DNA from: Tomocerus qinae
Taxonomy: Eukaryota > Arthropoda > Collembola > Entomobryomorpha > Tomoceridae
DNA: 64,000 nucleotides
Assembly: GCA_020055645.1 (NCBI GenBank)
Contig: CM034546.1
Coordinates: 33,604,001 to 33,668,000 of the forward strand
Reading direction: 5' to 3'
A model generated the notes under the pieces. That model searched no databases. It worked only from the letters and a program-made list of their open reading frames with translations, and was not told where the DNA came from. Numbering within the stretch: position 1 is the first letter of the stretch; every line of letters starts with the position of its first letter. Made by a program: the position numbers and the translations under genes. Shown here in pieces: positions 1 to 64,000 of this stretch.

Positions 1-816
1 ATTTTTGTATGTATCACAAATGCGTTTCTTTGCTTATATTTTTAAATTCAAGTAATTTGGGTCATAAACAAAGTTTAGAAGAAATTAAGAAATGAAAATG
101 GGACCTATTTACTATGTTAATACATGAAATGTACCAAATGGGATTGTACACTGTTTCGTAATCGGACAAATCCCATTTGGGACAAGTCATGTATTACGTG
201 AAATGCAGATATAAACGGGAAGGAATTATGGCAAATTACATTTGGGTCAGGCGTATGTTTGGGTCAGACCTACATTTGGGTCAGCATTTTTATTTGAGTT
301 ACTATTTATATTTGGATCGGCCTTTACAATTGGATCAGCATTTCCATTAGGGTCAGACTTTGAATTTGGGACAGGTTATAAATTTTTGGGCCAGTTTTTA
401 TATTTCGGTCAGGTTTTAAATACTTGGGTCAGCTCTGCATTTAGATCAGCCCTTCATTTGAGCTAGATTTTATATTTGGTTAAGGCTTTACATAATTGGA
501 TCATTTTTTACATTTTTGGGCCACCATTTATGCTTGGGTCAGGTTTTAAAATGTTGTGTCAGCATTTTTATTTTGTTCAGGTTTTATAATTTTGGATAAG
601 CATTCATTTAGGTCAGAATTAACATGGACTTGAACAATATCACGAGTCCAGTGTGACTGGACTTTGTGTATTACATAACATGTCCCAAATGGGACATGTC
701 ATTTCGAAACACTGTGCACTGAGGCCGCGGGAATCAATCCCAAATGGGACTAATGGGAATCCCAATTGGGACATGTCATGTGTTACAGTTCATTTCGTAT
801 GTCATGTAGTCTAGGG
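1..816. mobile_element. piggyBac-like MITE, long variant, left end outside window
   Basis: The right end is CATGTAGTCTAGGG followed by TTAA at 817-820. The complete copy at 43581-44483 starts with CCCTAGACTACATGACATG after TTAA. TTAA target duplications and a CCCTAG terminus are the piggyBac hallmark. The interior is an irregular array of words like tttatatttgggtcag, and the palindromic word CATGTCCCAAATGGGAC recurs near both ends. It has no coding capacity. Confidence 0.8.
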
Positions 817-924
817 TTAATAAATGGCTAAATAACCTTCTATGGCTGGTTGCGACGGAAAATATGAATTTGTTTGGCAGGGTTAGAAGTTAGTGTTAAT
901 TTATGGTTTACGTTTATGGTATAT

Positions 925-1519
925 CAGTGTACAAAATACCATTTACCACTTACCAGTGGTACGTGGTTTTTAATGGTATTTAACGTTAAATACCACTACC
1001 TAAAAAGTAGTGGTAAGTGGTATAAATGGTAAAAATGTTAAAAAATAGTTTCATTTAAATTTCGTGTTTGAATTTTGAATAAAATTCGGTGCCAAAGTAT
1101 GAAATACCTTAGCAGATGATCGTTGTTGTCACAAATTGATGTGTTCATCAATCAGAGTAGGAATCAACCAATGGGGGCGCTAGCAACATTTGCCGATTGA
1201 GAAATTAATTGCAATTAAATTAGCATCAATTTTAAATGGGCGGTACCAAATACAATCTTTTTTTCTTCATTATTTTATAATTTTTGGTGTACAATCAAAT
1301 AAATATGATTAATTTAATTGCTTAAGGGGCTAATTGGAAATATTTCATAGAAAATATAGTTTAAAACTTATATTTTAGGAAGTCTAGTGTATCTGTACTC
1401 AGCTGTCTAATCAATCGCTAAAATTTACCATTTTTACCATTAAATGCATTTTTACCATTAAGTGCATTTTACCACTGTGATAGTAAAAAAGGGTAAAAAG
1501 TGGTAAATTTTGTACACTG
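925..1519. mobile_element. hAT-like MITE nested in the larger MITE
   Basis: A 595-bp insert with terminal inverted repeats CAGTGTACAAAAT / ATTTTGTACACTG, flanked by the 8-bp direct repeat TGGTATAT (917-924 and 1520-1527). The related element at 37276-39051 lacks the insert and has a single TGGTATAT at the same place (about 38414-38421), so the empty site is present in this window. The inner sequence is rich in TACCATT/AATGGTA words. There is no ORF of note. Confidence 0.85.
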
Positions 1520-2152
1520 TGGTATATGGTTTATTTTATTATTGTACAAGATTCCCTTCGGTTTCATCAACGAAAATACTATCAAGTCAAAAAATACACA
1601 ACAAATATGTATTGAAACATATTTTAAGAATTATTGGCATGTATTTTCAAACAAATTAACACTTACTTCCATAAAAATTCATATTTTCAGTCGCAACCAA
1701 TACAAAGCAATGTATTTATTAAAAAAGTCCTGCCATACAAAATTCAAATCTGCCCCATGCATGCGTTTTAATATGAAGCCATTTTTTAATATATTAATAT
1801 TTATTTAATTTTTTAAATATTTTTTGAGGTGACTTTTTTTATTTATTTTTAGGTCCCTCTAGCTGTAGACTTTAAACAAAAAATTAAAAATTTGCTTTAA
1901 TTTGTAAAAACATCATGAAAATGCCCAAAAAATTTTTATAAGAATTTTTTATTCCAAAACATTGTTAGTAAATTTTTTTATTTGAAAAATATTTACTAAA
2001 ACTTTAGATTTTTTTAAAACCAAAAAATGTAAAAAGTTTACTAACACATTTATATTTTTGAAATCCTTGGGGCATGAAACGTCGAGATTTAAAATCTCAC
2101 GACTCTCAGTTCAGTCTGAAAATAGTTTATATAAATAAAATTCCGACGTCTG

Positions 2153-2761
2153 GTCATAATGTTTTAGATAATCGATCGCATATTTAACTGAAATAGTACG
2201 ACCACATCGTGGCATTTTTGAAACTTCTCACTGCTGACATAATATGAGTTTCAGAATCACCTTGTATGATATCCACTAGTAGCAAGAGCATTGTAGGCGT
2301 ACGGTAGCAATGAAGAATTTTGTTTTGTTCAAAAAACTCAATGTATTACATTTGCTATTTACATACTACTTTTACTACTGATACAATAACGAATGTTTCT
2401 AGCTATTTACTAAACTGTTAGTGGGCGATAAATGTAAAATCGGAAAAGTATAGTTACAATAAACTGATGGGTAATTAAGACTGATTGCTTAATTTTGTAT
2501 TGTATTGTTCCTTTCTTTTTCACGACTAAAATGAGGTCAGTTGTAATTCTGTAAAGTGAAATCGTCAACTAGAAAGCATAACCCATTGTCGTAAGTCGTA
2601 TCAATAGTGTTGCATTTACACAAGAACATTTGATTTCTAAATAGCCCAATAAGCATTCTGTGAAGTTTAGTTCTGTTCCCTACTAACAGTCTTGTTGTTT
2701 AATCTAATTTGCTAATATTTTTATGTGCTAAATGTTGGAGGGCTGACAGTTGTAAAAGTTG
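2153..2761. other. 5' flank of the orphan secreted gene
   Basis: No ORF or repeat is recognised between the MITE terminus and the first ATG. The promoter presumably lies here, but no clear TATA box can be assigned. The same sequence recurs at 45826-46435. Confidence 0.5.
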
Positions 2762-5069
2762 ATGATGAAAATGAAGTTTTTTTCGGGTTCGGTGATATTA
2801 ATCTTATCTTTTACTTCAATTAAAAATGTGCTCTCTGAATATCGTTTCTGCAACAAAGGACCACATGTAATCAGACCTACAGACTGTCCAGGAGGGTTCT
2901 TTTCTAAAAAGGAGATTCAACTTCAATGCTCAAACTACGCTAGAGATGAAAACGTTTCTTCGTAATAAACATTTTACTATGTAATCTTATCTATTCTTAG
3001 TTATTTCAGGGGAAACGTGAAATCTCATATTCAAAGCAAAGTTATTAATTTTAAAACATTGTTTTGGTTGGCCCAAACCTACTGATAATTTACAGGGTAA
3101 GAATAGGCGACGATATATGCGGCACCAGTGAAGGGGTAGATATGCTGCTCTCAGACAGCGGTGCAGCCGACATTTCAAGCGTAAGTTCTTTGCTTTTAGT
3201 AGTTGTTGAGAGGGGAGAAACAGGATTTAAAAATATTTTTTGTGTTTAATCGCCAGTTTCAATGGTTGAGGTTTGAAATAGGTGGTGATCAACCTGCAGT
3301 GCCTTGTAAGTATAAACGATTGCTTCTTTATCTCTTTATGGAAATGATAATTACAATTATCAGTGCGCACCGCTCTTCCAACTGTCGAGATATGAAGAAT
3401 AACTTTTCACTTTTGTAGCCACTGGAGCTTCACCTTGTCAAGATCAAGATTGTTTAAATAATTGGGAAGATCCGTTTCCCAGTGAGGAAGAACACGATGA
3501 TAAAACTCCTGCTCCGGATCCAAAGGTGGAAGAAGAGCAGAAGGAACAGAATAAAAAGCTTTTCTCCGAACTGATAGACGAGGATGATGAAAATCCATCT
3601 CCAGACCCTTTAGAAGAGGGATACGATGCAAGTGGATTTATTCGTCTGTACAAACTACTCGCACACTCCATGCGACTTATGGTTGAGGGTTGTGATGGAT
3701 TCGTCTCGGCACCCTTTTTCAGTCAAGTTCTCAAGGCTATGATGAGTTTATTGGACAAATCAAATAATACTCTGGTAGATATAGGTATTGCTGAGTTTGA
3801 CGTAATTGATAGGCGATTGAACAACTGTGCTAAACGCATAAGAGATAACAAGAAAGGATTCACTCTGGTTGGAAAAAAATGCAACAATTTGGCCAAGGTT
3901 TGTAAATATCATAAAATAATATAGTAAAAACCGAATTAGATCTCCCTTCCAAAATAACCCTCTCTACCTTAACTAATTTCTCAATTTTATAACACCAAAA
4001 AATACGCCATTGAATTAGCTGGAAAGGACAAACTATTATTCTCGTTGAAAGACAATATAGATTAGATTGAATTGTACAGTTTTTAGAATTTCATGGTTTC
4101 TTTTTTGGCGAAAATGAAAAACTATCATGAGTTCGGATAATGATTTTGCAGTGATCAAAGTTTCTAGTAAAATATTTGGTGCTAGCCATTCTGCTTTTCT
4201 TTGAAACTTTTTTATTTAACCAATATAGTCTCAATAAAAAGTCCTAAAGCTGTGAAAAGTAATTATAATTATTACATTGGTTAGGTTGAGGGAACTTTGT
4301 ATCCCGGAAAAACGGAACCTGTTCCTTACGGCTATAAGGCGAAATCTTTTCGATGGTATACTGTTGCGGACAGCCCAAAGGTAGGACCAAAATATGATCC
4401 TATAGTAGAAGCAGCTTGGGACGCGATTGACTTTGTTCATGGATTGTGCTTCACCAGTTTTGTGACCAATTTCAATTATCACCACATTTATGCAATAGCA
4501 ATGGAAGCACTCTTCCCGGAACTTCCAATTCAACAGAGATGGTAATTTAGCAATTCTAATCTCAAATGCCCGATGCTTTACAAATCAGGAAATACTTAAT
4601 TGAGGGAATATTTTCAGGTTGTATCCTGCTTTAGTCAAAAATGATGGTCAGTTTTGGAACAATGTACTACTAACGACAGATATAAAACAGACAATGAAGA
4701 ATTTAGATGCTTGCGCTATTGCCGCTTACAAACAAACTCCTTATCTCTTCAGACTAGATAAGCCATTTAATACAATGTCAGTGCAACTAATTTATATCAT
4801 GGTTACTCAATTCGATTTCTCTCCTATTAGCTTATTGTTTATTTCCTGCTTTCTATAGGGATACAAGTACTATCGCAGCATCTGCGGTCAATTCTTCTTC
4901 ATTAGGATGGACAGGAACCATTGATGAATATTGGGATTACTACGAAAAGAAAGGTGGCTTTCGAGCTGTATCAAGCTCGTTTGGGAATTGTGTCCAGAGC
5001 CGCAGTCAGACGGAGCAAGTTATCATGGGATATCAGAAAAGCTCCAGGGTCTTAATTTCTGAAATTTGA
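2762..5069 (+). CDS. Secreted protein of unknown family, seven exons, 479 aa
   Basis: Exons read as 2762-2961, 3096-3180, 3257-3305, 3419-3897, 4285-4541, 4618-4776 and 4859-5069. Every intron is GT..AG, all phases agree, and the exons sum to 1440 nt (480 codons with TGA). The start is the ATG at 2762, giving a short basic stretch and a hydrophobic core (SVILILSF), a good signal peptide with cleavage near residue 25. After it come a cysteine-bearing segment, a very acidic stretch at about residues 125-165 (EEEHDD, EEEQKEQ, DEDDE), then a more globular half with scattered cysteines and aromatic-rich stretches (YDPIVEAAWDAIDFVHG). I see no membrane anchor beyond the leader and recognise no family, so no function is proposed beyond secretion. 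A poly(A) signal aataaa lies near 5214. Exons 1-4 and part of exon 5 are duplicated at 46436-48067. Confidence 0.75.
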
Positions 5070-5384
5070 TTGTAGTGATTCGGGCTTCTCGTTTGTACCG
5101 GCAGACTCACTGTTCGAAACTCAGACAATTTTCATAGTGCAGCCTGTTAAAATGGGAAATCTGAACTTTCAACTATCATACTCTAGAAATTATATCCTCA
5201 ATATTAAGCAACAATAAAATAGTTTCATAAACCAATAATACTTTTTTATGTGAACATGTTTAGGTTGTTTCGGTAAAAGTAAATTGAAAATAAAGTTTTG
5301 TTTAAATTACTTATGAGATTTGAAATTGCGATTTAATGTACTGTCTATGTCTGTAATGTAACATCATTAAATATGCCTCATCAA
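5070..5384. other. 3' UTR and flank of the orphan secreted gene
   Basis: AT-rich with an AATAAA near 5214 that could end the upstream transcript. Nothing else is recognised before the LINE fragment. Confidence 0.4.
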
Positions 5385-5821
5385 AAATACATACTGTCCA
5401 AAAGCTAAAACGATATGGTTTTAGCGAAAGTGAACTTTTACATGCGTATAGATGCTATGTGAGACCAACACTTGAATATGCATGTGTAGTTTGGGGCCCA
5501 TCACTAACCGTGACGCTTAGAGATGACTTAGAAAATGTGCAAAGAAGGGCATTCTCAATAATTAAGGGACAGAGAATAACAGAATCTAAGTACGACCAAT
5601 GTTGCTCCCAATTAAATACAGAAAGGTTAGACCACCGTAGAAATATGCTGGTATTACGATTTGGCCTCCAAATAATAAATTCCGAGCGATTCAAGGATAT
5701 TTTGCCACCTTTCTATACGGTAGAAACTAGACAAACGAGACAATCCAAAAAGTACTTACTTAAACCCCTAGGGGCAAAAATTAAAAAAGGTATGAAAATT
5801 CGTCGATCCCCCAAATTGTAA
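5385..5821 (+). pseudogene. LINE reverse-transcriptase C-terminal fragment
   Basis: An open frame from about 5389 to 5821 carries YVRPTLEYACVVWGP, the 'RPxLEYxxxVW' block that follows the RT palm in jockey/CR1/L2-type non-LTR retrotransposons, then QRRAFSIIKG, as in their thumb/C-terminal region. The catalytic domain and the endonuclease are missing, so this is a 5'-truncated relic. GC-richer sequence to about 5935 (gtgcgtgacggacatc) may be its 3' UTR. Clade not determined. Confidence 0.7.
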
Positions 5822-5986
5822 CAGTACTAAATAATATGCATGACCAAGGTAAAATTCAGTCGGTCTCGCGCCTTCGTGCGTGACGGACATCAACAGAATG
5901 TCTGGACCGTCTCGAAAATTAAAAATATTATTTTATAATAATATTTCATAAAATTAACTGCTTTGCCTTTACTGGACATGCAGATT

Positions 5987-6029
5987 AACTAATGGATACA
6001 ACTGTCAAGGACAGTTGTATCCATTAGTT
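5987..6029. repeat. Perfect 20-bp inverted repeat with 3-nt loop
   Basis: AACTAATGGATACAACTGTC at 5987-6006 pairs without mismatch with 6010-6029; the loop is AAG. It lies in otherwise featureless AT-rich DNA 240 bp upstream of the two-exon gene. The rest of 5822-6270 shows no gene; 6111-6125 holds a smaller palindrome around catgcttaaaagcatg. Confidence 0.85.
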
Positions 6030-6270
6030 TACATATACATTTACATATCCTACATATAACATAAACTACACAAACAATAGAACTACACACAAATCTCTGC
6101 TCGAGGCATGCTTAAAAGCATGCTGATAAGAAGGCTGACATTTTCTTTTTCTCCAGGTAAGTACTAAAGTACAGGTAACGTGCATGGTAAGCACTCTCGA
6201 ATCACTACACTGAAGTTCTGTAAGACATTCGTCCTATTAAAAGTCTCCTCATCATCTTCAAAAAAAAACA

Positions 6271-7544
6271 ATGAAGTAAGTTTTATTTTAATTAGTATTA
6301 CTGATTTCGTTTTAATATCTTTATACATTTAAATCTTTAAAAATAATATTTATTTATGCTTAATCATGCACATATATATTCAGATTTACTACTCTGCTTT
6401 ATATAATAATCCTGAAATGAAATCTTATCCATGACATATCAACCACCAATAAAAGTGGTTAAAATCAAGCACAAGACAATTAATGTTATGTGGTATGTGT
6501 ACAATATTGTCTTTTTGCTGTTTTCTTATATATGCATAATCTAATCATTTTATTAGGCCCCCTGCTGGGAAAGTCTTAAGAAATCCGGAAGGCTTTGGAT
6601 CACTTACCGAAAGCTGGTCAGCCGAAGTCGAAGCCAATGAAGAAGAATTATTGAAGGACAACGATGAGGACATTGAGGTCTTACGCTCACCTGGCCTGTT
6701 ACGCTCCCCAGGTCTGTCAGATCAATTTGAAAGGAGCAAAATTGAAGACCCGATAGTGACACTAGCTGACCCAGACCCTCCTAAGGAAATTTTCTTTCCT
6801 ACTGGCAGTAACGAGTGGCAGTTGGTACACCGAAATAAACAAAGTAAGCTACAGAAGCAGAAAAATTCGACGCCTAAGGGGGATGCAGGCCTAATGCCTC
6901 CCCCTTCTGCTCCGAAGAGATCTGGTTCCAGAAAAAGACCAAATTCTACATCACCCCAAGACAGACCACCAATAAAAAAGGTTTCTAAGCCAGGCTGCGC
7001 CAATGTTACAATTACATTTAGAGCAGACAGTCTGGCTGAAATTCCACAAACTTTGGCTGAGTCTGTCAGGGAATACCTTGATATTAAAATTGGGGAGGAA
7101 TCAAACCTCCCTTTTGCAATTCAAATTGAATCGAGAAAAATCCTTGGAGGCCACATCATCTATTCATGTGCCAATACTGGCACTGCAAATTGGATCATTG
7201 CCAAAATCGACGAATTCCAACCAAGAGTTGACTGCTCGGAGTTACTCGAACAGCCCTTACAGGGATGGTTGAATGACAACTATAAACAAGCTGTCATCTC
7301 TATACAAATTTTCAATAAAAATGTCCCTAATTATATTGAATTCTTTTCCCAGATTGCCAAGCAAAACCCGGGATTTGAAGTAACATGGAAGTGGGTGGCA
7401 ATTCGTGCCATTCCATGTCCAAAAGACAATCCGAATTTTTTCATCTGCTACTTTCGGGTGGATGAGAAATGCCTTCTTTATTTAAGGGCTAACAATTGGA
7501 CACTATTTCATCTCTCTAGCTCCCTTGCAGTGAGAGAACGATAG
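6271..7544 (+). CDS. Two-exon gene, likely transposon-derived, DUF4780-like
   Basis: The ATG at 6271 is followed after five bases by a GTAAGT donor. The acceptor at 6555-6556 (ttattag) opens exon 2 at 6557, and the frame runs to 7544 (993 nt, 330 aa). Layout: acidic N-terminus (EANEEELLKDNDEDIE); a duplicated LRSPGL motif; a basic proline/serine-rich linker with KRSGSRKRP and PPIKK stretches that look like nuclear localisation signals; then a compact C-terminal domain of about 150 residues with a beta-rich pattern (IIYSCANTGTANWIIAKID) resembling DUF4780-type domains of arthropod transposon-associated proteins. That family call is a recollection of pattern, not a search. No RT or transposase follows. 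A poly(A) signal (aataaataat) lies near 7574. A host gene derived from an element is possible, as is ORF1 of a dead element. Confidence 0.55.
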
Positions 7545-8103
7545 ACATATGTTATTTATTTGATTCCTTTCCAATAAATAATACAATGAAGAGAATCAAA
7601 ATCATGTGTACCTTGTCGTTTTGCTTTTCTTTAATGTAGACCATCACGCCATGATTACAAATTTTAAAATTTAACAATAGAACATAGCTAGGACTCCTAG
7701 CATTTAATATTATACCCCACCTGTTACGCAGGTGTACTAATTCACATTATTAAGAATTGGTGACTAGATTCACCCTCACTGCAATCTATATGCTTGTCAT
7801 ATACATGGTTGCAATGACGTGCCTCTGGTCGGGTATCAAAAATGTCACGGGAGTCACTGCAAGTAAGCCCTAGAGGCTTGAGCGGTAGTGCAGCTTGCTC
7901 ATCTATAGCAAGTTTGCACTCTCCCACTAACAAACAAACAACAAGGTAAAATTCGTGTAAGCAATAATCTAGTATATAGAATATAATTACTTTATAATAA
8001 TACTGTAAATCTTTTAATCTCTCTGTATTCATGGTACTATTCCAGCTGTAAAGCTGCCTGTAACCTTTCTGAAAATAAATACATTACATTACATTACATT
8101 ACT
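7545..8103 (+). repeat. Probable LINE/SINE 3' end with (ACATT)n tail
   Basis: Non-coding sequence ends in aaaataaat followed by four ACATT units (about 8079-8102), the short-microsatellite tail typical of many non-LTR elements. A small hairpin (cacctgttacgcaggtg) lies near 7719. The boundary on the left is not visible. Confidence 0.4.
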
Positions 8104-8643
8104 CTTAGCGTAGTGAAAGGCAAAAAAGATGCTAGATTATCTGATCATCCGTCCAGGTTGTGGTGTGCTTAATAGTTTTGCTTTCAGTATCAGATGGTTA
8201 CAAAAGTTACCAGTATGAATAATCTTAATTTTTTCAAAGAAATTGGTACTTTAAAATTATTTATTATTTCCTTCTGAATACTACTTTGCACGCTCCTTTT
8301 TTACTACTTTTAAAAGGTTGATAATATGACTTGAGGAAGAAGAAAACTATACAACAGGGTAAACATAGACCGTTCGTGTAAGTTTTGATGAGTTAAAAAT
8401 TGATAGCGATGATGATTGCAATTAACTTTATTTTTCCAAATACAGGTAATTTTACTTCGATGCTAATTCTTTACATTAAAATAGTTACAATACTACCCTT
8501 ACCACAGCATACAATTGTTTTTGCGAATCGATAGATAGCATCAATTGATGCGAAATAAATGGGTTGAAATCTTGTGTAAGTATAATAATAAAAATAAAAA
8601 GTTGAAAAGTTATGCGGCCCGAATTTCTGCCATTATTGGAAAA
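8104..8643. other. Intergenic, nothing recognised
   Basis: AT-rich sequence with no coding frame, tandem repeat or inverted repeat that I can support. It may include the 3' UTR of the minus-strand P450 pseudogene. Confidence 0.5.
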
Positions 8644-9525
8644 CTATTTATTTTGGAATAATATGGAAGCCAATGGTATCATTGGGAATATTACAAGGTT
8701 GCAATTGGCAAAGCACTGGACCATGAAAGTTCTTCCTGGTTTGAATTTCAATTTGGTTTTCTCACATGTCTCGAAATAGAAATCTTTTAAAATTGTTGCA
8801 AGGGTTAGTTTGATTTCTTCTTGAGCAAATCGCATTCCGATACAATTAGGAGGTCCTTGTCCAAATGACATGAATGTATATTGATCCAATTTATCTTTGT
8901 TTTCCTGGAGAAATCGTTCAGGTTCAAATTGGTCGGGATTGGAGAAATTTTTCGGATCGTAGTGCACAGCATAAATTGCATTGTACAAAATGTCTTTTAT
9001 TTTCCAAGGTTCAGTAAGTAGTGAAATTTGACCAAAGCTAAATACCTGAACTACTTGACCCTTTTTAAATTGTAATCCAGCCGGCTCGTAAGTCCAGTCT
9101 TTTTGGCAAACTCTTTCAACGCGACTAACAGGGGAGGTAATTCTGAGTCTCATTCCTGCAAGCATTCAAGTAAACTAATTCTCCCAAAGTTTCGTGCTCA
9201 ATTTTCCCGTTATTCTTCTTCAAATATCCGTCGATTTCATCGATGAGCTTCTGTTGCTTGTCTTGGTTGTTGGCCAATCGGTATGACATCATTGTAAGAG
9301 TCGTGGCCGTTGCGTCGATTACTGATTACAGCCTAAAACACTATCGTGTTTTCTGTAATCCCATTTTTTTCAATTTTTCAGTAGATATATTATCCATCAT
9401 ATCATTTAATACATCAATGAAATCATTGTATTTTACTGCAGATTTTTTTCTTAATTTCATTACATCGCTAAGCACTTTTCCGAAAAAGTTTAAAACCTCA
9501 TTTGGGATAAACGGGTTAAGACTTG
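8644..9525 (-). pseudogene. Cytochrome P450 pseudogene, C-terminal half
   Basis: The minus strand encodes the C-terminal half of a microsomal P450 of the CYP3/CYP6 type. The heme loop reads FGQGPPNCIGMRFA: the Cys ligand is present, but the usual Arg two residues before it is Pro. The PERF motif is intact (FEPERF). Upstream, the K-helix ExxR is broken by a one-base frameshift near 9150, and the I-helix segment (ITENTIVF) runs into TAG with a small deletion near 9325. Before that, NPFIPNEVLNFFGKV is a clan-3 F-G region. The exon stops abruptly at 9525, where the BEL LTR begins; its missing first part resumes at 33166 in the same reading frame. Monooxygenase function is excluded. Confidence 0.85.
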
Positions 9526-10034
9526 TGGAATGATATCCAATATAAATATGTTTTTATGTAACTAACTATAAATGTACTATTTTAACGTAGTATGTAATTC
9601 TGTCCTAAACTATTTTATATTTATGTCTTAAATCTAAGTGCACTTAGATTTTAATTATTAAATACGTAAGTATAATATTCTATGCATAAGAAATCTGTCG
9701 CAAAACGGTATGTGTTTTCGCAGTGAATAGAGAAGATGAAGTGATTTATTAACGTAAGTTTTACAAGATGCATAAAGATGCATGTGTAGCATAATAACAT
9801 GTAAAGATAAAATCTGTAAACTATGTATTAATCTAGTCGCGGTTTCGAGTAGGTATTTTAAACAGAAAGAGATAAACTGCCACTCCTTATTGTATTAGAG
9901 AATAACGGAAGTGGGAGTTAATTATAATGTATAATCAAGGAAATGGGAGTTATTTAGAATGCAAGTTCAAATGTGAGGACAAGAAGATGCAGGAGTCAGG
10001 TAAGTAGGTACGGTATTGGGTACGGAAAATACAG
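9526..10034 (-). repeat. BEL 3' LTR, first piece
   Basis: Identical to 32578-33085 apart from one base I could spot (tgtatt against tgtagt, near 9835). Its last 17 bases, GGGTACGGAAAATACAG (10018-10034), recur at 22676-22692 as the target duplication of LINE A. Confidence 0.95.
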
Positions 10035-10494
10035 ATTAGATTAGATTAGATTTATTTCATGTGTTTCTCGAATTTACATTCATTACACGAGTATTAAGTA
10101 TACATATATATTGTTGCTAATTATAATAAGATTTTTGAATCGCATTATGACATTTGACATAAGTTTAGTTAGCTAGTAAATGACATCAATACATATAAAC
10201 ACTATCCGCATTGGTTGATTGGCAATTCTATTTGTACTTTTTATAGTATAGTATGATATACGTATTATATATATATATACTATATGCTAGTGTTTATTGT
10301 TGCTTATTGATGACCCATGCACGTAGTTGAAGAGCCCTAGTAGTAGTAGTAGTAGTAGTAGTAGTTTATTTCAGATGATTTTGGCCAAAGCCTTTACATC
10401 GCATAATATGGATACAGTTACAATATAGTTTTGGCTAGTCTGAGATTACATAGTTGTAGTAGTAGTTATATTATAGTTTACAATTGCTATTTGT

Positions 10495-12477
10495 TTAGTT
10501 TTTACATTTCTCTGCATTAACCCAAAATGTATACAAAACATTCAGCTGATCTTTCGATAGATTTTTATATATATCATTAAAGCATAGTATATTACTAGTT
10601 ACTAGAGTTCCTCTTATATTATTATAGCATGGACATACAAACATAATATGTTCTATTGTTTCTTTTTCTTTAAGATCACAGAGTTCACATAGTTCATTTA
10701 TATCAGTGTTATAAAAATTTTTAAGAGAGTTTAGCTTTAAGGATTTATTATTTATTGTGATTTGATTGATGTTTGCTCTTAACTGAAAAAAGTGTCTTGC
10801 TAAATTCCAGGATTGGTTCCAATTAAGATATTCTTGGCTTAGAATGTGAGATTTATTGATTGAATAGTTTTTAAAAGTATTTGATAAGCGCATACATGAG
10901 ATATCTGAACTTTGAATATCACTATTAATATTGTAGAGTAACTTATTCACAGTAAAGTAGAAGTGCTTTCTTTCCCATATCTCTATATTAGTGTCTACAA
11001 AATTATAAATTTTATATTTATCGACAAGGTTTTTAAATTGAGTAAACCAATTATATTTTTCATTTTTCACAGAGGATTTTAATTTTAAAGTAATATAGCA
11101 TTGATATATCAAACTATCTTTAGACCGATTTACAATCTTTTGCCAAAAATTTAATACATTCTTTATCAAGAAGAGTTGGATAGGACGAACTAGAGTTTCT
11201 ATTCTTAGAAGCCATCTTGGTGTCCATGTGGGTACATTAAATAGTCTTCTAAGAAAGTTCATTTGGAATATCTCAAATTTTTCAAAGAATTTTAGACCCC
11301 AGATTGGTACACAGTATGTCATAACAGAGCGTATTAATGATTCAAATAATTTGTTATGACTTGAGAAAGTTGACGTTCTAGATCTGTAAAATAGTATAAA
11401 TAAAGCAGATAGTGCACTATTTGCTCTTTCTTTAAAGTATTCAAAAATCTTTTCCTGGTTATAGTGCCCATGGAAAGGAATTCCCAGGTATATATAAGAG
11501 TCTAGAACTTCAATTAACTCATTTTCCCAATACAGTTTTGGTACAGATTTAAGTGTTTTCTCTCTCCTATACACTACCATTTTTGTTTTACTGAGATTAA
11601 CCCTTAAACCATTGTCTTTTAGGTATTTAGCTAAGATATTAATTTTATCTTGCAAGTACACAGAATTTGTAGCTAGCAAGACAATATCGTCACTATATAA
11701 TAGGGCATGGATATTTAACTTTCCTAATTTAATTCCTGGAATACCAGAACTTTCAAGAGTTTCTATTAAGTCATTAATATATAGAGTAAATAATTTACTT
11801 GATAACGTTTCACATTGTAGAAGTCCTGTCCTTATTGGAAAGCAGCCACTTTCACCTTGATTAGTTCTAATCTTCGCTTTGGCATCAGAGTAGATGTTTT
11901 TGACAACTGAGATGAATTTGTCACTAATACCAATCACTTTTAACTTATTCCAGAGCTTTTTCCTTGACACTGTATCGAATGCAGAAGACAGGTCAACGTA
12001 GAGTGCAAATAACTTCCCTTTTTTTGCAGATATTGAATTCTGGATGATTGAGTTAAGGTTAAATATTTGAGTTTCACATCCAAGGCCAGGCCTATACGCA
12101 GCTTGATATTCGGTTATTTTTTTATTTCTTTCGCACCAGCCACTTAATCTATAGCTCATAATTGAAGTAAAGAGTTTTAAGATTGTATTGGCTAGGGATA
12201 TCGGACGATAGTTTTTTGGGTCGAGTTTGTCTGCTTTTTTGAATATTGGAGATATGACAATTTGTGACCAGGATGAAGGCGTCTTTTCTTGTCGCCAATA
12301 ATTATTGAAGCAGTCCAGTATGCATAGTCTAAGGTTGAGGGAGGAAATTTTCCAAATCTCATTAGGTAGTCCGTCTTCTCCAGGTGCTTTTCCGGTAGAC
12401 AGCCTCTTGACAGCATAGTTAAACTCAGTTAGATTTATTTCGTTATCTAATTCTTGAATACAAGTAGGATTGCTCAA
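10495..12477 (-). CDS. LINE B ORF2: reverse transcriptase and C-terminal region
   Basis: A 660-codon open frame. The RT fingers include KAPGEDGLPNEIW and FKKADKLDPKNYRPISL. Palm motif A is YVDLSSAFDTV, and motif C is LLYSDDIVLL (YSDD in place of the usual Y/FADD). The thumb and 'RSVMTYCVPIWGLKFF' block follow. A C-terminal CCHC-like finger, CELCDLKEKETIEHIMFVC, ends the protein near residue 625. Upstream the coding match continues in another frame to about 12620 (NCRKPAFWAALSHYRRK), so a frameshift near 12475 separates this ORF from the linker, and a TAA interrupts the linker near 12615. The first ATG in the frame is therefore not the native start. The endonuclease half lies at 17186-18094. 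Confidence 0.88.
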   Translation of the reverse strand: MSNPTCIQELDNEINLTEFNYAVKRLSTGKAPGEDGLPNEIWKISSLNLRLCILDCFNNYWRQEKTPSSWSQIVISPIFKKADKLDPKNYRPISLANTILKLFTSIMSYRLSGWCERNKKITEYQAAYRPGLGCETQIFNLNSIIQNSISAKKGKLFALYVDLSSAFDTVSRKKLWNKLKVIGISDKFISVVKNIYSDAKAKIRTNQGESGCFPIRTGLLQCETLSSKLFTLYINDLIETLESSGIPGIKLGKLNIHALLYSDDIVLLATNSVYLQDKINILAKYLKDNGLRVNLSKTKMVVYRREKTLKSVPKLYWENELIEVLDSYIYLGIPFHGHYNQEKIFEYFKERANSALSALFILFYRSRTSTFSSHNKLFESLIRSVMTYCVPIWGLKFFEKFEIFQMNFLRRLFNVPTWTPRWLLRIETLVRPIQLFLIKNVLNFWQKIVNRSKDSLIYQCYITLKLKSSVKNEKYNWFTQFKNLVDKYKIYNFVDTNIEIWERKHFYFTVNKLLYNINSDIQSSDISCMRLSNTFKNYSINKSHILSQEYLNWNQSWNLARHFFQLRANINQITINNKSLKLNSLKNFYNTDINELCELCDLKEKETIEHIMFVCPCYNNIRGTLVTSNILCFNDIYKNLSKDQLNVLYTFWVNAEKCKN

Positions 12478-12632
12478 AATGGGTTTTGAATGCAGATAAG
12501 GATGGTTGGGTTTTGTAATTGTAATTAGACTTCCTTCGATAATGTGACAGTGCAGCCCAGAATGCAGGTTTTCTACAGTTGGCTAGGTCATTAGTTAAAT
12601 TGTTGTAATATTCTTACAAAGCTATTTCCGCT

Positions 12633-12904
12633 TATAATTAAACCGCCGATTTCGCGCGCGCAGCGCGCCGGCCTACGGCCGGAAATGGCGTTATGAGTTC
12701 CGGTGCCCCGGGCGAAACCACTTCCTCCTCCTCCGGCTAAACGAATGAAAAGGGTTCTATTCTGCTTCGTAATTTTTTTTATTTTTTAAAACCGGTTTTT
12801 ATAACCAGTTCCGCGGTTCCGCAGTTCCGCATCTGTTCTTTCATGATCTTTGTATGCCGGAGGAGGAACTCAACTACAGTCTTAATAATACCGGAGGAAA
12901 GAAC
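12633..12904. repeat. Left viral terminus: ITR plus terminal hairpin
   Basis: 12721-12904 is the long ITR. Outside it, about 12646-12690 can fold as a cross-shaped parvoviral telomere: stem gccgatttc/gaaatggc, arm one GCGCGC-GCA-GCGCGC, arm two CGGCC-TAC-GGCCG. The GC content is far above that of the flanks. The hairpin is retained only at this end. Confidence 0.85.
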
Positions 12905-12920
12905 AGAAGTCAGTTAGTAT
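12797..12920 (+). promoter_or_regulatory. Candidate NS promoter inside the left ITR
   Basis: TATAAC at about 12800-12805 precedes the ATG at 12941, and tcagttag near 12911 resembles a CAGT initiator. As the ITR is symmetrical, the same TATA lies 140-150 bases before the capsid ATG on the other strand (about 17085-17090). A separate TATTAAAAG on the minus strand at 16972-16980 could also serve the capsid gene. Inference from position only. Confidence 0.4.
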
Positions 12921-12940
12921 CCAGCTATTGAACAGTCAAC

Positions 12941-14555
12941 ATGGAACGATTCTTTAGGCAAACTCATACCGGAGCAAGTTTCCATTCCCCGGCACCAAAT
13001 ATGGCGGGAGGTTGGTATCACCTTATAATACGCGCCACAACAGAACATGGTCCCATTGTTAATTACCGTTTCGAAGAGTTAACACATCACTTACAATTAG
13101 TTGTTGAACAATTGCAAAATCGACAAAATTATTTTTTGTTAGTAAAACACGTGTACACTCCGATTACTGATAACGTCAATCATTTCCATATTTTATATAA
13201 ACATGTGTTGTGCTGCAACTGACCACTTTTAACGCTTTATCACAAACAATGGCTTATCTGCAGTCTGGACAATCGTGGAATTCCCCGGCGGGTTGCGAAA
13301 GTATCTTCTTCAGGGAAACGGCAGAGAAGTATTATCGGAAACAATGTCCAGTAACCGATTACCACAACTCGAAGGAAACATTCCAGCTGAAACACTTTGG
13401 AAATGGGCAAATATGGACTGCAATGAATATTTCCATGGAGTCCCTTCCACCCACTCTATTGGAGAAGATTCGGGAGGTTCTTCAACTAGTGGACCAACTG
13501 CCGAAATATCGAGACCTAAGTTGGGAGGTCAAAAACCTTGCAGCATCTCCACCCATCTTTTTGGACTCATTAAGAAGTATCGAGTAACTGATTACAATCA
13601 ATTATCAAATCAAGTACATAAATGGGGAGATACTGATGAAGCGCAATGGTTACGTGAAGCTAGATTTGGTGTACAGAAATTTGAACAATTGTTTAATGCT
13701 GCTGCATTAGAAGTGCAATTAGAAAACAAAAGATTAACCTTTATGGAACAATTACAACTATTACCAGATAATAAAAAACACTTTCAAGAAAAAACAATGT
13801 CTATTAGCAAGTCTCATTATTGGATTAATGAAATATGTAAACAAAACACTATAAGTCTAAAAGCATTAGTAGAAGCAGTGTGGAATGTGGCTGATAAACG
13901 CATTCCAAAAAAAAACACATTATACTTTGAAGGGCCAACGACAACTGGCAAAACCTTTTTAGCTAAAAGCATTGTTAATGCAATAGGCTTTCCATTTTCT
14001 ACATCTACATTCAATAAGCAAACAAGTGAATTTTGTTGGCAAAACGGAATAAACGCTGGATGTATTGATTTAAACGAACCTTTATTCACAAGTGATAAAG
14101 CTGAGCAAATAAAAATAGTTATGGAAGGGGGACCATTACAAGTACCTGTGAAATTCAAATATGATGAAGAACTTCCCCGTACTCCAGTCATCATTCAATC
14201 TAATCGTCCGATATGGGAGTACTCACCCCACAATCGAGAAGCATTTAAAGAGAGGCTTTTTCAATTTAATATCACAGTTAAACTTCCAACAGCAAGTGAG
14301 ATTCATTCCTCCGAAAGTTATAGAAAAGTACCCAGTGGTCAAATTCATCCTAAAGTGTGGTTAACATTAGGAGAGAAATTCAGATTATTACCAAATGCCC
14401 AAGATGAATCAACATCCACATCAAGTACAAGCTGCAGCAATTTTAGTGGGAATGAGGAATTCTCATTGGCTGAGCCAAGATCACAAGGACAACAACGATG
14501 TGTTTCGCCACTTATTATTAATGGTAAAATTTATAACGTTTGTTTGTTATATTAA
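12941..14555 (+). pseudogene. NS1: Densovirus-like NS1 (HUH nuclease/SF3 helicase), frameshifted
   Basis: NS1 is the replication initiator, a rolling-hairpin nickase joined to a helicase. The N-terminal segment (frame from the ATG at 12941 to a stop at 13222) ends with NHFHILYKHVLCC, a histidine pair like the HUH metal site. Similarity continues in a second frame (about 13210-13290) and then in a third, 13275-14555, which stays open to the end. The helicase is complete by motif: Walker A GPTTTGKT (about codons 219-226 of the third-frame ORF), Walker B region GCIDLNEPL, motif C IIQSNRP, and an arginine-finger region NREAFKERLF. Two frameshifts therefore disable the nuclease part, while the helicase frame is intact. 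Consensus error is an alternative cause. Confidence 0.85.
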
Positions 14556-14574
14556 ACAGATATATAACATTATA

Positions 14575-15132
14575 ATGTATGATTTAGGCCTTAAAAGATT
14601 GCGGAACTCTACGATGGACGAGGAGAGTTCTGATGATGATGGAGCTTCTTTTGTCAACTACACCATCAATGGGGGAGAAAAAAGCGTTACGAAATCTAAA
14701 GGACAAAAGAGACTTAAGATGGCTGAACGTCATTTCGCACGCCAATTTGGAAGAACATCCGATAAATTGGAATGCAGCTCAATTAGAATCCCGAAAACAA
14801 AACCAACTGGAAAAGATCTTGGAATGCTCAAACTTATACTTGAGCAACAAAGAGAATGTTCAAGCGATAGACTTAGCGACGCCAGCCAACAATCATCCGA
14901 TCCCAATCATAATCAGCCAAGATGTAGTGAGACAACCGTTGACATCAATAATGAATTCCCCGACATTAACGAGATTGCAAGAAGCGAACCAAAATTACCA
15001 CATGATGATGGATCTGGAAGCAATACTTTAAATGATATTTCGGCAAATGACATGATTTATGATATGACTAATAATGTTGATATGCCATTGGATACTTTTA
15101 TTAATGATTTTTGTACTCAAATGTTTGAATAA
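14575..15132 (+). CDS. Viral accessory ORF after NS1 (unknown function)
   Basis: 185 codons from the ATG at 14575, 20 bases after the NS1 stop, ending just before the poly(A) signal. It has a basic middle (KSKGQKRLKMAERHFARQFG), an acidic start (MDEESSDDDG) and an acidic, Asn/Asp-rich C-terminus. No enzyme motif is seen. An overlapping plus-strand ORF of 132 codons (14633-15031) is also open; I cannot tell which is expressed. The position corresponds to extra NS proteins of densoviruses, but homology is not recognised. Confidence 0.5.
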   Translation: MYDLGLKRLRNSTMDEESSDDDGASFVNYTINGGEKSVTKSKGQKRLKMAERHFARQFGRTSDKLECSSIRIPKTKPTGKDLGMLKLILEQQRECSSDRLSDASQQSSDPNHNQPRCSETTVDINNEFPDINEIARSEPKLPHDDGSGSNTLNDISANDMIYDMTNNVDMPLDTFINDFCTQMFE

Positions 15133-15193
15133 TAAATAAAACAAAACATTGGGATTAGAATTCAAACAATTATAATTTTATTTATTTAACATA
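15133..15193. terminator. Convergent poly(A) region between NS and capsid genes
   Basis: AATAATAAATAAAAC just after 15132 serves plus-strand transcripts. TTTTATTTATTT just before 15194 is AAATAAATAAAA on the minus strand. Two opposed signals within about 60 bases are typical of ambisense densoviruses. Confidence 0.7.
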
Positions 15194-16936
15194 TTACATC
15201 ATTTCTGTATCAGTCGATGTTTCAGTATCAACATGATGTGTTATTTTAGCTACATCATGCACATGTTTATCTGGCATAGGTTTACCATGTTCGTCTTTAG
15301 CAGGTTTAGTTTCCAATATAATGTCAACGGTTTTATTTCCGCTTTGATCACGTACAGGCATTATTTCAACATTGACGTCATGATAATGAGGTTCAACGTC
15401 ACCATGAGCTATTCCAGTTTGAAGAACTCGTTTTGCTTCATCAGATACTTGATTTTTAGGTCGTAAAGTATAGCTTGCATCACCAACTAAATTATCTTCA
15501 TCAGTATAACCAAATTTAACGGCTGATTGCGGCAAATGTGCAATTTTTGTTAGTCCCCAGTGATGTCTATGCCAAGGAACAGTTGGAGTAGCCCCACCCT
15601 TTGGATAACCTGTTTCCACATCTACATTTGCATAGTATGTTTTCGGTTTGTGAATAACTGGTTTATCTGGTTTATCGTATAAATATAAGTCTTTAGCTGG
15701 CGTAGATGCATTGTAACTTTTTGTCAAGTATGGAGATATTGATTTTGTAAATCCATGTCCATGTGATTCTATGAGAGGGACACTTCTTGATGTTGCTGGT
15801 CGAAAGCCATCATACGAACATTCAACTTCTAAATGAGTTTCGATGGTTAATTCAATAACTATTTCTTGAAGACCACCATCCTTAGCTTTAATATTTTGAC
15901 ATCGTATCCAAAAAGGACAATTATGTTCCCGTTTCTGTTCAGAAGCGCCTGTATATAGGCCAACTAATGGATCCGTTAAACCATGAGGAGAATGAACATT
16001 CGGTCCTAAAGGATATTTATCAATTTCATCAGGAACTTTGTTTACGTTATGTATTGTTCCATAAGGTGTTATTTCAATGTCAGGTTTAGATGTAGTTAAT
16101 GAATCGTCGTATAAAGAAATCCAACGATTCCAACAAGCAATATTCCGTTTATATCCAACCAAAGAGTCTTTGGTATAAGTATCCATTTTATCAAACGGCC
16201 AAACAAATTCAGCATCCTTTTGACATTTTGTTCCGTCAGTTATAAATTCTCCAGTAAACATTTCTTGTGTACAAAAATTTGAAGAACGACATATTGTTAT
16301 AGCTTCATCATCTGTGACAGCTGTACTTTGATCAGCTTTAAGATATTGCCATTGTGGAAAGACGTAATGTGGATTTGATTGAATGTATATTTTTGGATTT
16401 ATACTTGTATAATTAGTATATTTAGTTGCACCATCTTCCAAACGTTGAGGATAAATTTCAACCGCCATGCATTCCCAACTTGCAGACTTAATATTCATCT
16501 GGGGAAATTTTTTCAAAAGATCAGCTTCGTACCCTGTTGTGTAGAACGATAAAAACCGGTCTGGGAAACCAAAAAATGCGGTTTTAATTGAAGATTGGTT
16601 AGTTCCAGCAGTCCATTTGCCATTATTCAAATTGTAAAACTTCCAAGTATTAATATGTGGAATAGAAAAATGTACTGTCGATGGACGTAAACTTTTTAGA
16701 ATTGGCATACGAAATGCCGCTTGAGCACCACCCATAGCTGAACCACCACTTGCTTTACTAACACTTGAAGATTGTTGCTCTAAAAAATCAGCGGCCTCGG
16801 CCATTTCTTGATCAGAATCAGGTTTATCCATTTTACTTTTTTTCTGTTGTCTAAAATGACTTATAATGCTACCACGCCTTTTTTGTTCTTCAGGTGATAA
16901 CTTTCGTTTAGAAGGTCCTGGTTGTTGATCAGACAT
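15194..16936 (-). CDS. VP: Densovirus-like capsid protein VP, 580 aa, intact
   Basis: Structural protein of the viral element. The start chosen is the ATG at 16936 (MSDQQPGPSKRKLS); the open frame extends further to 17047, but into the ITR. The N-terminus is basic (SKRKLSPEEQKRR, QQKKSK), a likely nuclear localisation signal, followed by an acidic Gln/Ser stretch and a glycine/alanine-rich segment (GGSAMGGAQAAF). The remaining 450 or so residues look like a jelly-roll capsid domain, with many short beta-like stretches (STVHFSIPHINTWKFYNL). I see no phospholipase A2 motif (no HDxxY with a calcium loop), unlike many densovirus VP1s. The C-terminus is hydrophilic and Asp/His/Lys-rich. There are no stops in 580 codons, in contrast to the damaged NS1. 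Confidence 0.85.
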   Translation of the reverse strand: MSDQQPGPSKRKLSPEEQKRRGSIISHFRQQKKSKMDKPDSDQEMAEAADFLEQQSSSVSKASGGSAMGGAQAAFRMPILKSLRPSTVHFSIPHINTWKFYNLNNGKWTAGTNQSSIKTAFFGFPDRFLSFYTTGYEADLLKKFPQMNIKSASWECMAVEIYPQRLEDGATKYTNYTSINPKIYIQSNPHYVFPQWQYLKADQSTAVTDDEAITICRSSNFCTQEMFTGEFITDGTKCQKDAEFVWPFDKMDTYTKDSLVGYKRNIACWNRWISLYDDSLTTSKPDIEITPYGTIHNVNKVPDEIDKYPLGPNVHSPHGLTDPLVGLYTGASEQKREHNCPFWIRCQNIKAKDGGLQEIVIELTIETHLEVECSYDGFRPATSRSVPLIESHGHGFTKSISPYLTKSYNASTPAKDLYLYDKPDKPVIHKPKTYYANVDVETGYPKGGATPTVPWHRHHWGLTKIAHLPQSAVKFGYTDEDNLVGDASYTLRPKNQVSDEAKRVLQTGIAHGDVEPHYHDVNVEIMPVRDQSGNKTVDIILETKPAKDEHGKPMPDKHVHDVAKITHHVDTETSTDTEMM

Positions 16937-16985
16937 TACGTAAATGATGAAAATGTAAACTTTGCTTAAACCTTTTAATACCCGA

Positions 16986-17185
16986 GTTCTTTCCTCCGGT
17001 ATTATTAAGACTGTAGTTGAGTTCCTCCTCCGGCATACAAAGATCATGAAAGAACAGATGCGGAACTGCGGAACCGCGGAACTGGTTATAAAAACCGGTT
17101 TTAAAAAATAAAAAAAATTACGAAGCAGAATAGAACCCTTTTCATTCGTTTAGCCGGAGGAGGAAGGCTTTGCGGTTTAATTATA
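16986..17185. repeat. Right viral terminus: ITR with hairpin lost
   Basis: 16986-17166 is the inverted copy of 12721-12904; I found no mismatch over the inner 165-170 bases, only one GGA-unit length difference. Outside it, a bare gcttt joins the ITR to the final 14-mer GCGGTTTAATTATA. The roughly 70-base hairpin seen on the left is deleted here. Confidence 0.85.
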
Positions 17186-18094
17186 GAACAATTTGCTGAG
17201 AAAAAACACAATAAAGGAAGAGCTTCTGGAGGTCTGCTAATTGGAGTCAAAAAACAATTACAACCTTTTGTAATCTCAGTTGATAAAGATGCGTACTATA
17301 TCATGATTAAACTTCGAATTGGATATGAAAATATAAAATTGCTGTTCATGTATATACCACCAGGAGCAGAATACGATTTTTCAGAAAATCTACCACTAAG
17401 CAAAACTACTGACGAAAACTTTATGCTGATTAATGACCTTAACTCTCGAATTGGAATTCAAAATTTGAAAAACAATAAAGACAGATTATCCATAGACTTA
17501 ATTGTTAATACCCGAGGAAAGGAATTAATAAAATATGCAAATCAAAACAATCTTAAAATATTTAATGGCGACGCACCAAGTGATAAAAATGGAGATTTTA
17601 CATTTATTAATATGAATGGCCAGAGTGTCGTCGAACCATCCATAACCACCAACGAAATCGCAGACTTAATACAAGATTTTATGGTACTACCAATAGCAGA
17701 ATACTCAACACATCTACCAATATGGATAACCTTGAACAAGCCTGAAATAAACTACACGCCTGATAAGATATGTCTCAGGACGATTAAGATTGAAGTTGAT
17801 AAAGCACAAAAGCTGCAGGATACAATCATAACTAAACTACAGACATCTCCCAACTCTAATGATTTTGAACATATTGAAAAATACATAAATGATGCTGCTT
17901 TAGAGTGCGGTTTAGTGAAAAAAAGAATACTCCCGTCAAAGCCCATTCTATACCCTAAATATTTTAATACTTTATGCCTTGCTAAGAAAAGAGAAGCAAG
18001 AAAATCTTATCAAAGATATGCCAGGGAGGGTTGTGAGACATCAAAAAGCTTGTACATATCGACTAAAAGAGACTATCAAGCATACAAGAACAAA
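17186..18094 (+). pseudogene. LINE B endonuclease half, inverted
   Basis: The frame is open from about 17189 to 18094 and carries the middle and end of an apurinic-endonuclease domain: KGRASGGLLIGVKK, then MLINDLNSRIG (the GDxN block, degenerate), then GDFTFINMNGQSVV. The terminal SDH motif is degenerate (YSTHLPIWI). A basic coiled linker follows (RKSYQRYAREG). It stops at the LINE B target duplication. The matching next segment of the protein begins on the minus strand at about 12630. The first third of the endonuclease is missing. Confidence 0.8.
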
Positions 18095-18106
18095 AGAGCC
18101 CTAGTA

Positions 18107-21100
18107 AAGTAATTGTAAATAGCTGTCAATGACGAAATATTGTCCACCTCGAAAAGAGTGTGGTAGTCATCCGAAGATAAGTTTGTTAGGTAGTTACCCA
18201 ATAATGCGTTGCGTAATGGTTTATACACTAAGCAATGACATGTTACGTGTAGAAGATTTTCGTTTTGGCCATTCACATTGTAGCATATATTACACGGAGT
18301 AATACAGTTGAGATCATATCTTACACTGTTGATTATAATACGGGGTGTTTATTGAACATTGAACATTGATATTTATTGAACATCCTCAATTGACTAAGAA
18401 GTCTAATTTTTTCTAAAGGTATATTTAATAGTAAATATTTTTCTGGGAAGACTTCGTCAATTTTCAATGTCCCATAAATTACACATGTTGTGGCCGTGGC
18501 TTTCTTTTCGATATCTTTTGTCGTTTAATATCAATAAACCTCATGACCATTTCCGTGTAGTGTTTTGATATGATATCAATTGATTGGGATTGCCAGACGA
18601 AAGAAAAGCCTAATTTCTCAACGATTCCCCTGAGCTGAGATACCCAGTTTCTCTTGTCTACAGCATTTTCTTTTTGGTCTTCATTGAATAATGTTTGATA
18701 ACCAATTTTTGGGTACCGGTTATCGTTCATTTTCAGAAGTTTCATCCATAGCCTTAGCGCAAATTTAAAAACATGGGTATAAACTTTGGTTCTGCCAGTT
18801 TCCAACCGTAGTATATAACCTGGTGTATTTCTAGGCAATTTTAGTAGCCTTTTCAGAAACTGGCAATGGATAACCTCAGTTTCTTTTTCGTGTGTTAAAC
18901 CCCATATAGCGCTGCTGTAAAGAAGGCTGGAAAGGCATATGGAGTCGAAAATTCTCATTCGTGAATACCAACTTTGCATTTTGGATCTGGTTAAAATAGA
19001 CCATACCAGGCCCACTTTGACAGATGCACGTCTTACAAAGTCCTCAGCGGTTTTATTGAATAGTCCCGAGGGTGAAAAAAGTACTCACAGATAGGTGAAT
19101 GAGCTAACTATCTCTATTTCCTGGCTGCCATATGAGAATTCCAGTTTTTTCCCTTCAAAGCTTTTTTTAAGATGGCCAGCTCTGTTAAAAATCATTATTT
19201 TTGTTTTAGATACGTTTACAGTTAGTCTTTTTTTATCACAGTACTTTTTTAACAGATTTAACTTTAACTGCAATGATCGGGGGGAGGGGCTGAGTAAAAT
19301 TAGATCGTCGGCATACATAAGCATGTGTATGCCTTTCCCTTTCCCTATTTCGATCTTTGACAGCACGCTGTTTTCGAAAAATTCTTCTAGATCGTGTACA
19401 TATAGACAGAATAATAGGGGCGAACAAATCTCTCCTTGCAATAAGCCCTGCGTTACTTTTATGGATTTTGAGAGGCCATCAAAGGCTTTTATAACCATAT
19501 TAGCTTTACAGTATAGAGACTGTAAAATTTTAATAATTTTTGCACTTATTTTGAGCTTTTCTAAGGTTTCCCATAGCATGTTAAAGTTTATTGAGTCAAA
19601 ACATCTCTCAAAATCCACAAAGGCAGCATATACCTCAGTATTTAAGTACCGAAGATTGTATTGGATGATACTATTTAAAGTAAAAATGTGGTCGTCGCAA
19701 CCTCTACCCTTTCTGAAGCCCGCTTGGGCTTCTGGTATAATATTATGTTTATCTGCAAACAATGTTAATCTAACTAATATTATGAATGTGAAACACTTTA
19801 ATAGGGTATTTAAAAGCGAAATCCCCCGATAATTTCGCGGATTATGGGGATCTCCCTTTTTAAAAATCAGGCTCACCTCGATTTCCGACCATTTATGTGG
19901 CATAATTTTTTCTCTCATTACCGTATTAAATAGCCTAAGTGTCGTGTCATGCATTTCATCTGGTAAATTTTTTATAAATTCATTTTTTATTCCGTCGGTG
20001 CCAGGGCATTTCCCATTTTTTAACTTCTTAACAGCATTATTAAATTCTACCTCGTTAATTTCTTTATCTAGTTCTTCAACTTCACTATGGTTAGGTACAA
20101 ACATTGGTTCGTTTACTAACTCTTCCCATTTTGATTTATCAATTAAATTATTTTGGTCCCTTCTGGGCCGAAAGAAATCCACACAACTCCAAAAGTCAGT
20201 ATTATTCTTTAAATTGGCAAGTCTTTCTTGCGTTTTGGAATTATGTGTACTCTTTTTTTGCGCATACAATTTCTTTAACTCCCCTTTTAATCTATTAGCA
20301 TGCGAATGTAAGTCAGGTCTAAAGTTAAACTTTCTACATTGTCTTCGAGCCTGTAGATATAACTTTTTCTTAACAACACACTCTCTATCATACCAAACCT
20401 GATTTTTAATCACAGGCTGTTTAACGATTGGAACTGACTTAACCATATTACATTCTCTTGCTGAATATTCTATACCGGAAACAATATGTTCATATAAGTA
20501 ACCTACGCTATTATTATTGTTATCAACCGGATTAGAGTCACACCACTTAATAATCGTATCCTTATATTTATCACAATGAACGTTATTCCAGAAAAGAGTG
20601 TCCTTAAATACTGGCTTATCCGATTTTCGGGTATCATCTTTACAATAGTAATTTAAAACTAGCACACAAATGTTGTGATCCGACAAGCCAATATCTTCAA
20701 TAATTTTAAAATCCACAATATCTGGAATAACAAGATTGTTTACACAAACAATATCATTAACACTCTGACCTTGAGTAGACGAATACGTAAATTCACCTGG
20801 TGAGTCAGATGGGGTCCTTCCATTCATAATAACCAGATCCATATTATTTAGGTAGTCGATTAATGATTTTCCTCTCGAGTCTATCTTCAGGTCCTTGGAA
20901 CTCCTTAATTTTGAAATATTTGTATTTCTGCAGATATCTTCGTCACAAAAGCCTAAACTGCCGATTCTACAATTTAGATCACCCCCACATATAATTTTTA
21001 TGTTTTTGAATTTATCCTGTAGATTAAAAAAAGTGTCTTCAAATAGTGGCATAACTACCTTTACATCTTTTTTTTGGTTTACGTATATATTAATAATTAT

Positions 21101-21448
21101 AAATGAATTTTTTGTTATTTTATCCCTAATTAAAATTATTACCCACAAGTCAGTAATCTCAATCGTATTTACAATATCAAATAAATGTACATTTACCAGA
21201 ATTGCCAATCCACCACTAGCGCGCCCCTTCTGTTTGTCTTTAATGGCCCTGCTACAAACTGCTTTGTAGTTTCCGAAGGGTGGAGGGAGAGAGAGATCTT
21301 CTCTTGTATAATGCCACGTTTCAGTAATACAAATAATAGGATAATTAGATAATATATTTTTTTCGCGTGGCTCTAGACTGAAAAATTTTGCAATACCATT
21401 GCAGTTCCAGAAAATAATATCAAGGTTTCTGTACTGACATTTTTCCAA
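18107..21448 (-). pseudogene. LINE A ORF2: endonuclease and reverse transcriptase, broken
   Basis: ATG at 21448. APE endonuclease: WNCNG, ITETWH, GGDLNCRIG and SDHNICVLVL at about residues 14-265. RT: GKCPGTDGIKNEF, FKKGDPHNPRNYRGISLL, palm motif A FVDFERCFDSI and motif C MLMYADDLILL (catalytic YADD intact). The long frame ends at an in-frame TGA at 19085-19087. The same frame resumes as VLFSPSGLFNK and runs to 18479 with the RSxLYSSAIWGL block. Two further frame changes and a short duplication (atgttcaataaa, 18380-18400 region) precede the C-terminal finger CNICYNVNGQNENLLHVTC (about 18250-18300). It is therefore not functional. The last codons lie beyond LINE B at 10294-10330. Confidence 0.88.
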
Positions 21449-21529
21449 AACTGTGTCAAATTGAGTGATAGAATTACCGGAGCTGGATAAGGAAGGAGGG
21501 AAAGGATTGAAAGTAGACTCGTCGTAGTA

Positions 21530-22438
21530 TCATTGGTGGTTTCCGATAGGGTTAAGATGTCGGTGGACGAGTTCAATCTTGTCGTCTCTTCCCAGTCTGA
21601 ATAGGTCGTTTTCGATATAAAGACGAAGCCCCGACAGATTTGCTTTCTTTCCATTTGATTTTGCTCTTCTTAGTTCTTCTAAGAGAATTTTTTGCTGTCG
21701 TTCTTCATCCCTGGTTAGATCGTGCGATATAAAAATTTTATCGTTCGTATTTTTGGTAGCATTGTAGTTTTTTAGATTTTTAGCTTGCTTGAGAATGTTT
21801 ATTTTATCTGAAAATCGTTCCAATTTGACCAAAAGCCTTGGCGGTCCTGTTTTGCGAGATTTAAGGGGTACGACTGTATCAACTTTTATATCAGCGTTGA
21901 GGACTCTTAGTAAAAATGTTTCAACGGCATGTTCAATTGACCTGAAATCAGGTTTATTTATGCTTAAATTACTGATAATGACGTTCTTACGTTTTGATTC
22001 AGCTTCTGAGAAGTGAACTTGTTTACGTAATATTTTTAGTTCCTCTTGCTGGTTGATCAGCTGTTCCTGAAGGGTTTCCACGGTAGATTCCAGTACAGAT
22101 GTTCTGTCTTGTAGATCACGTATAACATTTATGACTGTAAATAGGTCCGTTTTGATGACATTTAGTGGACTAATAATCCCCATCAATCCTTCTTTAAACA
22201 TTCCTAGATTTAGTTGATCTGTGTCAGATCCTCTAAATTCAGGTATTGGAAACTGTATTTCTGTATTTATTAACTCGATAGGGTCATCTCCGGTACGAAT
22301 TCGTTTTTCAGGCCGTCCGTTAGTCGTTGCCACAACTGGAGGAGGATTTTTCTTAAATTTGTCGAATATTCCAGCGTATTTGTTGCTCTCAGCTGTTTGT
22401 AGGTTGCTATCATTGGGACTTGAGTTTTCGCCGCTCAT
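21530..22438 (-). CDS. LINE A ORF1: coiled-coil RNA-binding protein, 302 aa
   Basis: Intact ORF upstream of ORF2. It has a disordered N-terminus, then a coiled coil at about residues 95-145 (VESTLQ-type heptads; QEQLINQQEELKILRKQVH). An RRM-like domain opens with KRKNVIISNLSINKP, and a basic C-terminal domain follows (RDEERQQKILLEELRRAKSNG). This is the L1/CR1-type ORF1p plan that packages the element RNA. The 81-bp gap to the ORF2 ATG and the short 5' UTR (22439-22675) complete the element. Confidence 0.8.
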   Translation of the reverse strand: MSGENSSPNDSNLQTAESNKYAGIFDKFKKNPPPVVATTNGRPEKRIRTGDDPIELINTEIQFPIPEFRGSDTDQLNLGMFKEGLMGIISPLNVIKTDLFTVINVIRDLQDRTSVLESTVETLQEQLINQQEELKILRKQVHFSEAESKRKNVIISNLSINKPDFRSIEHAVETFLLRVLNADIKVDTVVPLKSRKTGPPRLLVKLERFSDKINILKQAKNLKNYNATKNTNDKIFISHDLTRDEERQQKILLEELRRAKSNGKKANLSGLRLYIENDLFRLGRDDKIELVHRHLNPIGNHQ

Positions 22439-22692
22439 GGTTCCCGTTTGTTCTTGGGATTGATATGCACCAATTTTGCTTTCTGATATAACTGTGAATT
22501 TTGCTATCGGAAGTGGGGATTTGAGTCACGAAATTTGTGGGATTGGGTAAGGTAAGCAGGGGGATATAATTTATGTGGAGTAGTAGGTAAAAAAGCAATT
22601 TTATTTTTAAAAAACTAAAAATTTTATAAGAGAAATTAAATCGTGCTTTTAACCTTTGAAATCTCCCGCTCCCTCGGGTACGGAAAATACAG

Positions 22693-22771
22693 TAATAATA
22701 ATATAAGCATTATTTTTTCTATTATTATATCCCTACTTAGAATCATACTTATACAAGTCTATAATGATTCA
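22693..22771 (-). repeat. BEL 3' LTR, second piece
   Basis: Matches 33087-33165 with one base difference (catactt against catactc). It ends AATGATTCA, the reverse complement of the TGAATCATT start of the LTR. Together with 9526-10034 it makes 588 bp, exactly the length of the other LTR. Confidence 0.95.
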
Positions 22772-22902
22772 TTCTCCCGACTATTGATTTGCTAAGGGTA
22801 GCGAAAAAACAGAACCAAATCAAAATTAAATGATCTTTTTTAATATGATCTTGACGCTGCTAATGGTGATGACGAGAGCGAACAGAATGATGATGAAAAG
22901 TC

Positions 22903-25900
22903 CTAGTCCCTTGTAGATCCAAGAGGTCCAGCCAAAACCATAGAGAGATAAAATATTAAATCCTCCTCCGTTGTCCTGTCCGGTGGCTCGTACGATATGG
23001 ACATTCCTTCATCTCTCACATCTTTATTTGAGAGGTAATGTAATTTTCCAGTAATAGTTACAGGAACTTCATTTTTTGAACACTGAAATTTGCATTTCAG
23101 GTTGACGTCAGGACTGTCTAGCTTCATGATGATGTGATGTTTTACCAGTTCGTCCGTGAGGTGAATGGGAACAAAGAACCCGATTTCAGGGCATTCCAAG
23201 GTGCCAACATTTTCTCCGGATTCGACCTTAGCGTAAACAACTAAATTCGCTCCCGGCCTGCAACTGTAACATCCGACCAATTTGACTACCTGTAGATAAC
23301 ATTTTGAATCGGATACTTGTTTGGTTAACTGCAGCTGATTTGTTGTTAATTGAATTTCCAGGAGCGTGTTGGTGGTGGATTGAAAAATTACAGAATCGCC
23401 TTCAGGGATCAAGACACCATCACCTAATTTTAATGGTAGGGCACTGTCTTCCATCAATTTATCTGGATTAATTAGGTCCGCAATGCAACGTGCCCCGCTG
23501 CTATCTGAGATAACTCTAACCAAATTAGCACTAGCAAAACAGCGGTTATTTAGGGATTTAGCGTCTTCAATACTGTCACACTGAACTTCTCCAAGCTTAT
23601 TGAGGGTTATCTCTTTTCGGCTGGAACAGGGAACTAGAGCTAGTATGCGACCCTTCGCTATTATACAGTGTCCTAAAACAGGGACATAGGGGGCTGATAC
23701 AGATATTAATTCGAAATTGATGTTTTCAATCGTTGTTGAAGATCCTGCATGAAGTGTAGTGACATTTTTGAAGATTTTCTCGCCTAGGTGGAAGGTTATG
23801 CTGAGCTGCACTGAGAATTTCCACTCCGGGCAGTCGTATACCGTATATACTTCATTTGTTGGATTTGCTAGGGATACGCGAATGAAATGGCAATCTCTTG
23901 TCAATATGAATGGACATTGAGGATGTCGGAGATCTTGACATGTGCTCCAGCCTAGATTATTTTTGGTATCCTTAAAAATCTTTATAGTATCATTGTTTCC
24001 AAATTCTTGACATTTATTTGCGTGACATTCGGAACTCGGATAGAGACTATAGCATTGTATAGAACTCTGACATTTCACTGCAGGCTTAGGAACGTAATAG
24101 AGAAGTTCTTTCATGCATTTTAGGGCTACGTATTTAGTTTCAATTGAGATTGTTCCTAAATGATTGGTGTGTGAATCTTGGATATTAAAACACGAAATTT
24201 GCTCAAGAGGGCTAAGAGCAAGTCGAGTGTTAAAACGAACTGAACACGTCGCCTTTGAATTTTCAGTGTAGTGGCACTCATGAGAAGCTGCCGTCATTGC
24301 TGCAAAATTAGAGCATCCATGGATCATTGTTATGATTAACAGTAGTGAACACAGGAAAAGTATCCTTGCTCCGGGTAGGTATTCTCGTCTACGGATGGTA
24401 GGACTCCTTCTTATTGCTCTTGAAATGGGACGTTGAGATGTTATCCGGATTTCATCCAGCGGAACTTCAACGTTTACAATGTTGTTTCCAGATTTCAATT
24501 TTCTAAGCAATATGATTTTGACACATTTTCGGAAGGGCCATATTATCCACTTAGCTAATGTTACCATAACTTTTGTGATGTAGGTAATTGTGATTATTAC
24601 TGTAGTTAGGCTGATTCCAACTATGAATATCACAAACCAATGGACGTAGGAATAGCAGGAAACATTTCCCCAACGGTCAATACAGAAGTAGCAATCTAGA
24701 AGTTGACAAATTGGAATGCGATTGCAGGTGATTTGTCGCTCGAAGGGGGGGTCAAAATCTGCAAACCATATTTCTACATGAATTATTCCGTTTGTAGCTA
24801 ACATGTTTTTCGTTAGCTTTAAGTCGGTTCTTGATGTTGCTGGCAAAATCGAAACGAATTCCGGATTCTTTTGGGCCTTGATGTATTTTGCTACTTCTCC
24901 AGGAGTGGAGATTATGATTCCATGTAAGCTACACACCAATGTGCACTTGTGACATGGATGTCTATTCTTGGTAGCACTTAGTCTTCCTTTTTGACTAGCA
25001 AATTCATGGTTCCCCAGCATATTGGAAACAATTCTTCACCTTCATATTGCAATTTGTGGAGAATTGAGGTAGCGTTGTAAGAGCAGGTGCAAATTGGTTG
25101 CAGATCATTGGAGCAGCCGATGTTATTGCAGAACTCACGGTCTCCTCCACACTCACCCAACTGGCAGTTCAAATCTTTGCACTGTCCCTTGCAAGAATAT
25201 GATGTGATGGCTTCCTTTTGTGAATCCTGCTGAATATTCAGTGTCGATATGACAAATATTTTGGAGTTTCCAATTATGACTGGAACCTCTGCAAAGTGCT
25301 CTGTATAATGCACACAATTTCTCAGTGTCAAATCGCCTATTGCGCAGAAATCGGACGTCAATTGATGTCTGTCAATGAATGTAGCGTCAAACTCCTTGTT
25401 ATGAGTTTGACATTCCAAATTGTCGAGGTTGACTTCTTCGAGTTTCGGACAGGGAATTGTTGGTTTGGTGCATGATCTTCCGTCTGGAGTGATTTCCATT
25501 TCATTCTCGCATGAATGAGTCCGGGAGCAGATTGAACCGTTGCTATAGATGTATATCCATTTTGCTGTCTTGGCACACAATGGAAATACATGATGAGTGT
25601 TCCACTTTAGCTCGCAAGCTGGGGCCTTCGTAGATATATTCGGATGTGGTTCGAATAAGGCGTTGGTCATGCTAAAGAGCATAAATAATATGATCGTAGG
25701 CAAAGTGAATTTGGCTGTCTTTGTTGTTTTAGGCCAACGGATCAGGGAAGTTATCAACATGAAGAGTATAGAGATTAGAAACATGGATAAAAATGACGTT
25801 GTTTCAGATCCATTGTGGAATGTTGAATTCTTTTGAGAAGAATTGTCCGCAAAAGCTGACCCAGTTGTCAAAATGTAAAAATGGAGTACTGTGGAGATCC

Positions 25901-25931
25901 AAATATACGACTTCGCTTTAACACCTCGCAT
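22903..25931 (-). pseudogene. env: BEL env: phlebovirus Gn/Gc-like glycoprotein precursor, frameshifted
   Basis: The env reading begins at the ATG at 25931, directly after an AG, with a signal peptide (WISTVLHFYILTTGSAFA). Here it is in frame with the upstream integrase, so splicing or processing would be needed. The first part (25931-24978) has two hydrophobic spans and many Cys and NxS/T sites. It overlaps in another frame with 25020-22903, which carries a double-spanning segment, an internal signal-like stretch (LFLCSLLLIITMIHG) and a Cys-rich ectodomain with GCYSCRPGANLVVY, resembling the phlebovirus G2 region. The C-terminal anchor is not in this frame: the ORF stops at 22903, and a hydrophobic segment (FIIILFALVITISSV) lies in a shifted frame just downstream. 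Two breaks make it non-functional as read. Kinship to bunyaviral glycoproteins is inferred from the Cys pattern. Confidence 0.65.
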
Positions 25932-27367
25932 CTTGCTTCTACTTTCACTTGATGCGTGATTTGTTACCGAAGGTGGGCTATTACCCTGCACCACTGGAGA
26001 CTCTTCGATTGGGAGTTTGGCCAATTTCACAATTGGACGAACGAATTCCTTACATTTTTTCTGCAACTTTCCATTTCTGTCAGTATATGACCCTTCAGTT
26101 TCTATTGTAGTGACCCGGACCAATCCGTCTTTGCCAGGGTGAACATTTTTGACTCTGCCGAGCCTCCACTTCATTGGAGGGAGGAGATCTTCCATAACCA
26201 ATACCATGTCCCCTGTTTTCAAGTTCTCTTCGACGCTTTGCCACTTGTTACGTTTTTGCAATGAAGTAACAAATTCTTGATTCCATCTCTGCCACAGTTC
26301 TTGGGTACGCCGCTGAACTAGCTGAAACTGATTTAGCCGATTAAGTTTTAGGTGTAGCAAATCGGCTTCTGGGTGGAACGTAAGGGATGTTCCAATCAAG
26401 AAATGAGCCGGAGTTAAAGCGTCGAGATCATGAGGGTCTTCAGACATGGGAGTCAAAGGTCTTGAATTGACTATGCCTTCGATGAACGTTAGCAACGTTG
26501 AAAATTCTTCCCAATTGTAAACGTCGTGGTCCATTATTCGTTTTAGATGATTCTTTATGAGTTTTACAGTGATTTCATAAACCCCTCCGTGATGTGGACT
26601 TCTGGGGGATTGAAATGCCATTGAACTTTTTCAAGATCGATGCCAGGTAGAATATTGTCTGACGATGCTTGAATATTTCGAATATCTTGTTCCATGATAT
26701 TGTTAGCACCTACGAAATTCAGGCCATTATCGCTGTAGATATGACAAGGCATTCCTCGTCTTGAAACAAATCGGCGGAAAACTAAAAGAAATCCTTCATG
26801 TAAAAGCATTGAAGCAATTTCCATATGAATGGCCCGCGTGGCCATGCATGAAAATACGCTTATCCAAACTTTGAATTTTCCAGTTTCTCTTCCGGAGAAG
26901 TTTTTAAGCTGATAGGGCCCAGCAAAGTCCACAGCAGTGTTTAAAAATGGGCGGGAGATATTTATCCTTGCGGATGGAAGCTGGCCCATTAATTGCATTT
27001 TCGGTTGGGCCCGATATCTGAAACAAATTAGGCATTTGTCGAGTACACTTTTTATTGATTTGGTCGCAGAGGGTATCCAATATTTTGCACGGAGATGATA
27101 TGCAACTGTTTGTTTTCCTGCATGAGCCAGTTTGTAGTGTTCATGCATTATCATCGAACGAATTAAAGGATGATTTCCAGGAAGCAGAATAGGATGCTTG
27201 GCATCATAATTCATTTCTGCGTTCAGCAGTCTTCCGCCTACACGAAAAATTCCTTCGGTGTCCTTGAAAAGAGAGAGAGTCCGAAAATGATGAAGTTCAT
27301 ATTCAGCTTGTTTTTTGTTTACGTTTTCTTTGGCAAAACTGTGTCTCCTTCTGGATAAGAGAAGCAA
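25932..27367 (-). pseudogene. pol: BEL integrase, two frames
   Basis: 27367-26564 holds the zinc-binding N-terminus (HYKLAHAGKQTVAYHLRAKY, then KCLICFRYRA) and the first two catalytic Asp (VDFAGPY and YSDNGLNF). The third acidic residue (PHHGGVYE) is in the next frame, 26621 onward, so a frameshift near 26600 splits the core. A DUF5641-like C-terminal domain follows (KTGDMVLVMEDLLPPMKWRLGRV), where BEL integrases end, and the frame then runs on into env. It inserts the cDNA into the genome. Confidence 0.88.
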
Positions 27368-27482
27368 TCATTCGTTCTGATTTACTAAGTTCTGATGGAG
27401 TGGCTAATGGCAAGGCTTGGCCTTTGAATGTCTTACGTCGCACGACTCTTTGGACCAATGTCATGACATTAATAGCTTTCTT

Positions 27483-28748
27483 CTATGACGAGATGTTGGC
27501 TAGCTTCTGGATTACTGTGTCTTTCGATACTGTAACTGCTGTCACGGACGATATTTTCTTTTCTTCCTTGCGGTCAAAATCCGTTGTGGCAGTCGATGGT
27601 ATGAAAGCCTTGAGTGGATGATCAAGTTTATTTAACCATGGAGGGCCAGTAAACCACAGTGGGTGGCAGTGAAGCTCCTGAGGGTCTAATCCTCTTGAGG
27701 CACAATCTGCCGGATTATCTTCCGAAGATACATGTCTCCATTGCTTAACAAGAGAAATCTCTTGAATTTGGTTGATTCGATTTGCCAAAAAGATCTTCCA
27801 TTTTTGTGGTGAGGAGTTAATCCAGTTTAGAACAATGGTGAAATCACAGTGGTAGTGAACACTGGACAAATTTGGAAGCTTCCAAACATCTTGGACGTGT
27901 TTCATTAGCTGAGCTAGGAGGACTGCTCCTTGCAGCTCCAGCCTTGGTATAGTCATAGTCTTAAGTGGAGCGACCCGAGTCTTCGCCATGACCAATTGAC
28001 AGGAAACTTTCTTGACAGGGTCAGATTGGTCGTACTGACGTAGATATACTGCGGACGAGTAGGCCTTCTCACTCAAGTCACAGAACCCGTGTAGTTCGTA
28101 CACGTGGGTGGAGGAGTTTGATTTATGATTAAAACTCCTAGGGATTAGGAACTTCTGGAGTTCGGGCAGATTGGAAGCAAACGTTTGCCAAGAAAGGAAT
28201 AACGTGAGAGGGAGTGGGTCGTCCCAATCCAATTTCTCTTTTTCCATCCAGATTAATTGCATGAGAGCCTTAGCCTTTAAAATAACAGGAGCTAGGAATC
28301 CCAAAGGGTCAAAAATCTTAGATATTTCTGATAAAACGAATCTTTTCGTGACTTTCTCGCGTTGCCACTCAGTGGGAAGGTTAATTATGAAGCGAAAATC
28401 GTCGTGTCTTGGATTCCATTGGAGACCCAATGTTTTGATTGTAGGATTTTCTTCGATTGGTAGGCTTAATCTGGTTTCACAAAACTCTTCAGGAATTGTG
28501 GCTAACAATTTTGCGGAGTTGCTAGACCACTTACGCAATGCAAAATGGGCTGTAGCAAGCATTTGAATTAGCTGCTCCTTAGCTTCGATAGCTTCTTGTT
28601 CATTTTCCACGCTCAATAATAAATCGTCGACATAGAATGAGGTTTCAATGATAGCAGATGCCACCGGAAAACGGTATTGTTCGTCTTCGGCGATTTTGAG
28701 AAGCGTTCTGCATGCGATGAAAGGTGAAGAGCAAATTCCAAAAGGCAC
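27483..28748 (-). pseudogene. pol: BEL RT (C-terminal part) and RNase H
   Basis: Begins MPFGICSSPF with the catalytic FYVDDLLLS (YVDD) at about residue 37. The Pao-type RNase H region follows (HGFCDLSEKAYSSAVYLR, NWINSSPQKWKIF), with WRHVSSEDNPADCASRG near its end. The frame breaks at 27483; coding similarity continues in another frame to about 27370 before the integrase. The first part of the RT is at the end of the preceding ORF (28819). Confidence 0.88.
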
Positions 28749-28818
28749 AGAGGTGAGACGATAATGAAGAAGAGGTTCAGCAGGTGATTTTCGCCAAAGA
28801 ACTCTTGCAAAATCACGT

Positions 28819-31800
28819 TCATCCGGGTGAACGCTGGTACATTTTCTTCACATCTGCAGTCATGGCGACAGTTTTAAGTCGAAATTTCAACAGCTGATCT
28901 GCTAATTCCGGCTGAATTGTTGGACCAGGGGCCAAAATGTCGTTTAGAGAGATGCCCGACGTCGTTTTTGCCGAGGCATCAAAAACAACTCTTAGTTTAG
29001 TAGTGGTGCTTGACGGTTTTACTACTGCATGGTGTGGGATATAGTAGACTCGATAAGTCTTCTTCACTTCGGCGGCCGGAATTAACTCCATTTGATTCAA
29101 GTCCAGGTAGTCTTGAAGCTGGTCGTGATATTCGCGAGCAAGAGCTGGATTTTTAGCTAATTGGCGTTCGGTTGAAAACCATCGCTGATAGGCGGCTTTT
29201 AGAGAATTTCCTAGGACGGTTACATTCTCGATGAAAGGCCATTTAATTTCATACATTCCGTTGGGTAGTCTCGTTGTTGTTTTGAGATAGTATTCCTCAC
29301 AAAATTGCTCCATAGGTGTCAGCAATTTGATTGCAGGTAATTCTTCAACCTTCCAAAATTTTTCTAGGTCAAATTCTGAAGTGGTTTTTTGGGGTGCTGT
29401 GGATGTAGTGAGAATTGCTTTCTTTGTAGGCTTCAATTCTCCTAAAATAATATAGCCAAGTGATGTCAGAATTGCACTAGGGGTGCCAGGGGGTCCTTGT
29501 ACTTTTTGCATCTCTTCAGGGTCGAAAATAGCGTCTACCATTGCTATACCGAACAATGCATCGATAGAGCCGGGTATATTAAAATTTGGATCAGCCAAAT
29601 CCAAACCATGAATGTGAGTGTAGGATTCCACTCCAAAAGGCTGGCACGGCAGTGCAGAGGTGATTTCCGATAAGACGTAGGCATCAATATAGAAGTGTTT
29701 ATTGGCGTCAACAATTGATACGACATGGACTGTTGATTTTCCTAACGATGCGATGGCGTTTCCTCCAGCGACGTTGAATTGTTGTCCGTCTGGAGTGATA
29801 TGCAGACGGAGCTTTTCAGCTAACTCTTTCGTGATAAAAGAGTCATGGGACCCGCAATCAATAAGACTTCGGCCGTCTATAATTCTTCCATCATTGTGGA
29901 ATCTAACTATTGCAGTAGGCAGTAGTTTTCCCTTGGGGGGCGTCAGAGAGTGCTGAATAGTGGAATTGTGTTGCCGTTGATGAGTAGTAGTACTTCCAGA
30001 GCCAGTCATCTCCACATGAAGACTGGAATGATGCTTGTTATGGCATATTTGACAAGTATGAGTACTTTTGCATTGGCTGATCATGTGGGGCCCTAAGCAG
30101 TTATAACAAAGCTTATTCTGCTTAACAAATGCTCTTCTCTCTGAGACAGACATTTCTTTGTAGCGGGGACATTGATTGAGTCTGTGAGAAGAGCTCTGGC
30201 AACATGGACATTTATGTTTCTGTTCTCTTGAAGGAGAGTCTGTCCTGACAGATCCACTTTCCTTCCTTGGGGGATCGCTGGAAGAAGCATGGCCTTTGCC
30301 GGAGTTTTTAGAGTTTTTGGAGCTAAAACTCACTGATTTCTTCCTGGACCTGTTTCTCGATCGCTTTCTTTTGTTAGAAGTCGAAAAGCTATTGACAGAG
30401 CTTCGACTGGATGCGCCGGAGTGTTCGGACGACGATCTACCATCCGTAGTGTCTCCAGAGCTGGCCAACAGTATCCGATGCTCGTGAATATCTCGACGAG
30501 AGCGGGGAGGTTTAGATGAGCTTGATGGGGTAGCCGATGACTTAATTTCCTTGGTGAGACCAAGATTCTTGGCATGCTTCTCCAGAAACAGTATACATGT
30601 GTCCAACGACGGCACGTTGTTATTCGGCAACGAGTGGTTGAATTCTTGGATCGTTTTATTGTCCAGTCGCGCCATAATAAAGTGCAGGTATAGAATTTCG
30701 GCTTCTGTGACCGTTCCTTTAGGTATCAGCGCTAGTTGGGCCCGAGTGGTTCGAACCGTGCTGATCAACTTGTGCAAACCTGCCTCCGATTGAGACATCA
30801 GAGTAGGGAGCTCCAAAAGTGGTCGGATAGCCGAGTGTGCTATTTCACGGGGGCTGTCGTAGCGAGCCAGTAGCCTGTCCCAAGCTATTGTCCAATTTCC
30901 ATCAGTCACCTGATCCGAAATGTTTCCTTTCGCGTCGCTATCTTTTAACGCATCTATGAGCAGTCTCATTTTTTCGGTGTTGGAAAACGTGGCATTCGAC
31001 GTAATCAGAGTGTTGAAATTGGATTTGAAAGTTGGCCATTCATTGTGAATGCCACTAAAATATGGGACGTTGAATTTAGGAATCTTCAATTTGGAAGTCA
31101 CAGTGGAGGTATTGAATGACTTAGTAAGATCCGTCATTCTCACTCTCACCGCCAAAAAAGCAGAATTCAAAGTCTCATGAGTGTTTCTGGCTATTAATTG
31201 AGGGTTATCACCCGTGGTGGGGTCGGTAACGTTGGCAAAAAGCTTAAAACAATTGGCCTGTTGTCTGGCGATTTCTGGCTTTAAAGTGACGACGTCCTCT
31301 AAATAAATCTCCGCTGTGGTGGGAGTCAAAACTGAAGTACCGGCATCGTGGTCAGTAATAGCATTTTGTATCACCTCAACTCTCGCTGCTAGGGCATTAT
31401 GCTCATCAGTGTGAGTCTTCTGGGCCGGAGTCGTCATTGTGATGATTGGTGGGGGCCGAGGTGGTGTTGAACTGCGTGGTGGTGTAGACGAGTGTGGTGG
31501 AGGGGAGGTCCGTCTTGGAGACTGTGGTGGAGAGGGTGTTCGTCTAGGTGACTGTTGTGGAGAGGGGGTTCGTCTTGATGACTGTGGAGGAGGGGAGGGT
31601 GAGTCGTTGGCTGTCGGTGACGGCGGCTGTGACGGCGGCTGGCCTAAAAACTCTGTGTCAGACTCCCGCTCCTGGTCTCGTTTCTCCCGCTCAGAATCCT
31701 CCTCCTGCTCCGCTGCGGTGTCCTCCGGCTTAACAGACTCTGTGGTGCCCCAAAATAAGGATTTTAGGTAACCGCCAACTCTAATTGTAACAGGTAGATC

Positions 31801-32043
31801 TTCCCCTAATTGTAAGGTGGAACTATCATGGACTTCAGATTTGACTGGTAGTGGCTGTGGGCTTCCCTCCGATGAGGAAGAGCTGGGTTGTTGAGTGACA
31901 GGTTGTGTGGCCTGCCGCTGAGCTCGAAGTTGACTTCGATATAAGTCTTCTGATTGCACCCAAGATTCCGGGGACGGTACAGCACCTTGTTGTCGAGTAC
32001 GTCTTCTGGGTGGGTCGTCGCCTGATGGCGGTTCGTCACTCAT
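28819..32043 (-). CDS. gag-pol: BEL gag, protease and start of RT, 1074 aa
   Basis: The ATG at 32043 starts a Pro/Ser/Arg-rich region with four near-repeats of SPxQSPRRTPSPP (residues 150-190). Then comes the DUF1759-type BEL gag core (KLKIPKFNVPYFSGIHNEWP) and a Ser/Arg-rich stretch. CCHC knuckles follow (CPCCQSSSHRLNQC, then CYNCLGPH and CQICHNKHH). The retropepsin has DCGSHDSF as its active site (usual DSGS). The RT N-terminus (KLRVVFDASAKT, MTADVKKMYQ) ends at a frameshift near 28830, and RT continues in the frame of 28748. It encodes the structural particle protein and the enzymes. Confidence 0.9.
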   Translation of the reverse strand: MSDEPPSGDDPPRRRTRQQGAVPSPESWVQSEDLYRSQLRAQRQATQPVTQQPSSSSSEGSPQPLPVKSEVHDSSTLQLGEDLPVTIRVGGYLKSLFWGTTESVKPEDTAAEQEEDSEREKRDQERESDTEFLGQPPSQPPSPTANDSPSPPPQSSRRTPSPQQSPRRTPSPPQSPRRTSPPPHSSTPPRSSTPPRPPPIITMTTPAQKTHTDEHNALAARVEVIQNAITDHDAGTSVLTPTTAEIYLEDVVTLKPEIARQQANCFKLFANVTDPTTGDNPQLIARNTHETLNSAFLAVRVRMTDLTKSFNTSTVTSKLKIPKFNVPYFSGIHNEWPTFKSNFNTLITSNATFSNTEKMRLLIDALKDSDAKGNISDQVTDGNWTIAWDRLLARYDSPREIAHSAIRPLLELPTLMSQSEAGLHKLISTVRTTRAQLALIPKGTVTEAEILYLHFIMARLDNKTIQEFNHSLPNNNVPSLDTCILFLEKHAKNLGLTKEIKSSATPSSSSKPPRSRRDIHEHRILLASSGDTTDGRSSSEHSGASSRSSVNSFSTSNKRKRSRNRSRKKSVSFSSKNSKNSGKGHASSSDPPRKESGSVRTDSPSREQKHKCPCCQSSSHRLNQCPRYKEMSVSERRAFVKQNKLCYNCLGPHMISQCKSTHTCQICHNKHHSSLHVEMTGSGSTTTHQRQHNSTIQHSLTPPKGKLLPTAIVRFHNDGRIIDGRSLIDCGSHDSFITKELAEKLRLHITPDGQQFNVAGGNAIASLGKSTVHVVSIVDANKHFYIDAYVLSEITSALPCQPFGVESYTHIHGLDLADPNFNIPGSIDALFGIAMVDAIFDPEEMQKVQGPPGTPSAILTSLGYIILGELKPTKKAILTTSTAPQKTTSEFDLEKFWKVEELPAIKLLTPMEQFCEEYYLKTTTRLPNGMYEIKWPFIENVTVLGNSLKAAYQRWFSTERQLAKNPALAREYHDQLQDYLDLNQMELIPAAEVKKTYRVYYIPHHAVVKPSSTTTKLRVVFDASAKTTSGISLNDILAPGPTIQPELADQLLKFRLKTVAMTADVKKMYQRSPG

Positions 32044-32554
32044 TTGCCATGAGTCGACAGAAATGAGGTTCTCTCAGGGGAATATGCGCTGAAATAAAAT
32101 AATAAATTACTCCTGACCTTTACAGTTGCTGAAGAGCGTGGCAGGGGTAACAAGACAAGACCCGGATAACAGCAAGCGGATGTGGTAACCGAAAATGCTG
32201 TGTCGTGTGGCGGTCCGATTGAAGAATCGGTTGAGAACTGGCCAATTTGCCGAGCCATAGACGACGGCAGAGTATCCACGGGCAAAGGCAAAAATTGAAA
32301 CCAAAAAACAGTTCAAAGTGGTGACAGCAGAGAACAGTTACTTTCACAATGCAACGGATGGCACAGAGACTAAAATCTTGAACACAGCACAATTTTAGTC
32401 CGAAGAAACGGAGCGTAAAACACACTTGGAACAGTATCACGACGGATAAAGGAAAGGTATTCCACGCACTTGATGGGTGGTAGTTTTACTATACTTTACT
32501 ATAGGTTCACGATATTCACTGTGGTAACGAATATGTTTGACCGGGTTTGATAAT

Positions 32555-32572
32555 TCGCCAAGTCGGGAGCCA
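32555..32572 (-). promoter_or_regulatory. Candidate BEL primer-binding site
   Basis: Five bases inside the 5' LTR, the minus strand reads TGGCTCCCGACTTGGCGA. The TGG start matches the CCA end of a primer tRNA. Which tRNA was not determined. Confidence 0.55.
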
Positions 32573-32577
32573 AATAA

Positions 32578-33165
32578 TGGAATGATATCCAATATAAATA
32601 TGTTTTTATGTAACTAACTATAAATGTACTATTTTAACGTAGTATGTAATTCTGTCCTAAACTATTTTATATTTATGTCTTAAATCTAAGTGCACTTAGA
32701 TTTTAATTATTAAATACGTAAGTATAATATTCTATGCATAAGAAATCTGTCGCAAAACGGTATGTGTTTTCGCAGTGAATAGAGAAGATGAAGTGATTTA
32801 TTAACGTAAGTTTTACAAGATGCATAAAGATGCATGTGTAGCATAATAACATGTAAAGATAAAATCTGTAAACTATGTAGTAATCTAGTCGCGGTTTCGA
32901 GTAGGTATTTTAAACAGAAAGAGATAAACTGCCACTCCTTATTGTATTAGAGAATAACGGAAGTGGGAGTTAATTATAATGTATAATCAAGGAAATGGGA
33001 GTTATTTAGAATGCAAGTTCAAATGTGAGGACAAGAAGATGCAGGAGTCAGGTAAGTAGGTACGGTATTGGGTACGGAAAATACAGTAATAATAATATAA
33101 GCATTATTTTTTCTATTATTATATCCCTACTTAGAATCATACTCATACAAGTCTATAATGATTCA
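32578..33165 (-). repeat. BEL 5' LTR, intact, 588 bp
   Basis: TG..CA ends on the minus strand, flanked outside by the target duplication ACTTG (33166-33170). It differs from the split 3' LTR at two positions that I can see. Confidence 0.95.
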
Positions 33166-34131
33166 ACTTGCAAATGCAGGGAAAAATATAATTAAAGATG
33201 TCAAAAAAGAATGGTGTTTAAAGTTGAAATTACTTTTAAATTTTTAAATCTTACGGACGACAGAGCATGAAATTAGCGTGCTCGTCGTCATCACCGGTGA
33301 GTCTACGAACCATCTTAACAAAAATATTGTCGGGGTCCTTGATTGTCGAAACCTTTGTGCCAAATGCACACCTGGCCACTACATCCGTAGTTAAGCATGA
33401 AAAAGTCGTAAAATTACTTTTTCAAATCAAACTCCTGGCTTTCAGCTGTACTAGTGTTTTTTATGTGATCGAACAGTTCATTAACGCATTCCGTCATTTG
33501 ATGGCTCATACTACGTAATTTCGCAGTGGTCAATACTGGGGAACAAAAATTCCTCACAACTTTCCACTTTTCTCCTATAAGTTTACAATTACAGTTTTTT
33601 AAGGGTCAAGCTACTATGCTATAGCTTAAATGTATAAATGTCCATTGATTTCCTAAATAAGAGAGCTCCTTATCAACTTCCTGGAAGTGTCCATCATTTC
33701 ATTAATCAGTGGATGACCGAAATCCATAACTCTCTTGTCATGGAAGTTGTCAAAATCTTTAATGAAGATCTGACGAATGAGAACTGGATCCGTAATGTAA
33801 ACATGAGGGGCTCTGCCCTTGAACACTTTCATTTGGTAGATTGAAACAAAATTGAGATGAAAACTTAATTACATAGTGATTTTTCTTATATCTTAGAAAT
33901 AGAAAAGCTTACTCACCAAATTGATCCATACTTTCTCCAATTATTCATGTCTTCATCTTGGACAACTATTTAGTGCAAATTGGGATAACTCCCAAATAAA
34001 AATTGTGGCTTTACCACTGGAATGTCTTTCATCTTTACGAAATGTCCGTAATTCCATCTTGCATAGACTATTAGTGCTGTTACAGCCCCTACAAGAGCCG
34101 TAACAATGAAGTATAGTACTATCTCTAACAT
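33166..34131 (-). pseudogene. Cytochrome P450 pseudogene, N-terminal half
   Basis: The ATG at 34131 begins a membrane anchor (LEIVLYFIVTALVGAVTALIV), then the proline hinge region (DIPVVKPQFLFGSYPN). An in-frame TAA follows at once (about 33972), before a P450 A-helix segment ending WRKYGSIW at a GTGAGT donor. The next exons give KVFKGRAPHVYITDPV and QIFIKDFDNFHDKR, a degraded piece with stops near 33640, then EKWKVVRNFCSP and, after a frameshift near 33425, TTDVVARCAFGTKV. The last exon runs into the BEL target site at 33166, and its reading frame resumes at 9525. The stops on both sides mark a dead gene. Confidence 0.85.
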
Positions 34132-34924
34132 GTTTGTTACCGGAGCGTAATGCAATGGAAGTTTACTCTGCAACTTCAAAATTTTGACTTCCTTAGTCAA
34201 GTAACGTCCAGTCAGTGATTGAACTTCTGCAGTAGTAATTAAATTTATACATGCAGGTACAGAAAGTAATTGGCAATGAAAACTAAGTACATGAAAGCAT
34301 AAGTTAGCTTTGGGGAAGGGAGTATATACAATACGCTCCCTAATGAATACAATCTGATAAGCATAAACCTGCATGAATTCGGCTTTAAGGGCAAATTTGC
34401 AACTTATTTTTATTTATCAGAAGTGTAGCTTCAAATGGGAAACCTGATCTATCTATGTGTCTGTCTGTCTGTGTTATATATTTGGTCCACATTCAATCTG
34501 GTTAGTCGAGATGTTGTCTAATATTATAGTGCGTCTAGTCCTGTTTCATTGTATCATTGAATCCACGCTCCTGTGTATACCATTCACGGCGGTATTTTTA
34601 GCATTCAATTTAAGTTTAACATTGATCTGAGTGGAAATCATAGAAATAGCAACACACCCTACTGGAAGAAACATATCCCTATCTCTCAATGTAATAATTT
34701 ATATGGAAGCGTTTTTTTGTGCGAAAGGCCAAGACCGGGAAACGTGTGTAAAAAGTGTGGAGAATGGAAGCTTTTTGCCTGTTTACAATTTTTCTCGCTT
34801 TCCAGTTACTTATCATGTTATTTTATTATGGAAAATCTAAATCTTTCTACATATATCTATGGTGGAAATAAGAAGTTGCATCTCAGTTAAATTCATTTGT
34901 AATACTACATTATGTCAAATAAAT
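34132..34924. other. Upstream of the P450 pseudogene, nothing recognised
   Basis: Contains a short tctgtctgtctgtg microsatellite near 34460. Overlapping small ORFs at 34573-34890 have no family features. Confidence 0.45.
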
Positions 34925-35032
34925 ATTTTAGTAGCTAACCTATTTCTATTATTTTACTAAAACTGTGTACACGGTCCCCTTCACTCAGGCGAGCTTCTGT
35001 TACGGCTTCCAGTAGGTTTTTTATATTCGCTT
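34925..35032 (-). repeat. Dispersed coding fragment, copy 1
   Basis: The minus strand reads EAVTEARLSEGDRVHSF, then SKIIEIG and a stop. A related stretch lies at 49840-49950. The two copies differ mostly without breaking the frame, so they derive from a protein-coding repeat. Family not recognised. Confidence 0.5.
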
Positions 35033-35372
35033 CCTATGATTTTAATGTAATGTAACGAAAGAAAGGTATGCCAGCGGGAAGAGTTTTTACTGATTAAAGA
35101 ATTAATAATTTCTTTGTTAGCTTAGATGATGTCCAACGGCAGGTTTTTTGTTTCGTTTGTGTTTCGGCAATGCACTGGGAATAATAGCGTTTTTTGTGGT
35201 TTTTTAGTTGGTTTGTTGTTTTATTTTATTTTATTTTGTGTTAGTTCAAGACACTTTTTGAAAGTCTTAGATTAACAAGGCTCACATGACACACGAAACT
35301 AAGCGAGTTTAAATACTTTGCAAGCAATTTGTGTTTTATGTTGGGACAGGTAAAGGAGGAAAGGAATAAAAT

Positions 35373-35775
35373 CTAATGATTGGTGTGCTTACTGGTCGAG
35401 GCTCGTGGTTTAGGCTTTGGTTTCTTTGCATGGTCTTCGTATAGCGAGGGAGCATCCGCGGTTAGTTTGTCATGCAGATTAAGCGTTATGTTAGTTGAGG
35501 GGTATAAACTTTCCTTTTTTGGTGATTTAGAGACTGGGTTTACATACCTGTAATGATCAGATGTTTCAAATTCTATGGGAGCAGACTCAATTCGTCGAGG
35601 CGATATAATATTTTCATATCTTATAGGCTTGAAATCGCTGTTTTCTGGTTTCTGTTTATGATCCAGGGTGGCGTAGCGGACCTTCGGTGTTTCATAATGG
35701 GGGAGAGGAGGACATGATGGCCCGGGTAAGGTTGAAGAGTAATGAAGGGGGCTGTTCCAGTTAATTCCAATAGGG
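35373..35775 (-). pseudogene. Open frame downstream of the env-like gene, no ATG
   Basis: About 134 codons are open to TAG at 35373-35375, with no Met in frame. The reading is hydrophilic, proline- and tyrosine-rich (STLPGPSCPPLPHYETP, PVRYATLD-like, SLYEDHAKKPKPKPR). The preceding frame (HHVMNKDATILDPAEANP, 35780-35880) shifts into it near 35760. It could be a cytoplasmic or accessory protein of the same element; no homologue is recognised. Confidence 0.4.
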
Positions 35776-35886
35776 TGTCAGTGGATTTGCTTCGGCTGGG
35801 TCAAGAATAGTGGCGTCCTTGTTCATGACATGATGAATGAAATTAGGGGGGCCATCTGGTTCTCTTCGGCGGAGGAATCCTCTTCT

Positions 35887-36036
35887 CTAACAATGTAAAG
35901 GCCTTCGGTATTTATTGATGATGTAGCGTATTAATAGGATAATTACTACTGCAAATTGGAGGTTTAATAATACTTCCAAATATAGAGGTAGTTTGCATTG
36001 TTTAATTAACTTGGCTGCTTCTTGAGAGTTAATCAT
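35887..36036 (-). CDS. Small one-span membrane protein, 49 aa
   Basis: The ATG at 36036 overlaps the TGA of the env-like ORF as ATGA. The start is MINSQEAAKLIKQC, followed by a hydrophobic span (VLLNLQFAVVIILLIRYII) and a basic tail. After the TAG the frame stays open for about 35 more codons. The overlap suggests coupled translation as in compact viral genomes, but in a decayed locus it may be chance. Confidence 0.35.
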   Translation of the reverse strand: MINSQEAAKLIKQCKLPLYLEVLLNLQFAVVIILLIRYIINKYRRPLHC

Positions 36037-37275
36037 TGCCCTTTTATTCCCGGTATTAATGCTAAAAATCCAAAGTAACGATATTGGTTAACGAACAGAT
36101 AGACTATAGCAGCCGTAATGATAAGGTTCCAGATTATTACTAGCCAGCTGGTTTCATTTGCTCCAGTAAGGATTAGACTTGGAAATGTTTGGGGATCCTC
36201 ATCCATCAAATCAATATGAGAATTATTTTCCCAATAGTGGTCTAGTACTTCGTCTAGGTCTTCAAAATGATAGTTTTTATTGATTTCCTGGCTAGACGGT
36301 AGAACAATCTTTATCAAATTTTGACCACGAAGCAGGTTTAGTTCTGGTGATGGTAAAATTTAGTTGATTAGCCTCGCAGGGGATAAGAGGTACTATAGGA
36401 GTGTTACCTTCAAAGTGTTCTTTACAATGACAAGGTAATTTGATTATAAATGATCCCGTTTGAGTTGAGTTTCCGAAATCAATATGAGATCCATCGTCAC
36501 AGTTGATTACAACGCCATTGGGCGGGTTGGTAATAGCAATGTGGTTGAAACCTAGTATAGTCAATGTTGGTTTTGTTGAATTGATTTTGTCATATTGACC
36601 CCCAAAATTGGTTTGTATACAGGGATTGTCGACTGTAATGTTTGAAGAGTAAATAATGACGAGGCAAATTTTCTGATTATAAGGATTGCATGTTTGCACG
36701 GAGTTAACATTTAAGGGTACTATATGATTTGTAAAAGTGTTACGGGCTATGAACGGGGGAAGGTCCCGTGGTGTGTAAGTGTATCCTTTGAAGTGCATGG
36801 GGATGTTTGATGAGCTTTTAGGGGTACTTTGAATAATATATTCAGGAGAGTACAGACATGAAGTAAGAGGCAGGGTATAATATTTATTTGGGTGCGTTTT
36901 GGGAATAACTAATTCCAGGTTTAAGGGTATAATTTTTTTTTCAAGAGCGATTTATTCAATTAAAAGGACTATTGGTGATATAAAGAATTTGGCAAAAATT
37001 TTATTTTGACAGGCTTCATCCAACGGAACATATAAATTGGTAAGTGAAAAAAATTGGGTCAAGTATAGGGGTTGGGCCATAAACAGAAATGTTTCCGTTC
37101 CTTGGTATTCCACCTCATTTTTATGTGCTAATTATATTTTTTAAACGATGAGTGATCTTGAGACTGAATAGTGCATTTCGTCTTGGAGTTGAGAAATAGA
37201 TTTGGCCTGGTGGATCAATGATTGATGATCATTCGTGACAACATTTTTTAACTTATTGATATAATCCGCTATAAG

Positions 37276-39051
37276 CAGACGTCGGAATTTTATTTATTTA
37301 AAAACCCAAAAAATTTACATAAAAATTTACTAAAAAAGGGCAAAAAGTTTACGGAAAAATTTTCTTAAAAATAAGCTTAAAATCGCAAAAGCAGCTATAA
37401 ATAATCGACTCAAAATTTTTGTTATGTTGAATTGAAATGCTACCTATATTCCTAAATGTATTTCAAACTGAAACTTGAGTTATCATAGTATAATAAATGT
37501 ACGCAGGGAATTAGGGAATCAGAAAACTGTTGTTCAACAATGTTCAGTACGTATCCAGAGGGGGGCTAAGAAGCCCGAGCCTCTCACTAAATTTCCAGAA
37601 AAAGACGATTTTTAGTCAAAAATGGTTAAAAATCCAAAATATTTTCCCGCTTCGAGGGAATATGTCACAATTATACCAATATATTTTGGTGTGCCCCCAA
37701 TGTTGGGACTTTTTAACCCTAGACTACATGACATGTCCCAAATGGGATTTTTCTGACTTTGTTGTGCTCCAGTTTTGAGCAGGTATGCCGCATAATCTCG
37801 TGCATTTTTGTATCGCAAATGCGTTTCTCTGCTTATATTTTTAAATTCAAGTAATTTTGTCTATAAATTAGATTTTAAAAAAATTAAGAAAATAAAATGG
37901 GACCTAATTACTATGTTAATACATGACATGTCCCAAATGGGATTGTACACTGTTTTGTAATCTACTATTTATATTTGGGTAAGTATTTATATTTGGGCCA
38001 GTATTTATATTTGGGCCAGTATTTATATTTGGGCCACTATATATATTTGGGTCGGCCTTTACAATAGGGTCAGGTTTTAAAGTTTTGGGTCAGGTTTTAA
38101 ATTTTTAGGTCAGAATTAACAATGGCTTGACCAGTAGCATAAATCCAGTTTGATTGAAATTTGAGTATTACATGACATGTCCCATTTGGGACATGTCATT
38201 TCGAAACCCTGTGCCCTGAGGCGGCGGGAATCAATTCCAAATGGGACTTATGGGAATCCCAATTGGGACATGTCATGTGTTACAGTTCATTTCGTATGTC
38301 ATGTAGTCTAGGGTTAATAAATGGCTAAATAACCTTCTATGGCTGGTTGCGACGGAAAATATGAATTTGTTTGGCAGGGTTAGAAGTTAGTGTTAATTTA
38401 TGGTTTACGTTTATGGTATATGGTTTATTTTATTATTGTACAAGATTCCCTTCGGCTTCATCAACGAAAATACTATCAAGTCAAAAAATACACAACAAAT
38501 ATGTATTGAAACATATTTTAAGACCTATTGGCATGTATTTTCAAACAAATTAACACTTACTTCCATAAAAATTCATATTTTCAGTCGCAACCAGCCATAC
38601 AAAGCAATGTATTTATTAAAAAAGTCCTGCCATACAAAATTCAAATCTGCCCCATGCATGCGTTTTAATATGAAGCCATTTTTTAATATATTAATATTTA
38701 TTTAATTTTTTAAATATTTTTTGAGGTGACTTTTTTTATTTATTTTTAGGTCCCTCTAGCTGTAGACTTTAAACAAAAAATTAAAAATTTGCTTTAATTT
38801 GTAAAAACATCATGAAAATGCCCAAAAAATTTTTATAAGAATTTTTTATTCCAAAAAATTGTTAGTAAATTTTTTTATTTGAAAAAATATTTACTAAAAC
38901 TTTAGATTTTTTTAAAACCAAAAAATGTAAAAAAGTTTACTAACACATTTATATTTTTGAAATCCTTGGGGCATGAAACGTCGAGATTCAAAATCTCACG
39001 ACTCTCAGTTCAGTCTGAAAATAGTTTATATAAATAAAATTCCGACGTCTG
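37276..39051. mobile_element. hAT-like MITE with 8-bp target duplication in the env-like gene
   Basis: Terminal inverted repeats CAGACGTCGGAATTTTATTT... of at least 22 bp, flanked by GCTATAAG (37268-37275 and 39052-39059). One piggyBac-like MITE is nested at 37717-38313. It lacks the 595-bp hAT-like insert found in the other two copies. The flanking env-like frame is continuous once one copy of the duplication is removed. Confidence 0.92.
37717..38313. mobile_element. piggyBac-like MITE, short variant
   Basis: 597 bp between TTAA duplications (37713-37716, 38314-38317), starting CCCTAGACTACATGACATG and ending CATGTAGTCTAGGG. Inside is a run of tttatatttgggccag words. Confidence 0.9.
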
Positions 39052-39852
39052 GCTATAAGTAATTGAGACGAGGAAAGCCTATCGACGTCATCTACAGTAG
39101 CCGTGCCAAACATCATTCTCGAGGCGCTGCCTATGATTCCCAATGGTAGTAGTCGTTTCGCCCTCTTATGATGATCAGTTATTACCGCCACTTCTTCGGG
39201 TGGAATGTCATAAAATGGTGTCGGCTATCGTTAAGAAAATCCTCACTTTGCCATGCTTTTGTAAGGTTGTCTCTAATATCTTTAACACAAGGAAAATCTT
39301 GATAGATCAGAGCCATTCTTTGTGCCCGGAGGGCTTTATATGTTGCTTGTAAGGGGGGTATGAGGTTGTCCTTCACTTTGCTACTCTAAATATTATTTTT
39401 GCACTAGCAATCTTTACTTGGCGTATAACTTTCCTATTCATTCAATAATAAATAAAATAGATTCTGTTTTGAGTCAAGTTTAAATAAAATACGATACTTA
39501 CCATCTCCGTTCAATTCAGCATTAGTAATATGGAAAAAAACAAATACATAGAGAATTCTCAAAATATTCATATTTAATAGAACTACAGGTTGAAATTTCA
39601 ATTACTTTTCAGTATGGCCTACGGAGAATGATTGAAATGAGCTGGCTTATTCTTTAAATATAATTAACCAATGTTTTGATCCATGACACTCATTTAATAA
39701 CAGTTAATCACTTATTGAGTTCTTTATTTACAACCATCAATGTTAATTTAATACGTCAGCAAACAAATGAACATTACAGAAGAGAGTGTATGTTGAATTT
39801 TTTCAAAAGCTATTATTATTATTATCCAAAGGCAAATTACATTGATTACATG

Positions 39853-40087
39853 TCCTATAATAAAATAAAGCCATAAAAATTAAAGGGGAAGTTAACCTGA
39901 AAGACAATGATCAAAATGAGTAGTAGTGGAGATGATAAGATTTCATGAGATGACACGAATGTGGAATTTTATTTAGTTCAATATTAAATTAATCAATTAT
40001 TCAAAGCTAAATAAAAATAGATTTGGCAAATAAGAGAGTGTAGTGACTAACATCTTTAGGCATTTACTTTACTACAAAACAGACTTG
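39853..40087. repeat. 235-bp segment shared with 54023-54250
   Basis: About nine in ten bases agree with 54023-54250 in the same orientation, from taataaagccataaaaatt to tactacaaaacagact. The other copy lies just 3' of the CUB gene, so this may be a displaced piece of a related 3' flank. No ORF. Confidence 0.75.
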
Positions 40088-42536
40088 AGCCTATGTATTC
40101 GTTATCACCGAAAGTGTCACCGACCCCCTCCGATTATGACCAAAATGGCTGAGCATATGTCTAAAATCGAGTAAATAACGAAATGGACCTTGGGGGAGTT
40201 GGGGAGTTGGGGGTAAGGGGAAGCTTGTCCATTGGAAAGAAAGATTGTGACCAAACGGTAAGTCATAAAATTCTCTAGTTTTTTTCTAAAATAGCATTGA
40301 TAGGTGCTTCATCCTTGCAAAGTTGAAAACGCTTATACACCACTACTAATGTCACTATACTGCAAATTGTAATCCTGAATTAAGTATCTAATAACTATCT
40401 CCGACCAATATCTGTCATGTTTTGGAAAAAAGTTTTATTAAGAGCGGGTCTGTCAGGAAGAATTATGGGCTGTCTTAAATAACAACCGCACTTTGGCCAA
40501 TGTATAATTCACCCATCGGTTAAAGACTCATGGTCAAAGACTCAAAGATATGCACAGTTTATTGCACTATATATTACTGTTAGTAAACATAAACATAGCT
40601 ATAAGCTCCTAATGTCTCAAATATCAATGTAATGTACTGTTATTTTATATAGAAAATCTTGATAGCTTTTCTAGGCCCTTGAAAGCAATTTGCAAATGTA
40701 TTAGCCAACCTTCAATTTTCTTTACTTTTTATGGCTCACTACTTTTCAGCCTTGGCCGTGGTTGAAAACAAACTGACGGTAATAATAAAGTCTCTCTGTA
40801 ATTTATAGAGCAGAAACGAGAGGATGCATAGGGCATGCAGGTGTGCGGGGATATGTAGAGGACAAAATAAGTCTCATCGATTTCAGCAGGGCGATTTACA
40901 AGCATGGGACAGGAAAGGGAGCAAATTTGAAACCGGTAATGTGGATACGGAATGAACATAATGTGTCATATACCTATCTTAATTTCATTGCTTTGTTTGT
41001 ACTACCCATTGCCAGGTGATGCCAATACCGTGGAAAGTCCATTCTCCAGCACTTTCTCTACTAAACTTCTAGCCGTAGCAGTAGATCTGCATCTAATTTG
41101 TGACAATAAGAAATAATCGTACTTTAAATCTACAGCTTAACACAGTATGACATTTTTTGCAATCCCTTTAAATATTTGAACCAGCTTTCTATTAGTGAAA
41201 AGAACAATTTTAGATTTCGGTACACCTGACAAAAAATACCTTAAAATGATTATTTACTTAATAGTAAGTACAGATCTTGTAATTTCTACTTTCAAGAGAT
41301 TCTGGGATTAATTTGAACGTATCTTAAAACCTTTAAGAAATAAAGATGTATCATGCGGCCAATTCCCATACTTCGTGTTGAAAAGTTATGGTTAGAATTA
41401 TGGAGGAAGGAATAGAATGTAAACAAAGTTGTCCAGTAGAATTGTCGGTTGACAACCCATAGCGTAATTTACTTGTCTCAACTATTTCAGAGGGTATTAT
41501 TCCATAAATTAATATACCAGAGGAGGACAGTACATGCAATGGGTAATCATATTTATTTATCTGCCATTGAACCACTCAGTGGTTTGATAGCTCCCAAAAT
41601 ACTAATGGATTCTTTAGACATTGCTGATACAAAGTCTAATTATGGGCTTCTATAGCTTTGAATTCGGTTGTCTTAACCCACACATTACATCACATACATG
41701 TGTGGGTTTAGGTAAACTATTCCATTTGCGTCAAGAAAATATTTCTTAATGAAACTGATTATGACAAAATAAGAGCCCTTCTATAGTTTAACATGTAAGT
41801 AGATTATATTGTGGTCGGGCTTATGTTATACTTCAGGGTTTCATCAAACTTATTAATTGACTTGGTTAGAATTTAATGATTTAAACATCGTCTCATTGAT
41901 AGCACAGAGGCTTTTTACAGAGGTTCAATTATGCATAGTATAAAGTATCCAGTATTGATTTGCAAAAGTTTTTGACCTAGTATTAACTGGGCACTTTGAA
42001 CCTTTTCACATGATATGTAACATGAAAGCAGAGCGTTTGCCTCCTTGCTTGATCAATATCTCTTTCAAATCTATTCTTTTGTTCGTTTAATGTAATGGAA
42101 TGGAAACTTTTGCTACATAGTCATTTGGACAATAGAATTGGGTAGGAAGCAATTTTAGTGTATGCTTGTACATAGATAAAAGCTACTTCAGTTTTTAGGG
42201 AAGAATACTGTAAGCAATTTAAAGACAGGCAAAGCAAATTACAGTAATGGAAAAATTAATGTAGAATTATAGATATAGGTCTTGTATGCTATAAGTGTCT
42301 TCAGTTGTCGATTGTCAGATTGAAAAAGTCAATTACCAAGAAATTCTTTTCAAGTTGTGTTTGAATATACAATTTACATATCACTCACAAATGTCTGCCA
42401 TGCATTTTTTAAGTTGTGATTACATACTTTTGGACTGATATCACTCATTACATACCTCCTGAGACTCAATGACTTTCGAAAAACAATTATGAATGATAGT
42501 AGTGATTCTACCACGATCTGCATTTTCGTTCATCAT
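40088..42536. other. Intergenic, nothing recognised
   Basis: 2.4 kb of AT-rich DNA without convincing exons, tandem repeats or terminal inverted repeats. Short ORFs at 40729-40959 and 41351-41655 look like chance. 39572-39852 is similarly empty. Confidence 0.5.
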
Positions 42537-42978
42537 CAGACGTCGGAATTTTATTTATTTAAAAACCCAAAAAATTTACATAAAAATTTACTAAAAAAAG
42601 GGCAAAAAGTTTACGGAAAAATTTTCTTAAAAATAAGCTTAAAATCGCAAAAGCAGCTATAAATAATCGACTCAAAATTTTTGTTATGTTGAATTGAAAT
42701 GCTACATATATTCCTAAATGTATTTCAAACTGAAACTTGAGTTATCATAGTATAATAAATGTACGCAGGGAATTAGGGAATCAGAAAACTGTTGTTCAAC
42801 AATGTTCAGTACGTATCCAGAGGGGGGCTAAGAAGCCCGAGCCTCTCACTAAATTTCCAGAAAAAGACGATTTTTAGTCAAAAATGGTTAAAAATCCAAA
42901 ATATTTTCCCGCTTCGAGGGAATATGTCACAATTATACCAATATATTTTGGTGTGCCCCCAATGTTGGGACTTTTTAA

Positions 42979-43576
42979 CCCTAGACTACATGACATGTCC
43001 CAAATGGGATTTTTCTGACTTTGTTGTGCTCCAGTTTTGAGCAGGTATGCCGCATAATCTCGTGCATTTTTGTATCGCAAATGCGTTTCTCTGCTTATAT
43101 TTTTAAATTCAAGTAATTTTGTCTATAAATTAGATTTTTAAAAAAAATAAGAAAATAAAATGGGACCTAATTACTATGTTAATACATGACATGTCCCAAA
43201 TGGGATTGTACACTGTTTTGTAATCTACTATTTATATTTGGGTAAGTATTTATATTTGGGCCAGTATTTATATTTGGGCCAGTATTTATATTTGGGCCAC
43301 TATATATATTTGGGTCGGCCTTTACAATAGGGTCAGGTTTTAAAGTTTTGGGTCAGGTTTTAAATTTTTAGGTCAGAATTAACAATGACTTGACCAGTAG
43401 CATAAATCCAGTTTGATTGAAATTTGAGTATTACATGACATGTCCCATTTGGGACATGTCATTTCGAAACCCTGTGCCCTGAGGCGGCGGGAATCAATCC
43501 CAAATGGGACTTATGGGAATCCCAAATGGGACATGTCATGTGTTACAGTTCATTTCGTATGTCATGTAGTCTAGGG
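42979..43576. mobile_element. piggyBac-like MITE, short variant, copy 2
   Basis: Nearly identical to 37717-38313. TTAA lies on both sides (42975-42978 and 43577-43580), and the right TTAA is shared with the next element. Confidence 0.9.
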
Positions 43577-43580
43577 TTAA

Positions 43581-44483
43581 CCCTAGACTACATGACATGT
43601 CCCAAATGGGATTTTTCTGACTTTACTGTGCTCTAGTTTTGAGCAGGTATACCGTATAACCACGTGGATTTTTGTATGTATCACAAATGCGTTTCTTTGC
43701 TTATATTTTTAAATTCAAGTAATTTGGGTCATAAACAAAGTTTAGAAGAAATTAAGAAATGAAAATGGGACCTATTTACTATGTTAATACATGACATGTC
43801 CCAAATGGGATTGTACACTGTTTCGTAATCGGACAAATCCCATTTGGGACAAGTCATGTATTACGTGAAATGCAGATATAAACGGGAAGGAATTATGGCA
43901 AATTACATTTGGGTCAGGCGTATGTTTGGGTCAGACCTACATTTGGGTCAGCATTTTTATTTGAGTTACTATTTATATTTGGATCGGCCTTTACAATTGG
44001 ATCAGCATTTCCATTAGGGTCAGACTTTGAATTTGGGACAGGTTATAAATTTTTGGGCCAGTTTTTATATTTCGGTCAGGTTTTAAATACTTGGGTCAGC
44101 TCTGCATTTAGATCAGCCCTTCATTTGAGCTAGATTTTATATTTGGTTAAGGCTTTACATAATTGGATCATTTTTTACATTTTTGGGCCACCATTTATGC
44201 TTGGGTCAGGTTTTAAAATGTTGTGTCAGCATTTTTATTTTGTTCAGGTTTTATAATTTTGGATAAGCATTCATTTAGGTCAGAATTAACATGGACTTGA
44301 ACAATATCACGAGTCCAGTGTGACTGGACTTTGTGTATTACATAACATGTCCCAAATGGGACATGTCATTTCGAAACACTGTGCACTGAGGCCGCGGGAA
44401 TCAATCCCAAATGGGACTAATGGGAATCCCAATTGGGACATGTCATGTGTTACAGTTCATTTCGTATGTCATGTAGTCTAGGG
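43581..44483. mobile_element. piggyBac-like MITE, long variant
   Basis: 903 bp with the same termini as the short form but a longer array of gggtcag words inside. It directly abuts the previous element across one TTAA. Equivalent to 1-816. Confidence 0.9.
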
Positions 44484-44591
44484 TTAATAAATGGCTAAAT
44501 AACCTTCTATGGCTGGTTGCGACGGAAAATATGAATTTGTTTGGCAGGGTTAGAAGTTAGTGTTAATTTATGGTTTACGTTTATGGTATAT

Positions 44592-45187
44592 CAGTGTACA
44601 AAATACCATTTACCACTTACCAGTGGTACGTGGTTTTTAATGGTATTTAACGTTAAATACCACTACCTAAAAAGTAGTGGTAAGTGGTATAAATGGTAAA
44701 AATGTTAAAAAATAGTTTCATTTAAATTTCGTGTTTGAATTTTGAATAAAATTCGGTGCCAAAGTATGAAATAGCTTAGCAGATGATCGTTGTTGTCACA
44801 AATTGATGTGTTCATCAATCAGAGTAGGAATCAACCAATGGGGGCGCTAGCAACATTTGCCGATTGAGAAATTAATTGCAATTAAATTAGCATCAATTTT
44901 AAATGGGCGGTACCAAATACAATCTTTTTTTCTTCATTATTTTATAATTTTTGGTGTACAATCAAATAAATATGATTAATTTAATTGCTTAAGGGGCTAA
45001 TTGGAAATATTTCATAGAAAATATAGTTTAAAACTTATATTTTAGGAAGTCTAGTGTATCTGTACTCAGCTGTCTAATCAATCGCTAAAATTTACCATTT
45101 TTACCATTAAATGCATTTTTACCATTAAGTGCATTTTTACCACTGTGATGGTAAAAAAGGGTAAAAAGTGGTAAATTTTGTACACTG
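44592..45187. mobile_element. hAT-like MITE, duplicate of 925-1519
   Basis: Same CAGTGTACAAAAT termini and TGGTATAT target duplication as the copy at 925-1519. Confidence 0.88.
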
Positions 45188-46435
45188 TGGTATATGGTTT
45201 ATTTTATTATTGTACAAGATTCCCTTCGGCTTCATCAACGAAAATACTATCAAGTCAAAAAATACACAACAAATATGTATTGAAACATATTTTAAGAATT
45301 ATTGGCATGTATTTTCAAACAAATTAACACTTACTTCCATAAAAATTCATATTTTCAGTCGCAACCAGCCATACAGAGCAATGTATTTATTAAAAAAGTC
45401 CTGCCATACAAAATTCAAATCTGCCCCATGCATGCGTTTTAATATGAAGCCATTTTTTAATATATTAATATTTATTTAATTTTTTAAATATTTTTTGAGG
45501 TGACTTTTTTTATTTATTTTTAGGTCCCTCTAGCTGTAGACTTTAAACAAAAAATTAAAAATTTGCTTTAATTTGTAAAAACATCATGAAAATGCCCAAA
45601 AAATTTTTATAAGAATTTTTTATTCCAAAAAATTGTTAGTAAATTTTTTTATTTGAAAAAATATTTACTAAAACTTTAGATTTTTTTAAAACCAAAAAAT
45701 GTAAAAAAGTTTACTAACACATTTATATTTTTGAAATCCTTGGGGCATGAAACGTCGAGATTTAAAATCTCACGACTCTCAGTTCAGTCTGAAAATAGTT
45801 TATATAAATAAAATTCCGTCGTCTGGTCATAATGTTTAAGATAATCGATCGCATATTTAACTGAAATAGTACGACCACATCGTGGCATTTTTGAAACTTC
45901 TCACTGCTGACATAATATGAGTTTCAGAATCACCTTGTATGATATCCACTAGTAGCAAGAGCATTGTAGGCGTACGGTAGCAATGAAGAATTTTGTTTTG
46001 TTCAAAAAAACTCAATGTATTACATTTGCTATTTACATACTACTTTTACTACTGATACAATAACGAATGTTTCTAGCTATTTACTAAAGTGTTAGTGGGC
46101 GATAAATGTAAAATCGAAAAAGTATAGTTACAATAAACTGATGGGTAATTAAGACTGATTGCTTAATTTTGTATTGTATTGTTCCTTTCTTTTTCACGAC
46201 TAAAATGAGGTCAGTTGTAATTCTGTAAAGTGAAATCGTCAACTAGAAAGCATAACCCATTGTCGTAAGTCGTATCAATAGTGTTGCATTTACACAAGAA
46301 CATTTGATTTCTAAATAGCCCAATAAGCATTCTGTGAAGTTTAGTTCTGTTCCCTACTAACAGTCTTGTTGTTTAATCTAATTTGCTAATATTTTTATGT
46401 GCTAAATGTTGGAGGGCTGACAGTTGTAAAAGTTG

Positions 46436-48067
46436 ATGATGAAAATGAAGTTTTTTTCGGATTCGGTGATATTAATCTTATCTTTTACTTCAATTAAAAA
46501 TGTGCTCTCTGAATATCGTTTCTGCAACAAAGGACCACATGTAATCAGACCTACAGACTGTCCAGGAGGGTTCTTTTCTAAAAAGGAGATTCAACTTCAA
46601 TGCTCAAACTACGCTAGAGATGAAAACGTTTCTTCGTAATAAACATTTTACTATGTAATCTTATCTATTCTTAGTTATTTCAGGGGAAACGTGAAATCTC
46701 ATATTCAAAGCAAAGTTATTAATTTTAAAACATTGTTTTGGTTGGCCCAAACCTACTGATAATTTACAGGGTAAGAATAGGCGACGATATATGCGGCACC
46801 AGTGAAGGGGTAGATATGCTGCTCTCAGACAGCGGTGCAGCCGACATTTCAAGCGTAAGTTCTTTGCTTTTAGTAGTTGTTGAGAGGGGAGAAACAGGAT
46901 TTAAAAATATTTTTTGTGTTTAATCGCCAGTTTCAATGGTTGAGGTTTGAAATAGGTGGTGATCAACCTGCAGTGCCTTGTAAGTATAAACGATTGCTTC
47001 TTTATCTCTTTATGGAAATGATAATTACAATTATCAGTGCGCACCGCTCTTCCAACTGTCGAGATATGAAGAATAACTTTTCACTTTTGTAGCCACTGGA
47101 GCTTCACCTTGTCAAGATCAAGATTGTTTAAATAATTGGGAAGATCCGTTTCCCAGTGAGGAAGAACACGATGATAAAACTCCTGCTCCGGATCCAAAGG
47201 TGGAAGAAGAGCAGAAGGAACAGAATAAAAAGCTTTTCTCCGAACTGATAGACGAGGATGATGAAAATCCATCTCCAGACCCTTTAGAAGAGGGATACGA
47301 TGCAAGTGGATTTATTCGTCTGTACAAACTACTCGCACACTCCATGCGACTTATGGTTGAGGGTTGTGATGGATTCGTCTCGGCACCCTTTTTCAGTCAA
47401 GTTCTCAAGGCTATGATGAGTTTATTGGACAAATCAAATAATACTCTGGTAGATATAGGTATTGCTGAGTTTGACGTAATTGATAGGCGATTGAACAACT
47501 GTGCTAAACGCATAAGAGATAACAAGAAAGGATTCACTCTGGTTGGAAAAAAATGCAACAATTTGGCCAAGGTTTGTAAATATCATAAAATAATATAGTA
47601 AAAACCGAATTAGATCTCCCTTCCAAAATAACCCTCTCTACCTTAACTAATTTCTCAATTTTATAACACCAAAAAATACGCCATTGAATTAGCTGGAAAG
47701 GACAAACTATTATTCTCGTTGAAAGACAATATAGATTAGATTGAATTGTACAGTTTTTAGAATTTCATGGTTTCTTTTTTGGCGAAAATGAAAAACTATC
47801 ATGAGTTCGGATAATGATTTTGCAGTGATCAAAGTTTCTAGTAAAATATTTGGTGCTAGCCATTCTGCTTTTCTTTGAAACTTTTTTATTTAACCAATAT
47901 AGTCTCAATAAAAAGTCCTAAAGCTGTGAAAAGTAATTATAATTATTACATTGGTTAGGTTGAGGGAACTTTGTATCCCGGAAAAACGGAACCTGTTCCT
48001 TACGGCTATAAGGCGAAATCTTTTCGATGGTATACTGTTGCGGACAGCCCAAAGGTAGGACCAAAAT
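46436..48067 (+). pseudogene. Truncated copy of the orphan secreted gene
   Basis: Exons equivalent to 1-4 at 46436-46635, 46770-46854, 46931-46979 and 47093-47571, then 109 bases of exon 5 (47959-48067). The reading frame and splice sites are kept. Residue 9 of the leader is Asp instead of Gly. Downstream of KVGPK the exon is replaced by antisense LINE sequence, so the last 40% of the protein is missing. Confidence 0.88.
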
Positions 48068-48748
48068 TTTTTAACTGTAGTATCCAGTTTATTTCTATTT
48101 TACACATAGATTCAGTTTTAATTAAGGTATTATACATATTCTTTATAAGCGATGATTCCGGGGTTTTAAGTAGCCTAATGATGAATTTTAGCACAGTTTT
48201 TAGTAGAAATACCTCGATGTGTTCTATACCTGTTTCTAGCCTTATATACCAATGTGGAGTGTGTTTCGGTAGATACAAAAGTTGCCTCATAAATTTCATT
48301 TGAAATTGTACAATTTCTGGTATGTAATTCAGTCCCCATATTGCTACGCCATAAAATAGTACAGATCTTACAAGGGACGTGAATAACTTTTGCTGTACAG
48401 TGATTGAGTTTATTTTTGCTGCTATTAGGATAGATATTAAATTACTTATTGCTATGTTACCTTTCGTTAGGAAGTTGGTGGCTGCTATTCTGAATTTAGC
48501 TGTATAGGAGAATGGTACACCGAGATATACATAGTTATTAACTATTTCTATTTTTTCCTTCCCCCAATAAAATTTTATGTCTTTTCCTATTTGACCACCC
48601 CTTCTAAATATTACAACTTTAGTTTTGCTAAGATTGACCTTAAGCTTATTCACTTCGAAGTATTCCTTTAGCACATTAATTTTCTTCTGCAAGTTCCATT
48701 GAGTGTCGGCAGTTAGGCATATGTCATCACAATATAGTAATAAATGCA
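48068..48748 (-). pseudogene. LINE RT fragment joined to the truncated gene
   Basis: The minus strand reads LLLYCDDICLTAD (palm motif C, YCDD), VNLSKTKVVIF, then SLVRSVLFYGVAIWGLNY, the same order as in LINE A and LINE B. Both its 5' and 3' parts are missing, and no poly(A) or microsatellite tail marks the junction at 48067. It may therefore have been joined by rearrangement rather than direct insertion. Confidence 0.8.
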
Positions 48749-48771
48749 GATAAATAAATAAATCAATAGAT

Positions 48772-49500
48772 TATTGTTGACTATGAAAATCAACAGAAAC
48801 TCAAAGTAAATAAATGTTGACTATGAAAATAAACAGAACATCGAAATAGGTAATTGCTGACTATGAAAATCAACAGAAAATCTAAATAGGTAATTGCTGA
48901 CTATGAAAATCAACAGAAACTCAAAGTAAATAAATGTTGACTATGAAAATCAACAGAAAATCAAAATAGGTAATTGCTGACTATGAAAATCAACAGAAAA
49001 TCAAAATAGGTAATTGCTGACTATGAAAATCAACAGAAACTCAAAATAGGTAATTGGTGACTATGAAAATCAACAGAAAATCAAAATAGGTAATTGCTGA
49101 CTATGCAAATCAGCAGAAAATCAAAATAGGTAATTGCTGACTATGCAAATCAACAGAAAATCAAAATAGGTAATTGCTGACTATGAAAATCAACAGAAGC
49201 TCAAAGTAGATAAATGTTGACTATGAAAATCAACAGAAACTCAAAATAGATTTATATTGGCTATGAAAATCAACAGAAAATCAAAGTAGACAATTGTTGA
49301 CTGAAAATAATCAAAAAATCAAAATTGGTTAATATTGACTATCAAAATAAACTAAAAGGTCAAATTTGAATAATATTGAGTCAAGATAAACAAAAATCTA
49401 AATTAATAAACATTGAGTCTAAAAATCAAAAGAAAATCAAAATTGATTAATATTGGGTATAAAAATCAGAAGAAAATCAAAATCGGTTAATGCTTACTGT
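48772..49500. repeat. About 40-bp minisatellite
   Basis: The unit is approximately ttgctgactatgaaaatcaa followed by cagaaaatcaaaataggtaa. About 13-14 clear copies lie at 48772-49310, then decaying copies to about 49500. A subvariant with actcaaagtaaataaatg recurs. Confidence 0.9.
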
Positions 49501-50345
49501 CATAATGAAAAGGAATTCCATATTTTCATTTTGACTATTAAAATGAAGACAAAGTGAGCGCGTGGCATCTCAGCAACCTATGGATCAATGTGGCCCTTTT
49601 TCAATAGGCTTTGTCACAGGCAATGTTTTTGTCAAGTTTAGTAAAAATCCATCAATGTCTTCAAAAGTTATCGTGTGAACGGATGGATGGACGGACGGAC
49701 TATGCGATTCTAGGCGAGTTAATGATGTTAAAAATAATAAAATAAAACTTTTTCAATTTTTGGCCACGTTTTGAAAAATCCTCTTTTTCTTAGATTTTGG
49801 AAGGCGTTGCGCCCCCCACCCCCTACTGGATACGTGCTTGGTAATCAATCCTATTTCTATTATTCTACCAAAAATGTCCACATGGTCGCCTTTACTCAGG
49901 CGAGCTTCTGTTACGGCTTGCTGCAGGTTTTGTTCTCTACTCCTGTACTCGAAAATTGAACTTGAAATTGAACGCAAAATTGAACGTGAGTGCGTGCTTG
50001 GAAGTGTCCAATGGGGAAGGGGGTGCAGCGCCCCTCTCAAAGTAACGTTACCTTATACCCCAGGTTAAAAATGTGACCCTAGTGGGTGGCCAGAGTTTGT
50101 TACCGATCGCCAATATGCTATTTTAATACAACCATATGGACTCAGGAACCGAAAATCTCTTGCAACCTGCATGGTTGCTGTGGAAATCGGCCCTAGCCCC
50201 GCCTCCAAAGTAGGAGGAGCTTACGTGTTCTCAGCCAATAGAATGTCACGGTCCTTTCGGGGGCCTGGCAAAAGTGTGAAAATTAGGTACTGGGCGGGCC
50301 TGTTACACTGGAATTTTTTTCGATGCCTATTGACCCAAGGTAGTA
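49501..50345. other. Repeat-like region with coding fragment copy 2
   Basis: The minus strand at 49950-49840 reads LQQAVTEARLSKGDHVDIFG and IIEIGL, related to 34925-35032. GC-rich inverted words (gttgcgccccccacccc near 49805; gggggtgcagcgcccc near 50020) bracket it, which suggests an eroded transposon. ggatggatggacggacgg near 49682 is a short simple repeat. 50080-50345 is GC-richer, with no ORF. Confidence 0.4.
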
Positions 50346-51925
50346 GTAAGATGAAATTTTAGAATAGTTTTTGACTATTGGAGTAACTCATTGAGCATAC
50401 TATTATACCATTAATGTATATCCTATATTTTATACATTGTGATGGTCGACATTATATTCAGGATTCCGAAAATGTACCACAAGAAAATCGGGTAAGAAAT
50501 TTAGACAGAATTCCAAGAATTGTAAAGCAATTTTTACATGTATTTTGATGATCATCAGAGATTTCCAAATCTGAGGTACCGGGAGCTTAAAGTCCTGGTG
50601 GTGCATACAAACGTATGATCTCTTGACTATCATATTCCTCATTAACTTTTTTTGGGAAAGTGCTAAAGGATCCAAGATTACTGATCCAACAGCCATAAAG
50701 TAAATTCAATAAAGGTTCATCGGAACTTATTAACCTTTAACAATCTTTAACTTTTATTAAACCATTTCAAAATTCAAAACATTGAATTTTCCCGCACATG
50801 AAGTAATAGAAACCTTGAGCGCAGTGAAAGCTGGAATAAGTTTCATACAGAATGCATGCATTGTTCCTATTATGAAATTTATTGTACCTTGTAAGTCGTA
50901 AGAGACTATAGACCGCGCAGTGCATAATTGTGCCTTGCCACCAATTGTTCTGCTTTGGACGTGTTGGAATTTGCCTCATTATTTGTGTTATTATGTGCTT
51001 GGCTGCGTTTTAGAATTACGGCAAATCAACACACGGAAGTACAAACATACAAACGGAATTGTCACGTGACTGACTTTTGCCGTTTATCTAATAGTAGTGA
51101 TGTATACTTTAGTCATTGTAAAGATTATGTTTATAATATTGTTGTACTCATAATTTCAATTTATCACTTACATGTTCATCACAGTAATGTTTTGCAATTA
51201 AAGCTTCAAATTAACAAAGTAATATCAAAATAATATCATAAAGTCAATATATAATCTGTAAAATATTATAATGCTTTATATTTCACTAGTTGTTATCAAA
51301 CAGTAATAATAATATAGGTGTTCACAAAAATACTGCATTTGCTACGTTAAAACATAATAAAATTAAACTATTTATGCTTTAATTTTTCTTTTCATGGACG
51401 TAAGTAATAGTAGTTGACACGGTTGTTGTTGTTGTCAGCTGTAGTTTTCATATATTGTATAGTATAGGCTTGTATTTATACCTATAGTTATATAAAAAAC
51501 CCTTAAACCCAAAAAACCCGGGGTCGAGGGTTTTTTTCTAAAAAAAACCCGGGTTTTTCGATACCTTGGCTGTGATAACCCGCTTTTTAATGGCCATGAA
51601 ATAAGCAAAGCTGTAAATTCTTCTTTGTGGCCCGGAGGGGGCCGGGGGGCCAGACGCCTTGGTAGCCCAAAGTTTTCTTTTTGGCGGATTTAATCCGTGA
51701 TAAAAATATTTTTAGGCGCCCTGGGAGCTCAAATATCGGTTTTTCGGGTCATTCGGGTTTAAAATTAGTGTATATTGGGTAGCCAAAGCGGAGGACTTCA
51801 GCGACTCCGGGAAAAAATTATTACAACCTTTCAATGACTAAATTTTCTTTAAGTATAAAGTCGGTGCTGGTTACTTTTAGACATACCAGAGGGAAAACAA
51901 ATGCTTATTAAAATAAAGATATCTG
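50346..51925. other. Intergenic, nothing certain
   Basis: Three short ORFs (50430-50696, 50767-50979, 50928-51233) have no family features. aaacccggg/cccgggttt palindromes near 51500-51560 resemble the interior of the MITE at 55107. A GC-rich patch (ggcccggagggggccgg) lies near 51630. Confidence 0.4.
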
Positions 51926-52052
51926 CAGGGTTGGCAGTTATTTCACATTTCAATGACTCTGACTCAACAAAAGCTGAAGTGAAATATTTCGCGAAATGAA
52001 GTCCTTTATTTCTCCATTTATTTCAAGCGAAATATTTCATTTGCCAACACTG
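51926..52052. mobile_element. Small hAT-like MITE, 127 bp
   Basis: Ends CAGGGTTGGCA and TGCCAACACTG, flanked by GATATCTG (51918-51925) and AATATCTG (52053-52060), 7 of 8 identical. The interior repeats gaaatatttc words. 52053-52369 holds nothing else. Confidence 0.75.
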
Positions 52053-52369
52053 AATATCTGGCACCACCTGATTTTTAGAAATATTATAACTATAAATATA
52101 TAATGTTTTATGGGTATTATCACTACTACAGACTGGTATTCAGAAACCGAGCGCGGATCTTCCCTAAATTACTAAAAATAGAGAATTTTTGATTAAAGTA
52201 AGACAGTGGTTAAAGAGGTGGAGGTTTAAAGTGAAGTGAGAGGAGTCAGGCGAACGTCGGTGTAGGTGGTCTATATAGGTTTAAGGTGAAAGTAAAAATG
52301 AATAACTATTTTCTTCACAGTTGCTCTTCAACTTTTCACTTAGTTCCGAACTAAGGTACATCATCAATG

Positions 52370-53150
52370 ACTCTGCCTACCTCCTCCATCTTACTCCACC
52401 TCCCTCCTCCATTCCACTCTACCTCCCTCCTCCATTCCACTCTACCTCCCTCCTCCATTCCACTCTACCTCCCCCCTCCAACACACTCTACCTCCCTCCA
52501 CCATCTCACTCTACCTCCCACCTCCATCTCACTCTACCTCTCTCCTTCATCTCACTCAATCTTCCTCCTACATCTCACTGACCCATCTCATTTTACCTTT
52601 CTTAATCACCTCACTCTACCTTCCTCATCCACTTCACGCTTCCATCTCCCTCCTCCATCTCACCCTACCTCCCTCCTCCATCTCACTCTACCTCCCTCAT
52701 CCATTCCACTCTACCTCCCTCCTCCATTCAACTCTAACTCCCTCCTCCATCTCACTCTACCTCCCTCCTCCATCTCACTCTACCTCCCTCCTCCATCTCA
52801 CTCTACCTCCCTCCTCCATCTCACTCTACCTCCCTCATCCATTCCACTCTACCTCCCTCCTCCATTCAACTCTAACTCCCTCCTCCATCTCACTCTACCT
52901 CCCTCCTCCATCTCACTCTACCTCCCTCCTCCATCTCACTCTACCTCCCTCCTCCATTCAACTCTAACTCCCTCCTCCATCTCACTCTACCTCCCTCCTC
53001 CATCTCACTCTACCTCCCTCCTCCATCTCACTCTACCTTCCTCCTTCATCTTAATCTACTTCTCTCCTCCATCTCACTCTACCCATATCCTCCATCTTAC
53101 TCCACCTCCCTCCGCCATCTCACTCTCCCATATCACTCTACCTCCCCTTG
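52370..53150. repeat. 23-bp polypyrimidine minisatellite
   Basis: Around 34 units of ctacctccctcctccatctcact with variants. The plus strand is almost pure pyrimidine with regular A. As 23 is not a multiple of three and the unit has no stop, a 272-codon ORF runs through it; I do not regard that ORF as a gene. Confidence 0.92.
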
Positions 53151-53312
53151 TCGACCCCACCTTTACAACCATTGTGTTACTTTAACCTTATTTTATTGTT
53201 AAAAACAGTTGAATCTAAAATATTTTACTCATAATATTATGTTTTTGTTTGCATCCCCCATAGTCAAATCAAATATCTGGATACGTGGCGGCTGTATTAG
53301 TGTAGTAGAGTT

Positions 53313-53486
53313 CAGGGCCGCAGCGAGGGGGGGGGCAGGGGGCCCGCCTCCCCCCCGAAATCGAAGAAAAGAAAGGAATTTTTGCCTTAAAACCCAAAAG
53401 TTTATCGCGCCTCACGCGAATATACTATTATTTTTTAATTATTATTTGTCGGGCCCTCTGGAAATTTTTTTCTGGCTGCGGCCCTG
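53313..53486. mobile_element. Small hAT-like MITE, 174 bp
   Basis: Terminal inverted repeats CAGGGCCGCAGC and GCTGCGGCCCTG. The 8-bp flanks do not match clearly. It directly abuts the foldback at 53487. Confidence 0.7.
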
Positions 53487-53857
53487 AAGTTGAAAATTTT
53501 CAGAAATTCTGCCCGCTTTCCAACTTTTAAAATTTCCCCAGGTCCCCCAGAATTTTATTTTGGAATATTGATTCCAGAATTATTATAAGAATCGCATTTG
53601 TGATTTCTCCACCAATTTTCATCAAAATAGGAGGTGGTCGATTTTTCAACTTTTTTCTGGATTACCCTAATTTTGACAAACTCTCGAAAAAGTTGAAAAA
53701 TCGACGTCCTCCGATTTTGAAATTGAAAATTGGTGGAAAAATCACATATGCGATTCTTATAATGATTCTCGAATCAGAATTTCAAAATAAAATTCTGGGG
53801 GACCTGGACAAATTCGGAAAGTTGGAAAGCGGGCAAATTTTTGAAAATTTTCAACTT
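53487..53857. repeat. Long foldback, about 175-bp arms
   Basis: 53487-53661 is an imperfect reverse complement of 53682-53857, separated by about 20 bases. Shared blocks include AAGTTGAAAATTTTCA, GCCCGCTTTCCAACTTT and CCCCCAGAATTTTATTTTG. The transcript would form one long hairpin. Confidence 0.85.
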
Positions 53858-54022
53858 TTTATTTTCAAAAATTGTTTTACCCGGTTTTTCCTAATCGATT
53901 GGCATGGTATTAGAATTGGTTAGATTCGCAAAAAGATTCTCTACAAGATGGTATATAGACCATTTTGATAACTAGTCAGTATTGGGCTGTTGTGGGGGGG
54001 AATTATATAAGTGATGACCCTG

Positions 54023-54250
54023 TATAATAAAGCCATAAAAATTAAAGTGCAAATTAACCTTAAAGACAATGATCAAAATGAGTAGAAGTGGAGAACATAA
54101 GATTTAATGAGATGACACGAAAGTGGAATTTTATTTAGTCCAATATTAAATTAATCAATTATTCAAAGCTAAATAAAAATAGATTTGGTAAATAAGAGAG
54201 TATGGTGACTAACATCTTTAGGAATTTGCTTTACTACAAAACAGACTTTT
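54023..54250. repeat. Segment shared with 39853-40087
   Basis: Lies directly 3' of the CUB gene stop (minus strand), so it may be that gene's 3' UTR. The other copy is 14 kb away in the same orientation. Confidence 0.7.
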
Positions 54251-54328
54251 TCAATATAATAGCTTAATTACAAAATTTATTATACTACGATAATGATATC
54301 AATTTCATTTCATTTCAGCCAAATTATT

Positions 54329-57300
54329 TTATTCATTTAGGTGCTGTGTAAATTCGAGGCAAAATCCCCGGTTCATAACATCCATAGAGGGTTCATCAGA
54401 ATCTGTTTTTACGTGCAATATGAAGGGTTTCACTCTTGCTACGAACAACCGATGACATAAAAATATTAAAATTACGTGCAATTTAGAAATACATTTGCAC
54501 GAACAATTATTTTTATTGGATGAATGCATGTGGGTCAGACATGGCATTTGAAATATTTCACGGAAATAAATAGGTGACATTTTTGAAATATATCGCAAAA
54601 TATTTCACCCCACTTTCCTTGAAAAATTAAATATTTGAAATAAACGACATATATAGGGCACATGGCATTTATTTTAAACATTTCAATAAAATTCGTTTGG
54701 AATAAATACAACGAGCTTGCGTGTACACACGAGCATTGTATTTATTTCAAAAATTTCATTAATTTCATTTTTTAAGAAAAATTCATTGAAATAAGAAATT
54801 AATGCAATGTCTAATGTGGGTTAAGTGGACTAAAATTACATTATTAGCGTCTTGTTATAGCTCTCGCTTTTTTAGTGGTTTAAATAAAATAAATGAAATA
54901 ATTGTATACAAGTAAGTTAATATGTATTAGCTCACATGTAACTTGATTCCCAATGGTTGCAGCAAATGAATTTCCACAGTATCTGTCATACCCAGTGGGT
55001 TCTTCTGACATTGGGTTTGTGTTAGAATCGTCCGTCATTAAAATAACGTAATCTGTTAGGCATAGTGTCTGTAGGCGAAAACAAAAATACATTAGTGTGT
55101 ATTGTACAGGGCATGAAAAACACATGGGTTTTTGCTTTTCATTAGGAAAAACCCAACCCAAAAACCCGGGTTTTTGAGCAAAAACCCTGGGGTTTTGCTG
55201 TTTGCTACCCAAAAACCCGGGTTTTTGGGTTTTTCATGCCCTGGTATTGTACTCTCGTACATCGTACTTCAGACTAAATCAAAAGAATTAAACCAGTATA
55301 ATATAGTATTACCACTTACTACCTCAGAGTAATCTTTTTTCAAAGACGAATACCGATAAATCGAATTAACTACGCTGTTAAAGGTCATTAAAATCATTTT
55401 TTTCGGAATATTGGCATGCAAAATTTAAAAAAATATCGCTGAATCGAAAATAGTTTTACTTTCCCTAACTTTATAGGACAGGTTTATCTCTAGAACTCAC
55501 GCGAGGAACAGGAAACCCTTAGAGGGGTATAATTAATTTAAACGGAACATCAAGATAATACACGCCGAATTGTATTTGGTTTATTAAGCGTGGACATTTT
55601 ATCAAATTAAAGCACGAAAAATCGCAAAATAATCTGAAATTAAGAATAAATGTAAATATTGGCGTCCAAGTAAATGATGCATAAAAAATTACCTTAGAAT
55701 TTTCCATCCTATGATTTGCCACCTCCCCGGTTAATAGGAACGCCTTAGTGCTTTCTTCGCTTTCACAGGGTCTCCACTGAATTCAAATAAATTATTATTA
55801 AAAAGAAACCTTAATGAACAGTTTCGAAAAACTAGGTTTTTAAAAAAAATTCCCTGCAACCGAGATTTTTTATATAAGTGTAGGTATAATTATAACCAAG
55901 GTTCATTTTTATTCTACAATATGTCAAGAAAGATAATAATAATAACAAAGTTGTTTCTCATTTAAGAGTTAGAATTAGAACCACAGAACAATGAAATACA
56001 AACTGCTATGCTATGGAAACTTATTTCATATGGATAGGGGAGAATGCTGTCGGTTGTCCGACATTTTACTTCGATAATTTTTATAATAACACTACAATAT
56101 TTTTCATAGTTATGGTTTATACAATTTGATTATTGGGTTCTTATGTACAAATGTAATTAATTTCACTTACACATATCCCTCAATACAGGGGGAAATAAAT
56201 TTCATTTCAGAAACAAATTCGGACAACCGACAGCGCTAGTGCTGTCGGTTGTTCAAGTTAAGATTAATAGCTAAAACACAATAAAACCTAATTCAAATTT
56301 TTATAAAAGTATTGGTTTTATGTTCAGAGAAGTATGTCTAAAACTTCTAGGATTTTACAACTTTCTAGGAAAAAGATGAAAACGAATGCATCAACTATTT
56401 CATGTTTTCAGTGATGCAAGACACTAATGTTAGAAAATTAAACTGTAAAAACGTGGAGTGGACATATTATCTTAAACAGAACCATAAAATATATAAATAG
56501 TATTTAAAAAGTGGTTTTATTGTTTTTCAACCATTAATTTTAATATGGACAACCGACAGCATACACCAGTCGGACAACCAACAGCATAAGCCTATTTTAG
56601 TAATGACTAATTTCTCCGGAAGGGATATGAACAATAACTGATAATTAATATCAAATACTTAAACTGAAACTTATATGTTAGTGTTAGCTAAAAATCCCAG
56701 TTCATACTAACAAGTATTACTCCTAATAATGGTAGTCGGACAACCGACAGCACTCTCCCCTACCTACGTTTTACATGCTGTAGATGGAAAGTATGTAATA
56801 TTAAGCACACAGGTTGTGTCTAGAAAGAGAATTGCACACTAGTGGGATACAGTATAAGTGTAAATGACCAGTGTGAATTTATAGAGAATTTTTGTCAGCG
56901 CGAACTTTATCCACCAGTCCTTGTTGAGTACTCACTCCACTCTACGCAAAGAAAAGCACTCAGCTCGGGGGCTTGTTTTAAATTTGATGTAGTTTTGCGT
57001 ATTTTCCCAAATTTTACAAATCTACTCACATACGCTCATCTACGAAGTAACGCCTGGTACACCACTACTATACAAATTGCAGAATTTCATCGCATTTGTT
57101 ACTTTCTAATTTGTACATGGGTTTTTAACACTAATTGTAGTAATTTGTATGTTTTAGTATTCGAAATAAATTAAGTATAGTTTTGCCGTAATAGAATGTG
57201 AACCGTATTCAGGACGGATGCAAACACTGTAGTCTAAATTTGCTAAATGAGGAATGTTTGGGTAGCCTAGTGATTTCACCGATCCAATTGCTTTCATGTG

Positions 57301-60300
57301 GTACCGTAGGCATCCGACTGGCGCTATTAAATGTGGAATTTGATCAAGGTGTCGTTTATGCTGTAAATTCCTTAATTTTTTGTTTATTTTAAGTTTTGTT
57401 ATGTATAAATAGAAATGTGGTAGCTATGAAATAGCACAGGGAACCCAGCTAAAGGGGAAACCTAGCACTCAAGAGAATTTCAGCAAGCCCCACATCACAG
57501 TAGCGAAACAATTCCAAAAAATTAACTGGCACTCAACTAAGGTTTAATATATTAACAAGCACTGTTATTTAATTCTACAAAAAGGTGTACAATGCAAACT
57601 GGCACAAAGAAATCAAGGCGGCGGAAAAAAGTAAAACCAGCTCCACTAAATAAGTTAAATAAGTATGTCGATACAGCAGAACCAATTTGGATTAGACGTT
57701 TTGAAATGGCAATTAGTACGCAGTACGCACATTACAATCATTATAAAATAACCCCTTTCTATAAAAAAAGCTCATACTCATGCACTGCTCCTGCTAAATG
57801 GGGTAAATCCAAAAATGAAAGTAGTCTCAACATTTTTAAAAAATGATAGCATATTTCCTTTTAAATTGCCGTGGTCCCCATCTTTTGGGAATTTTTTGAA
57901 CTTGTTGGAGTATTTTTGACAAAGGGACAAACACTTGAATTTTCATGTGTAGCAAAATCTTATACAATATTTAAACTTTTTCCCTCGTAGTTTAATTTTT
58001 TTTCTATTTAGGTATATAAATAGTGTACATTTCTGTTAATTGCAATACATTTTTCTTGTTTGTTTTCAAAGCAGGTTTTTGTGACGTGTGTCTATGTACA
58101 GAACCACGGCTACCGGGTCACATTAACGAAAAATATTCAAATTTATACTTAGCTACAACTTAAGCTACGGGCCTTGCCGGTATTTATAACTGACAACTGA
58201 CATAATATATTATTGTCAATTCGAATGTGAGGATAACAATGGTGTATATACGAATTCTTCTTTGTCACTAGACTATGCTTCAAAAATCGTTGTGAAAAAT
58301 ATAAATGGTTAATTACATTGTTAAGCTTGCGAAGCAGTGAAAAAGTAGTAGACTTATACAATTCACCCCCGTTTTGTCAACACTAAAATGTCAACAGAGC
58401 CAAAAAATCAAAAAACCTTTTTGTCAACACCGCTTTCTTTTTTGTCAAAACCAATTTCTTTTTTGTCAACAGCAATTTCCTTTTTTGTCAACACCACTTC
58501 TATAGAGGTTTATTTCTGGCATATGAAATAAGTAGTCCAATAAGTATGAGGTAATAAATCAAATAAGCCCTTGGAATGTTCTAAATAAATAGTCAAATAA
58601 GCAGATGAAATAATAAGACAGTAAGAATTAACTTAAATAAGCATCTAGGCATAAACAGTAAAATAAGCCAAAAATTAATTTCCTAATCTGCTAGCAACAG
58701 TATAGATCGGAAATGGATAAAATACACTGCCACTCCACCGACGCCGCCAATACATGGTTTATTAGGGTAGCAATTAACACGTGGTAAACAAAATGTATCC
58801 TAATATTGGCTAAATTTAAGGGGGATGGCGGTGACGGTGTATTTTTTCAAATCCTGTATAGATTCATACAGAGAAAGACATTTTGTTTTAAATAATCTTT
58901 TAAACCATTTTTGAAAAATATACTGTGGAGTTTCAAGATTATTTTTGTTAGGAAAAGTGTTTTCCACATAGATGCTGACATAGATGTGTTCTCGGCACGG
59001 TGTTGCTCTTTTTAAACCAGAAACTTTACTCCATAAACTTGCACATGCTAGGCCGAGTGGCAAGGGTAGTGAGTAGCTTAGTTAAAACTATACATCTTGT
59101 CTCACTATGGACAACTTAAATTGGAAGTTGTGCTACATTATATATACGTAGACATTGTTGACAAAAAGGGTGTTACGTGTTGACAAAAAACAATCTCAAA
59201 ATTAATTAGGTGTTGAAAAAAGGGGGTCCTTCCGATTTATACTCGTCTTATACTTACGAAAGCCTTGAAAAGTTAAAACTCATTTTATAAATTATGAGAG
59301 TTGTCATTTATTACAAAATGATCGAAATAATATTTTTTGTACTTAAATTAGTTGAATATTGCTATTAAACTGTCTTTGCCGTGTCTTATGTATTTTACAG
59401 CACTTGGGGCATTAACGGAATGTAAAACCACCGTGAGCGTGAATAGTGAAAATTACCTCTTGAAAGGGAAGTGCACTCCAAGTAAATGATTTTGATATTC
59501 CATTTTTTCTGAGCATCACTACTATCTGAAGCTTTGGAATTAAACTCCTTGGTATTGCTTCCAATCGTCAACGTGATATCTTTTCGTTTTCCAAAATCCA
59601 TATACACTAAAATATCAAATAATATTAAATATAATATAACAATTCGTATATTTATTAAATAACATACTAGTATTGTACTACTTCAATTTGCAAAACATTT
59701 TCACTTACAAATTACTAAGTGAAATTTTAACAGTACTATTACATTGGGACACCTCTGACTAACTTATGTAATATATATTATTGTACCTAATACTATGGCC
59801 GAAGTAAGAGCAATCTTTACAATAACAGATTGAAACACTTTATGGAGCATATAACAAGAATTTTGTAATTTGGGGGACTTGGTAACGAATTGAGACTACA
59901 TGGCCATGGTACTGAGGTCCGGAGGAGGTGACTGTGTGAGGAAGTGGAGAGGACATTGAGCAAATAGAAATTATGTTTTGTTGAGGAAGTCAATGTGTTC
60001 GAAAATGGAGATTAGATGACGCTGATAAAAACTATTTTTGTTGGGGAAAATGAATGTGTGGGAATGAAGAGATGGACATTCATTTATCATTTATAAGTCT
60101 GAAAATAAAAGTTTGCAACTAACCGTGTTGCCCTGCAAGATTTCCACATAAATCAGGGATGGCATTTTCCGTGTCCAAATTGTTCGTTTTAAAATAATCG
60201 TTACTGCACCTGCCATCATCATTGGGGTTGCCAATCTGAAAATCAACGAAGTCCAGTCGCACTTGGCACACATTGTCATTAGGCTGTTTGAAAATACATA

Positions 60301-63300
60301 TTACAATCCTAATTAATAGCAGTGCAGTGATAGTAATTAGTTAATATTTAAGTTTACGAAGGTTGTGAGTACCAATATTCGACAATTTTCGAATATTGAA
60401 CCACGTTTGTTTCACCCCTAGGCCGTGGGTAGTCATTTACGTGCAGTTTTATGATTGCTAACCAAAATTTTGACGAGTTTACATTTCCGGTGTAAAAAGC
60501 ATTTATCTGTTTGAATAATCAAATTTCAACGTATGCAGGCTTAGGAAACATGTAAATGAGACAAGAACTCAACTGGAGTTTAGCTCAGGCTTGTCAGTAA
60601 CACTTTTCACATCAGTTACAATCCTACACCGAAAAACTGAGCAGTGACCTCTAAAAAAACTTAGAAGTACAATTTACAATACACATTTTACTGAAAAATC
60701 TGAGGCCTAAAATTTTGTTTAATGATTGTGGATATTCAACTATAGTGTAACCGTATTCTCGAAAAGACGAAAGTTACCATTTATCTTATCTATTGATTTA
60801 AATATTTATTAAGACTTAGTCCTACAAGAGCAGAAACATTAGATATAAGGGTGGCTCCGTCTTTTAAAAAATGTCATTAAATTTAAAATGTCATTTTTCA
60901 ACAGTATGCTACGTTTTAATTTAAAGGCTCATTTATTTACCGGTTAATTATTCAATTACCGGTTAATTAAAAATAAGTAATTTTTATCTCCCAGTCCTAA
61001 TGTTCTCCTTCATTGCTGAATTTTTGCAGAAAAATATTTTTAATAGCGTAGGTAAGAAAATTTTCTGTTATCCCTAGAATGCCCGCATGCAGTAGTCCAT
61101 CCATGGATTTTGGGTCTTTTTTCTATTCTAACTTTGAGCAAATATGTCTTACAACCTCGAGGATTTTTGTATTTGTCAAGAATGCGTTTCTCTCGTTATG
61201 TGGAAACTTTCTTTAAAATCAGTTGATATTTAAGGCAAAATAAAATTAAAAAACTGAAAAGTGGGACCACTTTTCTACGTTGATGCCCACGCTGGTCCAT
61301 CCATGGAAAGTGATGGCTTCGAATTCCCTGAGTCCATGGGTGGACCACCTCACGTAACAGTGCTGCTGCAAGGCGAGGCATATTATTTATGAAACCATGC
61401 ACCGAACCCTGATAGTCAAAAATTCCCATGCAATCCACGCGTGGACAACCAATCACAACGCTCAGCCATGTATGGACCGCTTGGGCATTAACGTTATTTT
61501 ACCTGGGAAGACTAGGGTTATTATGATTCACCCTATGACCTAAAACTCTGAATGTTTAATTGTGTCAGTTTTGTAACCTTGCTTTTTGATATAGATTACC
61601 TTTTTGATTTTAACAGTGCATTCTCTTGATAAGGAGGATGTCGTATCTGGGTATCCATGACTTCTGAAGTGTGTGTTATTTTGCGTGATATCCGCTTCAC
61701 AATACGCAAGGGCTGCCAGATACCGATATTAAAATCATCAAAAGGTTAATAACTTTCATTTCTTGCAAATAGTCTTGAAATATTGAAATACACGAAAGAC
61801 ATTATGTTCATTATGTCCTCCATATTTGCAGAGCAAGTTTTCAATGAATATTTTGATCACATTTGTTTGTTCAGCGTTAAAATCTGTCAAAATATTTATA
61901 TTTTGGCTGGCTACGAAAAATAATAATAAAAAATTTGAATCTGATCCAACCCCGAAATGACTGGACCGATTAGTTCGATTAGTATAAAACTTCAAACAGA
62001 AGTTTAGCATGCTCTACCTCGGGTTTTTATTTGAATTTTTGAAACATTCGCATTTCCTCCTGTCAAAATTACGAAATAAACTTGAATGTCAATGTGAGAG
62101 GTATAGCCAGAAATTATTTGATATAGGAAAATAAAAAAAGTGATCTTCAGTGGATATTTTTAGCTAGGTACATTTATATGTGCACTTTCGTGCAATGAAC
62201 TAACATCTTTGGTCTAAAAAATTCATTTTTCAGTATTACATTGCCTGTAACACCAAAAAATCGGATTTTAAAAAAAACTTAGAAACTACAGGTTCGATTT
62301 GGATAAAATTTGGAACAGAGGTAAAGAATCGTTGTATCTCAGAGTATTTTTTGAATTTAAGAAAATTACTTCCTTTCAAAATTACAAAATAAATTATGAA
62401 ATATGCAAATTGTCATATAAGGAATTGTTTTATCAAAATTCTGTCTATTTAAAAATAAAGCCCTTGTAAAGTTATGGTTTGTAGGGCAAAAACATATTTC
62501 AAAATTGTTGACCTCTACGAAATATCAGAGGTCAAATATTGTTTTTGTCAAAAAATGTCGATGTGAGGTGTCAACCTTAATCTAAAGATGGGATAGAGGC
62601 CAAATAATTACTAATTTTTGCAGCCGAGGACCCTATAAAGAGGTCAAAGGTCATGTCTGCAAAACTTGTAATGTTTGCTCTAGATCTAGGTAATTTGTAT
62701 TACAACTTGACTAATCTCATTATATGCTAATCTACGCATTCAGATTTCTTCCCATCTAGGTATTAACTATTATAGTGTTATTAAGTAGTGCATCAGGTGT
62801 TAAGGGGAACATACTAGCCGAAACCCATTTATAGAATTCGCCCCAGTGTACGCCCTCCCACTGTGAGGATGGGAGAAATGCACTGTTAGAAATGGGAGGT
62901 GGGTGTGAATTAAGGAAGGTGGGAGTGGGAGAAATGGGAGAAACGGGAGAAAGGGTTATTTGGGGTAATGTGGGCACCTAAAATCGCCCGCTAAATGCAA
63001 ATAAGTGGGAGCTTCTCCCATTTCTCCCATTATTCACACCCTCCCGTTTCTCCCATTTCTCACAGGTGGGTGTGAATTAAGCACAAAAGGTGGGAAAAGG
63101 CGTACACTGATTCGCCCTCCACCTCCCAACTGGGTAAGTGCTTGTTAAAGATCTCGAAACACACAATAGTTAACTTTGTACTTGTATTAATATGTTTTGA
63201 ATGTATATCGTTTTGGGCGTAAAATATAATCATATCCGTTTCTAGCAAGTTGATGAGTTACTTAATTTTTCGTTTTTGAAAAAGTATTGCAGGAAGCCAT

Positions 63301-63830
63301 TTTCTGCAATTACTGTACTCAGGATGTGGTCTGTATTAACGGACTCATCTAGCGAAAGAGAAATTAAAATCAATCCCACGTATACCAACCTGATTTTAAG
63401 GAACCTTCTAACCTAATATATATCAAGATACAATAATTAAATCTATTTTTCAGTCGTTACTGAAGTAATAAGACCTGCAAAAAAAGTTATGCTGACAAAA
63501 AGCCAGAAAGTGTTGACAAACATCGACGGCCAAAGGGTTCAAAATTGTGTTGACTATTCGGGGCATTCCTATATTAAAAATTATGGTACAACAGAAATTT
63601 GACAGTAGTGACAACTTTAAGTAGATATCTTTAAAAAAACTTTTTGTTTATGGACAAGTTCATTTACCAATACAACAGACGCCAAATCCTGAAGCACAAG
63701 TTCCATCCACTACTCCATTCGAGCTTTGACATTGTTTTCTAACATCAAAAGGAGTTAAGCACCAATATACAAAAACAAATATTACCTTGTAAAAATTAAA
63801 AAATCGCATTGGTAAAATTAACAAAATCAT
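54329..63830 (-). CDS. Arthropod-type CUB-domain secreted protein, six exons resolved
   Basis: Exons on the minus strand: 63830-63668 (hydrophobic VIFVFVYWC leader, then QCQSSNGVVDGTCASGFGVC, a Cys cluster seen in arthropod CUB proteins; the start could also be 63809); 60283-60124 (NVCQVRLDFVDFQIGNP, DLCGNLAGQH); 59606-59457 (VYMDFGKRKDITLTIG); 55776-55693; 55068-54936 (DYVILM, DRYCGNSF); 54438-54329 (KPFILHVKTDSD, NRGFCLEFTQH, stop). All sites are GT..AG, and adjacent phases agree for exons 2-3, 4-5 and 5-6 of this list. Phases require at least one exon between 63668 and 60283 and one between 59457 and 55776; I could not find them, including the expected Cys-Leu-Gln-Tyr segment. CUB proteins bind other extracellular proteins or sugars; the exact role is unknown. 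Introns hold MITEs. Confidence 0.68.
55107..55243. mobile_element. Small hAT-like MITE, 137 bp
   Basis: Ends CAGGGCATGAAAAAC and GTTTTTCATGCCCTG, flanked by a perfect 8-bp duplication GTATTGTA (55099-55106, 55244-55251). The interior is built of acccgggttt palindromes. It lies in a CUB gene intron 39 bases upstream of an exon's splice acceptor. Confidence 0.92.
56037..56760. mobile_element. Tc1/mariner-like MITE, 724 bp
   Basis: Inverted ends GGGGAGAATGCTGTCGGTTG and its near-complement (one mismatch over 26 bases), flanked by TA on both sides. GTCGGACAACCGACAGC-type words recur inside, including a palindrome at about 56220-56250. No transposase. It lies within a CUB gene intron. Confidence 0.75.
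56763..58364. other. Intron sequence with small ORFs of doubtful reality
   Basis: A basic 84-codon plus-strand ORF at 57592-57846 (TKKSRRRKKVKPAPLNK) and two others at 56842-57392 have no recognisable features. A CUB exon must lie in this intron or the next repeat, but I did not find it. Confidence 0.35.
58365..59226. mobile_element. Possible MITE with tttttgtcaaca repeats
   Basis: Ends ACCCCCGTTTTGTCAACAC and a near-complement (18 of about 20). Five tttttgtcaaca words lie near the left end and three inverted ones near the right. No clear target duplication. Confidence 0.5.
61072..61517. mobile_element. piggyBac-like MITE, diverged family, 446 bp
   Basis: Starts CCCTAGAATGCCCGC and ends GACTAGGG between TTAT repeats (61068-61071, 61518-61521), a variant of TTAA. 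The stretch near 61130-61200 (ttttgagcaaatatg ... aatgcgtttctct) aligns with the same part of the elements at 37717 and 42979. Confidence 0.75.
61522..62843. other. Intron sequence, nothing recognised
   Basis: AT-rich, no exon-like frame or repeat supported; presumed CUB gene intron. A missing exon could be here. Confidence 0.4.
62844..63109. mobile_element. Small hAT-like MITE, 266 bp
   Basis: Ends CAGTGTACGCC and GGCGTACACTG, with a perfect 8-bp duplication ATTCGCCC (62836-62843, 63110-63117). The interior repeats tgggagaaatgggag and its complement. Confidence 0.92.
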
Positions 63831-64000
63831 CTCACTTTGTGTAGCAAATTCCAGATACTCCTGATAACTTGGGTACACAAGGAGCATTTACAATGGTTAC
63901 ATAAAGGGGTAGAAAGGGTAAGACTGAAAATAATGAAATATATTAATACAAAAGACGTTGAAAACAATGGGATTTTGTATCAAAAAGCACTCTTGGTATC

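Follow-up and report, generated by a model that had tools for sequence, protein, structure and literature searches.

In a 64,000-nt stretch of the Tomocerus qinae genome (hereafter, the window), a parvovirus-like genome lies on the internal seam of a young LINE insertion (LINE B), which has the geometry of twin priming and is enclosed by a single outer target duplication. The anatomy of the locus indicates that the viral DNA was probably acquired together with the LINE insertion. In the explanation that we favour and consider likely, the viral genome was captured as filler by microhomology-type repair when the two twin-primed cDNA ends were joined.

Structure and age of the LINE B insertion

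LINE B is nested in a copy of another element, LINE A. Its breakpoints were fixed by alignment to L053 and L054, which are both full-length and colinear copies in the 334 Mb genome. The 3' half, the non-inverted cDNA on the minus strand, runs from window position 12615 back to 10343 and corresponds to positions 4821 to 7121 of reverse-complemented L053; it contains a reverse transcriptase domain (RVT_1, E 1.1e-29) and ends, at 10343–10365, in a minus-strand (CTA)n tail. The 5' half is inverted, comprises 918 nt on the plus strand (17177–18094, corresponding to 3896–4813 of reverse-complemented L053) and gives a weak endonuclease match (Exo_endo_phos_2, E 0.0068) that falls below the curated cut-off. 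Other LINE B copies, to which the initial annotation had looked for the internal breakpoints, thus place these close together, with only 7 nt of the LINE (4814–4820 in the same coordinates) absent between the halves. The tailed 3' half lies beside one copy of the target duplication and the inverted 5' half beside the other. This is the geometry of twin priming, and the alignment bears out the opposed halves described initially, including their strands and outer ends. Both inner ends had to be moved: the LINE stops at 12615, not at 12632 (12616–12632 is non-LINE), and it begins again at 17177, not at 17186, where the 9 nt in question (TTAATTATA) are genuine LINE sequence. The two halves are not directly joined, the whole of 12616–17176 being non-LINE. 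LINE B also lacks ~988 nt at its 5' end, and on that side no judgement can be made on LINE sequence that was misplaced or lost.

The target duplication (AGAGCCCTAGTA; left copy 10331–10342, right copy 18095–18106) is 12 nt long, or 13 nt if the A ahead of both copies is counted. The duplications of L053, L054 and this insertion, compared by eye, are too few to define an endonuclease cut motif. In all six paralogous empty sites that were fetched, the left flank is directly joined to the right flank, confirming the earlier claim that a single common duplication encloses the entire LINE–virus–LINE block. Among the matches listed, the halves are colinear in 13 of 13 other LINE B-like loci for which both halves are listed (3 at >=94% identity and 10 at about 65–72%), numbers that are lower bounds. 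A second LINE B copy with the inversion and without the virus was sought in this one genome, and none was found among the listed loci. In L055, a further LINE B copy, an unrelated insertion of 2.6 kb lies within ~15 nt of the point in the LINE at which the inverted half stops, and this position may possibly be a fragile spot. The repeat (TTAGG)5 is abundant in the genome (235 + 296 overlapping matches, versus 0 for the control), a pattern suggestive of an arthropod.

The LINE B copy is young: private substitutions stand at 10 of its 3137 positions, or at 3 of 2909 once one cluster is set aside. Seven of the ten are bunched at 17432–17659 in the inverted half (7/917 versus 3/2220; Fisher p 0.009); this cluster is unexplained and counts against concurrent capture. 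The private divergence of the LINE and the two ITR arms of the insert, which differ at 0 of 179 positions, are compatible with a single date.

The parvovirus-like element

The insert is a nearly complete, small parvovirus-like genome, present as an endogenous copy that is a fossil, because its NS1 gene is frame-broken. Its initial description as densovirus-like is upheld by a Parvo_NS1 match (E=4.1e-20) and by 179-nt inverted arms that are 100% identical (12726–12904 and 16986–17164). The description of the element as running from terminus to terminus holds nearly: the GC-rich, hairpin-like tip seen outside the left ITR arm (12642–12725) is missing at the right end. The whole left end (12610–12910) folds better than shuffled sequences, only 1 of 100 of which did as well (z -2.17); the whole right end (16980–17190), where the tip is missing, does not clearly do so, 24 of 200 shuffles being as good (z -1.32).

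The amino-terminal NS1 frame (12932–13222, plus strand), which stops at 13222, contains a His-x-His that resembles a nickase (HUH) motif. The remainder of NS1 lies in a different frame (13233–14555, plus strand), with a tyrosine-motif-like stretch and, according to profile matches, an SF3 helicase; the His-x-His and the tyrosine stretch, which are thus in separate frames, were both spotted by eye only. A third open frame (14371–15132, plus strand) had no Pfam match at E 0.001, and a 617-aa open frame on the minus strand (15194–17047) occupies the position of the capsid gene in an ambisense plan. NS1 shows 29–35% identity to the four weak protein relatives listed, over 29–35% of its length, and no relative was found in the IMG/VR scan or phage records. 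For the capsid-position frame, neither the 6662 protein-collection candidates nor Pfam yielded a relative, and the best PDB match had E 0.92. No transposase domain was detected in the frames scanned. The element resembles endogenous densovirus/parvovirus elements of invertebrates in its NS1 with SF3 helicase, ITRs, ambisense plan and size (4–6 kb), but differs from them in that its NS1 is only distantly similar and its capsid-position protein lacks a detected relative.

Genome searches for further copies used a right-ITR query, the NS DNA, the Parvo_NS1 profile and the VP region. The 200-nt right-ITR query matched just the element's own two arms, and the NS DNA and the Parvo_NS1 profile each gave a single match genome-wide. 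For the VP region there is a single additional relative, a partial one: a 94–95% identical fragment on C4, which shows that the virus lineage did reach the germline. The search for the element elsewhere that the initial annotation had called for thus yielded this partial VP relative and, with the right-ITR, NS DNA and NS1 profile queries, no other complete copy. Retrotransposition of a pre-existing LINE–virus composite was set aside, since these searches gave no further copy of the ITR arm, the NS DNA or the NS1 profile match.

Joints between the LINE and the viral DNA

At the left joint, the LINE is followed by 17 nt of non-LINE sequence (12616–12632), either filler or outermost viral DNA, and then by a 14-nt block (12633–12646) with inverted identity to 17172–17185. 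None of 2000 shuffles gave an inverted identity of the outer ends as long as this (longest, 11 nt). At the right joint, 12 nt (17165–17176) separate the ITR arm from the LINE, whose first 9 nt (17177–17185) are genuine LINE sequence and yet match the insert's outer left end in inverted orientation. This match could represent a viral end or copied filler, as the viral termini are not independently defined. The right joint has 9 nt common to LINE and insert, and the left joint has no common bases and 17–26 nt of filler. The 9-nt common stretch and the 14-nt inverted block at both joints suggest a common resolution of the two joints, or one via like ends.

A target duplication of the virus's own within LINE B was also sought, and none was found except a direct repeat of TTAA at the two flanks (12638–12641 and 17177–17180). 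It is the sole direct repeat there, the joints having been inspected by eye, and it falls within the longer 14-nt inverted identity. Two candidate sources of the filler were unconvincing: the best match to the viral body was 10–11 nt (shuffle p 0.06 and 0.075), and an imperfect 13-nt match to the ITR tip gave p 0.025 against the ITR alone and 0.655 against the whole body.

Proposed capture at the seam and alternative explanations

In the favoured explanation, LINE B would have entered the LINE A copy with reverse transcription primed from both target strands, yielding two cDNAs that face each other, with a gap resembling a break between their free ends. This gap would then have received, as filler, a linear parvovirus-like genome that the same germline nucleus contained, joined via the 9-nt common stretch at the inverted half and with the short filler at the opposite joint, leaving the entire block inside one target duplication. 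The joints would thus be products of end joining, either microhomology-mediated or templated, and not of the LINE enzyme. Capture during the LINE insertion, as proposed initially, is favoured by the single outer duplication, the exact empty sites and the youth of the LINE. Also in its favour, none of the 13 other listed loci is inverted, and the ITR arm and NS DNA were not matched elsewhere.

The locus resembles twin-primed (5'-inverted) human L1 insertions in its one duplication, tailed non-inverted 3' half, inverted 5' half and breakpoints a few nucleotides apart, but differs in that the halves are separated by about 4.5 kb of viral DNA. It also resembles filler-DNA capture at double-strand breaks (numts, plasmid DNA and AAV, itself a parvovirus) in its foreign linear DNA, common bases and short filler, except that the break here seems to lie between two cDNA ends, as an intermediate of retrotransposition. 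According to PMC12016303, the two ends lie within 20 bp in 132 of 287 inverted human L1 insertions, and the twin-primed cDNAs overlap in 54 of the 132. As such cDNAs can overlap, the 7-nt gap is no proof against further, later loss from the 3' half. PMC2912911 describes L1 intermediates that can amount to double-strand breaks, presumably repaired by end joining, and AAV integrates at induced breaks (PMC2567098 and PMC9237045). Transfected densovirus DNA integrates in scrambled form in insect cells (PMC5978394), whereas the block here is intact, which counts against capture.

A broader proposal is that twin-primed LINE intermediates are a natural germline entry port for DNA viruses, the second cDNA 3' end having annealed over 9 nt to a viral terminus and the retrotransposition complex having built the provirus in one event; we regard this as speculative and rather improbable. 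Somewhat less probable still is that the LINE reverse transcriptase either extended the second cDNA 3' end (ending in TATAATTAA) onto single-stranded viral DNA or jumped to it, copying the provirus in this way during twin priming. The identity of the inverted-half cDNA 3' end with the insert's outer end over 9 nt is what primer–template annealing would leave, and template jumping has been proposed for non-LTR enzymes (PMC2912911). However, the other joint, with its 17–26 nt of filler and no common bases, argues against copying, and hairpin-ended DNA of ~4.5 kb would be a demanding template. A single-primer jump through the virus was rejected, as it cannot by itself account for a 5' half that is inverted.

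It is unlikely that the twin-primed LINE was first completed without the virus, which then integrated at the seam later, either randomly or because the site is fragile. One form of such later integration, a TTAA insertion, is suggested by the TTAA on both flanks, but a TTAA duplication leaves the 14-nt inverted identity unaccounted for, and neither a transposase domain in the scanned frames nor another complete copy was found. The unrelated insertion in L055 very near the same LINE position points in the same direction as the TTAA, and with overlapping cDNAs and 5' truncation, LINE loss at the seam could pass unseen. Against this, the left edge must land within 7–26 nt of the end of the 3' half (0.5–1.7% if random within the LINE), in a LINE that is very young. 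An assembly artefact in which viral reads were merged into the LINE insertion is very improbable: the seam is not checkable without reads, and ITR hairpins are prone to misassembly, but around the insert the breakpoints, tail and duplication of the LINE fit together exactly and coherently, NS1 is frame-broken and a 94–95% identical VP fragment exists on C4.

Implications for viral endogenization

HBV integrations and twin priming are treated as separate subjects in the available parts of PMC8082928. Among the matches listed from the open-licence PMC literature, no paper links twin priming to a captured virus, and no match pairs twin-priming with parvovirus terms. Germline entry of non-retroviral DNA viruses is mostly inferred from decayed copies. 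The present locus is young and nearly complete, is bounded by an insertion that is mechanistically understood, and is accompanied by several empty sites. If the capture explanation is true, it would provide an unusually clear snapshot of a DNA virus joining an animal genome and would connect the endogenization of viruses with an intermediate of retrotransposition. A twin-priming seam that holds foreign DNA is a concrete and falsifiable signature that can be searched for across genomes.

Structure of the LINE B insertion

The 334-Mb assembly (115 contigs), in which the window occupies C1:33604001-33668000, contains full-length, colinear copies of the young non-LTR retrotransposon LINE B at two other loci, which share 99.6% identity over 4214 nt and are each surrounded by their own target duplication (read by eye). 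Alignment to these two copies places an inverted 5′ piece at 17177-18094 on the plus strand and the 3′ piece on the minus strand, from 12615 back to 10343, which confirms the opposite orientation of the halves reported in the initial annotation. The outer edges proposed there (10343 and 18094) also hold, but the inner edges are 12615 and 17177 rather than 12632 and 17186, and the non-LINE DNA spans 12616-17176. A 7-nt gap in LINE coordinates separates the two pieces relative to the full-length copies. Approximately 988 nt are absent from the 5′ end, as in ordinary 5′ truncation, and 50 nt present in both full-length copies are missing from the 3′ half at 12466, about 150 nt from the seam between the halves. 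Among the matches listed, opposed halves occur only in the window; all of the 13 other loci with both halves (a lower bound; 3 at ≥94% identity and 10 relatives at about 65-72%) have them in the same orientation, and none is a virus-free copy of the same inversion.

The target duplication, AGAGCCCTAGTA, is present at 10331-10342 and again at 18095-18106, with sequence of LINE A, a different repeat, on both flanks. We fetched six copies of LINE A whose matches to the left flank stopped exactly where those to the right flank started, leaving out copies whose alignment ends were a few bases short. The target site is single and uninterrupted in all six, in agreement with the single outer duplication described previously. 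Therefore, the LINE-virus-LINE block is a single insertion as to its outer anatomy.

The viral insert

The insert carries inverted arms of 179 nt that are 100% identical, and its open frames encode NS on the plus strand and occupy the capsid position on the minus strand. The SF3 helicase in NS1 matches Parvo_NS1 (E 4.1e-20) and AAV Rep chains (E 1.1e-11). Because the His-x-His motif, picked out by eye (in the open frame 12932-13222, plus), and the tyrosine-like stretch with the helicase (in 13233-14555, plus) are in different frames, the NS1 gene is broken between them as it stands; a small intron may separate the two frames. The 617-aa minus frame yielded no Pfam match at E up to 1, nothing better than E 0.92 against PDB, and no relative at E 0.001 in a protein-collection search that finds only relatives with short exact words in common. 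Given the NS1 matches and the lack of a capsid-frame relative, the earlier term 'densovirus-like' is safe only as parvovirus-like with an ambisense plan. In the predicted fold of 12610-12910, a GC-rich tip at the left end pairs as a branched hairpin (whole fold, z -2.17; 1 of 100 shuffles as good). No such tip is present on the right (16980-17190, z -1.32; 24 of 200 shuffles as good).

Other features of the window and genome

A BEL/Pao-type element at 22903-32043 (minus) contains Pao peptidase A17, an integrase zinc-binding domain, DUF1759 and DUF5641, together with a weak aspartyl protease match below the cut-off. It is an envelope-bearing retroelement: at the 3′ end lies a frame for a Phlebovirus G2-like glycoprotein (E 4.1e-63). 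GC skew is extreme (-0.685) at 52001-53000, and a 272-aa open frame (52367-53185) has no match in Pfam. Genome-wide, (TTAGG)5 gave 235 + 296 overlapping matches (reversed control, 0), scattered along contig C1 among the matches listed.

Joints and timing of the insertion

At the right joint, the LINE continues unbroken through TTAATTATA (17177-17185), a 9-mer that is found nowhere else, on either strand, within the two LINE pieces or within 12656-17165. The 14-nt block GCGGTTTAATTATA, which ends at 17185, is repeated inverted at the left end (12633-12646), a length of identity that never arose when the two ends were shuffled 2000 times (maximum, 11). The left joint contains 17 extra nt (12616-12632) that are neither LINE nor convincingly viral. 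Either the virus end lies in the 14-nt block and was joined to the LINE via the 9-nt microhomology, or sequence copied from the right joint was used to fill the left one; under both alternatives, the joints look like the products of microhomology or templated end joining.

In twin priming, as outlined in PMC2912911, one LINE RNA is primed from each of the two target strands, after which the cDNAs are joined; the joints commonly have shared bases, and the intermediates can constitute a double-strand break. Breaks in DNA are known to take up AAV and other DNA (PMC9237045, PMC2567098). Among human germline L1 insertions, PMC12016303 gives 18.4% as inverted, with the two ends ≤20 bp apart in 132 of 287 inversions and overlapping cDNAs in 54 of these 132 cases. 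If a linear viral genome was captured at the gap between twin-primed cDNA ends, the event would combine these known steps. We consider it very probable that the virus and the LINE were inserted concurrently, by end joining or reverse-transcriptase copying, and capture with end joining is the probable route.

Some room is left for a virus that hit the seam later, at random. Such a hit has a chance of about 0.5-1.7% within this LINE B and would also need a short time; however, another LINE B copy (C1:138567500-138577400) carries an unrelated 2.6 kb insertion that lies no more than about 15 nt from the LINE coordinate at which the window's inverted LINE half ends, and the 5′ truncation, whose lost part is unseen, and a possible overlap of the twin-primed cDNAs also leave scope for it. 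Capture through reverse-transcriptase copying is unlikely.

Outside gaps, private substitutions of the window's LINE B copy number 7 in 917 in the inverted half and 3 in 2220 in the 3′ half, a significant difference between the halves (p 0.009); across the same columns the totals for the two full-length copies are 6 and 5. All seven in the inverted half fall within 17432-17659 (228 nt), which might reflect a source RNA that was itself a variant, or errors made in a cluster. At a per-lineage divergence of 0.1-0.32%, identical ITR arms have a probability of 0.70-0.32, so the virus and the LINE may share one date, in a test with little power to separate dates.

Relatives of the virus elsewhere in the genome

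A 200-nt right-ITR query matched only the element's own two arms in the genome, and NS DNA and the Parvo_NS1 profile each gave a single match. A partial relative of the VP (capsid-position) region, equivalent to 16335-16949 of the window, is present at C4:7365886-7367641 as two pieces (94-95% identity) with tandem-repeat DNA between them; the repeat-rich stretch 48760-49561 of the window also matches this intervening DNA. The initial annotation had suggested searching for the viral element elsewhere with its own duplication; the C4 fragment is missing the termini and does not fix where the virus ends. LINE B is absent from the 3.7 kb read around it. We infer that this virus lineage entered the germline more than once.
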